From: Henriciella sp. | Lineage (GTDB): Bacteria > Pseudomonadota > Alphaproteobacteria > Caulobacterales > Hyphomonadaceae | DNA length: 46,842 nucleotides | Direction of reading: 5' to 3' | Assembly (NCBI GenBank): GCA_013213825.1 | Contig: JABSQA010000006.1 | Span: forward strand, 1-46,842 | In this document: one piece after another, positions 1-46,842 of the stretch | Layout of the letters: each line of letters starts with the position of its first letter | Position numbering within the stretch: the stretch's first letter is position 1 | Position numbers and translations under genes: made by a program | Notes under the pieces: model-generated | The model's database searches: none | Told to the model about the DNA's origin: nothing | Seen by the model: only the letters and a program-made list of their open reading frames with translations

Positions 1-514
1 GGTCGTCATTGATCTAGGCCCGGATGAAGAGATCGTCTACCTGACCCAGATCAATGACGACCTCCCCGAATACAATCTGCCCCGCGCCGGCAGCCTGATC
101 GACAAGCTCTTCATTCTTGTGATGGGCAACTCCGATATTGATCGAGCCGCCGAGTGGATGCAGGAAAAATGCGGTTTGGCTTTTGGCCGAGAAATGGAAA
201 TCCCCTACACAATGATCGCCAAAGCGTACGGCACACCGCTCGACGAACTTCACCGCATTTGCACGCTGATCCATGACAAGGATGTTTTCCTCGAGCTCGA
301 TCAATATCCAGATGAAGCGGTCCTGCGCCCCCGACATGATGGCATGCTGGTACCAGGTTGCGCCATCGGCACCCTTTACCATCCTAACTTTGATAGCCTT
401 CCGGGACCTTGGCTCACCGAACCAACGATTAGAGATGGCGAGATTTATAAAGGCAAACGCGTTGGCGTCCTGAACGATCCGGACGGAACGCTTATCGAAA
501 TGGTTGAAGGATAG
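1..514 (+). CDS. VOC-superfamily (glyoxalase/dioxygenase fold) protein, 5'-truncated by window start
   Basis: The frame starting at base 2 is open from the window edge to the TAG at 512-514, so the true start lies outside the window. About 170 residues are visible. The C-terminus, GVLNDPDGTLIEMVEG, is the usual last strand of a vicinal-oxygen-chelate module, where a DPDG turn is followed by a Glu that often binds metal. A second module appears to begin near ILVMGNSDIDRAAEW, giving a two-module layout typical of glyoxalase-like and extradiol dioxygenase-like proteins. No substrate can be named. The gene is followed after 2 nt by the oxidoreductase remnant and then an alpha/beta hydrolase, all in one direction, which looks like a small catabolic operon. 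An internal ATG at 119 is possible but would cut off part of the fold. Confidence 0.65.
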   Translation, partial: VVIDLGPDEEIVYLTQINDDLPEYNLPRAGSLIDKLFILVMGNSDIDRAAEWMQEKCGLAFGREMEIPYTMIAKAYGTPLDELHRICTLIHDKDVFLELDQYPDEAVLRPRHDGMLVPGCAIGTLYHPNFDSLPGPWLTEPTIRDGEIYKGKRVGVLNDPDGTLIEMVEG

Positions 515-516
515 TT

Positions 517-1516
517 ATGAAACTCGGCACCTTGAAACACGCGGTCGCCCACAAACCCACCACCGAAGACTTCGCCATTATCGAAGCTGCTCGCCCAGAC
601 TGTCCCGCAAATGGCGTGCTCGTGCGGGTCGTACATTTGTCGCTCGACCCCTATGTCGGATCCCGCCTCCGCGGTCGTCATATGGGCGAACCAGCGCCGA
701 CGCCGATGCAAGGCGCAATTCCCGGCGCAGTGATTGGACAAGTCATCGAAAGTCGCGCTTTGGGTCTGAACGAAGGTGATTGGGTCCACGCGATGGAGGG
801 TGGCTGGCAGGAATTTGCGGCCTTCCCAGCAAATGAAGTTCGCAAGATCGACCCAGATGTAGCGCCCCTGGCGGCGCATGCCGGCGTGCTCGGCATGCCA
901 GGATTGACGGCTTGGGCTGGCATCACTCAACTCGCCAAAGTTGGCGCAGGCGACACCGTTCTCGTGGATGCGGCCGCCGGCCCGGTTGGCGGAACCGTCG
1001 GGCAAATTGCTCGTATCAAAGGGGCGCCTCGCAGGCGGACCTGAGAAATGCGCACTCGTGAAAGAGACTTACGGCTTCGACGATTGCGTCGATTATAAAT
1101 CCGACGGCTGGCGGGATCGACTCGCCGAGGCCCTACCCGATGGGCTCTCGGTCTTTTTCGAGAATGTTTCTGCCGATATGGCTATGCTCGCTCTCACGCA
1201 TGCGCAAACCTATGCACGCGGCGTCCTATGCGGCTTGGTCGATGCTTATCATACTGAAACGCAGAGCCAGCACCCGTTGAATGCGGGCCTGATCATAGGC
1301 AAGAGAGCACAACTGAACGGCTTGGTTGTTTATGACTTCTATCCCCGCTGGGATGAGTATGTGGCCGAAGCGGCGCCTTGGATCAAAAGCGGACAGCTGA
1401 AATTCGCCGAAGACCGGGCCGAAGGGCTGGAAAATGCACCCGCTTTATTTGAGCGGCTGATGAATGGCAAAAACAAAGGCAAAGCCGTCGTCACGGTCGC
1501 GCCGGAAGGACTATAG
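517..1516 (+). pseudogene. Frameshifted NADP-dependent oxidoreductase (zinc-independent MDR, CurA/YncB type)
   Basis: The first frame (517-1044) gives the N-terminal GroES-like half (SLDPYVGSRLRG) and the start of the Rossmann fold (VDAAAGPVGGTVGQIARIKGA). It then runs into RRRT and a stop. The next frame continues exactly where the family continues, with LAGGPEKCALVKETYGFDDCVDYK, to a normal C-terminus at 1516. The family normally has a run such as RVVGI between KGA and AGGPEKC. Here only about 4 nt (around 1027-1030) stand in its place, which suggests that about 11 nt are missing. Adding 11 nt restores a 336-residue protein, the normal size. Members reduce alkenals/enones with NADPH. The lesion removes a Rossmann strand, so the product should be inactive. 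An assembly error cannot be excluded. Start ATG 517 is preceded by GAAGGA. Confidence 0.8.
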
Positions 1517-1518
1517 AA

Positions 1519-2331
1519 ATGCGCCGCGCATATACGGACGGACTCTTTGGACAGATCCACTACCGGATCGCGAATGCGCAAACCGATACAGGCAAACCGC
1601 CACTAATCTGTCTTCATCAGAGCCCAAAATGCGGGCTTGAGTTTGAAACGTTCATGCGCGTGGCGAGCCGCGACCGCACCGTGATTGCTCCGGACTATCC
1701 TGGCTATGGCATGTCCGATGCTGCACCTTCAGAAGATGCGACGACAATACCGATGTATGCCACTGAGACGTGGCGCGTCGTCGATGCACTTGGCTATCAA
1801 TCAGTCGACCTGTTCGGAAACCATACCGGCGCCAAAGTCGCTGCGGAGATGGCCATGCAACGCGGAAGCGATGTGCATGCCATCGCGATGATATCCGCGG
1901 CAATCCTGACCGATGAAGAGCGCGAAATGTTCAAGGATATGTTCACGCCCATTCCGCTCGACGAAGAACACTCGCGCTTCAAGATCAGCTGGGCCCGCGT
2001 CATCGAGCGCCAAGGTCCAGGCCAAACCCTCGAGATGATGGATCGCTCTATCTATATGAATATGATGGGCGGCGAAGCCTATGAATGGGGTCATGTTGCG
2101 GCTTTCGCATGGGGCAAGCCTTTCGACGAAGCTCTCAGCAAACTCCCACACCGGATCACGCTGCTAAACCCAACAGATGACCTCACCGAGTGTACGCGCC
2201 GTGCTGAAAAGTTGATGCGCAATGGCGAGATCATCGAGTGCCCGCAATGGGGTTATGGGTTCATGGACGCGTTTCCCGAAGACACAGCAGACCTCGTCCT
2301 CGGGATGCTGGATGCGTCTCAGCCTGTCTAG
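1519..2331 (+). CDS. Alpha/beta-hydrolase-fold protein with non-canonical active site
   Basis: The 270-residue protein has the alpha/beta hydrolase layout: an oxyanion region (LICLHQSP), DYPGYGMSD, a nucleophile elbow and a C-terminal acid region (NPTDDLTE). The elbow, normally GxSxG, reads GNHTG with His102 at the nucleophile position. The usual C-terminal catalytic His region reads WGYGFMDAFPED with Tyr246 where His is expected. Asp remains available. I therefore doubt ordinary esterase activity; it could be a lyase, a cofactor-free enzyme or a binding protein. The start is ATG 1519 with GGAAGGA upstream, 2 nt after the oxidoreductase stop. The stop overlaps by 4 bp the stop of the convergent MFS gene. 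Confidence 0.75.
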   Translation: MRRAYTDGLFGQIHYRIANAQTDTGKPPLICLHQSPKCGLEFETFMRVASRDRTVIAPDYPGYGMSDAAPSEDATTIPMYATETWRVVDALGYQSVDLFGNHTGAKVAAEMAMQRGSDVHAIAMISAAILTDEEREMFKDMFTPIPLDEEHSRFKISWARVIERQGPGQTLEMMDRSIYMNMMGGEAYEWGHVAAFAWGKPFDEALSKLPHRITLLNPTDDLTECTRRAEKLMRNGEIIECPQWGYGFMDAFPEDTADLVLGMLDASQPV

Positions 2332-3836
2332 TGCTCATCCGTGTAGCGATACTTCCCTAGGAAGAGCAGCGGAATTGTCGAGATGAACAGAATAATTGCA
2401 GCGCTGGTCAGCGTGAAGTTCCAGTCCTTACCATCCAAGATGCCAAGATCCCATTCAATTATCTTCAATCCTTGCCCGAACGACAAGTTGGCCATGATAC
2501 CTGGCCCAAGCCCCGCGCCGAGCGCGAAGAACCCATAGATTGCGCCATAGATCGCTGAATAGGACTTCATGCCAAAGTATTTTGAGATCATGTAGGCCAT
2601 GAAATCGTATTCCACGCCGGCGCCGAACCCAATCATCAAGATCGCGATTGTCGCCATATTTAACGTTACGCCCGGCTGCGCCAGCACCCATAAGGCGATC
2701 GCTGGGGATGCGAGAAACACAAACGCGACGCCAGGTGCCCAAAATCGGTCGATCAAATAACCGCCGATAACGCGTCCCGCCAAAACCGCGAGCCCCGTCA
2801 ACGTCGCCAATCCCACGGCCGTACTTTGGTCAATGCCATTCGCCCCAAGGACCATTTCGAGATTAGGAATAATCGCGCCGACAGCATATGAAATCGGAAC
2901 AAAGCAAATCGCCAAAAGCCAAAATCGCCACTCGGTCAATGCTTGCTGCAACGACATGCCAGGTTAATCGACCACCTGCCCTTCAGCGAGTTCGGGAGGC
3001 GCCTTCTGAATATCCATGAACATCATCATCAATACGGGGACAAAGACCAGGGCACAAAACGCGAAGGCCATCCCATATTCGAGCCTGAAGCCATTCTGTT
3101 CGATCAATGGCATGACTTGGCTGATCACCATCCAAACCAAACCGAGCGTCCCAAGTAGAGCAATCGCCAAAAGCGGGAACTTCATAGTCACGATGCTCGC
3201 TTCACTCGCAGGCTCGTCATTCACATCTCTGAGACTCAGATAGGAGAGCGGTAACGCAATCACGATTGGGAGCAGACCCAAGAGCACATAGGCTGATCTC
3301 CAGCCTGAGCCGCCAATGAAGTGGAACGCTTCGGTTGAAACAATATATTGCGACCCAAATTTCGCGAGGGCGCCGAAAATCCCTGTTGCGATGAGCGCGA
3401 TTCCTAATGCAATCCCGCGATTACCCTTAAACCAATTTGCGACGGGCCGCGTGAACGTAATGGGTAACGTCCCAGCACCGGCGAAAGCTAAGACCAGCCA
3501 CAGGGCGATATAGAGGGATTTAGACCCGTTGTTTAAAGCCAGCCCCATCATTGCGAGGCCAAAAGTTATGATCGAAACCAAGGCGACACGACGCGCCCCA
3601 AACTTTTCTGCGATGATGCCGATGATGGGCGATGCGGCGAATGCGCCGAACGTATAAATTGCGAGAGCGTTGATAATGAAGCCCTGGTCCCATCCCAAAG
3701 GCCCAAACTCTCCGAGGAGCGGTGGGATCATCACACCGATGGTGTAGAAAGGGAGTGGCGACAATCCGAGTCCGACCCCAACCGCAGCAGCGGCCAAGAT
3801 CGGCCAACCGCGCTTAAACTCGCCGTCTTGTTGCAT
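2328..3836 (-). pseudogene. MFS transporter interrupted by one in-frame TAA codon
   Basis: Two open segments (3836-2964 and about 2957-2328) lie in the same frame, separated by a single TAA at 2966-2964, codon 291 of 502. The upstream part has about eight hydrophobic segments, with the MFS loop 2-3 signature region near EKFGARR. The downstream part begins PGMSLQQALTEWRFWLL, a typical central-loop-into-helix sequence, and has six more. Read through, it is a full-length transporter of roughly 14 helices. A CAA to TAA change would explain the stop. The start is ATG 3836 with a strong GGAGGAATTG before it; the longer upstream frame is not used. It is divergent from the flavin amine oxidase across a 95-bp gap carrying a weak copy of the regional palindrome. 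Substrate unknown. Readthrough or a base-call error are alternatives. Confidence 0.75.
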
Positions 3837-3889
3837 CAATTCCTCCAAAATTTCGATTTCGCTATTGGCGAAGCGAACGTCATATTGTC

Positions 3890-3905
3890 TATTGGTATAT
3901 CTTTT
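3890..3905. promoter_or_regulatory. Weak copy of the GATATATC operator between MFS and amine oxidase
   Basis: The sequence TATTGGTATATCTTTT resembles the stronger regional sites (for example AAATGATATATCTTTT at 17914), differing in the core by one base (GGTATATC for GATATATC). It lies in the 95-bp divergent gap, 54 bp from the MFS start and 27 bp from the amine oxidase start, so one bound regulator could control both. Assignment rests only on similarity to the other sites. Confidence 0.4.
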
Positions 3906-3931
3906 CACGCGAGCGTCGAGGAAAATCTGCC

Positions 3932-5338
3932 ATGCAACTGACAAGACGAGGTTTTGTGGCGGCCAGTGGCCTGGCTTTGACCGCGGCGTGCACGCCTAAT
4001 GTGCGAAGGTCGCAAGACGCCGATATCTTAATTCTGGGAGCGGGTTTGGCAGGCTTGCATGCCGCGCGCATGCTGGAAGCGGACGGGTTCAAGACCCTTA
4101 TCCTAGAGGCCGACACGCGCATTGGCGGGCGGATGCATACGCTAGACCAGCTGCCTGGCCGCCCTGAGGCGGGAGGCCAACAAGTCGGACAATCTTATGC
4201 GCGCATCAGATCAACCGCGATCGATCTTGGTCTGAATGTCGTGCCGCCTGCGCCTGGAGGGTCGCGGGCGAAGACGATGGTGTTTGGAAACCGAGTCTTT
4301 GATGCCCGCGACTGGGCGTCCGCGCCGGACAATCCCTTCCCCGATGCGTTTAAGCGTGCGAACCCTGACACCGCTTTGTTCATGGCGGCGGCAGCTGAGA
4401 ACCCGCTCGTTGACCAATATGCGTGGCGCGAGATTGGAAGCGAATTTGATATCAGCGCCGAAGCGTTTTTGGAGCGCGCAGGATTTGATCCGGCGTCGCG
4501 CGCGCTTTGCAATATCGCACTCAACGCCAATGATCTATCGACCTATTCCATGCTCAATTTATGGCGGAGCCTGACCCTATTTGCGATCGATTCCTCAAGT
4601 GGTGGGTCGGAAGAAATAGAAGGCGGCTCACAGCGCCTGCCAGAAGCGATGGCAGATAGTCTATCCGAAGGCGCGTTAAAACTCGGCTCCGCCGTGACGT
4701 CGATCAGCGCCGATGAGTCGGGCGTGGAAGTCGCGGCGGGAGGGCGAACCTATCGAGCGCCATTTGGCATAAGCACGCTTCCATTTCCCGTCTTGCGCAA
4801 GCTGGACGTGACGCTCTCCAGCTCAGCGCCACCGATCTGGCCGATCATCGACCAAATGCCCTATACCCAAATTCAACAAGTCCATTTGGAAATTGAGGAG
4901 GGTCCGAGCGATGACCTGCCTTTGATGATGTGGACCGATACCCCCATTGAACGGGTCTTTCCGGTTCGTAATTCCACCGGCGAAACCGTGGCGCTGACCT
5001 GCTGGATCAATGGCGTTGGCATCCGTCCTTCCACCAGCGACGAAGATTGGAAATCCCTCGCCGAGGAGACTTTGCTAGCAACGCGCGGCATACGCGCCAA
5101 AGCCCATAAAGTGGTGCGGTGGGATAAGGATCAACCGCTTAGCGGCGGGGCTTATATGCATTGGGCACCAGGACAGATTCAGCCTTGGGCTGAACGTGTA
5201 ACCCAGCCGAGTGGGCGGTTGCACTTTGCTGGTGAGCACACATCCTTCCTGCACACTGGGATGGAAGGCGCGATGGAAGCTGGCGAGCGGGCCGCTTACG
5301 CGATCATTGAAGCTGCGGCTGGCGTTGAAGCCTCATAG
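3932..5338 (+). CDS. Tat-exported FAD-dependent amine oxidase (flavin monoamine oxidase family)
   Basis: The 468-residue protein opens with [11 protein letters not shown], a twin-arginine signal, followed by a TAAC sequence that could be a weak lipobox (Cys20). The FAD dinucleotide-binding motif GAGLAG is at residues 36-41, then an acidic residue ends the second strand and GGRMHT gives the conserved GGR loop. The C-terminus [22 protein letters not shown] is the second FAD-contacting motif of monoamine oxidase/polyamine oxidase-like enzymes. Such enzymes oxidise amines, or desaturate substrates, using FAD and O2, here probably in the periplasm. The exact substrate is unknown. ATG 3932 follows GAGGAAAATCTGCC. 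Its 3' end overlaps the convergent cysteine-synthase-like gene by 43 bp. Confidence 0.85.
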
Positions 5339-6372
5339 GGGATGCTCTCAAAACCAATCAGTTCGACATCTGGCGAGATATAATCTGGCTTTACGGGTTC
5401 TTCGCGCGCCAAATCTGTCGACAGATATTTCTTATTATCATCACAGAAAATGGTCGCGACCGTGGACTCACTTCCGAGCTGGTCTTGCACGGCCAAAGCA
5501 CCAATGAGATTGGCACCGGAGGATATGCCGACAGCAAGACCGAGCTCGGAAGCAAGCTTTTGCGCCATGAGAATGGCATCGCCATCGCTCACAGAAATGA
5601 CGGAATCAAGTTCATCAAGTTTGACGATGGATGGAATGAAATCATCCGAAACGCCTTGAATGCGATGCGAACCGGTTTTGTATCCAGTCGATAAAGTTGG
5701 CGACTCTGCCGGTTCGAGCGGGTGAACTTTGACATGCGGGGCAGCGCGGCGAAGCGCGCGGCCGACGCCCATAACGGTTCCCCCCGTGCCGACGCCAGCA
5801 ATAAAGGCATCGGGCGTGAGCTCAATCGAAGCCAGTTGGCCGAGCAGTTCTGGACCCGTTGTCGCTTCGTGCGCGTTACAGTTTTCGCAATTGGCGAATT
5901 GCTGTGAGAGGAAGACATCATCGCGCCTTTCGGCGAGCGCCTCAGTCGCCGCGATGGCACCGAGGAAACCACCCTCTTCTCGCGAGACAAGGTGCAACTC
6001 CGCCCCGAGCGATCGTAGCAAGGACTTGCGTTCTTCGCTCATCCAATCTGGCATATAGATGCGGACCGTATGACCCAAAGCACGCCCCAAAGCGGCGATG
6101 GCAATACCGGCATTGCCGCTGGTCGCTTCAGCAATCAAATCGCCAGGTTTAAGCGCTTTGCTTGCGTAGGCACAGCGCAGAATGTTCAGCGCCATTCGAT
6201 CTTTAATACTTCCGGTGAGATTATAATGCTCGGCCTTGGCAAAAATTACGCGTCGCTGCCCTTTCCAACGCAAATGCACGGCGAGAAGGGGCGTGCGGCC
6301 AATCATGCCCGCAAGCGAACTTAGCCGCGTCTGTTCGCAAAAGTCGACTGAGGATAATCCCGAAAAAGCCAT
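5296..6372 (-). CDS. PLP-dependent cysteine synthase / cystathionine beta-synthase family enzyme
   Basis: The fold-type II PLP enzyme shows [11 protein letters not shown] with the Schiff-base Lys, TSGNAGIA for substrate carboxylate binding, [10 protein letters not shown] for the PLP phosphate loop, and GISSGAN near the C-terminus, as in CysK/CysM. It should catalyse beta-replacement or beta-elimination on a serine- or cysteine-like amino acid. An extra C-terminal tail of about 35 residues follows the core. The chosen start is ATG 6372, preceded by AGGAGATTGAT; the longer frame to 6468 runs into the promoter region. It is divergent from an Lrp/AsnC gene, an arrangement common for amino-acid catabolic genes such as cysteine desulfidases controlled by an Lrp-type regulator. 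A biosynthetic role is less likely in this context but possible. Confidence 0.85.
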
Positions 6373-6421
6373 ATCAATCTCCTGCGCAGAGATATCCGCG
6401 TTTCTCCACCAAAAATCATTA

Positions 6422-6431
6422 CGAAATTTCG
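6422..6431. promoter_or_regulatory. Palindrome in the divergent cysteine-synthase/Lrp promoter
   Basis: A perfect 10-bp palindrome CGAAATTTCG lies in the 107-bp divergent gap. A related AT-rich sequence, ATAATTTTCGTGCAAT, follows at about 6455-6470. AT-rich dyads of this kind are usual for Lrp/AsnC binding, so the neighbouring regulator may bind here and control both genes. Only sequence shape and position support this. Confidence 0.35.
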
Positions 6432-6479
6432 CCTTTTCAGCACTTTTAGTGTTATAATTTTCGTGCAATACCCATTATT

Positions 6480-6938
6480 ATGGAAAATTTTGATGATATG
6501 GATCGCCAGATCCTAAGACTGCTCCAAACCGATTCCACCATACCGCTGGAAGCGATCGCAACGCAGCTTAGCGTATCGGTGAATACGTGCTGGCGTCGCG
6601 TGCGTCGATTGGAAGAGACCGGCATCATTCGTGGACGCGTTGCGATTTGCGATCCTGACAAAGTTGGGATTGGTCAAACCGTATTCGTCGCCGTAAAGAC
6701 CAGTGACCACTCTTCAGCCTGGCTGAACAAGTTCGCCAAAACGGTGACCGCTATTCCCGAAGTGGTCGAATTCTATCGAATGGCTGGCGATGTCGACTAT
6801 ATGCTAAAAATCGCGGTCAGCTCCGTCGCGGACTATGACCGCGTTTACAAGTCGCTGATCAGCAAAATCGAAGTCGCCGATGTCAGCGCGACCTTTGCGA
6901 TGGAGTGTTTGAAAAATACGACAGAGCTGCCCGTCTAG
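6480..6938 (+). CDS. Lrp/AsnC-family transcriptional regulator
   Basis: The 152-residue protein has the N-terminal winged helix-turn-helix (MDRQILRLLQTDSTIPLEAIATQLSVS, with recognition helix VNTCWRRVRRLEETGII) and a C-terminal RAM ligand-binding domain containing RMAGDVDYMLKI and a typical closing strand. It should sense an amino acid or related effector and bind as a dimer or octamer. Its divergent partner is the cysteine-synthase-like gene, its likely target. ATG 6480 has no clear Shine-Dalgarno sequence. An ATG at 6498 (MDRQIL) is an alternative. The stop lies 3 bp from the stop of the convergent CpcT/CpeT-like gene. Confidence 0.9.
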   Translation: MENFDDMDRQILRLLQTDSTIPLEAIATQLSVSVNTCWRRVRRLEETGIIRGRVAICDPDKVGIGQTVFVAVKTSDHSSAWLNKFAKTVTAIPEVVEFYRMAGDVDYMLKIAVSSVADYDRVYKSLISKIEVADVSATFAMECLKNTTELPV

Positions 6939-6941
6939 GCG

Positions 6942-7886
6942 TCACTCGCCAGAAGCCGGTGTATGCGTACAGCTCGCTTGGATCCAACGAAGATTGATAC
7001 CGATACGTTCGGCATCCCCTTCATTCCATGCATAAGAAACCGCACGGTCGCTTTCGCCCTCCATGATGTATAGCGTCAACGATGGACGATTGGTCCCGTA
7101 CGGCCAGTCGACATTGCGAAGCTTCAAACGGATCTTACGCGGCGTCTCTTCATCCGTAATCAGTTCCGCTTCTCCGCCTTGATCATGCAGGGTCACACCG
7201 CGGCGGAAATCCCAATCGCGCATGCCTTCACCGGAATCGCCATGACTGGCACCGCGCAGGATTGCTGTCCAACATTCGAACGGACGGGCGCGGCGAAATC
7301 GCGCCTCCGTCATCGCTTCACCCCGATTGGCAACCACCCAAAAATCATTCTCGGAGAGCGTCATCCGCACATTCAGTGCGGCGTCTCCTTTGGGCTCAGG
7401 GAAAACATCATCGCAGCCATTGCCGACGGCATGCCCCTCAAATTGCGCGCCCTGCCGATTCCACAGCACCTCACACCCAATGCCTCGCAGCGATCCATCT
7501 TCTTTTGGAAACGCCATAGATTGCCGGATCGCCTGCACGTGAGGGTCGATGGAAAAAACGTGGCGGATATAAGCAGGCTCGCTATCGGCAACGGTGCGCG
7601 CGGCTTCAAATCCGACAATGGGCGCTCCAGAAGAGTCCTGATCGTCTTCCAATTCCATACGCTGAATGTGGATATGCTGTCTCGGCGCGATGGGCGTTGT
7701 GTCCATGCCCGCATCTTCGGCGAAGAAGACATGGCGATCATTATCCCACTGGCCATCAAATAGAGCGACCAATTCCGCAAAGTCTTTGCTCAACCAACCT
7801 GGCGCTTCGGGGCTGGAATCTTGTGCTGTCGCACACGCTGTTGAAAAACCGATCACGCTCGCTGCGATGATAAATTGCCGAACCAT
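6942..7886 (-). CDS. Exported CpcT/CpeT-like (chromophore lyase fold) protein
   Basis: The 314-residue protein has an export signal ending near FSTACATAQ, possibly a lipoprotein with Cys18. The rest matches the pattern of CpcT/CpeT proteins: an N-terminal FDGQWDN block, a paired strand region PRQHIHIQRMEL, then VFSIDPHVQAIRQSMAF, and GCEVLW with QFEGHAVGNGCDDVF, where the family has GCxV and GxTxGxxC. In cyanobacteria such proteins attach bilins to phycobiliproteins, using a calycin-like barrel. No phycobiliprotein gene is visible here, so the function is open; binding of a tetrapyrrole or other hydrophobic ligand is a guess. It lies 82 bp downstream of the TonB receptor on the same strand, behind a terminator. 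The start has GAGAGGTAAGAG before ATG 7886. Confidence 0.55.
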   Translation of the reverse strand: MVRQFIIAASVIGFSTACATAQDSSPEAPGWLSKDFAELVALFDGQWDNDRHVFFAEDAGMDTTPIAPRQHIHIQRMELEDDQDSSGAPIVGFEAARTVADSEPAYIRHVFSIDPHVQAIRQSMAFPKEDGSLRGIGCEVLWNRQGAQFEGHAVGNGCDDVFPEPKGDAALNVRMTLSENDFWVVANRGEAMTEARFRRARPFECWTAILRGASHGDSGEGMRDWDFRRGVTLHDQGGEAELITDEETPRKIRLKLRNVDWPYGTNRPSLTLYIMEGESDRAVSYAWNEGDAERIGINLRWIQASCTHTPASGE

Positions 7887-7902
7887 GCTCTTACCTCTCG
7901 TT

Positions 7903-7936
7903 TAAAAAAGAGCGGCGGATCCATCGACCCGCCGCT
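7903..7936 (-). terminator. Rho-independent terminator after the TonB receptor
   Basis: On the minus strand an 8-bp GC-rich stem, AGCGGCGG paired with CCGCCGCT (7936-7929 and 7918-7911) with a 10-nt loop, is followed by CTTTTTT. It lies in the 82-bp gap between the receptor stop and the CpcT/CpeT-like start, so the downstream gene is probably expressed less than the receptor or has its own promoter. Confidence 0.75.
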
Positions 7937-7968
7937 TTTATACTCTGATCTGCAGAGATGACTGGATC

Positions 7969-10437
7969 TTAGAATTCAGTGCTCAAGGTCACACCGACCT
8001 GAGGCCCGCGGCGCAATGTGCCGACAAAATTCCGTTTGAAGCTATCCCCACCATCTGCGTAACGCAACACGAGCGGCGACGAGTCTTCATCGGTCAGGTT
8101 GCGGCCCCAGAGACGCAGCGTGTGCTGGCCATTGGTGACGCCGATCCGAGCGCCAACCAATGTGGCATCGCCGGTTTCTGCTTGGTTATGCACCTGAGAG
8201 AATTTGCTCGACTCATAAGAGACATTGGCACCGGCAAAGAAGTCCCATTCGCCGTAGCCTGTGGCGCCGCGATAATCCAAGTCGAAGAAGATTTGGTGCT
8301 CCGCGGTCCGCGGAATCTCACGCCCCACAATCGACCCAAAGGCGTTTTGCAAACAATCGGACGTCGGGTCCGTTGGGTCCGCTAGGATTTCGCAACCGAC
8401 AGATCCGTTGACCAAACCATCATCAACCGTATCCAACAGCACACCTTCATTCTGGTCACGACCAGAGGTGAATTCGGTGTCTGTCCAAGCATAGTTCAAA
8501 GTTGCCGTAAGGCCTTCGAAACTATCCGGCGTCAGGCGGAATTCCGCCTCAAGACCAAGGATTTCCGCATCACCCGCATTGACGGTGGCAGAGGTCGTAT
8601 TGGTGTCATTGACGCGAACGTTTTGCGTCAACTGATAACCTTCCACCTCATTGAAGTAACCGGCCAAGTTGGCGGTGAGCTGCCCGTCGAAGAAGACGTT
8701 CTTTGACCCGATCTCGATCGAGGCCACTTCCTCCTCGTCAAAGGTCCCGAGACCCGCAAGCTGCGCCTGATTAGAGTTGAAACCGCCTGGCTTCTGGCCT
8801 TCAGCGTAAACCGCATAAAGCAGATTGTCTGGCGTCACTTGCCAATCAATCGTCGCCCGTGGCGCAAAATTATCAAAGCTCGCGCTTTGAGTTGGATCGC
8901 CCGGTGCATTGCGCTCAATATCTTCTTCGGCGTAACGGCCTTCAAGCGTGACCGAAACGGTGTCAGAAACATCATAAGAGACAAGACCAAAAATGGCTCT
9001 GTTCTCGATATCGAATGTGCTCATGCCATCTGGCACCGAGATTGTGGACGAACCAAACGGCACGATCGCGACACAGGTTGGATTGAACCCACAGATCACT
9101 TGCTGCGACGCGAGCTCAGCAGCAAAATTCGCATCCGCCGTGGCTTGTGCGCCTGGCGGCAGAATGCGGGCATCCCGATTCATTTCTTCGCCATCCAGAT
9201 AATAGGCACCAACCAAGGCTCGGAAATTGTCGCCATCATAGTTCAACCGAACCTCTTGCGAGAGCTCTTCTTCCTCGCTGGCATTGGCGAACGTAAAGTC
9301 AGCAATACTGGTTGGATAACCATAGATGGCTTGGAACGGTGCCAAGCTCAAAATGTTGAACGGGAAACCACCCGGGACAAAATTCGTCGCCTGGAACCGT
9401 GTCGGCGAATAATCACCGTCGGTTTGTTGGCTCACATCGCGCTGGTTGAAACCGGTAATCGCTGTGATCGACCAAGTCTCAGTCAAGTCGCCATCAATCG
9501 ACAGGCTCAGCTGGGTGCTCTCAATGTCCGTTCCCGCATCAGGTCCGACCTGGAGGCGATAGTCCGTATTGATGTCACGCGGTTGAACCTAGCCGCAGAA
9601 ATAACGGCCCTGACCGCCATACAAAGCGCCATTGTCAAAGAAGCAATTATTCTCATCTGCCGTGGTCGCGAACAGCGCCGGCTGGCCATCTTTACTATCC
9701 GAGCGATAAGCTCGTAGGCGAATGTCCCAATTGTCATTTGGGGTGAAATAGAGAACCCCCGAAACGGACTGCGTCCGTTCATCGCCAACCGGTTCGCCAT
9801 CAAACAGATTGGTGTGTTCACCATCATAATTATAGTAGCGATAGTTGACGCCGAATGCGAGCAAATCATTGACCCGTCCACTAAAGCCAAGGCTCAAATC
9901 CTGCTGACCATTCTCACCTAAATCGAGCGAGGCGCGACCGCTGGCTTCATCGGTCGGAGAGCGCGTGATGATATTGATCGCGCCTGAATATGTGTTCCGA
10001 CCATAGAGCGCACTTTGCGGCCCTTTCACCACCTCGATCCGCTCAATATCATTGAGGTCGTAATCGGTGATCGCGCCAGAAATCCGAACGCCATCAATAA
10101 AGTAAGACACACCTGATGCGCCAAGAATGTTGGCTTGGCCGCGAATGACCGGGCGATTGGAGTCGCGACCAAATTCATTGTCGAAAGACAGGCCGGGCGT
10201 GAGCTTCGAGATGTCGGAAAGATCGGTGAGTGATAGATTGTCGATCACGTCAGCCGTGACAACCGAAACCGCAACAGGGGTTTCCTGCAATGTTTCTTCC
10301 GTCTTCCTCGCCGTAACGGTGATTACGTCTTGTCGTGACTCGGCTTCTTCCTCGACAGCATCTTGGGCGATTGCTGGCGCGGTGTAGGCCGTCATCGCAA
10401 TCGCGGCCGCTCCGAACATCAAAAAGGTCTTAGACAT
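7969..10437 (-). pseudogene. TonB-dependent outer-membrane receptor interrupted by an in-frame TAG
   Basis: Start ATG 10437 (GAGGG upstream) gives a signal peptide ending APAIAQ, a TonB-box-like DVITVTARK and a plug domain (LSDISKLTPGLSF, RGQANILGASGVSYFIDGV, IERIEVVKGPQSALYGRNTYSGAINI). After YFCG a TAG occurs at 9591-9589 (codon 283). Reading on in the same frame gives VQPRDINTDYRLQ and the full beta-barrel, ending with the terminal Phe of VGVTLSTEF. Including the TAG the frame is 822 codons, a normal receptor length, so one base change (for example GAG or CAG to TAG) explains the break. Such receptors import large ligands using TonB energy. Neither half alone would form a working receptor. 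Suppression, readthrough or sequencing error would rescue it. A palindromic operator lies about 50 bp upstream. Confidence 0.85.
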
Positions 10438-10480
10438 GTGGGTCCCTCGCTGCGTCATCGTGTCCGCCGACACAAATGAC

Positions 10481-10500
10481 ATAATGATATATCTTTTATC
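10481..10500. promoter_or_regulatory. GATATATC operator upstream of the TonB receptor
   Basis: ATAATGATATATCTTTTATC contains the palindromic core GATATATC (10486-10493). It lies in the 167-bp divergent gap between the receptor (start 10437) and the calycin-like gene (start 10605), where it could control both. It matches the sites at 12103, 14594, 14612 and 17914. Confidence 0.65.
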
Positions 10501-10604
10501 CTCTGGACCGGTCTAAGTGCGATTTGTCGTTTTGACCAGCCCAACCCATAATTTTCTCAGCATCTCGTGGCGAAAAAAACACACCTCCCTGAAAGGACCT
10601 GGCA

Positions 10605-11111
10605 ATGGCAGACGGAATGACCGCCAATGAACTCAAAAAAATCATGCCGCTCTTGGCGCGCCATGAAGGCGTTTGGGAGGGAACCTATCGGTTCTACGAT
10701 GCCGCGGGTGCTCTCATCGATTCGCATGAATCGCGTCTGATTTGCCGTTTCCCTGAGTCCGGGCACGCCTATCACCAAACCAATTATTATCGCTGGGCGG
10801 ACGGCAAGCGAGAGACGCGCGACTTCCCTGCCCTGGTCGAAAATGGCCGCCTCAAATGGGACAATGAATTCATCAATGGCTGGGCTTGCGATGTCGCCTT
10901 GGACGATTTCAACCGCACAACCATGCTGAATTGGACTCGGACGGGCGAACCTGACTTATATCTCTATGAAATGATCCAGATCTCAGATGATGGCCAAGCG
11001 CGAGCCCGTGTCTGGCAATGGTTTAAAGCCGATCGATTGTTCCAGAGAACGTTGGTGGACGAGCGGTTCGTCACCAAGGATTGGCAATCCTATGATGGTC
11101 AAACCTTCTAG
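10605..11111 (+). CDS. Calycin/lipocalin-like small protein (DUF3598-like)
   Basis: The 168-residue protein has no signal peptide. It starts with a helix (MTANELKKIMPLLARHEG), then VWEGTYRFYDAAGALIDSHESRL, the GxW...Y-type first strand of calycin barrels, followed by alternating beta strands rich in Trp and Tyr (HQTNYYRW, NEFINGWACDV, MLNWTRTGEPDLYLYEMI, RARVWQWF). This fits a small beta-barrel that holds a hydrophobic ligand. My match to DUF3598 is from pattern memory only. ATG 10605 follows AAGGACCTGGCA. It is divergent from the TonB receptor with a palindromic operator between, so it likely belongs to the same regulon. A strong terminator follows. Confidence 0.5.
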   Translation: MADGMTANELKKIMPLLARHEGVWEGTYRFYDAAGALIDSHESRLICRFPESGHAYHQTNYYRWADGKRETRDFPALVENGRLKWDNEFINGWACDVALDDFNRTTMLNWTRTGEPDLYLYEMIQISDDGQARARVWQWFKADRLFQRTLVDERFVTKDWQSYDGQTF

Positions 11112-11117
11112 ATGTAA

Positions 11118-11147
11118 AAAGGCCGGGACTTAATCGCCCCGGCCTTT
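11118..11147. terminator. Bidirectional terminator between convergent genes
   Basis: A perfect 10-bp inverted repeat AAAGGCCGGG/CCCGGCCTTT with a 10-nt loop sits between the calycin-like gene (+, stop 11111) and the DUF1838 gene (-, stop 11169). The A and T ends give U-tracts for both directions. Confidence 0.85.
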
Positions 11148-11168
11148 CTCATTGTCGGATCGAGTTGA

Positions 11169-12089
11169 CTATTCGACGCCGCGGTCTGGCGCTGTGATCG
11201 AGCCGTCGCGGATGCCTTTATAATACTTCCAGCTGGTCATGTTCGACCGCGGATCACCAGAGGGGGGCGGGCTGGTATATTCAGGATAGTGCGTGGCAAT
11301 CTCGGCTTTCATCGTGTCGGAGAGTTGGTCATAGCTCTCTAATTTATAGCCTGCTGTGTGCATGTAGAGCATGCCTTGCCGCCCATTCATATCCATCCAT
11401 GGCAACCAATCGGCCATACGCGCCCAACCCACCGTAATCTTGGCTGAATCACTTTCTGGATCGAGCAAATCATCGGTGCGCCCGAAGAAGTTGAACATCT
11501 CCGTGGCGTGATAGGTGCCACCAATCTCTTTTTGGAATTCGCTGGCCAGTGGGTTGGGATACCAAAGCGGCACCGTGCTGCGCATCCACCATGTTCCATC
11601 TTCGCCAATCTCGCCGCCCCATTGCAGCGGCGAACCATCGCGACCGGTCTCATACATTTTGAAGTTCACAGGGTCATTGGCGACGTGAAGCACATCAACA
11701 GTCTCGCCCGTCCAAGGATTGTCCCAAGTCGACAATACCTCGCCCGTCTTGGGGTCTTTATAGAGAAGGATCTCGCGCGACACCAAGTGTAAGCCAGTCC
11801 CCTTCTCCTCATCCTCAATGGTTGAGCAGGCGCGAATATTCATGCCTTCGACATCAAAAACATGGCGATCGCGTTCGCCGGTGACGCGTGACAAAGCAAT
11901 GCCATGCCACCAATAGACTTCAGGCTGATCATCAACCGTCGAGCACATAACCTTGCGCATAATGGTCAGCGAGTCGGCGGCATCATTAGGGTCGAGCGTC
12001 GCCCCTTCCTGCGCCTGACTTATGGTTGCACAAGCCGCTAAAGCCGTGAGCGATGCGCCCATAGCAGCAATTTTTGAGAACAGTTTCAC
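11169..12089 (-). CDS. DUF1838-family lipoprotein
   Basis: The GTG start at 12089 follows GGAGGTGGACCCC and gives a 306-residue protein with a clear lipoprotein signal: VKLFSKIAAMGASLTALAAC, lipid-modified at Cys20. The mature part carries Trp-rich blocks NPWTGE, DGTWWMRSTVPLWYPNP, MADWLPWMDM and the C-terminal SWKYYKG, which I recognise as DUF1838. The family has no settled function and is common in sphingomonads and relatives that degrade complex organics. It is the last gene of a leftward operon with the HMG-CoA-lyase-like enzyme and the sodium symporter. A perfect copy of the regional palindrome lies directly upstream of its ribosome-binding site, so it may also have its own promoter. Confidence 0.7.
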   Translation of the reverse strand: MKLFSKIAAMGASLTALAACATISQAQEGATLDPNDAADSLTIMRKVMCSTVDDQPEVYWWHGIALSRVTGERDRHVFDVEGMNIRACSTIEDEEKGTGLHLVSREILLYKDPKTGEVLSTWDNPWTGETVDVLHVANDPVNFKMYETGRDGSPLQWGGEIGEDGTWWMRSTVPLWYPNPLASEFQKEIGGTYHATEMFNFFGRTDDLLDPESDSAKITVGWARMADWLPWMDMNGRQGMLYMHTAGYKLESYDQLSDTMKAEIATHYPEYTSPPPSGDPRSNMTSWKYYKGIRDGSITAPDRGVE

Positions 12090-12102
12090 GGGGTCCACCT
12101 CC

Positions 12103-12118
12103 AAATGATATATCATTT
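12103..12118. promoter_or_regulatory. Perfect 16-bp palindromic operator AAATGATATATCATTT
   Basis: This is the most symmetric copy of the regional element and is fully palindromic over 16 bp. It lies in the 41-bp gap between the symporter stop and the DUF1838 start, with the palindrome edge 3 nt from the GGAGG. The outer bases TTTAAA also match the site upstream of leuC. Confidence 0.75.
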
Positions 12119-12130
12119 AAACTGGCACGG

Positions 12131-13579
12131 TTAATCGCTCCCGCCAAGCCCCAATTCGTCTATTGGGCGAGATTTTCTGATCGCCCCGACTATGGCCATG
12201 GCTAGGAACGCCCCCAGCCAAGGCGCAATCGTCTTCCACATCGCCCCAGGGCCTGTGCCAATCCAGTTGAGTTCGTATGCCACGGCCAGTCCAAACCCGA
12301 CCAACATACCGGTCAACACCACAGACCCGCGCGGCTGGAAGCCCAACGTCCGAGCCACCACTGTTGGCCCGAATGCCGCGCCAAGCGCCACCCAGGCGAA
12401 GAGAATCCGCTGAAAAATGCTCGCTGGAGCCAAGAAGGTCAGCAATATAGCGGCGATACAGACCCCTATAATGGCAAGGCGAGAGACAAGTACTTCTCGG
12501 TTTCCCAGCGCTTTGCCCAGTCCCAAATCGTGCGAGACGGCCCCGCCCGCGACAAGGAGCTGACTGTCCACGGTCGACATGATTGCAGAGAGTGTCGCCG
12601 CTGCAACAATGCCGGCTAAAACCCCTGGCAATAAGTCGTCCGCCAGCTCGAAGAAAACCGATTCAGGTGCGGCATCAGCCCCGAATATGGCACGTCCAGA
12701 CAGACCTAAAACCGCCATACCTACGAACACCATGGTCGCCCAGCTCATCGCAACGAGAGCGCCCTTCACACGGGCTGACCGATCCTTCGTCGCCATGATC
12801 CAAGCAATGAGGTGCGGCTGCCCCAAAGCGCCGAAACCCGTGGCGGAAAGCCCGAGGACAAAACCTAGCGCCGCAAATCCAGCGCGCGCGCCAAATGGTG
12901 CACCATACGCCTCCGGCGCTTCTGCGAACGCCCCGACAAGACCGCTCGCCCCTCCCGCTTCAAAGAAAGCCAACACGGGCAACACAATCGCCACCAAAGC
13001 CATGAGCAGGCCTTGAATCGTGTCGGTAATCGACACCGCCATAAAGCCCCCCAGAAACACATAGGCCAGAATAACCAGCGCTCCGATCAAAACGCCCGGC
13101 GCAAAGCCGGTGGCGAACAGGTCATTGATCGCAATGCCTGCACCTTGGAACTGACCGGCGACATAGAATGAGAAGCAAATGGCGATCAAAATGGAGGCTA
13201 TGATACGGATCCAACGCGCAGAATTCGGCGTTGCGAACTGTGTCAGGAACTCCGTCAGCGTCAGCTGATTGGCCTCGCGACTGGCCGTTTGCAGCGTGTC
13301 TCCCGACCAGAGCCAAACGGCGGCATAGCCCGCGATGATCCCAGGCACCATCCACAGCGCTGATGGCCCGGCGACATAGACAAAGCCAGAAAACCCTAAG
13401 AGCACCCAGGCACTCGAGCTTGACGCCGCATACGCTAATCCCGCCACCCACGGCCCGAGGCTACGACCACCGAGTAGAAAGTCTTCCTGCGAACGCGCGC
13501 GCCGCGCGGCCCAGAGGCCAATACCAAATAAGAGACCTGAATAGATAATCAGCGTGATCAGCGCGGGTATGTTCTCCAA
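12131..13579 (-). CDS. Sodium/solute symporter (SSS family, PutP-like)
   Basis: The 482-residue protein has about 13 hydrophobic segments and SSS features: an N-terminal YSGLLFGIGLWAARR, LGGRSLGPWVAGLAYAASSSSAWVLLGFSG, then GGFMAVSITDTIQG in the middle, and a later LSAIMSTVDSQLLVAGGAVSHD, the sodium-site helix region of the family. It should bring a small organic solute, such as an amino acid or carboxylate, across the inner membrane with Na+. It begins with TTG 13579, preceded by GGGGGAGACGAGC, 21 nt after the lyase gene stop, so the two are co-transcribed. From context I infer a carboxylate substrate of the same pathway (for example citramalate or citraconate), but PutP-like proteins vary widely. 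Confidence 0.85.
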   Translation of the reverse strand: MENIPALITLIIYSGLLFGIGLWAARRARSQEDFLLGGRSLGPWVAGLAYAASSSSAWVLLGFSGFVYVAGPSALWMVPGIIAGYAAVWLWSGDTLQTASREANQLTLTEFLTQFATPNSARWIRIIASILIAICFSFYVAGQFQGAGIAINDLFATGFAPGVLIGALVILAYVFLGGFMAVSITDTIQGLLMALVAIVLPVLAFFEAGGASGLVGAFAEAPEAYGAPFGARAGFAALGFVLGLSATGFGALGQPHLIAWIMATKDRSARVKGALVAMSWATMVFVGMAVLGLSGRAIFGADAAPESVFFELADDLLPGVLAGIVAAATLSAIMSTVDSQLLVAGGAVSHDLGLGKALGNREVLVSRLAIIGVCIAAILLTFLAPASIFQRILFAWVALGAAFGPTVVARTLGFQPRGSVVLTGMLVGFGLAVAYELNWIGTGPGAMWKTIAPWLGAFLAMAIVGAIRKSRPIDELGLGGSD

Positions 13580-13600
13580 GCTCGTCTCCCCCAGACCTGA

Positions 13601-14551
13601 CTATTCCGCGGCCACAGACACAGCTGCGCCTTTGAACCCGAGCGGCAAGCCAGCCCTTGGCGTAAATCCGTATAAGTCCTCTTCCGGCAATGCCGCGCTG
13701 ACCATGTCTCGCGTCGCCATCAAGGCCTCGAGATCAATCCCGGTATCAACGCCCATCGACTCAAACATAAAGACCAGGTCTTCGGTGACCACGTTGCCAC
13801 TTGCGCCCGGCGCTGTCGGACAGCCTCCGAGACCGCCGAGCGAACTGTCAAAAGTGGTGATACCCTCTTCATAAGCGGCCAGCACATTTGCCAAACCCAG
13901 GCCTCGTGTATTGTGTAGATGCACGCCCGTCAGATGGTCATCCCCAACCACCGCGCGCACCGCACGAATAAGGCGCTTCATCGAAACGGGGTCGCCATAT
14001 CCTGTCGTGTCCGACAGACCAACTTCATCGCATCCAGCGGCCATTAAACGTTCCGCGTTGCGTAGGATAATCGCGTCATCAATCGGCCCCTCCAAAGTAC
14101 ATCCAAAAGCGGTCGACAATGAGCCTTCAAAATGTGGACGTTGCTCTTTCGGCAAGCTTGAGAGCAAATCGGCAATCGCTTCCGCCTCTTCAATCACCTG
14201 ATCATGCGTGCGGCGAATGTTGCGCAATGAATGCGTTTCACTGACCGAAAGCGGCAATGTGATTTTGTCGGCCCCGGCTTCAACAGCAAGCTGAGCGCCT
14301 TTCAGATTGGGCACCAAAACTGCAACTTCGAGTCCGTCTATCCCGACTGCATGTCGGACAATTTCCCCCGTATCGGCCATTTGCGGCAGCAGCTTCGGAG
14401 ACACAAAAGAGCCGACCTCGATTTCTTTCACACCCGCAGCGGCCAGGGCTGAAATCCAAGCCTTCTTATCTTCAGTTGGCATGATCGCCTTACAGTTTTG
14501 TAGACCATCCCGCGGTCCGACTTCGCTGATCAAAACACTGTTTTTTGTCAT
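13601..14551 (-). CDS. HMG-CoA-lyase-family enzyme; candidate (R)-citramalyl-CoA lyase
   Basis: The 316-residue TIM-barrel protein has the family's EVGPRDGLQN motif near the N-terminus, FGCTLEG, DTTGYGDP, the metal-binding HLHNTRGLGLAN, and the Gly-rich Cys loop GGLGGCPTAPGASGN. These residues bind the divalent metal and carry the catalytic Arg, Asp and Cys for retro-aldol cleavage of a 3-hydroxy-3-methylacyl-CoA. HMG-CoA lyase acts in leucine breakdown. (R)-citramalyl-CoA lyase of Chloroflexus belongs to the same family and is paired with a CaiB-type CoA-transferase, as here. The absence of isovaleryl-CoA or methylcrotonyl-CoA carboxylase genes nearby favours the second reading, but motifs alone cannot decide. 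ATG 14551 follows AAAGGCGAATGAG; the longer frame to 14647 runs into the operator sites. First gene of a lyase-symporter-DUF1838 operon. Confidence 0.8.
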   Translation of the reverse strand: MTKNSVLISEVGPRDGLQNCKAIMPTEDKKAWISALAAAGVKEIEVGSFVSPKLLPQMADTGEIVRHAVGIDGLEVAVLVPNLKGAQLAVEAGADKITLPLSVSETHSLRNIRRTHDQVIEEAEAIADLLSSLPKEQRPHFEGSLSTAFGCTLEGPIDDAIILRNAERLMAAGCDEVGLSDTTGYGDPVSMKRLIRAVRAVVGDDHLTGVHLHNTRGLGLANVLAAYEEGITTFDSSLGGLGGCPTAPGASGNVVTEDLVFMFESMGVDTGIDLEALMATRDMVSAALPEEDLYGFTPRAGLPLGFKGAAVSVAAE

Positions 14552-14593
14552 CTCATTCGCCTTTTTACCCGTCAGGGGAGTGACCTTTTCGTC

Positions 14594-14609
14594 AAATGAT
14601 ATATCTAAT
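14594..14609. promoter_or_regulatory. GATATATC operator, first of a tandem pair
   Basis: AAATGATATATCTAAT with core 14598-14605 lies 43 bp upstream of the lyase start and about 72 bp upstream of the CoA-transferase start, in their divergent gap. A second copy follows with an 18-bp centre-to-centre spacing. Confidence 0.65.
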
Positions 14610-14611
14610 TC

Positions 14612-14630
14612 AATTGATATATCTATTAAA
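14612..14630. promoter_or_regulatory. GATATATC operator, second of a tandem pair
   Basis: AATTGATATATCTATTAAA with core 14616-14623 is the second copy in the divergent lyase/CoA-transferase gap. The spacing of 18 bp is a little under two helical turns, so two dimers could sit side by side or each control one direction. Confidence 0.65.
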
Positions 14631-14680
14631 GATGTGCGGGAAAGCAAAGAAGTGCGTTACTTTGCCCGCGGGAGAGACGG

Positions 14681-15898
14681 ATGATCAATGAAACAGGCCT
14701 GCTTGCCGGAATCAAGGTCGTTGAATTTACCCATATGGTTATGGGCCCTGCGGCTGGATTGGTTTTGGCGGACCTTGGCGCTGACGTGGTTAAAGTCGAG
14801 CCGGTGGGCGGCGACAAGACGCGGCGACTACGCGGGTCCGGCGCAGGCTATTTTTCAATGTACAATCGCAACAAGAAGAGTTTGGCGATTGACCTGAAAT
14901 CGCCCGAGGGCAAAGAGATCGCCTTAAAGCTGGTCGACGAAGCGGATGTTTTCATCGAGAATTTTCGTCCCGGGGCATTGGACAAGTTAGGCTTTGACTA
15001 TGCGTCATTGGCCGCCCGTAATCCACGTTTGATCTATTGTTCTGAAAAGGGCTTTCTCGATGGCCCTTATGCCCACCGAACCGCCCTCGATGAAGTCGCG
15101 CAGATGATGGGCGGATTGGCCTATATGACAGGCCCGCCCGGACGACCTTTGCGCGCCGGAAGCAGTGTGATTGATGTAACGGGCGGCATGTTTGGCGCCA
15201 TTGCAGTCCTCGCGGCTTTGCAGGATCGCGCCCGTACAGGCAAAGGACGTCATGTCAGTGCTTCGCTTTATGAAACCACGGTTTTTCTCGTCGGTCAGCA
15301 TATGGCCCAATATGCTGTGACCGGCACGCCAGCAGCGCCGATGCCCGCCCGCGTTTCAGCCTGGGCCGTCTATGATGTGTTCGACGTCAAAAATGATGAG
15401 AAAGTTTTTGTTGGGGTTGTCTCAGACACACAATGGCGTGCGTTTTGTGAGGCGTTTGACCTCACACAATGGGCCCAGGACGCCTCACTTGCAGCCAATA
15501 ATGACCGGGTCGCCCGCCGCGATGAAATCATCCCTGTTTTACGAGAACTGTTTCTTGGCTTCAGCAAGGATGAATTGATGGCAAAACTGGAAACTACCGG
15601 TTTACCGTTCGCACCCATTCAACGCCCCGAAGACCTGGCAACCGATCCTCACTTGGTCGAGAGTGGCGGTTTACTCGATATGACTATCCCAGAAGGCGGA
15701 GATATTTCTTTGCCGGCGATGCCCATCGCGATTGACGGGGCACGTCCTGGCCTGACCATAAATCCACCTGAGATTGGCGAGCATTCTGAACAGGTGCTGC
15801 TCAGTCTCGGCTTGAGCGAAGCTGAAATCGCCCGTTTGATTGAACGCGGCTTAATTGATGCGCACCAGTCGAAGCAGCCCACTCAGGCGGCCGAATAG
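14681..15898 (+). CDS. Family III (CaiB/BaiF) CoA-transferase; candidate succinyl-CoA:citramalate CoA-transferase
   Basis: The 405-residue protein has the family III start (VVEFTHMVMGPAAGLVLADLGADVVKVEP), GDKTRRL, NRNKKSLAIDLKSPEG, VFIENFRPGALDKLGFDY and the active-site block ALDEVAQMMGG, in which Asp137 should form the acyl-aspartyl anhydride. Such enzymes move CoA between acyl-CoA and a carboxylate. Its divergent partner is a lyase of the HMG-CoA lyase family and it converges on leuD-like and leuC-like genes. In Chloroflexus a CaiB-type succinyl-CoA:(R)-citramalate CoA-transferase works with that kind of lyase, so citramalate activation is my leading inference. Itaconate or mesaconate activation is an alternative. 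ATG 14681 follows GGGAGAGACGG. The 3' end overlaps the leuD-like gene by 16 bp. Confidence 0.8.
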   Translation: MINETGLLAGIKVVEFTHMVMGPAAGLVLADLGADVVKVEPVGGDKTRRLRGSGAGYFSMYNRNKKSLAIDLKSPEGKEIALKLVDEADVFIENFRPGALDKLGFDYASLAARNPRLIYCSEKGFLDGPYAHRTALDEVAQMMGGLAYMTGPPGRPLRAGSSVIDVTGGMFGAIAVLAALQDRARTGKGRHVSASLYETTVFLVGQHMAQYAVTGTPAAPMPARVSAWAVYDVFDVKNDEKVFVGVVSDTQWRAFCEAFDLTQWAQDASLAANNDRVARRDEIIPVLRELFLGFSKDELMAKLETTGLPFAPIQRPEDLATDPHLVESGGLLDMTIPEGGDISLPAMPIAIDGARPGLTINPPEIGEHSEQVLLSLGLSEAEIARLIERGLIDAHQSKQPTQAAE

Positions 15899-16506
15899 AC
15901 CCACGGGCGTTGAGCCGCATCTTTCTCAAAGAAGGCTTCAATCTCATCTTTCGAGGTGAGCGTCATCGAAATGGGGTCTAGCCCCTCGGTCAATAACCGC
16001 TTGGCAAACGCTGAGATATCAAACTGTCTTTCCCAGTTCGGTAAGTTTGCACATGCGATCGATTGCGCCACCAGATCAACGGTCACCTCCACTGGTCCTG
16101 CCAGTGATCTAAGGGAGTCCATGTCGTCTGTAGGAAGTGTGATCGGAAGAATACCATTCCGGATACAATTGCCGTGAAAAATCTCGCCGAAACTCTCCGC
16201 GATAATGACTCGTATGCCATACTCCTTTAGCGCCCAAGCTGCATGCTCGCGTGATGATCCGCAGCCAAAATTCTTACCGGTGATGAGCACCGTCGTCCCG
16301 ACCTGTTCGGGCCGATTGAGCACAAAGTCGGGATTTTCAATCCGCGCCTGCGCATCCGTGTAGCGCCAACCCGCGAACAATCCATCGCTCAGACCTTTGC
16401 GGCCAACCGTCTTCATCTCTCGGGAGGGAATAATCTGATCCGTGTCGACATTATCACGTGATAAGACGGCACTTCGCCCCGTATGCACGACCAGTTTTTC
16501 TGCCAT
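15883..16506 (-). CDS. LeuD-type dehydratase/isomerase small subunit
   Basis: The 207-residue protein fits the swivel-domain small subunit of 3-isopropylmalate dehydratase: NVDTDQIIPSREMKTVGRKGL, GKNFGCGSSREHAAWALKEYGIRVIIAESF and FHGNCIRNGILPI. It pairs with the large subunit just upstream to hydrate and dehydrate a branched C5-C7 hydroxy-diacid. Start ATG 16506 shares one base with the large subunit's TGA, a sign of translational coupling. LeuA and LeuB are absent nearby. The neighbours instead activate and cleave a branched hydroxy-acid, so this pair may act as a citramalate (2-methylmalate) dehydratase rather than in leucine synthesis. Confidence 0.85.
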   Translation of the reverse strand: MAEKLVVHTGRSAVLSRDNVDTDQIIPSREMKTVGRKGLSDGLFAGWRYTDAQARIENPDFVLNRPEQVGTTVLITGKNFGCGSSREHAAWALKEYGIRVIIAESFGEIFHGNCIRNGILPITLPTDDMDSLRSLAGPVEVTVDLVAQSIACANLPNWERQFDISAFAKRLLTEGLDPISMTLTSKDEIEAFFEKDAAQRPWVYSAA

Positions 16507-17897
16507 CAAGCCAATTCCTTAGATCGCGCCGGAAGATCTGACGGGGCACAAATGCTGCCAGCCACGGCGCTGGCTGCAACGACGGCTGGATTGGTGATAT
16601 GCGTTCTTACCCCGGGGCCTTGCCGCCCTTCGAAATTGCGATTGGTCGAGGACACGACCCGTGCGCGGGGCGGGAACGTTTCCCCGCCTGCATAGAAGCA
16701 CATGGCACAACCTGGTTCGCCCCACTCAAACCCCGCCGCTACGAAGATCTTATCGATCCCGAGCGCTTCTGCTTCGCGGCGTACGGATTGCGACCCTGGC
16801 ACACACACGGCTCTCACGCCGGGCGCAACGCGCCTGCCTTGGAGGATGCGCGCGGCGGATTTTAAGTCCGACAGGCGGCCATTGGTACAAGAGCCAATAA
16901 AAGCACCCTCAATGGCCAATCCGGAAATCGCTTGAGAGGGCTCCAACCCCATATAAGACAGGGCTTGGCTGGACGCATCGCTCGGAACGCGTTGGTTCAC
17001 GGCACAGCTCTGTTCCGGGCTTGTGCCCCAGCTGATTTGCGGCGTGATTTGCGTCGCATCAATGATGATCTCATGATCAAACGCGGCATCCGTATCGGTA
17101 TTGAGCGTCCGCCAATACGCCATCGCTGTATCGAGATCACTATTCGGATCAACCCGCTCCCGAACATAGTCGAGCGTCTTCTCGTCCGGTGCGATCAGGG
17201 CTGAGAAGGCCGCAAACTCTACGGCCATATTGCAAAGGGTGAGCCGCCCTTCAATCGACAGCTGTTCTACCGTAGTGCCGCAAAACTCAATGGCGGATCT
17301 TTGGCCGCCCCCCGCGCCATAGGTCGAGATCATATAAAGCGCGATGTCTTTTGCAGAGCATCCTTCCGGCAACGCACCCTCGACACGCACGCGCATTTGC
17401 GGTGGCTTTGTTGCCCGCAAAACGCCTGTCGCCATGACATGCTCCGCTTCGCTTGAGCCAATGCCCCAAGCCAGCGCCCCCAGTGCACCAAGACTGCATG
17501 TGTGGCTGTCTGGGCAGACGATTGAGAAGCCGGGTAACACGATGCCTTTTTCTGGCGCCGTGACATGCACAATGCCCTGATCGTGGCTATCTGTATCGAT
17601 GAGATGAATTCCAGCCGCGTTCGCCATTTGGCGCGTTTCGGTAATGAATGCGGCGCCGCCCGGACTGCGCGCATCATTGCGACCCCGGCCCGATTTGAAC
17701 GACACGATATGATCCATGATCGCAATCACGCGTGACGGATCCCGCACGGAATAGCCATTTTCCGCCAGAGACTTTAGCGCCACGCCGCCAGTGCGCTCGT
17801 GCAGAAGGAGCCGATCAATCGCCAATAGGTCAGCGCCTCCTTCGGAACCACACACCCGATGCGCCTGCCATAATTTGTCAAATAGCGTATGCGCCAA
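16506..17897 (-). CDS. LeuC-type dehydratase/isomerase large subunit (Fe-S)
   Basis: The protein of about 463 residues has the aconitase-superfamily features AHTLFDKLWQAH, CPDSHTCSLGALGALAWGIGSSE, FIGSCTNGRLSDLKSAA with the first cluster Cys, and GEPGCAMCF with two more, consistent with a [4Fe-4S] cluster that activates water. It works with the LeuD-like subunit. I chose TTG 17897, with GGAGG 5 nt upstream and the normal family N-terminus. An upstream TTG at 17915 overlaps the operator and is less likely. The pathway reading (citraconate or mesaconate to citramalate) comes from its neighbours; leuCD homologues of this kind also serve leucine synthesis and 2,3-dimethylmalate breakdown. The efflux operon ends 86 bp upstream. 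Confidence 0.85.
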   Translation of the reverse strand: MAHTLFDKLWQAHRVCGSEGGADLLAIDRLLLHERTGGVALKSLAENGYSVRDPSRVIAIMDHIVSFKSGRGRNDARSPGGAAFITETRQMANAAGIHLIDTDSHDQGIVHVTAPEKGIVLPGFSIVCPDSHTCSLGALGALAWGIGSSEAEHVMATGVLRATKPPQMRVRVEGALPEGCSAKDIALYMISTYGAGGGQRSAIEFCGTTVEQLSIEGRLTLCNMAVEFAAFSALIAPDEKTLDYVRERVDPNSDLDTAMAYWRTLNTDTDAAFDHEIIIDATQITPQISWGTSPEQSCAVNQRVPSDASSQALSYMGLEPSQAISGLAIEGAFIGSCTNGRLSDLKSAARILQGRRVAPGVRAVCVPGSQSVRREAEALGIDKIFVAAGFEWGEPGCAMCFYAGGETFPPRARVVSSTNRNFEGRQGPGVRTHITNPAVVAASAVAGSICAPSDLPARSKELA

Positions 17898-17913
17898 AAC
17901 AACCTCCGACGCC

Positions 17914-17932
17914 AAATGATATATCTTTTAAA
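17914..17932. promoter_or_regulatory. GATATATC operator upstream of the leuC-like gene
   Basis: AAATGATATATCTTTTAAA with core 17918-17925 is nearly identical over 20 bp to the site at 12102-12121. It lies 17 bp from the TTG start and about 6 nt from the GGAGG, the same position relative to the ribosome-binding site as the DUF1838 site. Confidence 0.7.
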
Positions 17933-17983
17933 CCAAAAGACACAAGTGTCATCGTGTCGGATATCGCATCACAATTCGCGGCC

Positions 17984-19357
17984 TTATTCCCAGCTTCCGC
18001 CAAGCGCCAAGTTAAGCGCAACCCATTCATCCAGCCGCGCCCGCTCCACACTCACCACGTCACCTTCGCTGGACAGGACGCGTTGCTGAATTGTCAGCAC
18101 ATCCAGGAGATCCGTCTCGCCCTCTTCGTATCGCAGATTGGCAATGCGGAGCGCATTATTGGCTTGCTCTGCGGATTGTTCGAGTTGCACAGAGCGCTCC
18201 TGAAGCACCACGTTTTGGTCGAGCGAACCTTCCACTTCCTGGAACGCTGTCAGCACCGTGTCGGCATAGCTTGCAATCGCTTGTGTTTGTTCTGCAGAGG
18301 CCTGTTCGACTTGGCTTTCACGCAGACCGCCATCGATGAGAGGGGCGACCAAGCTGGTCGCCGCTTGCCAGGCAATATTGGTTGGGTTGACCAGATTGGT
18401 CAGATCTCCGGAGGAGCCGCCAAGGCTGCCGGTCAAGCTGATAGATGGCATTCGCGCGGCCTTGGCTTGGTCCAAACTGTTAAAGGCGGCGGCGACTCGT
18501 CGTTCAGCAGCGATCACATCTGGGCGTCGTTCAAGAACTTCCGATGGCACGCCCGATGGTGGCAAGGCAGGCACGGCTGGCAGGTCGCGCCGTACTTCCA
18601 AATCCGCAGCAGGATAGCGCCCCAGCAAGACTTCCAAAGCCCGCAAGGCATCGCGCTGAGAACCCCGCGCGGCGATCAAAGACGCTTTGGTGCGTGCGAG
18701 ATCTGAGCGCGACAAAGCCACGTCTTGAGAGGTCGCCAAACCGAATTCGAATTGCACCCCGACAATGCGATCCGTTTCATTCAATGCGTTAAGCGTATTC
18801 TGAACGGTCTCGGCCTGACGATCGGCTTCAATGGCGAGAAAATATGCACGGGCGACCGCTGCAGCGAGGGAGTATTGGCTATAGACATAATCCGCTTCTG
18901 CCGCCTCTGCGCTGAGGACTGCCGCCTGATTGCCCGCCCGGATGCGTCCCCAAAGATCGACTTCCCAACTGGCCTGCCCGGTCAATGAATAGCTGTCCGC
19001 GCCAGCATCCTCGATATTACCGCTACGAGTCGTGCCTGAGGATAGGCTTACTGATGGCGAGAGCGCGGCACCGGCCTGCCCCGCCAAAGCCCATGACCGC
19101 TGCACATTCGCCGCGGCCGCTTGCAGGTTGCGATTATTGACCAGCGCTTCATCGACCAAGGCGGTCAAAACGGGATCGTCGAGTTTCGCCAGCCAGCCCG
19201 CTTCGACTGGACCGACCCGTTCACTCGCCATTGCCCAGGCGGACGGCGCATCTGGCAAACTCGCCCGTGCCGTCTGCGCAGCGTCCTCCGGCGCAGTAAT
19301 ATTGGCACAAGCACTCAGCGCGGCGACGGACAGCCCGATCAGAAACGGTTTCATCAT
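17984..19357 (-). CDS. NodT/OprM-type outer-membrane efflux lipoprotein
   Basis: The 457-residue protein has a lipoprotein signal (MMKPFLIGLSVAALSAC) and the two repeated outer-membrane-factor halves: GWLAKLDDPVLTALVDEALVNNRNL, the conserved ASWEVDLWGRIR, LLGRYPAADLEVR, and a second half with RRPDVIAAERRVAAAFNSL and FQEVEGSLDQN. It forms the trimeric outer-membrane channel of a tripartite pump. The ATG overlaps the RND pump stop (ATGA), so they are translationally coupled. It is the last gene of the operon; 86 bp separate it from the leuC-like gene, and no convincing terminator is visible in between. Confidence 0.92.
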   Translation of the reverse strand: MMKPFLIGLSVAALSACANITAPEDAAQTARASLPDAPSAWAMASERVGPVEAGWLAKLDDPVLTALVDEALVNNRNLQAAAANVQRSWALAGQAGAALSPSVSLSSGTTRSGNIEDAGADSYSLTGQASWEVDLWGRIRAGNQAAVLSAEAAEADYVYSQYSLAAAVARAYFLAIEADRQAETVQNTLNALNETDRIVGVQFEFGLATSQDVALSRSDLARTKASLIAARGSQRDALRALEVLLGRYPAADLEVRRDLPAVPALPPSGVPSEVLERRPDVIAAERRVAAAFNSLDQAKAARMPSISLTGSLGGSSGDLTNLVNPTNIAWQAATSLVAPLIDGGLRESQVEQASAEQTQAIASYADTVLTAFQEVEGSLDQNVVLQERSVQLEQSAEQANNALRIANLRYEEGETDLLDVLTIQQRVLSSEGDVVSVERARLDEWVALNLALGGSWE

Positions 19358-22300
19358 GCCGGTTCAAACTCCTCGTCTGATAAGGGCTCAGGCGCCGGTT
19401 CCGGTTTTGGCTTGGGCGGTGTTGCGCTCTCTTCGCGGCGAATGCCGAACAGCAGCGAGTATATCACAGGCGTAACCAATAGTGTGATCAATGTGGCGAA
19501 TGACAAACCAAATGCGAGCACCACGGTCATCGATTTAAAGAACGCATCGAAGTAAAGCGGCAAGATCCCCAGTACGGTGGTGAACGCGCCCATCGTCACA
19601 GGCCGCAGGCGACTGGCCGCAGACTCCACCAGGGCATCAAATCGCGGCATGCCTGAGGCAATCAACTCATCGGTCGAGTCGACCAGAACCAATGAGTTCT
19701 GAATCAACAAGCCAGACAAGGACAACAATCCGAGAATGCCCATGAATTCTAAAGGGGTCTGGGTCAGCGCGAGGCCAACCACGACACCAACGATCGCCAG
19801 CGGCACGATCGACCAAATGACAATCGGTTGCCGGACGGCATTAAAGAGGACGACAACGACCAATATCATCGCCAACAATCCAAGAGGTATGGTGCTGGCC
19901 AGGCTGGATTGCGCTTCGCTGGAAGACCCAAACTCGCCATCCCATTCCAATGAATAACCGGGCGGTAATTCCATGGCCTCAATCTGTGGTCGCAGACGCG
20001 AGAAGAGAGAATCCGCCAACTCGCCGACGGCTGGATCGGCTTGCGCTTTGATGGATAGAACCCGATCCGTGCGCAGCAAACGTCCATCCCGCCAAATCAA
20101 ACCGCCATCATCGATGACTTGCGCCAATGGAACCGATTGCTGTGTGCTGGGGCTGAGGATCTGGATCGACACCAAGTCCCACGTATTTGTGCGCTCTTCT
20201 TCAGGCGCGCGTGAAATGATTGGGATGAGCGTGTCGCCCTCTCGAAAGACACCGCGCTGCAAGCCACTGAAATTTTCCGCCAAAGCATCGGCGACATCTT
20301 TGCGGGTGATGCCAACGCGCTCGCCTTTATTTTGAGAATAGGCTGGCTGCAAAACCGGTACCGGCCGGCGCCAATCATCCTTGATCAAAACGGCTTTGGG
20401 ATCCGCCGCCATGATCTGCTTGGCTTCATTCGCCAACGCTCTCAGCACAGCCGGATCAGGGCCTGAAAAGGTCGCCTCGATTTTTGAACCACCGCCCGGC
20501 CCTAATCGGAATTTCCAAACCTTGGCTTGGGCATCGGGAAAATTCTCGTCCACATAGGCCTGCGTCAGGGCAATCAAATCATCATTGATGCGATAATCTG
20601 AGGTGCGCAAAAGAAGTTGACCATAAGCGGGATTATCTGAGCCAACTTCATAGGTCAGCATGTATCGCAGTGTGCCGCCGCCAACCGTTGTTTGGACATG
20701 CTCAACGCCGTCAACCTCACGCATATGGGCTTCCAAAGCCAGCATGTCGGCACGCGTTCGCTCGATATCGGTGCCCTCAGGCAGGAAGTAATCGACCACC
20801 ACTTGCGGTGAGGTTGAAGCCGGGAAGAAGCCCGATTGGACGAACCGGAAGCCCCAGACCGCGAGCGCGAACACGAGGATCGTGGCAATAAGTGAGATGG
20901 CTTTATTGGCTAAAGCTGCACGGATCAGGCTCTTATACCAAGCCATGAACCGTCCATCTTCTTGGGCGATCGTACTGCTTTCAACCTTCGCCTCTGGGAA
21001 CATCCAATAGCAGAACAGAGGCGTTATCGTGAACGCTAGCACCCAACTTAGGCCCAGTGCGATGAGCACGACCCAAAACAAGGAATTGGTGAACTCCGCC
21101 GTATCGCCCGGCGCAAATCCGATGGGCGCAAAGGCGATAATCCCAACCAATGTGCCGCCCAATAATGGCTTCAGGTTTTTGCGCGTGACCTCGACCGCGA
21201 CGTCTATTTTCTTTCGCCCATTTTGAATGCCGACCAGTATACCGTCCGTAATCACCACGCCATTATCGACCAGCATGCCGAGCGAGATCACCAACGCACC
21301 GAGCGAAATACGATGCATGGGTATGCCAGCCACCCACATGATCAGAAGCGTTGCGGCCATGGTCAGCAAAACCGTCGCGCCCATTACAAGCCCTGATCGG
21401 AATCCCATGAAGATGAGCAGCGTCACCAAAACCATGGCCAGCGCCGAAACCACGTTCCACGCAAAGTCGGCAATGGACTGATCAACAACTTTGCCTTGGT
21501 GATAGTATTCGTGCAGCACCATCCCGCCGGGCCGTAACGGTTCGAGCTCTTGCAGCTTGGCATCGACAGCCTCACCCATTTTGACCACGTTCACGCCTGA
21601 TAGGTTTGAAATCCCGATCCCTAGCGCTGGCTGACCATCATATCTCAAATAGAGCGGCACGGGTTCGCGATAGCCGCGTGTGACGTCTGCAATATCCCCG
21701 AGACGGGCCTCGCCGCCCGTGCGTTGGTCGCCGATATAAAGCGCCTTGATGGCGTCGACCGACGTGATCTCACCGCTTGGATGAACCTCTAATCGCTCAT
21801 CCCCGACCAATACATTTCCCGCGCTCGCAACCGTATTTTGTTGCGATAGCGTGTTATAGACCTCGTTCAGAGACACCCCGAGCGATGCCGCGCGGTCGCG
21901 GGACACTTCGACATAGATCACTTCTTCCTGTTCGCCGACAATCCCGACTTTAGCGACGCCGTCGACCAGCAGCAAATCACGGCGCAATTCCTTGGCATAA
22001 TCGAACAAATCGGTCGGGCTATATCCCTCCCCCGTCAGCAGATAGTAGATCCCATACACATCGCCGAAATCATCATTCACTATAGGGGTACTTGCACCTG
22101 GCGGCAGGTTTCGCTCCGCATCCTTGATCTTATTGCGGACCTTGGTCCAAACCACTTGCAGGTCCGATTTGCTGGTCGAATATTCGTAGCGAATTTCGAC
22201 ACTAATATCCGACAATCCTGCCGAGGAAACCGACTCAACCGATTTGACTTCAGGCAATTGCTGCAGCGCGGTTTCGAGCGGTTCGGTCACTTCATTCATC

Positions 22301-22476
22301 ACCTCTTCGGGTGACGCGCCCGGATATTGGGTGATGACCTTTGCCACGCGAATGGTGAATTCAGGGTCTTCGAACCTCGCCATATTGTTGAACGCCAACC
22401 ACCCGCCCACCAGGGCGATGATCATCGCTATGCTGCACAAAAGCGGATTGCGGATAGACCATTCGGCAACATTCAT
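19354..22476 (-). CDS. RND-family efflux pump, inner-membrane subunit (AcrB/MexF-like)
   Basis: The RND transporter of about 1040 residues begins MNVAEWSIRNPLLCSIAMIIALVGGWLAF and contains typical blocks: FEDPEFTIRVAKVITQYPGASPEEV, EPLETALQQLPEVKSVES, the MGFRSGLVMGATVLLTM helices, LGMLVDNGVVITDGILVGI (the proton-relay region normally carrying the key Asp), and the C-terminal repeat GLLSLSGLLIQNSLVLVDSTDELI. It should export hydrophobic or amphipathic compounds by proton exchange. ATG 22476 follows GAGGGGCATCGCG, 11 nt after the adaptor gene stop. The subtype and substrate cannot be read from sequence alone. Confidence 0.93.
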   Translation of the reverse strand: MNVAEWSIRNPLLCSIAMIIALVGGWLAFNNMARFEDPEFTIRVAKVITQYPGASPEEVMNEVTEPLETALQQLPEVKSVESVSSAGLSDISVEIRYEYSTSKSDLQVVWTKVRNKIKDAERNLPPGASTPIVNDDFGDVYGIYYLLTGEGYSPTDLFDYAKELRRDLLLVDGVAKVGIVGEQEEVIYVEVSRDRAASLGVSLNEVYNTLSQQNTVASAGNVLVGDERLEVHPSGEITSVDAIKALYIGDQRTGGEARLGDIADVTRGYREPVPLYLRYDGQPALGIGISNLSGVNVVKMGEAVDAKLQELEPLRPGGMVLHEYYHQGKVVDQSIADFAWNVVSALAMVLVTLLIFMGFRSGLVMGATVLLTMAATLLIMWVAGIPMHRISLGALVISLGMLVDNGVVITDGILVGIQNGRKKIDVAVEVTRKNLKPLLGGTLVGIIAFAPIGFAPGDTAEFTNSLFWVVLIALGLSWVLAFTITPLFCYWMFPEAKVESSTIAQEDGRFMAWYKSLIRAALANKAISLIATILVFALAVWGFRFVQSGFFPASTSPQVVVDYFLPEGTDIERTRADMLALEAHMREVDGVEHVQTTVGGGTLRYMLTYEVGSDNPAYGQLLLRTSDYRINDDLIALTQAYVDENFPDAQAKVWKFRLGPGGGSKIEATFSGPDPAVLRALANEAKQIMAADPKAVLIKDDWRRPVPVLQPAYSQNKGERVGITRKDVADALAENFSGLQRGVFREGDTLIPIISRAPEEERTNTWDLVSIQILSPSTQQSVPLAQVIDDGGLIWRDGRLLRTDRVLSIKAQADPAVGELADSLFSRLRPQIEAMELPPGYSLEWDGEFGSSSEAQSSLASTIPLGLLAMILVVVVLFNAVRQPIVIWSIVPLAIVGVVVGLALTQTPLEFMGILGLLSLSGLLIQNSLVLVDSTDELIASGMPRFDALVESAASRLRPVTMGAFTTVLGILPLYFDAFFKSMTVVLAFGLSFATLITLLVTPVIYSLLFGIRREESATPPKPKPEPAPEPLSDEEFEPA

Positions 22477-22487
22477 CGCGATGCCCC

Positions 22488-23567
22488 TCAGCGTGGCTGC
22501 CAAGGACGCACGACCGTACCTTCATTGAAGAAGGTCACACCCGCGGCGATCACCGTTTCACCCCCGACCAAACCGTCGGTGACCGTCACAGTGACATCCC
22601 CTTCTGCGCTCACGGTGACGGGCTGTTTGGTGATCCGGAAACTGTCTGGATCAACGGTCCAAACATAGGTTTTCCCGCCTTCGGCCAAGATCGCGCTCAG
22701 CGGAACCGCGATGCCTTGCATGACAATGTCGGATCCAGCGTTAAAATCGAGAGTCGTTTCAACAATGGCCGTCATGCCCGGCAAGGTGAACAAGCCATCG
22801 GGCGGCGTGAACGAGAAGCTAACTTCATACGTTTGGGTTTCCGGGTCTGCGGTACCGGCCGCCTCACGGAACGCAGCTTGGATCGGTGTATCAGGCGCAG
22901 AGTCCAAACGGACATTCACGCCGACAGGTACAAATTGGGGAATACGGGCGATGATCGTTCCCGGCATATTGACCACAGCTTCCACTTCTTGCGTTTGGAT
23001 TGTGGCAATCGACTCTTTGGCTTGAACATTCTGGAAGCGCCGCGCGGAAACTTGCGATATCGAGCCACTGAAAGGCGCCCGCAACACCGTATCGCTCAAC
23101 CCTTTTTTGGCATTATCCAAGGCCGCTTCTGCAACATCCCTCGTGGTTCGGCGGGTCTCGAGCACGCTGCGGGAAATTGCGTCTTCCGCGGCCAATCGTT
23201 CAGCCCGCAGAAATTCCGCCAGAGCATTGTCATACTCGGCCTGTGCTTGGGCGACTTGATTGAGATTATTTCGATTATCCAGCCGCGCAATCACATCACC
23301 GCGCTCGACCACTTGGCCTTCCAAAACGTCGAGTTCACGAATTTCACCGGCCACCTGAAAGGTCAAATCGGCTGATTCAATCGCCCGAATGACCGCTGGA
23401 AAGGTCAAATCGCGTTGTGTCGACGCCTGGGCCACCTGAACCAGTTTTGCCGGGCGCGCTTGTGCCGTTTCCTCTGGAGCGGTGCTGGATTCAGAACAAG
23501 CTGTCAGCATCGCTAGTGAAACCAAAATTGTAGAAAATAGCGTTTGTTGCATATTTATATTCCACAT
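22488..23567 (-). CDS. RND efflux periplasmic adaptor lipoprotein (membrane fusion protein)
   Basis: The protein has a lipobox LTAC after a hydrophobic stretch and an adaptor layout: a lipoyl-like half (FQVAGEIRELDVLEGQVVERGDVIARLDNRN), a coiled-coil hairpin rich in Glu, Ala and Gln (QAQAEYDNALAEFLRAERLA), the second lipoyl half (LRAPFSGSISQVSARRFQNV) and beta-barrel domains. It bridges the pump to the outer-membrane channel. The start may be ATG 23567 or 23552; neither has a strong Shine-Dalgarno sequence, and both leave the lipobox intact. First gene of the adaptor-pump-channel operon. Confidence 0.9.
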   Translation of the reverse strand: MWNINMQQTLFSTILVSLAMLTACSESSTAPEETAQARPAKLVQVAQASTQRDLTFPAVIRAIESADLTFQVAGEIRELDVLEGQVVERGDVIARLDNRNNLNQVAQAQAEYDNALAEFLRAERLAAEDAISRSVLETRRTTRDVAEAALDNAKKGLSDTVLRAPFSGSISQVSARRFQNVQAKESIATIQTQEVEAVVNMPGTIIARIPQFVPVGVNVRLDSAPDTPIQAAFREAAGTADPETQTYEVSFSFTPPDGLFTLPGMTAIVETTLDFNAGSDIVMQGIAVPLSAILAEGGKTYVWTVDPDSFRITKQPVTVSAEGDVTVTVTDGLVGGETVIAAGVTFFNEGTVVRPWQPR

Positions 23568-23644
23568 CTCGCTTGATCTTTGTTTTGAGCATTCTTGTGC
23601 GCCACTGTCACGCTGTTTCGCGAATTAAGCGACTATCGTTTTCG

Positions 23645-23661
23645 AATCCTTACCAAGGATT
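23645..23661. promoter_or_regulatory. Inverted repeat upstream of the efflux operon
   Basis: AATCCTT-ACC-AAGGATT is a perfect 7-bp inverted repeat with a 3-nt centre, 78 bp upstream of the adaptor gene. It is a plausible operator for a local TetR- or MarR-type repressor of the pump. The rest of the 254-bp gap (23568-23821) shows no gene; a TTGACA at 23770 belongs to the next feature. Confidence 0.35.
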
Positions 23662-23769
23662 TGAGCGCTGAAAGAAGCTATCGCCACCTGCTTTAACGGT
23701 CACCTCTCACAAAACGGTCTGCCGACGAACAGGACTTCGCACCCGAGCAAAATTGAAGCGCCCCTTGTA

Positions 23770-23791
23770 TTGACATTCGAAATGCCATTTA
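23770..23791. promoter_or_regulatory. Shared promoter-proximal element, copy 1
   Basis: TTGACATTCGAAATGCCATTTA matches TTGACATGCTAAGTGCCATATA at 27303-27324 in 18 of 22 positions (common pattern TTGACATnCnAAnTGCCATnTA). It lies 30 bp upstream of the GST-like/sulfatase operon. The second copy precedes the membrane DUF1330-like gene. A TetR gene lies between the two units, so this could be its operator overlapping a -35 box. Confidence 0.45.
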
Positions 23792-23821
23792 TGAAACTTC
23801 GCGAGGGAGGAAATCGATAAT

Positions 23822-24853
23822 ATGGCCATATCCGAACGACTGGAATTGAGCGGCGCACCGGGATCGCCTTACACCAGAAAGATGCTGGGCGTGCTGCGGT
23901 ATCGCCACATCCCTCACTCCGTCTTTTGGGGACGCACCAACATACCGGACACTTATCCCGTCCCGAAAGTAACCTTGCTCCCGACCTTTTATTTCCCAGA
24001 TGGCGAAGATGGTGCGCTCGTACCGGTCACCGATTCAACGCCCATTATTCGTCGGCTGGAGAGCGAACAAGATGGGCGCTCCGTTATCCCAACGGACCCA
24101 GTCTTGAAATTCCTCAATGATTTGATCGAAGACTATGCCGATGAGTGGCTGACCAAAGCCATGTTTCATTTTCGCTGGGCGCATGAAGCCGATTGGCGTA
24201 ATGCTGCGCCACTTTTGGTCTATTGGAATTCCAACACGGTCGATGATGAAACCGCGAAACAGTTCGCGGATCAATTTGCGAAGCGACAGATAGATCGACT
24301 TTACGTGGTTGGATCGAATGATGTCACCGCGGCGACGATTGAAGCCTCTTATACGCGGCTTCTTGAGATTTTGGATTCCCTGATCCAACGCCAAGGATTT
24401 GTGCTGGGTGCCCGCCCCTCCTCGGCAGACTTTGCTCTGTTTGGGCAACTTACGCAGCTGGCTGTGGTCGAACCAACTTCGGCGGCGATAACCACTCAAA
24501 TCTCGCATCGCATCCGCGCTTGGGTGGATGTTATGGAAGACTTATCCGGTCTCATGCCAGACGAGGATGATTGGTTCTCTGCAGACATGGCCCGTGAAGC
24601 ACTATCGCCGCTCCTTTCGGAAATTGGCCGCACCTATGCGCCCGCCATGATCGCGAATGCAAAAGCCATCGAAGCGGGAGAAAGCGTGTTTGAAACCGAG
24701 ATAGATGGCCGACCTTGGACGCAACCTGTGTTCAAATACCAGGCGAAGTGTCTGCAATGGTTGCGCGATGATCATGCCGCCCTGTCTGACAATGAACGTG
24801 GCTCTGTCGACGCCCTTCTATCGGGCACAGGCTGCGATGCGCTGTTCGAATAG
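23822..24853 (+). CDS. Glutathione-S-transferase-like protein
   Basis: The 343-residue protein begins with a thioredoxin-fold GST N-terminus (LELSGAPGSPYTRKMLGVLRYRHIPHSVF, PTFYFPDGE, and VTDSTPIIRRLE replacing the usual Glu-Ser glutathione-binding pair). A helical C-terminal domain follows (QRQGFVLGARPSSADFALFGQL, the usual N-capping Asp motif). It is about 100 residues longer than ordinary GSTs because of a C-terminal extension. Substrate unknown. ATG 23822 has GGGAGG 11 nt upstream. It is followed after 11 nt by a sulfatase gene, so both should be co-transcribed, which links it to the sulfatase island. Confidence 0.75.
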   Translation: MAISERLELSGAPGSPYTRKMLGVLRYRHIPHSVFWGRTNIPDTYPVPKVTLLPTFYFPDGEDGALVPVTDSTPIIRRLESEQDGRSVIPTDPVLKFLNDLIEDYADEWLTKAMFHFRWAHEADWRNAAPLLVYWNSNTVDDETAKQFADQFAKRQIDRLYVVGSNDVTAATIEASYTRLLEILDSLIQRQGFVLGARPSSADFALFGQLTQLAVVEPTSAAITTQISHRIRAWVDVMEDLSGLMPDEDDWFSADMAREALSPLLSEIGRTYAPAMIANAKAIEAGESVFETEIDGRPWTQPVFKYQAKCLQWLRDDHAALSDNERGSVDALLSGTGCDALFE

Positions 24854-24864
24854 GAGCGGAAATT

Positions 24865-26538
24865 ATGTGGAAAAAAATCCTAATCGGAATCGCGGTTATA
24901 ATTTTTAGCTCAGGCGTGCTCGCATGGTTCAATCGCTCCTCGATTCTCACCCATTTGGTCCTAAATCGCGCCAAAGCGGGGCATGTCGACGTTGGCCCGC
25001 ATCAACCGGTTGAATGGCAGCCTGGGCCAGCGACTGCAGAACAACCCGTATCCGAACGCCCCCCGAATATCGTGTTCATTCTGCTGGACGATTTCGGCAT
25101 CAATGACTTGACCGCTTTTGGCGGCGGCGTCGCGGGTGGACGGGTCCCAACGCCCAATATTGACCGCCTCGCCGCTCAAGGCGCGATCTATACCCAATCT
25201 TATTCTGGCACCGGCACCTGCGCACCATCGCGCGCCATGTTGATGACTGGACGCTATCCGACGCGCACAGGGTTTGAGTTCACGCCGACTCCGAATGCCA
25301 TGGGCCGTGTGGTGTCCACGATCGGAAACGCCATGGACCGCGGTGCTATGCCGCCCATGGAGTACAATCGCGAGGCCAACGCTTCCAACCCTGACTATGA
25401 AGATCAAGGCCTTCCCGGATCCGAAATCACGATTGCGGAACTGCTACAAGATCGAGGCTATCACACGGTGCATATCGGAAAATGGCATCTTGGGCGTCGC
25501 GGGGATTTCAAACCGCAGGCGCAAGGATTTGATGAAAGCCTGTTGATGCATAGCGGCTTGTTTCTCGCTGAGGACGACCCGAATGTGGTCAATGCGAAAC
25601 TCGACTTCGATCCGATTGACCGCTTCCTTTGGGCGGCCATGCAATATGCCGCCTCCTTTAATGGTGGCGCGCCATTTGAACCCGGCGGTTATCTGACAGA
25701 TTGGTGGACCGATGAGAGCCTGAAAGTCATCGAGGCGAACAAGAATCGACCTTTCTTCCTATATCTCGCGCATTGGGCGCCACACACGCCGCTGCAAGCA
25801 ACGCAGGCCGATTATGATGCGGTCGGTGAGATCGAGCCCCACCGCTTGCGCGTGTATGCGGCCATGATTCACGCCCTGGACCGTAGCGTCGGCCGGGTCA
25901 TGCAGAAGCTTGAGGAGGAAGGATTGGCTGACAATACGATCGTGGTCTTGAGCAGCGACAATGGCGGCGCTGGCTATGTTGGACTGCCGGAGATCAACGC
26001 CCCTTATCGCGGCTGGAAGATCACTTTGTTCGAAGGTGGTATTCGCGTCCCTATGTTTATCAAATGGCCGGCCCGTGTGGCGCCAGGCACTGTGATCGAC
26101 ACGCCCGTGGCGCATATCGATCTATTGCCCACCCTCGCAGCGGCAGCGGGCGCAGACTTGCCAGATGATCGGGTGATTGATGGACGAAACATTCTGGTCG
26201 AAGCCACGGGGGAAGGCGTGATCGAGCGCCCGAATGATGCAATCTACTGGCAATCCGGATTTTACAAAGTCGTCCGGGCTGGCGATTGGAAATTGCAAGT
26301 GAATGACCGCCAAGACAAAGCCTGGCTATTCAACCTCGCCAACGACCCGACGGAGCAAAATGATCTTTCGGATACCGAGCCTAACAAGGTGGCCGAACTT
26401 AAAGCCTTGCTTGCGGCTCATCATGCGGATGCAGTTGCCCCCTTGTATCAACATACGATCGAAAGTCCGATTCCAATCGACAAAACCTTGGCAGAACCTT
26501 CTATTGAAGGTGACGAATACATTATCTGGCCGAATTGA
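24865..26538 (+). CDS. Formylglycine-dependent sulfatase (S1 family, membrane-anchored)
   Basis: The 557-residue protein begins with a hydrophobic helix (ILIGIAVIIFSSGVLAWF) that should anchor it or be cleaved. The core starts PNIVFILLDDFGINDLTAFGG, with metal-binding Asp75 and Asp76. The sulfatase signature GTCAPSRAMLMTGRYPTR has Cys119 in CxPSR, the residue turned into formylglycine. HIGKWHLGRR and LSSDNGGAGYVG complete the active site. It hydrolyses a sulfate ester in the periplasm; the substrate (aryl, sterol or carbohydrate sulfate) cannot be told. The formylglycine-generating enzyme is not in this window. ATG 24865 follows AGGAGCGGAAATT. Confidence 0.93.
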   Translation: MWKKILIGIAVIIFSSGVLAWFNRSSILTHLVLNRAKAGHVDVGPHQPVEWQPGPATAEQPVSERPPNIVFILLDDFGINDLTAFGGGVAGGRVPTPNIDRLAAQGAIYTQSYSGTGTCAPSRAMLMTGRYPTRTGFEFTPTPNAMGRVVSTIGNAMDRGAMPPMEYNREANASNPDYEDQGLPGSEITIAELLQDRGYHTVHIGKWHLGRRGDFKPQAQGFDESLLMHSGLFLAEDDPNVVNAKLDFDPIDRFLWAAMQYAASFNGGAPFEPGGYLTDWWTDESLKVIEANKNRPFFLYLAHWAPHTPLQATQADYDAVGEIEPHRLRVYAAMIHALDRSVGRVMQKLEEEGLADNTIVVLSSDNGGAGYVGLPEINAPYRGWKITLFEGGIRVPMFIKWPARVAPGTVIDTPVAHIDLLPTLAAAAGADLPDDRVIDGRNILVEATGEGVIERPNDAIYWQSGFYKVVRAGDWKLQVNDRQDKAWLFNLANDPTEQNDLSDTEPNKVAELKALLAAHHADAVAPLYQHTIESPIPIDKTLAEPSIEGDEYIIWPN

Positions 26539-26618
26539 TTGTTCCCCTTTCCCGAAGTCTGAGAATTCGTTTAGAGAAAGCCGAACCTGGCATTGGACGT
26601 TAGAGTATTAGTAAACCC

Positions 26619-27242
26619 ATGAGCACTGCGACCAAAAGAAAGAAAACCCCATGGCCGGCGCTTCAAGCCGACTCGCAAGATGGACGCCGACAGCGTAGCG
26701 ATCGCAGTCGACGTAAGATCATCGAAGCCATGTTTGAATTGCTGCGTGAGGGCAATATGTCCCCGACGGCGGCCGAAGTCGCCGAACGCGCCAATGTTGG
26801 CCTGCGGACCGTATTCCGTCATTTCGAGGATATGGAGAGCATCTTTGAAGAGATGACGGATGAGTTGAAGTCCGTCATCATGCCGCTTCTGCTCGCGCCA
26901 TTGACTGCGAAATCGTGGAAGGCACGCTTGTTTGAAATCGCGGATCGAAATGCCGATATTTATGAGCGCGTTTTCCCAATGCAGGTGGCTTTGGTCTTAA
27001 GGCGGTTTCAATCGGATTTTCTAGCCAAGCAATATAAGAGCGAAGTGAACCTTTTACGGGCTTCACTCAAATCCATTCTCCCTAAAAAAGTCAGGGAAAA
27101 CCGGACTTTATTCGCAGCCATTGAAGTCAATTTGACCTTCGCCACCTGGCGCCGATTGCGTGAAGACCAGAACCTTTCTGTGACCAATGCAAAAGCCACT
27201 TTGAAGCTCATTCTGACGGGCCTAATTGGCGACACCAAATAG
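26619..27242 (+). CDS. TetR-family transcriptional regulator
   Basis: The 207-residue protein has a basic N-terminus followed by a TetR DNA-binding domain (SRRKIIEAMFELLREGNMSPTAAEVAERANVGLRTVFRHFEDMESIF) and an all-helical C-terminal ligand domain. It lies between the GST-like/sulfatase operon and the membrane DUF1330-like gene, both preceded by the same TTGACATnCnAAnTGCCAT element, so it may repress or activate both. No clear Shine-Dalgarno sequence precedes ATG 26619. The 80-bp gap before it shows no obvious terminator. Confidence 0.9.
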   Translation: MSTATKRKKTPWPALQADSQDGRRQRSDRSRRKIIEAMFELLREGNMSPTAAEVAERANVGLRTVFRHFEDMESIFEEMTDELKSVIMPLLLAPLTAKSWKARLFEIADRNADIYERVFPMQVALVLRRFQSDFLAKQYKSEVNLLRASLKSILPKKVRENRTLFAAIEVNLTFATWRRLREDQNLSVTNAKATLKLILTGLIGDTK

Positions 27243-27302
27243 ACAGCTGACGCCAAATTTTATGCGTGGCGATACCTCGCGCGTTTGTTTGCGATACAGA
27301 AA

Positions 27303-27324
27303 TTGACATGCTAAGTGCCATATA
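27303..27324. promoter_or_regulatory. Shared promoter-proximal element, copy 2
   Basis: TTGACATGCTAAGTGCCATATA is the second copy of the element described at 23770, here 22 bp upstream of the membrane DUF1330-like gene and 60 bp after the TetR stop. The element contains a direct repeat TGACAT/TGCCAT. Confidence 0.45.
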
Positions 27325-27346
27325 AAATGCGACCAGGAGCAATATC

Positions 27347-27970
27347 ATGCCGTGGCTGAAACTCGCGTGGGCGACCGCGCTCTTCATTCTCTTCTTCAGC
27401 GTCTCGGCTTGGTATGGCGGAAACGGTAAACCCATCAGTCCTGAAGAAGGCGAGCAATTGCTTGAAGCCATCTTAGAGGCTTATGGCGAAGAAACGGTTG
27501 CACCTGATGGCTTGTATCAGAACATGCTGGATATGATCCCAAAGGATGATGGCAAGGAATTCTACGCGGTCAATCTTGAGCAATTAAAGGCGGGTGAAGA
27601 GGCCCGGGCTGCGGATGCGGCCTATGCCAATGTTGTGGTCCCGCTTCTATTGAAGCGGGCCAGTCATCCTGTCTTTGCATCAGAGCGCGCTGGCCTGATG
27701 CTCGGGCGTTATGGCGAAGAGGTCGATCGTGTCGCCGTCGTGCGCTACCGTTCATTGCGTGACTTGCTGACCATGGTTGTTGAGCCCTCAATGGTTGAGG
27801 GCGGTGCCCACAAGTTTGCAGCGCTGGAGCATACAGAAGTCTTTATCACGCGCCCCTATATCAGTTTTGTTCAGGTTCGCTTGGTGCTTGCGCTGATACT
27901 GGCGCTGATCGTTATTGCGGGATGGCGCCTTATCGGGTGGGCGCAGTCCCGGCGCGCCCGAACAAGCTAG
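27347..27970 (+). CDS. Membrane protein with DUF1330/EthD-like dimeric alpha-beta barrel domain
   Basis: The 207-residue protein has an N-terminal hydrophobic helix (LAWATALFILFFSVSAWY) and a C-terminal one (VRLVLALILALIVIAGWRLIGWA). The part between them, about residues 55-170, follows a ferredoxin-like dimeric barrel pattern: FYAVNLEQLK, AYANVVVPLLLKRASHPVFASER, VDRVAVVRYRSLRDLLTMV and HKFAALEHTEVF. This resembles the soluble DUF1330 protein at 29049-29513 in the same island. Function unknown. ATG 27347 follows AGGAGCAATATC. The 3' end overlaps the convergent metallo-hydrolase gene by 4 bp. Confidence 0.5.
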   Translation: MPWLKLAWATALFILFFSVSAWYGGNGKPISPEEGEQLLEAILEAYGEETVAPDGLYQNMLDMIPKDDGKEFYAVNLEQLKAGEEARAADAAYANVVVPLLLKRASHPVFASERAGLMLGRYGEEVDRVAVVRYRSLRDLLTMVVEPSMVEGGAHKFAALEHTEVFITRPYISFVQVRLVLALILALIVIAGWRLIGWAQSRRARTS

Positions 27971-29052
27971 AACAAACGCTGCGTCCTGATATGATCACTA
28001 CCGGCGGGCAAGCTGATCATCAGTCCATCAATGCCAACCGTGATCGGTCCGTCATATTGCGATTTCGCATCGCCGACAAATACAGTCTCCATCAGCTTCA
28101 CAGGCACGGGCGGCGCAATGTGGTAAAGCACCAGCGCCTCGGCGTCCGCGTCTTGCGCACTCCGTGCGGCGTCTTCGGGCGTGGCGTGATAATCCTGAAT
28201 ATCGGTGAAAATCTTCGCCGTATTCGCTTGGCCGCGTTCTGCCAGAATGTCACCAATGATCGAGGCCATTTCCGGGTCCAAGGCTTCGTGAAGCATCACA
28301 TCGACGCCTTCTGAAGCTGCATTGAAAGCGGGGTGATAGATCGTGTCGCCACTGATTGCGACGGATCGATCCTTGTAGTCAATGCGATAGCCGAACGCTG
28401 GCTCAATTGGGGCGTGCGAGACGCGGATGGCGGTAATGGTGAGAACATCATCCTGGAACACGATCGCTTTGCCATTAGGACCTGCCGGCAATACGATTTC
28501 GCGCGCAGTCCCGCCAAAGCCATCAGGATTTGCCACCGCTGGCCCATGGTGCGCGACACGAAAAGTGCTGTCGAGGCTATAGGCCATGTTAAAGCCGTCC
28601 ACGACACGCTGCGTCCCTGTCGGGCCACTAATCGGGGTGGGCTCTGAGCGTCCGCCGCCAACCCAGGACAGCACCAAGAGCTCCCCTAAACCATCAATAT
28701 GATCAGAGTGTAGGTGCGTGAGATAGACATGCTCTAAGCGCTCGAATGGAAAATTCATGCTGCCGAGATTGCGCGCCCCGCCCGAGCCGATATCAAACAC
28801 ATAGGATCGATCGCCCGCTAATACGCCCAAACAAGGGCCTGCACGGCTTGTGTCTGGCATCGGGGACCCTGCCCCGCAAATATAGACGTGCAGACCATCC
28901 GGAAGTTGACCGGCGAAATCGACACCAACCCGGCGATCCGTCACGCGCTCAAACAAACTCATGGCAATTTGCTTTTTAAACACATTGAAGCCGACAAAGC
29001 CCAAAACGATCAGGCCGAGCAAACCCAGTGCGCCACGTCGCAACCATATCAT
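27967..29052 (-). CDS. Membrane-anchored metallo-beta-lactamase-fold hydrolase (AtsA/RNase Z-like)
   Basis: The 361-residue protein has an N-terminal membrane helix (GALGLLGLIVLGFVGFNVF) followed by a metallo-beta-lactamase domain: VFDIGSGGARNLG, the zinc motif THLHSDHIDGLGEL (HxHxDH), VAISGDTIY with the bridging Asp, and LVLYHIAPP near the C-terminus. The architecture, with a short loop after HxHxDH and an RNase Z-like ending, resembles the arylsulfatase AtsA of Pseudoalteromonas, a zinc enzyme unrelated to formylglycine sulfatases. Given the two sulfatase genes beside it, a sulfate-ester hydrolase is a reasonable guess, but other esterase or phosphodiesterase roles are open. Its ATG overlaps the DUF1330 gene stop (ATGA). 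Confidence 0.75.
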   Translation of the reverse strand: MIWLRRGALGLLGLIVLGFVGFNVFKKQIAMSLFERVTDRRVGVDFAGQLPDGLHVYICGAGSPMPDTSRAGPCLGVLAGDRSYVFDIGSGGARNLGSMNFPFERLEHVYLTHLHSDHIDGLGELLVLSWVGGGRSEPTPISGPTGTQRVVDGFNMAYSLDSTFRVAHHGPAVANPDGFGGTAREIVLPAGPNGKAIVFQDDVLTITAIRVSHAPIEPAFGYRIDYKDRSVAISGDTIYHPAFNAASEGVDVMLHEALDPEMASIIGDILAERGQANTAKIFTDIQDYHATPEDAARSAQDADAEALVLYHIAPPVPVKLMETVFVGDAKSQYDGPITVGIDGLMISLPAGSDHIRTQRLF

Positions 29053-29513
29053 CCCTCAAACTCCTTCATCAGCAATGCCATCCAAGGCAAAGCTTTGCCA
29101 TGTGCCGGCATGACCGTTTCGATGTTTAATTGTCCCGCCAGGCCCGCAGCACGGTGTACGGCTAAATCTTGCCAAGCCTGCGAGGTGGACATGCGAAACA
29201 ACGCATTGCGATCTGGATACGCAGCAATCGCCACCTCATCCCAAAGCTCTTCGACCTGGCCGAGCGAAAGGAATGTGACGTCCGCAACAAAACAGATGCG
29301 GCCACCATATTCAGGGAGCAAACCCGCCACCCCAGCCCCATAGAGTTGATAGGCCTGACGTCCTGTAAGGTCCGTCTCGCGGCCGTCCGCATATTCCGCT
29401 TTGTCTTTGAACTTCAGCAAATTGACCATGAAGATCGGCCCTTCTGGACCTTGCTCTTGCATCCCTTCCATCTGCTTTGGATCTGATGGGACGACTTCAT
29501 TCGTAACGCGCAT
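29049..29513 (-). CDS. DUF1330-family protein
   Basis: The 154-residue protein contains GPIFMVNLLKFKDKAEYADGR, VADVTFLSLGQVEELWDEVAIAAYPDRNALFRM, and AWQDLAVHRAAGLAGQLNIET, the DUF1330 pattern of a dimeric ferredoxin-like alpha-beta barrel. Members have no general function; some act near aromatic or lipid catabolism. ATG 29513 follows GGGAGGCGCGA; the longer frame to 29582 is not used. It is followed by the metallo-hydrolase with a 4-bp overlap. Confidence 0.8.
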   Translation of the reverse strand: MRVTNEVVPSDPKQMEGMQEQGPEGPIFMVNLLKFKDKAEYADGRETDLTGRQAYQLYGAGVAGLLPEYGGRICFVADVTFLSLGQVEELWDEVAIAAYPDRNALFRMSTSQAWQDLAVHRAAGLAGQLNIETVMPAHGKALPWMALLMKEFEG

Positions 29514-29560
29514 TCGCGCCTCCCTGATTTTCTGGAATAGTCTCTCTGATTTTTTGTGAT

Positions 29561-31321
29561 TTAGACCGGACGACGCCGACACAGCGCCCGCGCACCGCGA
29601 TACAGTCCATAAAGCAGCGCCAAGAAGATCAGACCGGCGACGATCATCATCCAGCCATAGCGCTTTCGCATACGCTCGGTTGAATTCTTCAAGATTTGCT
29701 GCAGGGAGTTATACCCTTCCGGCATTTCCAGCACGCCAACCGAATCTGCATAGGCCGCATAAGACGCAAGCATATCTGCCATGATGTCTGGCTCTGCTTC
29801 ACTCAAATCCAGAGTCTCGCCTGGGTCCTCAATCATATTGAACAAGCGCCATTGCGCATCGCCGACGGGAGGCATGCTCCGCGTAATCTTCCAATCGCCT
29901 TTGTAGAGCGCGCTATTGCCGGAGACCTCAATCGCGCGGATATCGTTGGGTCCATAAACACTGGCCAGCTCGCCGCGCAAAACGGGTGCGAGGCTGCGCC
30001 CCGTCATTGGCTTAGACTCCTCAGGCGCGTCCGGTGCGCCGACCCAGTCTAAAACGGTTGGCGCAATATCCGTCACCATGGCCGGAGACTCGATTCGCGC
30101 AGCGGCGATCCCGGGACCCGTTATGATCAGGGGTGATCGGATCCCGCCTTCTGTTGCATAGAACTTATATAGGGCCCCAGGCGAAGCCGCGGCATTTGCC
30201 CATTCCGGGCCGATAAAGCCCCAACTGCCTCGCAACCCCGCGCGGTCAGCATCGATATGATAGCCATTCAAGGATCGCCACAGATTCAAACGCCAATCAT
30301 GATCCCCGCGATTAAACTCCGGGCCATTGTCTGACGCGATGATAAAGATGGAATTTTCGAACTGACCCTCAGATTTCAAATGCTCGATGAAGCGCCCAAT
30401 ATGATAGTCCATCGCTTCCATCATACCAGCATTGACCTGCATCATGGCGATGTATTGCGCCCGTTCGTCTTCGCTCAACGCTTCCCAGTCTCGAGCGGTT
30501 TCCGGCATTGGCGCCAATGGCGCGCCGCGCGCAATCAGACCTAGGTCTTGCGCCCGTTCGTATCTTTGCTGCCGTAAGACATGCCAGCCTTCATCATAGA
30601 TCCCATCATAATTGGCCGTAAACTCAGGCGGCGCTTGGACCGGAATGTGAATGGCTTGAAACGGTAAGTAAGCGAAAAATGGCTTCGACGCATCGGTTTG
30701 ATCGAGATACTCAATCATCTTGTCGACGATAAATTCAGACGAGTAAAAATCTTCCGGTAAGCCGACCTCTTCGCCATCCTCCCACCAGGGTGCGTCGTGA
30801 TAATATGGCATGTAGGACTTGTCGTCCCAATTATCGGCACCAGAGGCTGCGAGCGAGAATGAGCGCTGAAAGCCATGCTTGTCCGGCATTTCATCAGCGG
30901 TCTCGCCCAGATGCCATTTGCCACTCATCAAAGTTCGGTAGCCTGCGGCACCGAGCCGGTCCGCCAATGTCAGAACGCCTGGTTCGAGAGCCATTGTATA
31001 GCCGGGCTGGCCTTTATGTTCCTTGGGCAGAACTTCAGGAATGGTCGACACACCCGTTAGGTGATTGTCCAGGCCCGTAAGCAACATGGCACGCGTCGGC
31101 GAACACAAAGGTGATGTTCGATATTGGAGGAACATCGCCCCCTGTTCGGCCAGAGCATCCATGTTCGGTGTGCGCGCCTCACCGCCATAGATCCCGATAT
31201 CCATCAAAGCTGCATCATCAATGAGGATAATGACGACGTTTGGACGATCCGGATCCTGCGCTTGGCCCGTGAAGACTCCAAACATTGCAAGACCCAAGAG
31301 AAGGCAAATCCTGCCGACCAT
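29561..31321 (-). CDS. Formylglycine-dependent arylsulfatase-like enzyme with C-terminal membrane helix
   Basis: The 586-residue protein has a cleavable signal (VGRICLLLGLAMFGVFTGQAQ). The core shows PNVVIILIDDAALMDIG with metal-binding Asp residues, the signature SPLCSPTRAMLLTGLDNH with Cys73 in CxPTR for formylglycine, SGKWHLGE, and IIASDNGPEF. After the catalytic domain a tail ends in a transmembrane helix (MMIVAGLIFLALLYGLYRGA) with a basic end, so the enzyme is likely tethered to the inner membrane and faces the periplasm. ATG 31321 follows GGGAGGAAGTGTT. It is close to arylsulfatases by signature; the substrate is not known. It has the same direction as the DUF1330 gene, with its stop 48 bp upstream of that start. 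Confidence 0.93.
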   Translation of the reverse strand: MVGRICLLLGLAMFGVFTGQAQDPDRPNVVIILIDDAALMDIGIYGGEARTPNMDALAEQGAMFLQYRTSPLCSPTRAMLLTGLDNHLTGVSTIPEVLPKEHKGQPGYTMALEPGVLTLADRLGAAGYRTLMSGKWHLGETADEMPDKHGFQRSFSLAASGADNWDDKSYMPYYHDAPWWEDGEEVGLPEDFYSSEFIVDKMIEYLDQTDASKPFFAYLPFQAIHIPVQAPPEFTANYDGIYDEGWHVLRQQRYERAQDLGLIARGAPLAPMPETARDWEALSEDERAQYIAMMQVNAGMMEAMDYHIGRFIEHLKSEGQFENSIFIIASDNGPEFNRGDHDWRLNLWRSLNGYHIDADRAGLRGSWGFIGPEWANAAASPGALYKFYATEGGIRSPLIITGPGIAAARIESPAMVTDIAPTVLDWVGAPDAPEESKPMTGRSLAPVLRGELASVYGPNDIRAIEVSGNSALYKGDWKITRSMPPVGDAQWRLFNMIEDPGETLDLSEAEPDIMADMLASYAAYADSVGVLEMPEGYNSLQQILKNSTERMRKRYGWMMIVAGLIFLALLYGLYRGARALCRRRPV

Positions 31322-31408
31322 AACACTTCCTCCCAATCTGAGGATGATCTTGGCGCGCAATGAAGTGGCAGTCTAGATGCAAATTGTCTCGAAGTGGCGC
31401 TTCGTCAA

Positions 31409-32425
31409 TCAAATGCCGGAACGGATGGTTTCCACACTCAGTCCTGGGGAGCCCGCTTTAGCTTGTTCGGCATCCTTGATCAGCGCCGAAATGCGCGTAC
31501 AAATCGGGGCGCTTCGTCTGTTCTGATCAGCAAGCGTGATGACGGCGCCTTGCAGTTCGTCAATCTCGGTCAAACGCCCTCGCTGCAAATCCTCCCACAT
31601 GGACGATCTTGCGAGAGGATCAATATCAAGCATCCGGGCAGCAATCACGCGAAAGATCGGCGTTGGCAAACGCATTAAGTGCGGCAACAGACCTGGCGGT
31701 AGAGGCAAAGCCGATTTGGGCTTAATCCCAGCCGCGCGGAGCACGCTGAGTGTCTCCGCCATTTGATCGGCCAGCAAGCCACGCCAGGCCCGATCCTCAA
31801 TCTGCTGGCGCAAGGGCATATCAGATAATGCGTTCAAGGCATTGTTGAGATTGAGGAGAAGCTTGCCCCACATAATGGCAGGCATATTGTCGGCTTCTTC
31901 AATCTCGAGCGCAGGGGCTGTCAGCAAGGCCTTGAGCCCTGGGGTGCCGGCCTCCACAACAATCGCTCCCGACGTCCCTTGGTGAAACCGCCCCTCGCCC
32001 ATTTGCACCACATTGAATGGCACCATGCCCGCGACCACGGATCGCCCGCCAACCGCTTGACGCAATTTATCAGCATTGGTCACACCGTTTTGCAGACTGA
32101 CAATCACCGCCGTCTCGGGAGCAAGCCGTTCGATATCTTTAGCGATATCGAGGGTTGCACCGCTTTTCACTGTGACGAGGATGATATCCGCACCCGCGAG
32201 GCAGTCCGGAGAGGTGAAAATGTTGAGCGACTCTTGTTTTGCCTCAAACGCTTCATTCTCGAAGTCGGTGAGTGTCAAACCATGCGTAGTGAGCTCTTGC
32301 TTTATCCGGTCCCGCGCCAAAAAGTGAACATTCCGTCCGGCTTGTAACAAGCGACCACCGACATAGCACCCAATACTGCCTGCACCGGCAATGACGATCT
32401 TAGTGTCGGCAATGTTGAGGGACAT
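31409..32425 (-). CDS. Ketopantoate reductase (ApbA/PanE) family protein
   Basis: The 338-residue protein has an N-terminal Rossmann fold (KIVIAGAGSIGCYVGG, the NADP-binding GAGSIG at residues 14-19), LVTVKSG, SLQNGV and a C-terminal helical domain with the conserved Lys and Asn (WGKLLLNLNNALNAL) used in ketopantoate reduction. The enzyme makes pantoate in CoA biosynthesis, but many family members are uncharacterised 2-oxoacid reductases, and no pan operon is near. ATG 32425 follows GGAGATTATCTAA. It lies 31 bp downstream of the Lrp-type regulator on the same strand. Confidence 0.8.
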   Translation of the reverse strand: MSLNIADTKIVIAGAGSIGCYVGGRLLQAGRNVHFLARDRIKQELTTHGLTLTDFENEAFEAKQESLNIFTSPDCLAGADIILVTVKSGATLDIAKDIERLAPETAVIVSLQNGVTNADKLRQAVGGRSVVAGMVPFNVVQMGEGRFHQGTSGAIVVEAGTPGLKALLTAPALEIEEADNMPAIMWGKLLLNLNNALNALSDMPLRQQIEDRAWRGLLADQMAETLSVLRAAGIKPKSALPLPPGLLPHLMRLPTPIFRVIAARMLDIDPLARSSMWEDLQRGRLTEIDELQGAVITLADQNRRSAPICTRISALIKDAEQAKAGSPGLSVETIRSGI

Positions 32426-32456
32426 TTAGATAATCTCCAAACTTGTCGGCGTATCT

Positions 32457-32912
32457 CTACTCAACTTGGTATCCAAGCCAAGGCTTCACGGTTTTCATCA
32501 CCAACGCGCTTTGGATCCGATTCACATGCGGCAGGGCTGCGATCACTTTACGATAGATCGACTCATAGTCGCTGGTATCCTTAGTGGCGACTTTCATCAG
32601 GTAATCCGCATCGCCTGTCATGAGATGGCATTCCAAGACTTCTGGACGTCGCAGAGCCGCTTTCTCAAACTCCGCCAAGGCCGCATCGGTTTGATTGTCG
32701 AGCGACACCTCGACATAGAAGGTCATGCCATAGCCCAAGAGGTCGGCATTCAGTCGCGCGCCGTAGCTTTCAATATAGCCCTGCGTCTCCAACAATGAGA
32801 TACGGCGTGCACAGGCCGATAAAGACAGACCAATGCGATCGGCAATTTCGGCAATCGGCCGCCGACAGTCCGCTTGAAGCTCTGCGAGTATTTTTCGATC
32901 TTTTTCATCCAT
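32457..32912 (-). CDS. Lrp/AsnC-family regulator, likely of alanine dehydrogenase
   Basis: From ATG 32912 the product is 151 residues: MDEKDRKILAELQADCRRPIAEIADRIGLSLSACARRISLLETQGYI forms the helix-turn-helix, and the RAM domain contains ECHLMTGDADYLMKV and ends KTVKPWLGYQVE. The long upstream frame to 33077 covers the promoter and is not used. It is divergent from alanine dehydrogenase, a pairing well known for AldR/Lrp-type regulators that induce ald in response to alanine. Confidence 0.9.
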   Translation of the reverse strand: MDEKDRKILAELQADCRRPIAEIADRIGLSLSACARRISLLETQGYIESYGARLNADLLGYGMTFYVEVSLDNQTDAALAEFEKAALRRPEVLECHLMTGDADYLMKVATKDTSDYESIYRKVIAALPHVNRIQSALVMKTVKPWLGYQVE

Positions 32913-32919
32913 ACGAGAG

Positions 32920-32990
32920 AAATTATCGAACAATGTCCATAATGTCGATATTATTCCTGTTTCACTCGCGTTAGCCCGGAAATATCGAAA
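32920..32990. promoter_or_regulatory. Cluster of ATCGA-type half-sites in the ald/Lrp divergent promoter
   Basis: Three related AT-rich elements occur in the 129-bp gap: AAATTATCGA (32920-32929), TCGATATTATT in the opposite orientation (32945-32955), and AATATCGAAA (32981-32990). Repeated AT-rich half-sites are typical of Lrp-family binding, where an oligomer wraps DNA. Confidence 0.45.
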
Positions 32991-33041
32991 CACTTCCGAG
33001 ACGAGATCCGCTATAGTCGAGTCAACATAGCGGAGGACACA

Positions 33042-34157
33042 ATGCTGATCGGCGTTCCTAAGGAAATCAAAAATCATGAATATCGCGTTGGCCTAACACC
33101 TGAGAGTGTGGCTGAGCTTGTGCAGGACGGTAATTCGGTCCTTGTCGAAACCGAAGCCGGCGCAGGCATCGGCGCCAGCGACGATACCTATCGTCAACAT
33201 GGCGCAGAGATTGTTGGCAGTGCGCGTGAGGTCTTTGATCGCGCTGACATGATCATCAAGGTCAAAGAACCGCAAGCGATCGAGCGCGCGATGTTGCGCA
33301 AAGGCCAGATCCTCTACACCTATCTTCACCTCGCGCCGGATCCTGAACAGACCAAAGACCTGCTCGCCTCTGGCGCTGTGGGCATCGCCTACGAGACCGT
33401 CACCAGCGATGATGGTGACTTACCGCTGTTGAAGCCGATGAGCCAAGTCGCCGGCCGCCTTTCGATCCAGGTTGGCGCATCGGCGCTACAGAAAAATGCG
33501 GGTGGCCGCGGTGTCCTCTTAGGCGGCGTGCCCGGCGTCGCGCCAGCAAAGGTCATTGTGATCGGTGGCGGTGATGTCGGATTCAATGCCGCGCAAATGG
33601 CGGTCGGCATGCAAGCTGACGTGACCATTCTTGAGCGAGACAATGGCGTCATGGAACGTCTGTCGGCCCACTTTGGCGCATCCGCACGCGTGGTCCGATC
33701 CACCCCAGCCCTGCTGGATGAATTGCTCAAGACGGCGGATCTAGTCATCGGCGCCGTCCTAATTCCAGGGGCCGCCGCACCGAAACTGATCACCCGCGCC
33801 ATGCTCGGTCAAATGCAAACCGGAAGCGTTTTGGTCGACGTTGCAATTGACCAAGGCGGCTGTTTCGAAACGTCTCGGCCCACCACGCATGATGACCCAA
33901 CATATGAAATCGATGGCGTCATCCATTATTGCGTCGCCAATATGCCAGGCGCTGTTGCGCGCACGTCGACCTATGCCCTCAATGCCGCCACTTTGGTTCA
34001 CGCCAAGCGCATTGCTCGGCTTGGATGGAAAACCGCGCTCGCGCAGGATCCGCATCTGCTCAACGGGCTGAATGTCTGCGAAGGACACCTGACTTATCAG
34101 GCGGTCGGCGATGCCCTGGGGATCGAGACGCGCGACCCCAAAGACATGATCAGCTAA
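33042..34157 (+). CDS. ald: Alanine dehydrogenase
   Basis: The 371-residue protein is the normal size and begins MLIGVPKEIKNHEYRVGLTP, the family N-terminus with the substrate-binding Arg. VKEPQ and LYTYLHLAPD carry the catalytic Lys and His, and VIGGGDVGFNAAQMAVGMQADVTILERD is the NAD-binding fold. It converts L-alanine to pyruvate and ammonia with NAD+. ATG 33042 follows GGAGGACACA. The divergent Lrp gene is its probable regulator. It converges with an acyl-CoA dehydrogenase operon, with a small imperfect hairpin (34166-34190) between. Confidence 0.93.
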   Translation: MLIGVPKEIKNHEYRVGLTPESVAELVQDGNSVLVETEAGAGIGASDDTYRQHGAEIVGSAREVFDRADMIIKVKEPQAIERAMLRKGQILYTYLHLAPDPEQTKDLLASGAVGIAYETVTSDDGDLPLLKPMSQVAGRLSIQVGASALQKNAGGRGVLLGGVPGVAPAKVIVIGGGDVGFNAAQMAVGMQADVTILERDNGVMERLSAHFGASARVVRSTPALLDELLKTADLVIGAVLIPGAAAPKLITRAMLGQMQTGSVLVDVAIDQGGCFETSRPTTHDDPTYEIDGVIHYCVANMPGAVARTSTYALNAATLVHAKRIARLGWKTALAQDPHLLNGLNVCEGHLTYQAVGDALGIETRDPKDMIS

Positions 34158-34219
34158 AATTTGCGCACCGATCGCGCTGTGCGGTCGGTGACATAGGCAC
34201 GCTTCGGTGGATTAAACGG

Positions 34220-35302
34220 TTATGCCCAGCCTTGAAGGCGTGCTGCTTCCTCGCGCACGCGCTCTGGGCTGCCGAGTAATTGCCGGTTGGCGCCGATGCG
34301 TTTGAACCAATAGTGCAGTCCGACCAGGTCGGTGAATCCCATACCGCCATGCACTTCCGTCGACGTGCGCGCGATGAATGTCCCAATCTCAGCCAGATGG
34401 GATTTCGCCAAGCAGACCATAAGCGCGGCCTCGTCCATATTCTCGTCGACCGCATGCGCGGCATGCCAAACCAAAGCGCGGGCTGGCTCCAAATGGGCCG
34501 CCATTTCAGCGCAGAGATGTTTGACCGATTGGAAGCTCCCAATCACGCGATTGAATTGCTTGCGTTCCTTGGCGTACTCAACCGCTTTATCCAACATGGT
34601 CTGCGCTGCGCCCAAGCTGTCCGCAGCCATCAGGAGACGTCCCGTTTGGACCATCCGGTCCGCAGCCAAGCCAGGCTCATTCTCACCCGTGAGCGCAACT
34701 GCCTTCACACTCGAAAATTTGAGTTCGGCGAGATCGCGCGTCCGATCGATGGTCGCATGAGGAATGCGTTCCACGCCATCGGCCATGGCTGCGATATGAA
34801 GGCGTCCATCTGTGTCCGCAACCAGCACATGCGTGGCGTCTTGGGTGTCCATCGCGAACAGGGCCTTACCGGTGAGCGCTCCATCTGTGGCCGTCACGCC
34901 CGCGCCTTCCCGCGCGCCGATATGTTCCGAAATGGCGATGCCGAAGCGGACGTCGCCCGAGCCGACCTTTGACAACCACTCGCTCTGCTCAGCGTCCGTG
35001 CCCGCGCTTTCAATGCCAGCGACGGCCATCGCCGTGGAAAGGAAACCCGCAGGTGCAACCGCGGCGCCAAGCGCTTCTTGGATCAGCGCGGCATCCAATA
35101 GGCCCAGCCCCAATCCGCCATGGCGTTCAGGGATCAGAACTTGGTCTAAACCGAGTTCAGCAAGCCCACCGGCAATCGACTGTCCTTTCGCACTATCGCC
35201 ATCGGCAATCTCGCGAACCGTGTCGAGTGGTGCAGCAGAGTCCAGATAACCCTTGATAGAGTCCTGAAACATACGTTGGTCATCTGATAATCCGAATTCC
35301 AT
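34220..35302 (-). CDS. Acyl-CoA dehydrogenase, second of a pair
   Basis: The 360-residue protein has the acyl-CoA dehydrogenase layout: an N-terminal helical domain (MEFGLSDDQRMFQDSIKGYL), a middle beta domain, and a C-terminal helical domain with RKQFNRVIGSFQSVKHLCAEMA and EVHGGMGFTD. It is less conserved than its partner: the middle-domain motif is reduced to GIAISEHIGA, so some FAD or substrate contacts may be missing. It starts 11 nt after the partner gene with AGGAGGACGAAAC before ATG. Adjacent paired genes of this type form alpha2beta2 enzymes in steroid side-chain degradation, and I infer a similar heteromer. Confidence 0.88.
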   Translation of the reverse strand: MEFGLSDDQRMFQDSIKGYLDSAAPLDTVREIADGDSAKGQSIAGGLAELGLDQVLIPERHGGLGLGLLDAALIQEALGAAVAPAGFLSTAMAVAGIESAGTDAEQSEWLSKVGSGDVRFGIAISEHIGAREGAGVTATDGALTGKALFAMDTQDATHVLVADTDGRLHIAAMADGVERIPHATIDRTRDLAELKFSSVKAVALTGENEPGLAADRMVQTGRLLMAADSLGAAQTMLDKAVEYAKERKQFNRVIGSFQSVKHLCAEMAAHLEPARALVWHAAHAVDENMDEAALMVCLAKSHLAEIGTFIARTSTEVHGGMGFTDLVGLHYWFKRIGANRQLLGSPERVREEAARLQGWA

Positions 35303-35313
35303 GTTTCGTCCTC

Positions 35314-36507
35314 CTAAACGGCTGCCGGTCGGGGTTCGCGAGGCATCCCCAATCCGCGCTCAGAAATAATGTTCTTTTGAATTTGCGCCGTGCCGCCGCC
35401 AATGATCAGTCCCAGGTCATACATATACTTGGCCTGCCACGCGCCGAAATCGCGCAAATAAGGCGTGTCGCCATAAAGCAATCCAAACTCGCCCATGGCA
35501 TCGATGGCAAGACGAGCGAGTTCGTGATTGAGCTCGCAGCCTTGCAGCTTGATGATCAATCCGGCCATGCCCGCGCTCTCGCCTTTGATCCGATTGCTCA
35601 TCACGCGCAGACCATTGGCTTGCATCGCATAGACGCGCGCTTGCAAGGCGATCAGACGGTCGCGGAAGACCGGATTGTCGATCAATCGTTCGCCATTAAT
35701 GGTCTCTTTCTGCATCAACTCAGCGATCGCGAGAAGCCGCGTCTTGGCGGCATTCGGATCACCGAGCATGCCGCGTTCATGAGTCAAAGTCGCATTGGCG
35801 ACTTGCCACCCCTTTCCAGGCTCCCCAACGATTTGATCCCGAGGGACGCGGACATCGGTGAAGAACACTTCATTAAAATTGGCATTCATCGTCATATCGA
35901 CCAAGGGTCGAACCTCGATGCCGGGCGTGTCCATGGAGAAGATGAGATAAGAAATACCGTGATGCTTTTTGGCATCTGGCTCTGTGCGAACGAGACAGAA
36001 AATCATGTCCGCTTGTTTGGCGGTTGAAGTCCAAATCTTTTGACCATTGATGACATAGTCATTGCCATCAATCTCGCCCTTGGTTGCGAGCGACGCTAAG
36101 TCGGACCCGGCACCCGGTTCCGAATAGCCTTGGCACCAAATCATTTCACCATGAAGCGTGGGCCGAATATAGGCCTGTTTCTGTTCCTCAGTGCCCAGCT
36201 CGAGCAACGTCGGCACCAGCATAGAAACGCCTTGATTGGCGATCCCCTTAGGCAGTCCGGTCCGCGCGAACTCTTCCGCGATAATGCGCGATTTTAAGAT
36301 GTCTGGTTCTGCGCCATAGCCGCCATATTCTTGCGGAATGGTGCGCGCCGCCAGGCCGTGCTCGATCAACCATTTTTGCCAATCCAGGCGTTTCTGGTTT
36401 TTCATCCCTCTATCATTCTGGGTCGGGGCTTTGTCTTTATTGTCGGCCAGTAAAGTCGCGATTTCGTCGCGAAAAGATTCATATTCAGGGCTCAGACTCA
36501 AATCCAT
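35314..36507 (-). CDS. Acyl-CoA dehydrogenase, first of a pair
   Basis: The 397-residue protein has MDLSLSPEYESFRDEIATLL, the FAD/substrate-binding QGYSEPGAGSDLASL, NGQKIWTSTAKQADMIFCLVRT, and the C-terminal IGGGTAQIQKNIISERGLGMPR. These residues are well conserved, so it should be active: it makes the 2,3-double bond of an acyl-CoA and passes electrons to ETF. ATG 36507 follows GAGGATCAATT. With its downstream partner it likely forms a heterotetramer for bulky or branched acyl-CoA. A perfect palindrome lies 106 bp upstream. Confidence 0.9.
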   Translation of the reverse strand: MDLSLSPEYESFRDEIATLLADNKDKAPTQNDRGMKNQKRLDWQKWLIEHGLAARTIPQEYGGYGAEPDILKSRIIAEEFARTGLPKGIANQGVSMLVPTLLELGTEEQKQAYIRPTLHGEMIWCQGYSEPGAGSDLASLATKGEIDGNDYVINGQKIWTSTAKQADMIFCLVRTEPDAKKHHGISYLIFSMDTPGIEVRPLVDMTMNANFNEVFFTDVRVPRDQIVGEPGKGWQVANATLTHERGMLGDPNAAKTRLLAIAELMQKETINGERLIDNPVFRDRLIALQARVYAMQANGLRVMSNRIKGESAGMAGLIIKLQGCELNHELARLAIDAMGEFGLLYGDTPYLRDFGAWQAKYMYDLGLIIGGGTAQIQKNIISERGLGMPREPRPAAV

Positions 36508-36612
36508 AATTGATCCTCGATTCGAACTGGGGAAAGGCGCCCAAAGCGCGCTTCAAGCGGCAACTCATACACGTCACGCTTTGCCGCACAAGTTCACGTA
36601 GGGGCGCCTAAA

Positions 36613-36627
36613 TTGCCGTAACGGCAA
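36613..36627. promoter_or_regulatory. Perfect 15-bp palindrome upstream of the acyl-CoA dehydrogenase pair
   Basis: TTGCCGT-A-ACGGCAA is a perfect inverted repeat with a single central base. Its shape resembles MerR-type LiuR or TetR-type operators that control acyl-CoA catabolism. No such regulator is in the window except the distant TetR at 26.6 kb. The 237-bp gap (36508-36744) shows no gene. Confidence 0.5.
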
Positions 36628-36664
36628 CAGCTTTCAGCGTGATTGTCGCCCTCTTAAAACGCAA

Positions 36665-36693
36665 ATCGGGACGGCAAGTTATGCCATCCCGAT
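36665..36693 (-). terminator. Hairpin downstream of the tautomerase operon
   Basis: ATCGGGA paired with TCCCGAT, plus an inner GGCA/TGCC, forms a stable hairpin 52 bp after the tautomerase stop on the minus strand. It is followed by the weak T-rich TTTGCGTTTT. It probably ends the HxlR-tautomerase operon. Confidence 0.5.
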
Positions 36694-36744
36694 CTCGTCA
36701 TGTTAGGGCAAGACCGCCCTTAATAATTTAAGCGAAGTTTGGCC

Positions 36745-37149
36745 TTATTCCGCCGGCGCGTGATGGCCGTGCTTGGCCAGCCATTCAGCTTCTTCACCCG
36801 GCTCCGGCATAATCTCTCCACCTTCCAGGACCCAACTTGCGGGCACATCTGCGGTGATCATTCCAATCTCATCGCGCGATAGACCGGTATGCGTTTGAAT
36901 CGAAGCCTGCATCTCTTCGATGATTTGCGCTTTCTGTGCGTCGGTTCGTCCTGATCGGATGCTGCCAAACAGCATCGCGCTTTTGTCGCCAAGCGGTTGG
37001 GCCGGTGAGTCTTCGACGAAGAATGCGTGTACGAACTGAGGCGGTGCGCCGGTGACGTCACAATGGATGCGCGTAATATCGGCAGCGATTTTCGGCTTCG
37101 CAGCATCGTCAATCGTGCCTTTGGCAGAGTTGCACATATAGAGTGGCAT
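36745..37149 (-). CDS. Tautomerase-superfamily protein with N-terminal Pro
   Basis: The 134-residue protein starts MPLYMCNSAKG, so removal of Met would expose Pro1, the general base of the 4-oxalocrotonate tautomerase superfamily. IAADITRIHCDVTGAPPQFVHAFFVED gives the first beta-alpha-beta unit and the second half (AQKAQIIEEMQASIQTHTGL) a second one, as in fused-type members such as malonate semialdehyde decarboxylase and cis-CaaD-like proteins. Substrate unknown. ATG 37149 follows GGAGATACTGTT, 11 nt after the neighbouring tautomerase-like gene, in an HxlR operon. Confidence 0.75.
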   Translation of the reverse strand: MPLYMCNSAKGTIDDAAKPKIAADITRIHCDVTGAPPQFVHAFFVEDSPAQPLGDKSAMLFGSIRSGRTDAQKAQIIEEMQASIQTHTGLSRDEIGMITADVPASWVLEGGEIMPEPGEEAEWLAKHGHHAPAE

Positions 37150-37160
37150 AACAGTATCTC

Positions 37161-37481
37161 CTATTCTGCGACGGGGTCTGAAATCACGCCGACGATTTCA
37201 TTCAGCGAGCACTTCGTGTGATCGGTCCAAATTCCGCAGAGCTCTCTGAGCAATGGTTCACGCTCACTTAGTGAAACGGCACGCGGGGCTCGAAGTGAGA
37301 TGATCGATGACGTGCTCGGCGCGGACGCGGTAAACCCGCTTCGCTCTGGCACGGCGAGCCAGCTAAATTCGGCGGGCGCTCCAAACGCGCGTTCTGTGAA
37401 TTCGCTGATACTGGCGCGCAGAGCCGCCGCAGTGTCGTCAGGGATTTGCCCTTCTTGTACGACGCAATTGCATGGGATCAT
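37161..37481 (-). CDS. Tautomerase-like protein lacking the N-terminal Pro
   Basis: The 106-residue protein (ATG 37481 after GAGGAGAAGATCAA) follows the same plan as its neighbour: an initial strand, helix TAAALRASISEFTERAF, then AEFSWLAVPE and a second half with SEREPLLRELCGIWTDHT. It begins MIPCN, so the residue after Met is Ile and Pro comes one place later. Met is unlikely to be removed before Ile, so the classical Pro1 base is missing. It could be the inactive partner in a mixed oligomer with the neighbour. Its ATG overlaps the HxlR stop (ATGA). Confidence 0.55.
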   Translation of the reverse strand: MIPCNCVVQEGQIPDDTAAALRASISEFTERAFGAPAEFSWLAVPERSGFTASAPSTSSIISLRAPRAVSLSEREPLLRELCGIWTDHTKCSLNEIVGVISDPVAE

Positions 37482-37966
37482 TTGATCTTCTCCTCTTTTC
37501 CTGTCCAATCGATCGGCGGTGCTTTGGTGTTGCGCCGCATGCCCACTTCGCTGAGCGCCATGCGCTCACCAGATTCTCGCCTTGGCCAGACTCTTGGCAG
37601 ACGCTCGCCTGAGTCTTTGTCGGTGATGATGGTGGATGGGCCGTCCTCATGCGCCACCCATTTATCCCCCCATTGAGACAATGCGATAATGACCGGCGCC
37701 AATTCGCGGCCTCGTTCTGTCAGCTGATATTCTTCATATTTGGACCCGTCAGCGGCTGGAACACGTACCATAATGCGGCCCTCGACCAATTCATTTAGAC
37801 GACTGGTCAGAGTGTTCTTGGCAATGCCGAGCGACTTCTGAAAATGCTTGAATCGGCGCGCGCCCATCATCGCATCCCGAATGATCAATAAGGACCACCA
37901 TGAGCCGACATGTTCGAGCGTGCGCGCGATCGAACACTGCATATTGGAGAATGATTTGGTTTTCAT
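37478..37966 (-). CDS. HxlR-family transcriptional regulator
   Basis: The 162-residue winged-helix protein has the family core NMQCSIARTLEHVGSWWSLLIIRDAMMGARRFKHFQKSLGIAKNTLTSRLNELVEGRIM, followed by YQLTERGRELAPVIIALSQWGDKW. The conserved Cys near the N-terminus (MQCSIARTL) is the residue that senses oxidants or electrophiles in some members such as HypR. A C-terminal extension of about 45 residues is present. It heads an operon with two tautomerase-like genes and is divergent from a GST gene, which suggests control of an electrophile response. ATG 37966 follows AAGGGCGCAG. Confidence 0.9.
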   Translation of the reverse strand: MKTKSFSNMQCSIARTLEHVGSWWSLLIIRDAMMGARRFKHFQKSLGIAKNTLTSRLNELVEGRIMVRVPAADGSKYEEYQLTERGRELAPVIIALSQWGDKWVAHEDGPSTIITDKDSGERLPRVWPRRESGERMALSEVGMRRNTKAPPIDWTGKEEKIK

Positions 37967-37980
37967 CTGCGCCCTTAACT

Positions 37981-38027
37981 GGTTGCACTATTAGACCACA
38001 TACCCCATATGGTCTCATATTGCAACC
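37981..38027. promoter_or_regulatory. Nested 47-bp dyad between HxlR and GST genes
   Basis: The outer arms GGTTGCA (37981-37987) and TGCAACC (38021-38027) enclose the inner arms AGACCA (37993-37998) and TGGTCT (38010-38015) symmetrically, so the whole 47 bp is an imperfect palindrome centred at 38004. It lies 15 bp from the HxlR start and 51 bp from the GST start. This fits a two-dimer HxlR operator giving autoregulation and control of the GST gene. Confidence 0.65.
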
Positions 38028-38077
38028 AAATAGTATCATGCCACCGGCGTGATCAAAGCAGAAGAAGGAGACGCCTC

Positions 38078-38767
38078 ATGCAGTTGAAAGTTCATGGTAC
38101 CATTCTATCCCCTTGGGTTCGCCGCTTGGTCTTATTTATCGAAGAAAAAGAGCTGCCTTATGAGCTCGAGACCGTCGTGCCTTTGGGGGAGCCCGATCCA
38201 GACTTTTTGAAGATTAGCCCGCTCGGCAAAATCCCTGTCTTAGAGTTCAATGGCCGTTTCCTTCCGGACTCGCTCGCCGCATGTACTTTGATCGAATCTG
38301 AAGTTTCAGACCCCGCGCTCTTCCCGGAGCAAGGATGGGATCATGCTTGGATGCTTTGGCTTTGCGATTATCTCGCCACCGCCTTTTTCTCAAAAGTTGA
38401 AGCCCCACTCTTCATCCAGAAATTTGTGAATCCAAACTTCCAAAACACTGAGCCAGATCAGGCCATCATTGACGCCGCGCTCGCCTATATGCCGCAAGTG
38501 TTCGACTATCTTGAATCGCTTTTACTATCCGGTCAGGCCTTCTTGCTGGGCGACAAAGTGAGCCTCGCAGACCTCACGGCTGGCAGCATTTTCGTGAATT
38601 TCTACCATGCAGGCGAGCAGGTCGATGCCGCCCGCTGGCCCAACCTTTCCGACTATGTCACCCGCCTGCATGCACGCCCCTCATTCCAACGCGTTTTGGA
38701 GCGAGAACGAAAAACGGTTGGCGCGTTATCACCGATTTTCGCGGGTTCACCCGATCCGGTTGGATAA
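38078..38767 (+). CDS. Glutathione S-transferase family protein
   Basis: The 229-residue protein has the thioredoxin-fold N-terminus (VHGTILSPWVRRLVLFIEEKELPYE, SPLGKIPVLEFNGRFLPDSLAACTLIE, with the conserved cis-Pro and Asp-Ser) and a helical C-terminus with LGDKVSLADLTAGSI. It should conjugate glutathione to electrophiles. ATG 38078 follows AAGGAGACGCCTC; the frame extends upstream into the operator. Divergent from HxlR and probably its target. Confidence 0.88.
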   Translation: MQLKVHGTILSPWVRRLVLFIEEKELPYELETVVPLGEPDPDFLKISPLGKIPVLEFNGRFLPDSLAACTLIESEVSDPALFPEQGWDHAWMLWLCDYLATAFFSKVEAPLFIQKFVNPNFQNTEPDQAIIDAALAYMPQVFDYLESLLLSGQAFLLGDKVSLADLTAGSIFVNFYHAGEQVDAARWPNLSDYVTRLHARPSFQRVLERERKTVGALSPIFAGSPDPVG

Positions 38768-38847
38768 AATCAATCAGCGCCGCATGGTTAGGCGTTGTAC
38801 ATTGACGATGACGGCCTAGAGTGACCTCTAAGTTACGGGGTTCTTCT

Positions 38848-41800
38848 ATGCTCAAATCAATCATCGCGATCTTCGCCAGCTTTCTCGTCGGCGGACTGTT
38901 TTCGGCATCGGCGCAAGAGCGAGGCTATTATCACTCGCCTGATATTCACAATGAGACACTGATCTTTGTCAGCGAGGGGGACCTTTGGCGGGCCAGTGCT
39001 CAAGGCGGAACAGCTGTTCGCTTGACCACGCATCCCGAAGTCGAAAGCGCCCCGACCCTGTCACCCGATGGCAAGTGGATCGCATTCCAAGCGAGCTATG
39101 ACGGACCGCAGGAAATTTACTTGATCTCTTCAACCGGTGGCACGCCGAAGCGTCTAACCTATGAAGGCGGCGGCGTCAGCGTCCGGGGCTGGATGGATGA
39201 TGATCGGGTTATCTTCCGCACAACCAATATTGTGGGACGAATCCCCCGCATCTTACGGACGGTCGATCGTACCTCCCTCGCCGTAGAAGATTTGCCATTT
39301 GATAATGCGGATTTGGCGACGGTCGACGCGCCCGACTCGTCTCTCTTCTTCACGCGCTATGGCTTGTCGATGTTTTCAGACAATGCTGTGCTTTATCGCG
39401 GTGGACGGATGGCGCAGCTGTGGCGAGGCGACTTAGGCCGTGACGCCGAAGCCGTGCGGCTGACGGAGGATTTCGGCGCCCCGATCCGACATCCTATGTA
39501 TCGCGACGGCCGTATCTATTTTGTCAGCGATAAATCTGGCGCGGATAATATTTGGTCCGTGACCACCGAAGGCAGTAACCCGATCCAACACACGCAGCGC
39601 ACGCAGTGGCAATTGCGCACCCCTGCTCTGCACGATGATACGATCGTGTTCCAAAGTGGCGCCGACCTTTTTGCCTTCGATCTCGAAACCAACACGACTC
39701 GCCAAATCGACTTATTCTTGATGAGCGATGGCGACTATCAAAGAGAGCGTTGGATCGATGATCCGCTCGCTTATTTGGAACACGCAAGAATGGCCCCCAC
39801 CGGTGATGCCGCTGTGATCAGCGCCAGAGGACGGTTCGCATCCGTCTATACCGGCCAACGCCGCCGTGTTGATCATCGCTTTGCCTTGGATAAGCGTGCG
39901 CGGTCCGCCAGCTACAGTCATGATGGTGACTCCATCTATGTAATTTTGGATCAAGAAGACCGCGGCGAGATTTGGAAATTTCCGGCCAATGGCCGAGGCG
40001 CTGCAAAACAGCTGACCGCTGATTCAGATGCTCATATCTGGGAGCTCTTCCCATCGCCGCATGACGCGACCGTTTTGTTCATCGACAAAAAGGGGCGGTT
40101 GCGAAAGCTCGATCCAGAAACCGGCGCGGTGGAAACGCTCGATACAACGACGAGTTCGTTTGATGCCGCCTTTGGCGATTTCGCCTGGTCAAGCGGAGGT
40201 CGTTATCTGGCTTACACATTTACCGATGCGCGCAATATGCGCGGCGTGGCCATTTATGATTTTGAGACCAAACAAAAAGCCATTGCCACGACTGGCAAAT
40301 ATGAATCCTTTGCGCCCGCATTCTCGCAAGATGGAGCGTGGTTATATTTCATCTCAAATCGCAATTTCAACGCCTCGCCCGGATCGCCATGGGGCGATCG
40401 CAATATGGGGCCTGCCTTCCGGGAACGCGGCCAAATCTTCGCGGTGCAACTCGACCCGCAAGCGGCTTTCGCCTTCGATCCGCCGAGCGAGTTGGCACAA
40501 TCTGAAGAGGAGTCGGATGAGGGCGATGAGAATGAAGAGGATACGCTCGAACCAGAGATCGTGACGGCCGACCTTTCAAGCCGACTGTTCCAGGTTCCGA
40601 TTGGGTCCGGTGATTTTGGCGCGCTCGCTGCCAATGACAAATATCTGTTTGTTTATAGCTTCGGCGAGTCGTCCGACTTGCAACGCGTCGCCATCACATC
40701 AGAAGAGCCATCGCTGAAAGACTATACCTCAAATGTGCGCGGCTTCGAACTCTCCGCAGATGGTAGCAAACTGTTTGTTCAGACCGGACGAGGATCGGAT
40801 ACAAAATTTGTCATCGTTGATGCGAACAAAGACTTTCCAGGCGACACCAGTTCGCAAACCCTGCGATTAAATGACTGGATCCTGCGCATCGATCCGAAAC
40901 AAGAGTGGCGCCAATTGGTGTTGGATGCGTGGCGTCTTCATCGTGATTTTGCCTATGATCCAAACTTACGCTCCGTCGACTGGATCGCCGTGCGGGATCG
41001 TTATGTGCCGCTGCGCGATCGGATTGGGCATCGCTCTGAAGTGGATGACCTGTTTCGTCAGATGTCAGCCGAGCTCGGCATTTTGCACAGTCAAATCCGC
41101 GGCGGTGACACACCGGTTGATTTAGAGAGCGGCGCACCGAGTTTCCTAGGCGCGAGCTATATCGCGCGCGCGAATGGCCTCGAGATCACGCGAATCTATC
41201 GCGGCGAGCCAGATCGACCAGGCACGCTCGGTCCCTTGCAAAAACCCGGTATCGATGTCCGCGTTGGCGACGTGATCTTGTCGGTTGATGGGGCGCGCAT
41301 CCGCTCAGAGGCGGATCTGGCGAATGCTCTAATGATGAAATCCGGCCAGGAAGTCCTACTGGAATTGCGCCGGGGCGACGAGACGGTTCTGGAGATTGTT
41401 GAACCCAGGTCGCATTGGCAGTCACGTCCACTCTATTATTATGACTGGGTCGAACGGAACCGCGAGCGTGTGGCAGCAGGTTCAGATAGCAATATTGGCT
41501 ATCTCCATTTGCGCGCCATGGGCGCTTCAGATGCGGCCAGCTTTGCGCGCGATTTCTTTGAGCATTTCGACAAAGACGGTCTGATCATCGATGTGCGCGG
41601 CAATAGTGGCGGCAATGTCGACAGTATCATACTCAGCACCCTGCTCCGCCAAGCTTGGGCCTATTGGCGCAATCCAGCGCATGGCGATGCCTATACGAAT
41701 ATGCAGCAGACATTTCGAGGTCACTTGGTGGTGCTGATCAATGAAGGCACCTATTCAGATGGCGAGACTTTCGCGGCCGGCGTGAAGACACTCGAGCTCG

Positions 41801-42114
41801 GCCCGACGATTGGGACACGAACCGCTGGGGCTGGCATTTGGTTGTCTGACCGCAACGGATTAAGCGATGGCGGCCAAGCCCGCGTGGCGGAGTATGCTCA
41901 ATATGGCGCAGATGGTCGTTGGCTGATTGAAGGACGCGGCGTTTCGCCAGATATTGAAGTGGTGAACCCACCGCGTGCGACATATCGTGGTGAAGATGCT
42001 CAACTCGCATATGCCCTCAACTATCTTCAGGACAAAATTGCCGCGGAGCCTATTCCCGACCTTCTTCCAGATCCATTGCCGCCATTGGACGAGAATGGCC
42101 AAGATGTGAACTAA
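38848..42114 (+). CDS. Tricorn-like protease (S41 family, exported)
   Basis: The 1088-residue protein begins with a signal peptide (MLKSIIAIFASFLVGGLFSASAQ), then beta-propeller repeats (LSPDGKWIAFQASYDG, LYFISNRNF), an acidic linker at about 552-570, a PDZ domain (DVRVGDVILSVDGARI) and a C-terminal S41 domain. The catalytic residues of Thermoplasma tricorn (His746, Ser965, Asp966, Glu1023) align with His747 in ILHSQIRGG, Ser970-Asp971 in NEGTYSDGE and Glu1028 in IEGRGVSPD, while tricorn Ser745 is replaced by Leu. It should cut peptides to short fragments, here in the periplasm. GTG 38821 is an alternative start that would lengthen the signal. The upstream Shine-Dalgarno sequence is weak (ACGGGG). 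Confidence 0.9.
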   Translation: MLKSIIAIFASFLVGGLFSASAQERGYYHSPDIHNETLIFVSEGDLWRASAQGGTAVRLTTHPEVESAPTLSPDGKWIAFQASYDGPQEIYLISSTGGTPKRLTYEGGGVSVRGWMDDDRVIFRTTNIVGRIPRILRTVDRTSLAVEDLPFDNADLATVDAPDSSLFFTRYGLSMFSDNAVLYRGGRMAQLWRGDLGRDAEAVRLTEDFGAPIRHPMYRDGRIYFVSDKSGADNIWSVTTEGSNPIQHTQRTQWQLRTPALHDDTIVFQSGADLFAFDLETNTTRQIDLFLMSDGDYQRERWIDDPLAYLEHARMAPTGDAAVISARGRFASVYTGQRRRVDHRFALDKRARSASYSHDGDSIYVILDQEDRGEIWKFPANGRGAAKQLTADSDAHIWELFPSPHDATVLFIDKKGRLRKLDPETGAVETLDTTTSSFDAAFGDFAWSSGGRYLAYTFTDARNMRGVAIYDFETKQKAIATTGKYESFAPAFSQDGAWLYFISNRNFNASPGSPWGDRNMGPAFRERGQIFAVQLDPQAAFAFDPPSELAQSEEESDEGDENEEDTLEPEIVTADLSSRLFQVPIGSGDFGALAANDKYLFVYSFGESSDLQRVAITSEEPSLKDYTSNVRGFELSADGSKLFVQTGRGSDTKFVIVDANKDFPGDTSSQTLRLNDWILRIDPKQEWRQLVLDAWRLHRDFAYDPNLRSVDWIAVRDRYVPLRDRIGHRSEVDDLFRQMSAELGILHSQIRGGDTPVDLESGAPSFLGASYIARANGLEITRIYRGEPDRPGTLGPLQKPGIDVRVGDVILSVDGARIRSEADLANALMMKSGQEVLLELRRGDETVLEIVEPRSHWQSRPLYYYDWVERNRERVAAGSDSNIGYLHLRAMGASDAASFARDFFEHFDKDGLIIDVRGNSGGNVDSIILSTLLRQAWAYWRNPAHGDAYTNMQQTFRGHLVVLINEGTYSDGETFAAGVKTLELGPTIGTRTAGAGIWLSDRNGLSDGGQARVAEYAQYGADGRWLIEGRGVSPDIEVVNPPRATYRGEDAQLAYALNYLQDKIAAEPIPDLLPDPLPPLDENGQDVN

Positions 42115-42204
42115 TCAAGTTGAGGCATACAAATAAAGATCGTTTGGACCAAGTTTCAGCGCTTTAAGTCATTAATATTGCGTTTCAAACATTGGCAAAG
42201 TCAA

Positions 42205-42230
42205 AAAGGCGAAATTTAACCGCCTTTCTA
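42205..42230 (+). terminator. Terminator after the tricorn-like gene
   Basis: AAAGGCG (42205-42211) pairs with CGCCTTT (42221-42227) around a 9-nt loop, followed by TTTCTACTTT. It is 90 bp after the protease stop and just before the diguanylate cyclase/phosphodiesterase gene. Confidence 0.55.
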
Positions 42231-42268
42231 CTTTGAGTGGTATCCATACTCCGAAGACGGAGTGTGTC

Positions 42269-44209
42269 GTGCTGTTTCAATTGAGCCAGGATCCAGGACA
42301 TTTGTGGAAGCGCTATGGGATTGCGCTCTCCATTATTCTTGCCTTCTTGCTGGCCAGCCACTTGATTGAGTCAAACGCATTACAAAAAGCGAAGCGTGAC
42401 GCCGCAACGATTGAATTGAGCGGAAAACAACGCGTTCTATCGCAACAGGTTATCCTGTTTGCACAGACTTATGTGTCGAGAAATGATGCAGAATCGGCCG
42501 CCAAACTCGCGGAAACGTTGGACGAGTTTGAAGCGGCGCATTTGACCCTCATGGCAGATGCTGCGCGCGAAGCCAGTTTAGGCCGGTTATACCTTTCACG
42601 TACACCATCGACGGACGAAATCGTTCGCAACTACATTTCGCTTGGCCGCGACTTGCCGAATGCCCAATACCCGCGAGCTCTCATAGATGAGCTAAAAGCG
42701 AAGGGCTCGGGCGAAGTCCTGGAACGCCTAGACGAAGCTGTGAAAGCAGTCGATGCGCGCGTAAAAATGCAAGCGCAATGGGCGCAAACTTTACAAGACT
42801 TAACGCTGGTCCTCGCGGCGATGGTGGTTCTTCTAGAAGCCTTGGTCATTTTCGTGCCCGCCCATCGCGCCGTGAATGAAGCGATGCAAGACCTGAGAAC
42901 AACAGCGGAAACGGATCCCCTGACACGCCTGCGTAATCGTACAGGTTTCGACAAGGATATTATCGAAGCGATGGACGCGCGTAAGGGCGATGATCAGCCG
43001 CTCACCCTGATTCTGTTCGATCTGGATGACTTTAAAGGCATTAATGATCGTTACGGTCATATTACTGGCGATGCCGTTCTCCGACGCCTTGGCTATCGTG
43101 TCGCCAAATTGCCAAATCTTCTTTCCGCAGCCCGAGTCGGCGGAGACGAATTTGCCATCCTGGTCGACGGAGATCATTGGGGACAAAACGAGTCCTTGAG
43201 CCGGATCGCGGATGATATCCGTACCACCAAAGACTTTCTCTATCATCCGATCAATCATAAAGGCCAAGTCATCAATGTTTCGGGCACTGTCGGTGTATCG
43301 CGCTACCCCATCGATGCGAAGGACTTGAAAGAGCTGCGCCGGAACGCGTCTGCCTCTTTGCTAGATGCCAAGCGCCGTGGCCGCGACGGACTGACAATAT
43401 ATAATGCACGTATCGATGACATCGCCCGTCGGCGCAGAACCATTCAATCTGCTCTAATGTCTCGCGACTATGAGCAGGACTTGAAAGTTGTCTTCCAACC
43501 ATTGGTCGATGCAGATAGTCGTAAGATTAAATCGGTCGAAGCCCTCGCCCGTTGGAGCCATCCCGATCTTGGCCCCGTGAACCCGATGGAATTCCTCGCG
43601 ATTGCACGTGAATCCGGGATTGGCCAAGAAGTCGACTCGACCATTCGCAGCCTTGCGCTGAGCCAAATTGCGCCTGCACTCAATCAAAACCTGATTGAGA
43701 GTGTGTCGCTCAATGTCTCTCCTCTGTACCTCGCCACTGAAGGGTTCGCCGATACGCTAATGACGATGATTGAATCGTATAAGATTCAACTCGATCAAGT
43801 CTGGATCGAAGTGACTGAGAATGAGCGCCTGACCAGCATGGTCATCGCGCGAGAGAATCTCGAAACGTTGAACCAGGCTGGCGTACGGATCGCTTTGGAT
43901 GATTATGGGGTCGGCTATTCAAATATTCAGCGCCTCGCGGAATTGCCCATTCAACGCTTGAAGATCGATAAGTCGATCGTGCAGCATATCGAAGAGAACC
44001 CAAAATATGCTGGTGTTTTGCGCTCGAGTGTTCAGCTCGCGCGGGCCTTAGGCGCAGATGTCGTGGCCGAGGGGGTAGAAACACCGGGTCAGTTGTCAAA
44101 GGTCGAACTGATCGGATGCAAACTGGTACAAGGCTACCTGTACTTCAAACCCATGCCCGTCACCGAATGCATGGATCTGTTCAAGCAACGCTTACCTTCT
44201 GTTGCCTAA
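42269..44209 (+). CDS. GGDEF-EAL protein with PilJ-type N-terminal sensor
   Basis: The protein of about 646 residues has a first membrane helix (YGIALSIILAFLLASHLI), a periplasmic region with ELSGKQRVLSQQVILFAQ, as in type IV pili chemotaxis sensors (PilJ/NarX-like), and a second helix (LVLAAMVVLLEALVIFVPA). The cytoplasmic part holds a GGDEF domain (VGGDEFAI, residues 291-295 intact) and an EAL domain (VEALARW, EAL at 424-426, DDYGVGYSN, LKIDKSIVQ). Both active sites look complete, so it could make and break c-di-GMP in response to a periplasmic signal. The RxxD inhibitory site expected 5 residues before GGDEF is absent. I chose GTG 42269 with GGAG upstream; a TTG at 42233 is an alternative. 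Confidence 0.88.
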   Translation: MLFQLSQDPGHLWKRYGIALSIILAFLLASHLIESNALQKAKRDAATIELSGKQRVLSQQVILFAQTYVSRNDAESAAKLAETLDEFEAAHLTLMADAAREASLGRLYLSRTPSTDEIVRNYISLGRDLPNAQYPRALIDELKAKGSGEVLERLDEAVKAVDARVKMQAQWAQTLQDLTLVLAAMVVLLEALVIFVPAHRAVNEAMQDLRTTAETDPLTRLRNRTGFDKDIIEAMDARKGDDQPLTLILFDLDDFKGINDRYGHITGDAVLRRLGYRVAKLPNLLSAARVGGDEFAILVDGDHWGQNESLSRIADDIRTTKDFLYHPINHKGQVINVSGTVGVSRYPIDAKDLKELRRNASASLLDAKRRGRDGLTIYNARIDDIARRRRTIQSALMSRDYEQDLKVVFQPLVDADSRKIKSVEALARWSHPDLGPVNPMEFLAIARESGIGQEVDSTIRSLALSQIAPALNQNLIESVSLNVSPLYLATEGFADTLMTMIESYKIQLDQVWIEVTENERLTSMVIARENLETLNQAGVRIALDDYGVGYSNIQRLAELPIQRLKIDKSIVQHIEENPKYAGVLRSSVQLARALGADVVAEGVETPGQLSKVELIGCKLVQGYLYFKPMPVTECMDLFKQRLPSVA

Positions 44210-44213
44210 TCCA

Positions 44214-45233
44214 TCAAAGACCAAGCGCGGCCATCACCTGCGCCCAATCGACAAGCTTAAAATTCTGATCGACACCGCTTTGCGGATTGCCGTCATCCTG
44301 AACGACTAGCAGTCCGGAAGGATAATCTGGAAGCGCTGCTGAAACGACATCTAATCCATCCGTATGCGAGACCCCATCAATGGCGCCATCTTCGCTTGCT
44401 GAGATTGCAAAGATGCCGCGCGGCGAATGTGGTGGCAGACGATCATAGACGACAAACCGATCGGCCTCTTGCGCAGAGGCAATAATGTATCCGCCGTTCG
44501 GTGCCCAATAGAGCGAAACACCTTCAACATCCGCGACCAAGCCATTCGCGTCTTCGATACGGTCGACCACATAAGGCTCGGCTGTGGCATCGCCATAGGA
44601 CAGCGCCCATAGTCCGAACGCTTCCTCTCCGATAAAGATTAGGCCTTGGGTGTCGTCAAACACGCAGCCTTCCAATTGTGATGGCAATTGCACGGTGCGC
44701 TCTAGCGTTGCCGCGATATCTGCATCTTTGCTCTGATCTGCGCGCCAGAACTCAACCAGGCCGGTTTTATACGTCACCGCTGCGACCAATCCCCTGTCGT
44801 CCTGACCCAGGCAGACGCCATAAGGCTCGATCGTATCCACCTTCGTGTCGCCAATATGCAAGACGGGCTCAGCCGCGTTGCGCGAAACGACAAACCAAGA
44901 CAGCGCGTTCGTCTCATCATTGCTAGCCACAGCATAGCGCCCGCGTAGATCGACATTATTGATCGCGCCGACATCCAAGAACTGCACTTCGTTTCCGCTC
45001 AAGTCATACACGTGCAGACCTTCATCCTTGTTTGTGCCGAGAATGAGCGAGGCTTGGTCCGCAGTAACCGTGCCCCAAATCGCAGGATCAGCAGATTGTT
45101 CACCCCGCCCCAACATCGGCGCTGTTTCCACAGATGGATACACGGTTTGGATCTCGAAAGGCAAAACTTCAGGACTGTTGACACAAGCGGCGCTCAGAAG
45201 GCCAAGGGATGCAAAAGCGAGCGGTCGGAACAT
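44214..45233 (-). CDS. Beta-propeller phytase (3-phytase) lipoprotein
   Basis: The 339-residue product has a lipoprotein-like signal (FASLGLLSAACVN) and the beta-propeller phytase blocks: SADPAIWGTVTADQASLILGTNKDEGLHVYDLSG, NNVDLRGRYAV, EGCVFDDTQGLIFIGEEAFGLWAL, DVEGVSLYWAPNGGYIIASAQ, TDGLDVVSAAL and the C-terminal NFKLVDWAQV. It releases phosphate from phytate using Ca2+ at the cell surface or in the periplasm. ATG 45233 follows CCGGAGTTAAGCTC. It lies next to a Caulobacter/Xanthomonas-type TonB receptor in the same direction, a pairing known for phytate use. The receptor is upstream, so the two may be co-expressed. Confidence 0.9.
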   Translation of the reverse strand: MFRPLAFASLGLLSAACVNSPEVLPFEIQTVYPSVETAPMLGRGEQSADPAIWGTVTADQASLILGTNKDEGLHVYDLSGNEVQFLDVGAINNVDLRGRYAVASNDETNALSWFVVSRNAAEPVLHIGDTKVDTIEPYGVCLGQDDRGLVAAVTYKTGLVEFWRADQSKDADIAATLERTVQLPSQLEGCVFDDTQGLIFIGEEAFGLWALSYGDATAEPYVVDRIEDANGLVADVEGVSLYWAPNGGYIIASAQEADRFVVYDRLPPHSPRGIFAISASEDGAIDGVSHTDGLDVVSAALPDYPSGLLVVQDDGNPQSGVDQNFKLVDWAQVMAALGL

Positions 45234-45263
45234 GAGCTTAACTCCGGAGAAATAAGAAAGATG

Positions 45264-45297
45264 AGAGGTCGAGACGATGTGGATCGCCGCGACCTCT
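45264..45297 (-). terminator. Weak hairpin between TonB receptor and phytase
   Basis: AGAGGTCG and CGACCTCT form an 8-bp stem with an 18-nt loop on the minus strand after the receptor stop, followed by T-rich CATCTTTCTT. It could attenuate transcription into the phytase gene. Confidence 0.35.
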
Positions 45298-45319
45298 ATT
45301 TGCAATCAGGCTTGCCCGT

Positions 45320-46842
45320 TTAGAACGTATACCGTGCGCCGAGGATCCAGCTCGTGCCGAATTCATCATATTGCATGAGACGATTCTCATTGCCGAAATA
45401 ATAGTATTCCGGCTCATCGGTCAGGTTCTTGCCTTCGAGATAGATCTGCAAATTATCATTCACATTATACTTTGCAGAGGCCTCGATCAGTGTGCGATCA
45501 TCGATGGTTCGGTCGAGAACCTCGTCACCTGGGTCGGTGTCGAATAATTCATCCAAACTGTTGCCCCGGAAGTTCGCGGATATACGCAAATCCCATGGCC
45601 CTTTGTAATAACCGAGCGCCAGATTCCAAACCGTGTCTGATTGGTTCAAGAAGCGGACTTCACGACCATTTGGCAGCGTACTTTCCGAGTCGGTTAGGGT
45701 CAGATTGGCGGAGACCAAAAAGCCCTCAAGCGCCGGGTTGAGATCTTCGAGGCTCTGCACGTAGTTGATCTCAGCGCCAAACAATTCGGTGTTCGGAACG
45801 TTGATGAAGGTGACAACGTCACCAATCTCGTCATTGGTCTCATCGCCATCCAAGAGCGTGTTTGGCAGGAAAGAAAGATCGACGCTGCTCGGGACATCAT
45901 CGATATCAAATTCGACCCCATAAATCGCGTTTTCGATATCCTTATAGAACAAGCCGAATGAGAGGACTGACAGTTCTGTTGGATAATACTCAATCGAAAT
46001 ATCGAAATTATCCGCTTCGAGAGGATCCAAGTTGGAATTCCCTAACTCAACTTCATCTCGATCATCATTTAGGACGGCAAACGGTGCCATTTCACCAAAA
46101 CCAGGACGGACCAGCGAAGCGTAATAAGCCGCGCGGCCGATCAGCTTTTCGTTGAACTCATGCTTTATGTTCACGCTCGGCAGAACATTGGTGTAATCGT
46201 CCGACACATTGCGACTTGCGAAAGACCCAAAGTCAAATTGCGTTGTATCGCTCTCGTCCAAAAACTGGCCGGTCAAATCAACATCAGTCTGTTCAATTCG
46301 CACGCCGGCAACAATCGTGGTTGCACCGAGATCGAAATTTCCAAGGACGTAACCTGCGAGGATTTGTTCCTCGATTGTGTAATCTTCAATCGTACTATCG
46401 ATGACACTATCATCCTCGACAAATTGGTCCGCCGAGAATGACCCGCGCAGAGCAGCCGTCAATCCGGCGTCCGGCCAAGCTGGCTGTGGGACACCCAATC
46501 GCCATCCTTCGATAAAGTCTGCACCGACAAAGTCGGCGAGATTCAGATCGCCGTCCTCTTCAAAGGTCAGGTTCACATCGCGGATCTTCTCGCGATCACG
46601 AAGCTTCACCCCGGCTTTCCACGTAACAGGCACAGTGCCCACAAAGCTCTCTTTTGAGACATTGAACTTGGCGCTTGTTTCGGTGTCTTCATTGGTGGTG
46701 AACTCGCGTTCAAAGGCATCGAGAAAGTAATTCGCGGGGTTGTACGCTTCAGCGAGAAATGCATCACTTGCGATCAGGCGCGGTGTTTCTGGCGAACTGT
46801 AATCCAAGGTGACGATTTCGGGCTCAATGTCCTGAAGGTTCT
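45320..46842 (-). CDS. TonB-dependent receptor (Caulobacter/Xanthomonas type), 5'-truncated by window end
   Basis: The frame is open to the window end, so the signal peptide and plug are outside. About 507 residues of barrel are visible. Typical blocks of this receptor class occur: NVLPSVNIKHEFNEKLIGRAAYYASLVRPGFGEMAPF, ELGNSNLDPLEADNFDISIEYYPTELSVLSFGLFYKDIENAIY, and the last strand GTSWILGARYTF with the terminal Phe. It imports a ligand across the outer membrane with TonB. The phytase downstream suggests phytate or its breakdown products as ligand. Confidence 0.9.
   Translation of the reverse strand, partial: NLQDIEPEIVTLDYSSPETPRLIASDAFLAEAYNPANYFLDAFEREFTTNEDTETSAKFNVSKESFVGTVPVTWKAGVKLRDREKIRDVNLTFEEDGDLNLADFVGADFIEGWRLGVPQPAWPDAGLTAALRGSFSADQFVEDDSVIDSTIEDYTIEEQILAGYVLGNFDLGATTIVAGVRIEQTDVDLTGQFLDESDTTQFDFGSFASRNVSDDYTNVLPSVNIKHEFNEKLIGRAAYYASLVRPGFGEMAPFAVLNDDRDEVELGNSNLDPLEADNFDISIEYYPTELSVLSFGLFYKDIENAIYGVEFDIDDVPSSVDLSFLPNTLLDGDETNDEIGDVVTFINVPNTELFGAEINYVQSLEDLNPALEGFLVSANLTLTDSESTLPNGREVRFLNQSDTVWNLALGYYKGPWDLRISANFRGNSLDELFDTDPGDEVLDRTIDDRTLIEASAKYNVNDNLQIYLEGKNLTDEPEYYYFGNENRLMQYDEFGTSWILGARYTF

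Follow-up and report, generated by a model that had tools for sequence, protein, structure and literature searches.

Repressors of the NagR/DasR/HutC kind combine a GntR helix-turn-helix with a UTRA domain and control catabolic targets through palindromic operators. For the HutC type, an operator geometry of an 8-bp core with a 4-nt gap is described in PMC4494728, which gives GT-N4-AC as the common consensus, the outer GT/AC pair being usual and exceptions being listed. NagR, which belongs to the HutC/UTRA subfamily, is reported to block transcription, and its operator carries a G at position -4, as we read PMC4333415. Cyclic imidases are relatives of PuuE (PMC9304392), and in the imidase systems of Pseudomonas putida and Aspergillus nidulans (HxnM/HxnN) a PuuE-related hydrolase is found beside an amide hydrolase. 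Two further systems bear on the present locus, namely the DmdAB/dimethylmalate lyase route with its disubstituted-maleate hydration, and the itaconate RipABC system, in which a class III CoA-transferase, a MaoC hydratase and an HpcH lyase are adjacent.

The window, i.e. the whole stretch of 46,842 nucleotides of Henriciella sp. DNA that was analysed, contains the exact 8-mer GATATATC at 10486, 12107, 14598, 14616 and 17918 only, and a weaker variant, GGTATATC, at 3894, just as an original prediction made by eye had it. Shuffled versions of the window (100 shuffles) held a mean of 0.50 and a maximum of 2 exact copies. Copies with at most one mismatch were only mildly enriched (21 versus 12.9 expected, a value reached by 1 of 100 shuffles), and the weight therefore rests on a longer palindrome: the full motif is the 16-bp palindrome AAATGATATATCATTT, with GATATATC as its core. 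The original prediction had the core right, but missed the full 16 bp as well as the additional contigs and the imide-catabolic content described below. The copies at 12102 and 17913, which it called nearly identical over 20 bp, share 19 of 20 bases. The predicted operators in the window are (none with an assigned strand):

3890..3905, weak variant TATTGGTATATCTTTT, matrix score 14.9, between the divergent MFS and amine-oxidase genes
10482..10497, TAATGATATATCTTTT, matrix score 24.4, 45 bp upstream of the TonB receptor gene and divergent to the calycin gene
12103..12118, perfect operator AAATGATATATCATTT, matrix score 31.8, 14 bp upstream of the DUF1838 lipoprotein gene
14594..14609, AAATGATATATCTAAT, matrix score 19.3, first member of a pair between the HMG-CoA-lyase-like and CoA-transferase genes
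14612..14627, AATTGATATATCTATT, matrix score 20.9, second member of the pair
17914..17929, AAATGATATATCTTTT, matrix score 31.2, 17 bp upstream of the leuC-like gene

The sites are intergenic and precede the genes that had been named for them. Two of them are overlapped by mechanically called ORFs (12107 by the DUF1838 ORF and 3894 by the MFS ORF); as judged by comparison with G028, the starts of both ORFs are over-extended, since the relatives there begin MKLFSK and MEQDGEF, and the starts of this type in the window are the GTG at 12089 (DUF1838) and the ATG at 3836 (MFS).

A matrix was trained on 53 sites from five other genomes, the training sites having been gathered with the consensus from the Henriciella genome. 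In the window exactly the six sites scored above 8 (range 14.9 to 31.8), and the 17 other loci of the same genome that were scanned (181,611 bases) gave none; 20 Markov-1 windows, pooled, gave 9 scores above 10. Genome-wide, GATATATC occurs at 31 places versus 12 for a reversed-pattern control, and the flanks at these places fall into two groups, 12 with 0-3 mismatches and 19 with 5-8, with none at 4. Ten of the 12 flanked copies are intergenic according to the gene caller, and the other two (window 12107 and L023:8497) lie inside over-extended ORF starts. The 8-mer alone was rejected as the motif because the flanks are missing at 19 of the 31 copies; two of these 19 are a different tandem motif (TTCGATATATCGAAA-like) upstream of a PadR gene on C250, which was accordingly rejected as a regulon member. 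The 16-mer within three mismatches is found at 17 places versus 0 for its reversed control, which is not the background rate that the original prediction had named as evidence against itself. Of these 17 places, 13 are on C233, C253, C271 and C27. The regulon reaches at least three further contigs (C27, C253 and C271), and probably C212 as well. The sites and loci examined were those other than L057 (C87), the C222 match and loci L171-L174 (from PuuE_b genomes with few sites).

Nor are the sites absent from related strains, where they stand at the same promoters between diverged flanks. In ten promoter sets the sites were 92-100% identical in relatives and the flanks, compared ungapped, 18-81%, the site identity being biased upwards as the sites were located by motif search. 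In set P5 a tabulated site identity of 0.31 is an artefact of a row one base out of register, and on visual inspection the site matches each of two relatives at 15 of 16 bases; in set P4 the G008 row is reversed. The TonB receptor promoter has a site in 5/5 aligned relatives (picked by motif search), as have the DUF1838 promoter (5/5) and the leuC-like promoter (5/5, one row reversed). The members of the AAATGATATATCTAAT/AATTGATATATCTATT pair lie 18 bp apart, and pair and spacing are repeated in G028 and G022, with a single site in G036. At the MFS/amine-oxidase promoter, G028 (296146) and G036 (C12:1848) carry the variant AAATGATATACCAATA, and G022 has no site within three mismatches. Most regulon genes of G022 are gathered in one 56-kb island, in which 11/11 operators are intergenic and the distance from each site to the closest start codon is 14-53 bp.

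The original prediction saw no adjacent regulator gene, placed the regulator outside the window and thought a GntR-, TetR- or MarR-type protein possible. An Lrp/AsnC-type gene (6480-6938) does lie within the interval 3890-17932; its promoter is without a site in the matrix scan, and it was rejected as the regulator. The outside location is supported by the following candidate, which favours GntR among the three types named:

C271:1307-2107, outside the window, GntR/UTRA regulator candidate, beside two sites

This protein has an N-terminal GntR winged helix (PF00392, 2.7e-20, 72.2 bits versus a cut-off of 27) and a C-terminal UTRA ligand domain (PF07702, 1.2e-33, 116.4 bits versus 23.8). It stays below the equivalog cut-offs of PhnF (123.4/156.8), HutC (107.8/220) and TreR (65.8/211.95). 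The gap upstream of its gene contains a site at 2226, but this site adjoins the divergent DUF1838 gene and need not serve autoregulation. Two relatives carry weaker forms of this site, likewise beside a divergent DUF1838 gene. If the sites are those of this regulator, the candidate operator matches the HutC-type geometry and has the G at -4 of the NagR operator. Its core, GA-TATA-TC, differs from GTMTAKAC of the known repressors and lacks the outer GT/AC pair.

Among 61 genomes, 14 have an ortholog of the regulator with 49% identity or more, and 13 of these contain at least three sites, compared with 1 of the 47 others (sites counted at up to two mismatches, thresholds chosen after the data were seen, and genomes related rather than independent). 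A PuuE_b hydrolase is encoded in 13 of the 14 genomes with at least three sites, and these 13 contain 116 sites versus 5 control matches. Individual genomes depart from the pattern: G001, whose regulator is 58% identical, lacks PuuE_b as well as any site at up to two mismatches, G042 has six matches without a close regulator ortholog, and five PuuE_b genomes (G025, G030, G033, G051 and G056) have fewer than three sites. In more distant Alphaproteobacteria, PuuE, isochorismatase and nitrilase genes, as well as LeuCD, HMGL and CoA-transferase genes, again lie beside GntR homologs; many isochorismatase promoters at these loci have no recognisable site, and some have altered half-sites. The hidden regulon that had been predicted is supported, as a shared regulon, by the genome-wide specificity, the recurrence of the sites at corresponding promoters of relatives and the co-occurrence with one regulator.

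The genes of the window that concern the regulon are:

2328..3836, minus strand, MFS transporter (Pfam MFS_1), in-frame stop at 2964-2966; both pieces share one frame, matching one frame in G028
3932..5338, plus strand, flavin amine oxidoreductase (Pfam Amino_oxidase, 1.5e-44), N-terminus Tat- and lipoprotein-like by pattern match only
6942..7886, minus strand, exported-looking protein, a distant CpeT relative; its own sequence has no Pfam match, and the G036 counterpart (37% identity) exceeds the CpeT cut-off
7969..10437, minus strand, TonB-dependent receptor (Pfam Plug and TonB_dep_Rec on two pieces), in-frame stop at 9589-9591; the pieces align in one frame along an 821-aa G028 protein (86% identity)
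10605..11111, plus strand, calycin related to DUF3598 (DUF3598_N just under cut-off), no signal peptide seen; AlphaFold model pLDDT 91.7, best folds BFA1 5yvf, DUF3598 2o62 and Ycf58 3bdr
11169..12089, minus strand, DUF1838 lipoprotein (Pfam 3.2e-72), start from G028 and promoter comparison; no known fold matched in a fold search with its model, and no match among sequences of solved structures
12131..13579, minus strand, sodium:solute symporter (Pfam SSF, 6e-52)
13601..14551, minus strand, HMG-CoA-lyase-like C-C lyase (Pfam HMGL-like, 5e-52; NF004283 above cut-off)
14681..15898, plus strand, class III CoA-transferase (Pfam 4.8e-115), under every NCBIfam cut-off listed
15883..16506, minus strand, LeuD-type hydratase small subunit (Pfam Aconitase_C, 1.6e-33)
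16506..17897, minus strand, LeuC-type hydratase large subunit (Pfam Aconitase, 8.2e-136), above two subfamily cut-offs and below the leuC equivalog cut-off

On inferred operon membership the regulon would comprise several dozen genes (45 proteins were compared), encoding TonB receptors, lipoproteins, calycins, three PuuE-type hydrolases, two amidases, a LeuCD-type hydratase, CoA-transferases and C-C lyases. A PuuE-related hydrolase gene adjoins an amide-hydrolase gene (by homology only), as in the P. putida and A. nidulans systems; in contrast to these, there are three PuuE-type paralogs, operators shared with TonB receptors and calycins, and two C4-dicarboxylate cleavage branches. The PuuE-type proteins score 223.1, 119.1 and 50.4 bits, versus 424.6 for the allantoinase cut-off (TIGR03212), and the isochorismatase-type matches are far below known amidase cut-offs, so that the sequences do not reveal the substrates. 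The disubstituted-maleate hydration of the dimethylmalate route would have its likeness here, whereas Henriciella carries HMGL, CoA-transferases and an HpcH-type lyase. Among 80 related GntR loci, 12 have a LeuD/DmdB cluster gene and 16 a methylisocitrate/dimethylmalate-lyase cluster gene (each family having been typed on one or two members), and the 45 regulon proteins compared include no member of the latter cluster. As in RipABC, class III CoA-transferase, MaoC hydratase and HpcH lyase are adjacent, but the RipB and RipC models stay below cut-off (234/340 and 228.5/375 bits), and the present set additionally contains an acyl-CoA dehydrogenase and a second CoA-transferase.

Our main reading, to which we give a probability of about three in four, is that the palindrome is the operator of the GntR/HutC-type UTRA regulator at C271:1307-2107, which would repress a cyclic-imide catabolic programme. 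In the mechanism we infer, where GntR binding, repression, inducer, operon membership, reaction order and substrate are all read from genomes, a GntR dimer would repress from sites near start codons that cover the core promoter or sit directly below it, and would be released when its UTRA domain binds a small intermediate. The TonB receptors would import the substrate, exported lipoproteins and calycins would handle it, the three PuuE-type hydrolases would open cyclic imides, and isochorismatase-type and nitrilase-type amidases would strip the nitrogen. The resulting (alkyl-substituted) C4-dicarboxylates would then be processed to central metabolites by the LeuCD-type hydratase, class III CoA-transferases, MaoC-type hydratase, acyl-CoA dehydrogenase and HMGL/HpcH-type lyases.

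That the motif arose by chance or from the composition of AT-rich promoters seems extremely improbable: mismatched 8-mer copies are indeed close to background, but the exact copies in the window, the 16-mer count and the identity of the sites between diverged flanks all argue against it. Reading of the operators by another regulator, either an unseen protein or the second GntR/UTRA of the island (C253:530-1243), appears quite unlikely. The second GntR is encoded in the same island, and 12 of 14 genomes with at least three sites have it at identities of 42% and above; however, G035 has 12 sites without its ortholog and G025 has an ortholog (54%) and a single site. Both discordant genomes favour the first GntR, and the second was rejected on their account. 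Moreover, in relatives one site lies directly between the first GntR and its neighbouring gene. An activator rather than a repressor would suit the several sites between divergent genes, but is unlikely given the short distances to start codons in the G022 island, which are more repressor-like and make repression the most likely mode, and given the action of NagR in the same subfamily.

Our first guess for the substrate, tetrapyrrole-derived maleimides, is tentative, and equally doubtful is the corresponding role of the regulon, aerobic use of products of chlorophyll, bilin or heme breakdown to supply carbon and nitrogen. Fragments would enter via TonB receptors, and calycin- and barrel-type proteins would bind and cleave them; disubstituted maleimides (methylethyl- and methylvinylmaleimide, hematinic acid) would arise, the PuuE/amidase set would open and deaminate them, the LeuCD and CoA-lyase branches would split the disubstituted maleates, and the GntR protein would sense one of these small acids. 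It is rather probable that regulon and regulator are right and the substrate is a different one, be it another cyclic imide, an N-heterocycle (nicotinate-, pyrimidine- or flavin-like) or a different hydrophobic class, which contradicts the substrate guess only and is compatible with the GntR/HutC reading. The pathway enzymes are all assigned to broad families only, no macrocycle-opening enzyme was recognised among them, and dimethylmaleate-type enzymes are known from nicotinate fermentation. CpeT is absent in 6 of 18 PuuE_b genomes, including G022 (10 operators) and G035 (12 operators), and lies far from listed operators in G028, G024 and G008. On the other hand, TonB receptors, lipoprotein-like starts and calycins fit a large hydrophobic substrate, CpeT and DUF1838 genes are nearly confined to the PuuE_b genomes (12/13 and 13/13), and both CpeT genes of G036 are within operator-bearing operons.

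The literature searched contained no description of this gene content under a GntR/HutC repressor. Among open-licence papers, searches on Henriciella with GntR gave nothing, and those on DUF1838, PF08894, HapK and PF11639, and on bilirubin/imidase, calycin and chlorophyll catabolism (including PMC9304392 and PMC7318184), showed no such catabolic role; PMC7609661 yielded only references for dimethylmalate lyase and petal death protein.

A motif spotted by eye in a 47-kb stretch has led to a candidate regulator, a putative regulon of several dozen genes and a testable pathway, for which cultured relatives exist, among them Parvularcula lutaonensis, Hirschia maritima and Hyphomonas polymorpha. 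To our knowledge, it is largely unknown how bacteria degrade the pyrrole rings of these pigments, chlorophyll and bilins, as far as carbon and ammonia, and if the tetrapyrrole guess were true, these would be candidate genes for it. If the substrate is another imide, the catabolic regulon would still give a context to DUF1838, DUF3598-like, HapK and DUF1330 proteins.

The original prediction had placed five exact copies of an 8-bp palindrome core (10486, 12107, 14598, 14616 and 17918) and one weaker copy (3894) in the window, and had taken them as the mark of a regulon. All six copies lie where they had been reported, and only 0.5 exact copies would be expected in the window by chance. The fuller unit of the motif is a 16-bp palindrome, AAATGATATATCATTT. 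A scoring matrix trained on 53 sites taken from G008, G022, G024, G028 and G036, five genomes other than the window's own, gave scores above 8 at exactly these six window positions and at none across 17 other loci of the same genome (181,611 bases) that had been fetched for carrying the 8-mer, but the test is not blind because the training sites were gathered with a consensus from the window's genome. The observation is confirmed, and its interpretation as a regulon is supported and extended.

Genome-wide, the 8-mer occurs at 31 places, compared with 12 for the control; the flanks have at most three mismatches at 12 of the 31 and 5 to 8 at the other 19. According to the gene caller, 10 of the 12 flank-bearing sites are intergenic, and the other two, at window position 12107 and at L023:8497, lie within ORF starts that are over-extended, judging by where their counterparts begin in G028, a compared genome. 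The 16-mer with at most three mismatches was found at 17 places, against 0 for the control.

Contigs with 16-mer places (at most three mismatches) and the genes beside them
C233 (the window's contig): 5 places
C271: 4 places; GntR/UTRA regulator (1307-2107, the candidate regulator), DUF1838, YCII, nitrilase, two PuuE-type hydrolases, isochorismatase, DUF1330, TonB receptor and a VOC-like protein (judged by eye)
C253: 3 places; second GntR (530-1243), calycin, two CoA-transferases, acyl-CoA dehydrogenase, MaoC and HpcH types, two CMD proteins; also VOC lipoprotein, third PuuE type, SDR, HapK, methyltransferase, CpeT and more proteins without a family
C212: 2 places, two mismatches each, 56 bp apart, upstream of another TonB receptor gene
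C27: 1 place; VOC-like lipoprotein
C87: 1 place
C222: 1 place

The C212 sites (L056:5438 and 5494) are operator variants that mirror each other, and the receptor gene is a possible further regulon member. A simple pattern applied to 45 regulon proteins picked out a lipobox-like start in 8, one of which also shows a Tat-like motif. On C250, tandem GATATATCGAAA sites (L018:8970 and 8992, 22 bp spacing) immediately precede a PadR-family gene; they probably form an operator of their own, autoregulated and sharing the 8-bp core. Three window genes are interrupted, by in-frame stops (MFS gene, 2964-2966; TonB receptor gene, 9589-9591) or a frame change (oxidoreductase gene, about 1027); each is intact in G028, and the interruptions may stem from assembly error or from decay. 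At the right end of C271 (L023:12625-13732) a second MFS gene, whose longer G028 counterpart lies in another locus, changes frame near the contig end, possibly through a misjoin.

At least three sites (at most two mismatches) are present in 14 of 61 genomes (G000, G008, G011, G022, G024, G028, G035, G036, G038, G042, G046, G048, G052 and G054), and 13 of these encode an ortholog of the candidate regulator with at least 49% identity. Only G001 combines such an ortholog with fewer than three sites (it has 0), and G042 is the opposite exception. The association has a Fisher p of 2.9e-11, with thresholds set post hoc and kinship uncorrected. The second GntR fits the site distribution more poorly. 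Within the genus (29 genomes), the PuuE_b hydrolase is found in 6 of 6 motif genomes and 1 of 23 others (p = 1.5e-5).

The operators recur in relatives with differently arranged genes. G028, a single contig, has the operator-bearing genes in separate places (280-301 kb, 730 kb, 771-800 kb, 1.53 Mb and 2.50 Mb), and in G035 they are spread over about 40 kb. In G022 most of them are gathered in a single island, C1:2.8-59.2 kb, which contains 11 operators (at most three mismatches). All 11 are intergenic, and the nearest start is 14-53 bp away; one additional site is on C13. Of 11 promoter sets, 10 have a 16-mer 92-100% identical to that of the window's genome (the eleventh was cut out of register), compared with 18-81% for the 45-bp flanks (ungapped). 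The 56-kb G022 island is bordered on its left by a putative transposase-like fragment, recognised by eye (L061, G022:C1:2003-2410), which would suggest that the island is mobile. Isochorismatase promoters of Brevundimonas and Azospirillaceae (L127, L128, L119, L120, L124, L093 and L094) carry AAATGAT or GGTATA half-sites at altered spacing, a pattern that would fit joint drift of the operator and its regulator.

With regard to the enzymes, the closest solved relatives of the C253 PuuE-type protein are 3s6o, 1z7a and the PuuE allantoinase 3cl6, and those of the isochorismatase-type protein include N-carbamoylsarcosine amidohydrolases as well as 4l07 and 3ot4, which we take to be maleamate amidases. 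Among the best 80 of 145 GntR loci in genome_contigs, Henriciella loci included, the recurrent clusters are (with numbers of loci) isochorismatase (33), nitrilase (33), PuuE_a/b (29), LeuC (28), CoA-transferase (16), the methylisocitrate/dimethylmalate-lyase family (16), HMGL (14), LeuD (12) and the LeuD/DmdB family (12). Among solved structures the lyase-family member is closest to petal death protein, then to methylisocitrate lyases, and it also matches 2,3-dimethylmalate lyase; its top NCBIfam model, methylisocitrate lyase, is below cut-off. Locus L114 unites lyase, hydratase pair and imidase set, L131 has the imidase set with the hydratase pair, and L121 and L143 have PuuE_a/b with the lyase.

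That the substrates are tetrapyrroles seems to us a tentative reading, rather less probable than its opposite. It would suit the CpeT-family protein (Pfam 7.8e-40; sole PDB match CpcT, E 0.13), HapK, and a calycin that in fold comes closest to BFA1, DUF3598 of Nostoc and Ycf58, the last presumably of bilin-lyase type; the protein families are broad, however, the DUF1838 fold has no match, and no macrocycle-opening enzyme was recognised. Across the 61 genomes PuuE_b accompanies DUF1838 in 13 of 13, CpeT in 12 of 13 and HapK in 14 of 16 (13 of 15 above cut-off), yet 6, 5 and 4 of the 18 PuuE_b genomes lack CpeT, DUF1838 and HapK, respectively; G022 is without CpeT. Among 14 control genomes CpeT was matched in one, Synechococcus, and HapK and DUF1838 in none. 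Both CpeT genes of G036 are within operator-bearing operons, whereas those of G028, G024 and G008 are distant from the listed operators. Some related loci presumably come from bloom or algal material, in part judging by record title. Maleimides and hematinic acid are products of chlorophyll and heme oxidation (PMC7318184).

In the literature searched we found no description of this regulon's content. The kind of regulation is already known, namely catabolic control of the GntR/HutC type, but the core of these sites differs from that of the usual GntR/HutC operator.
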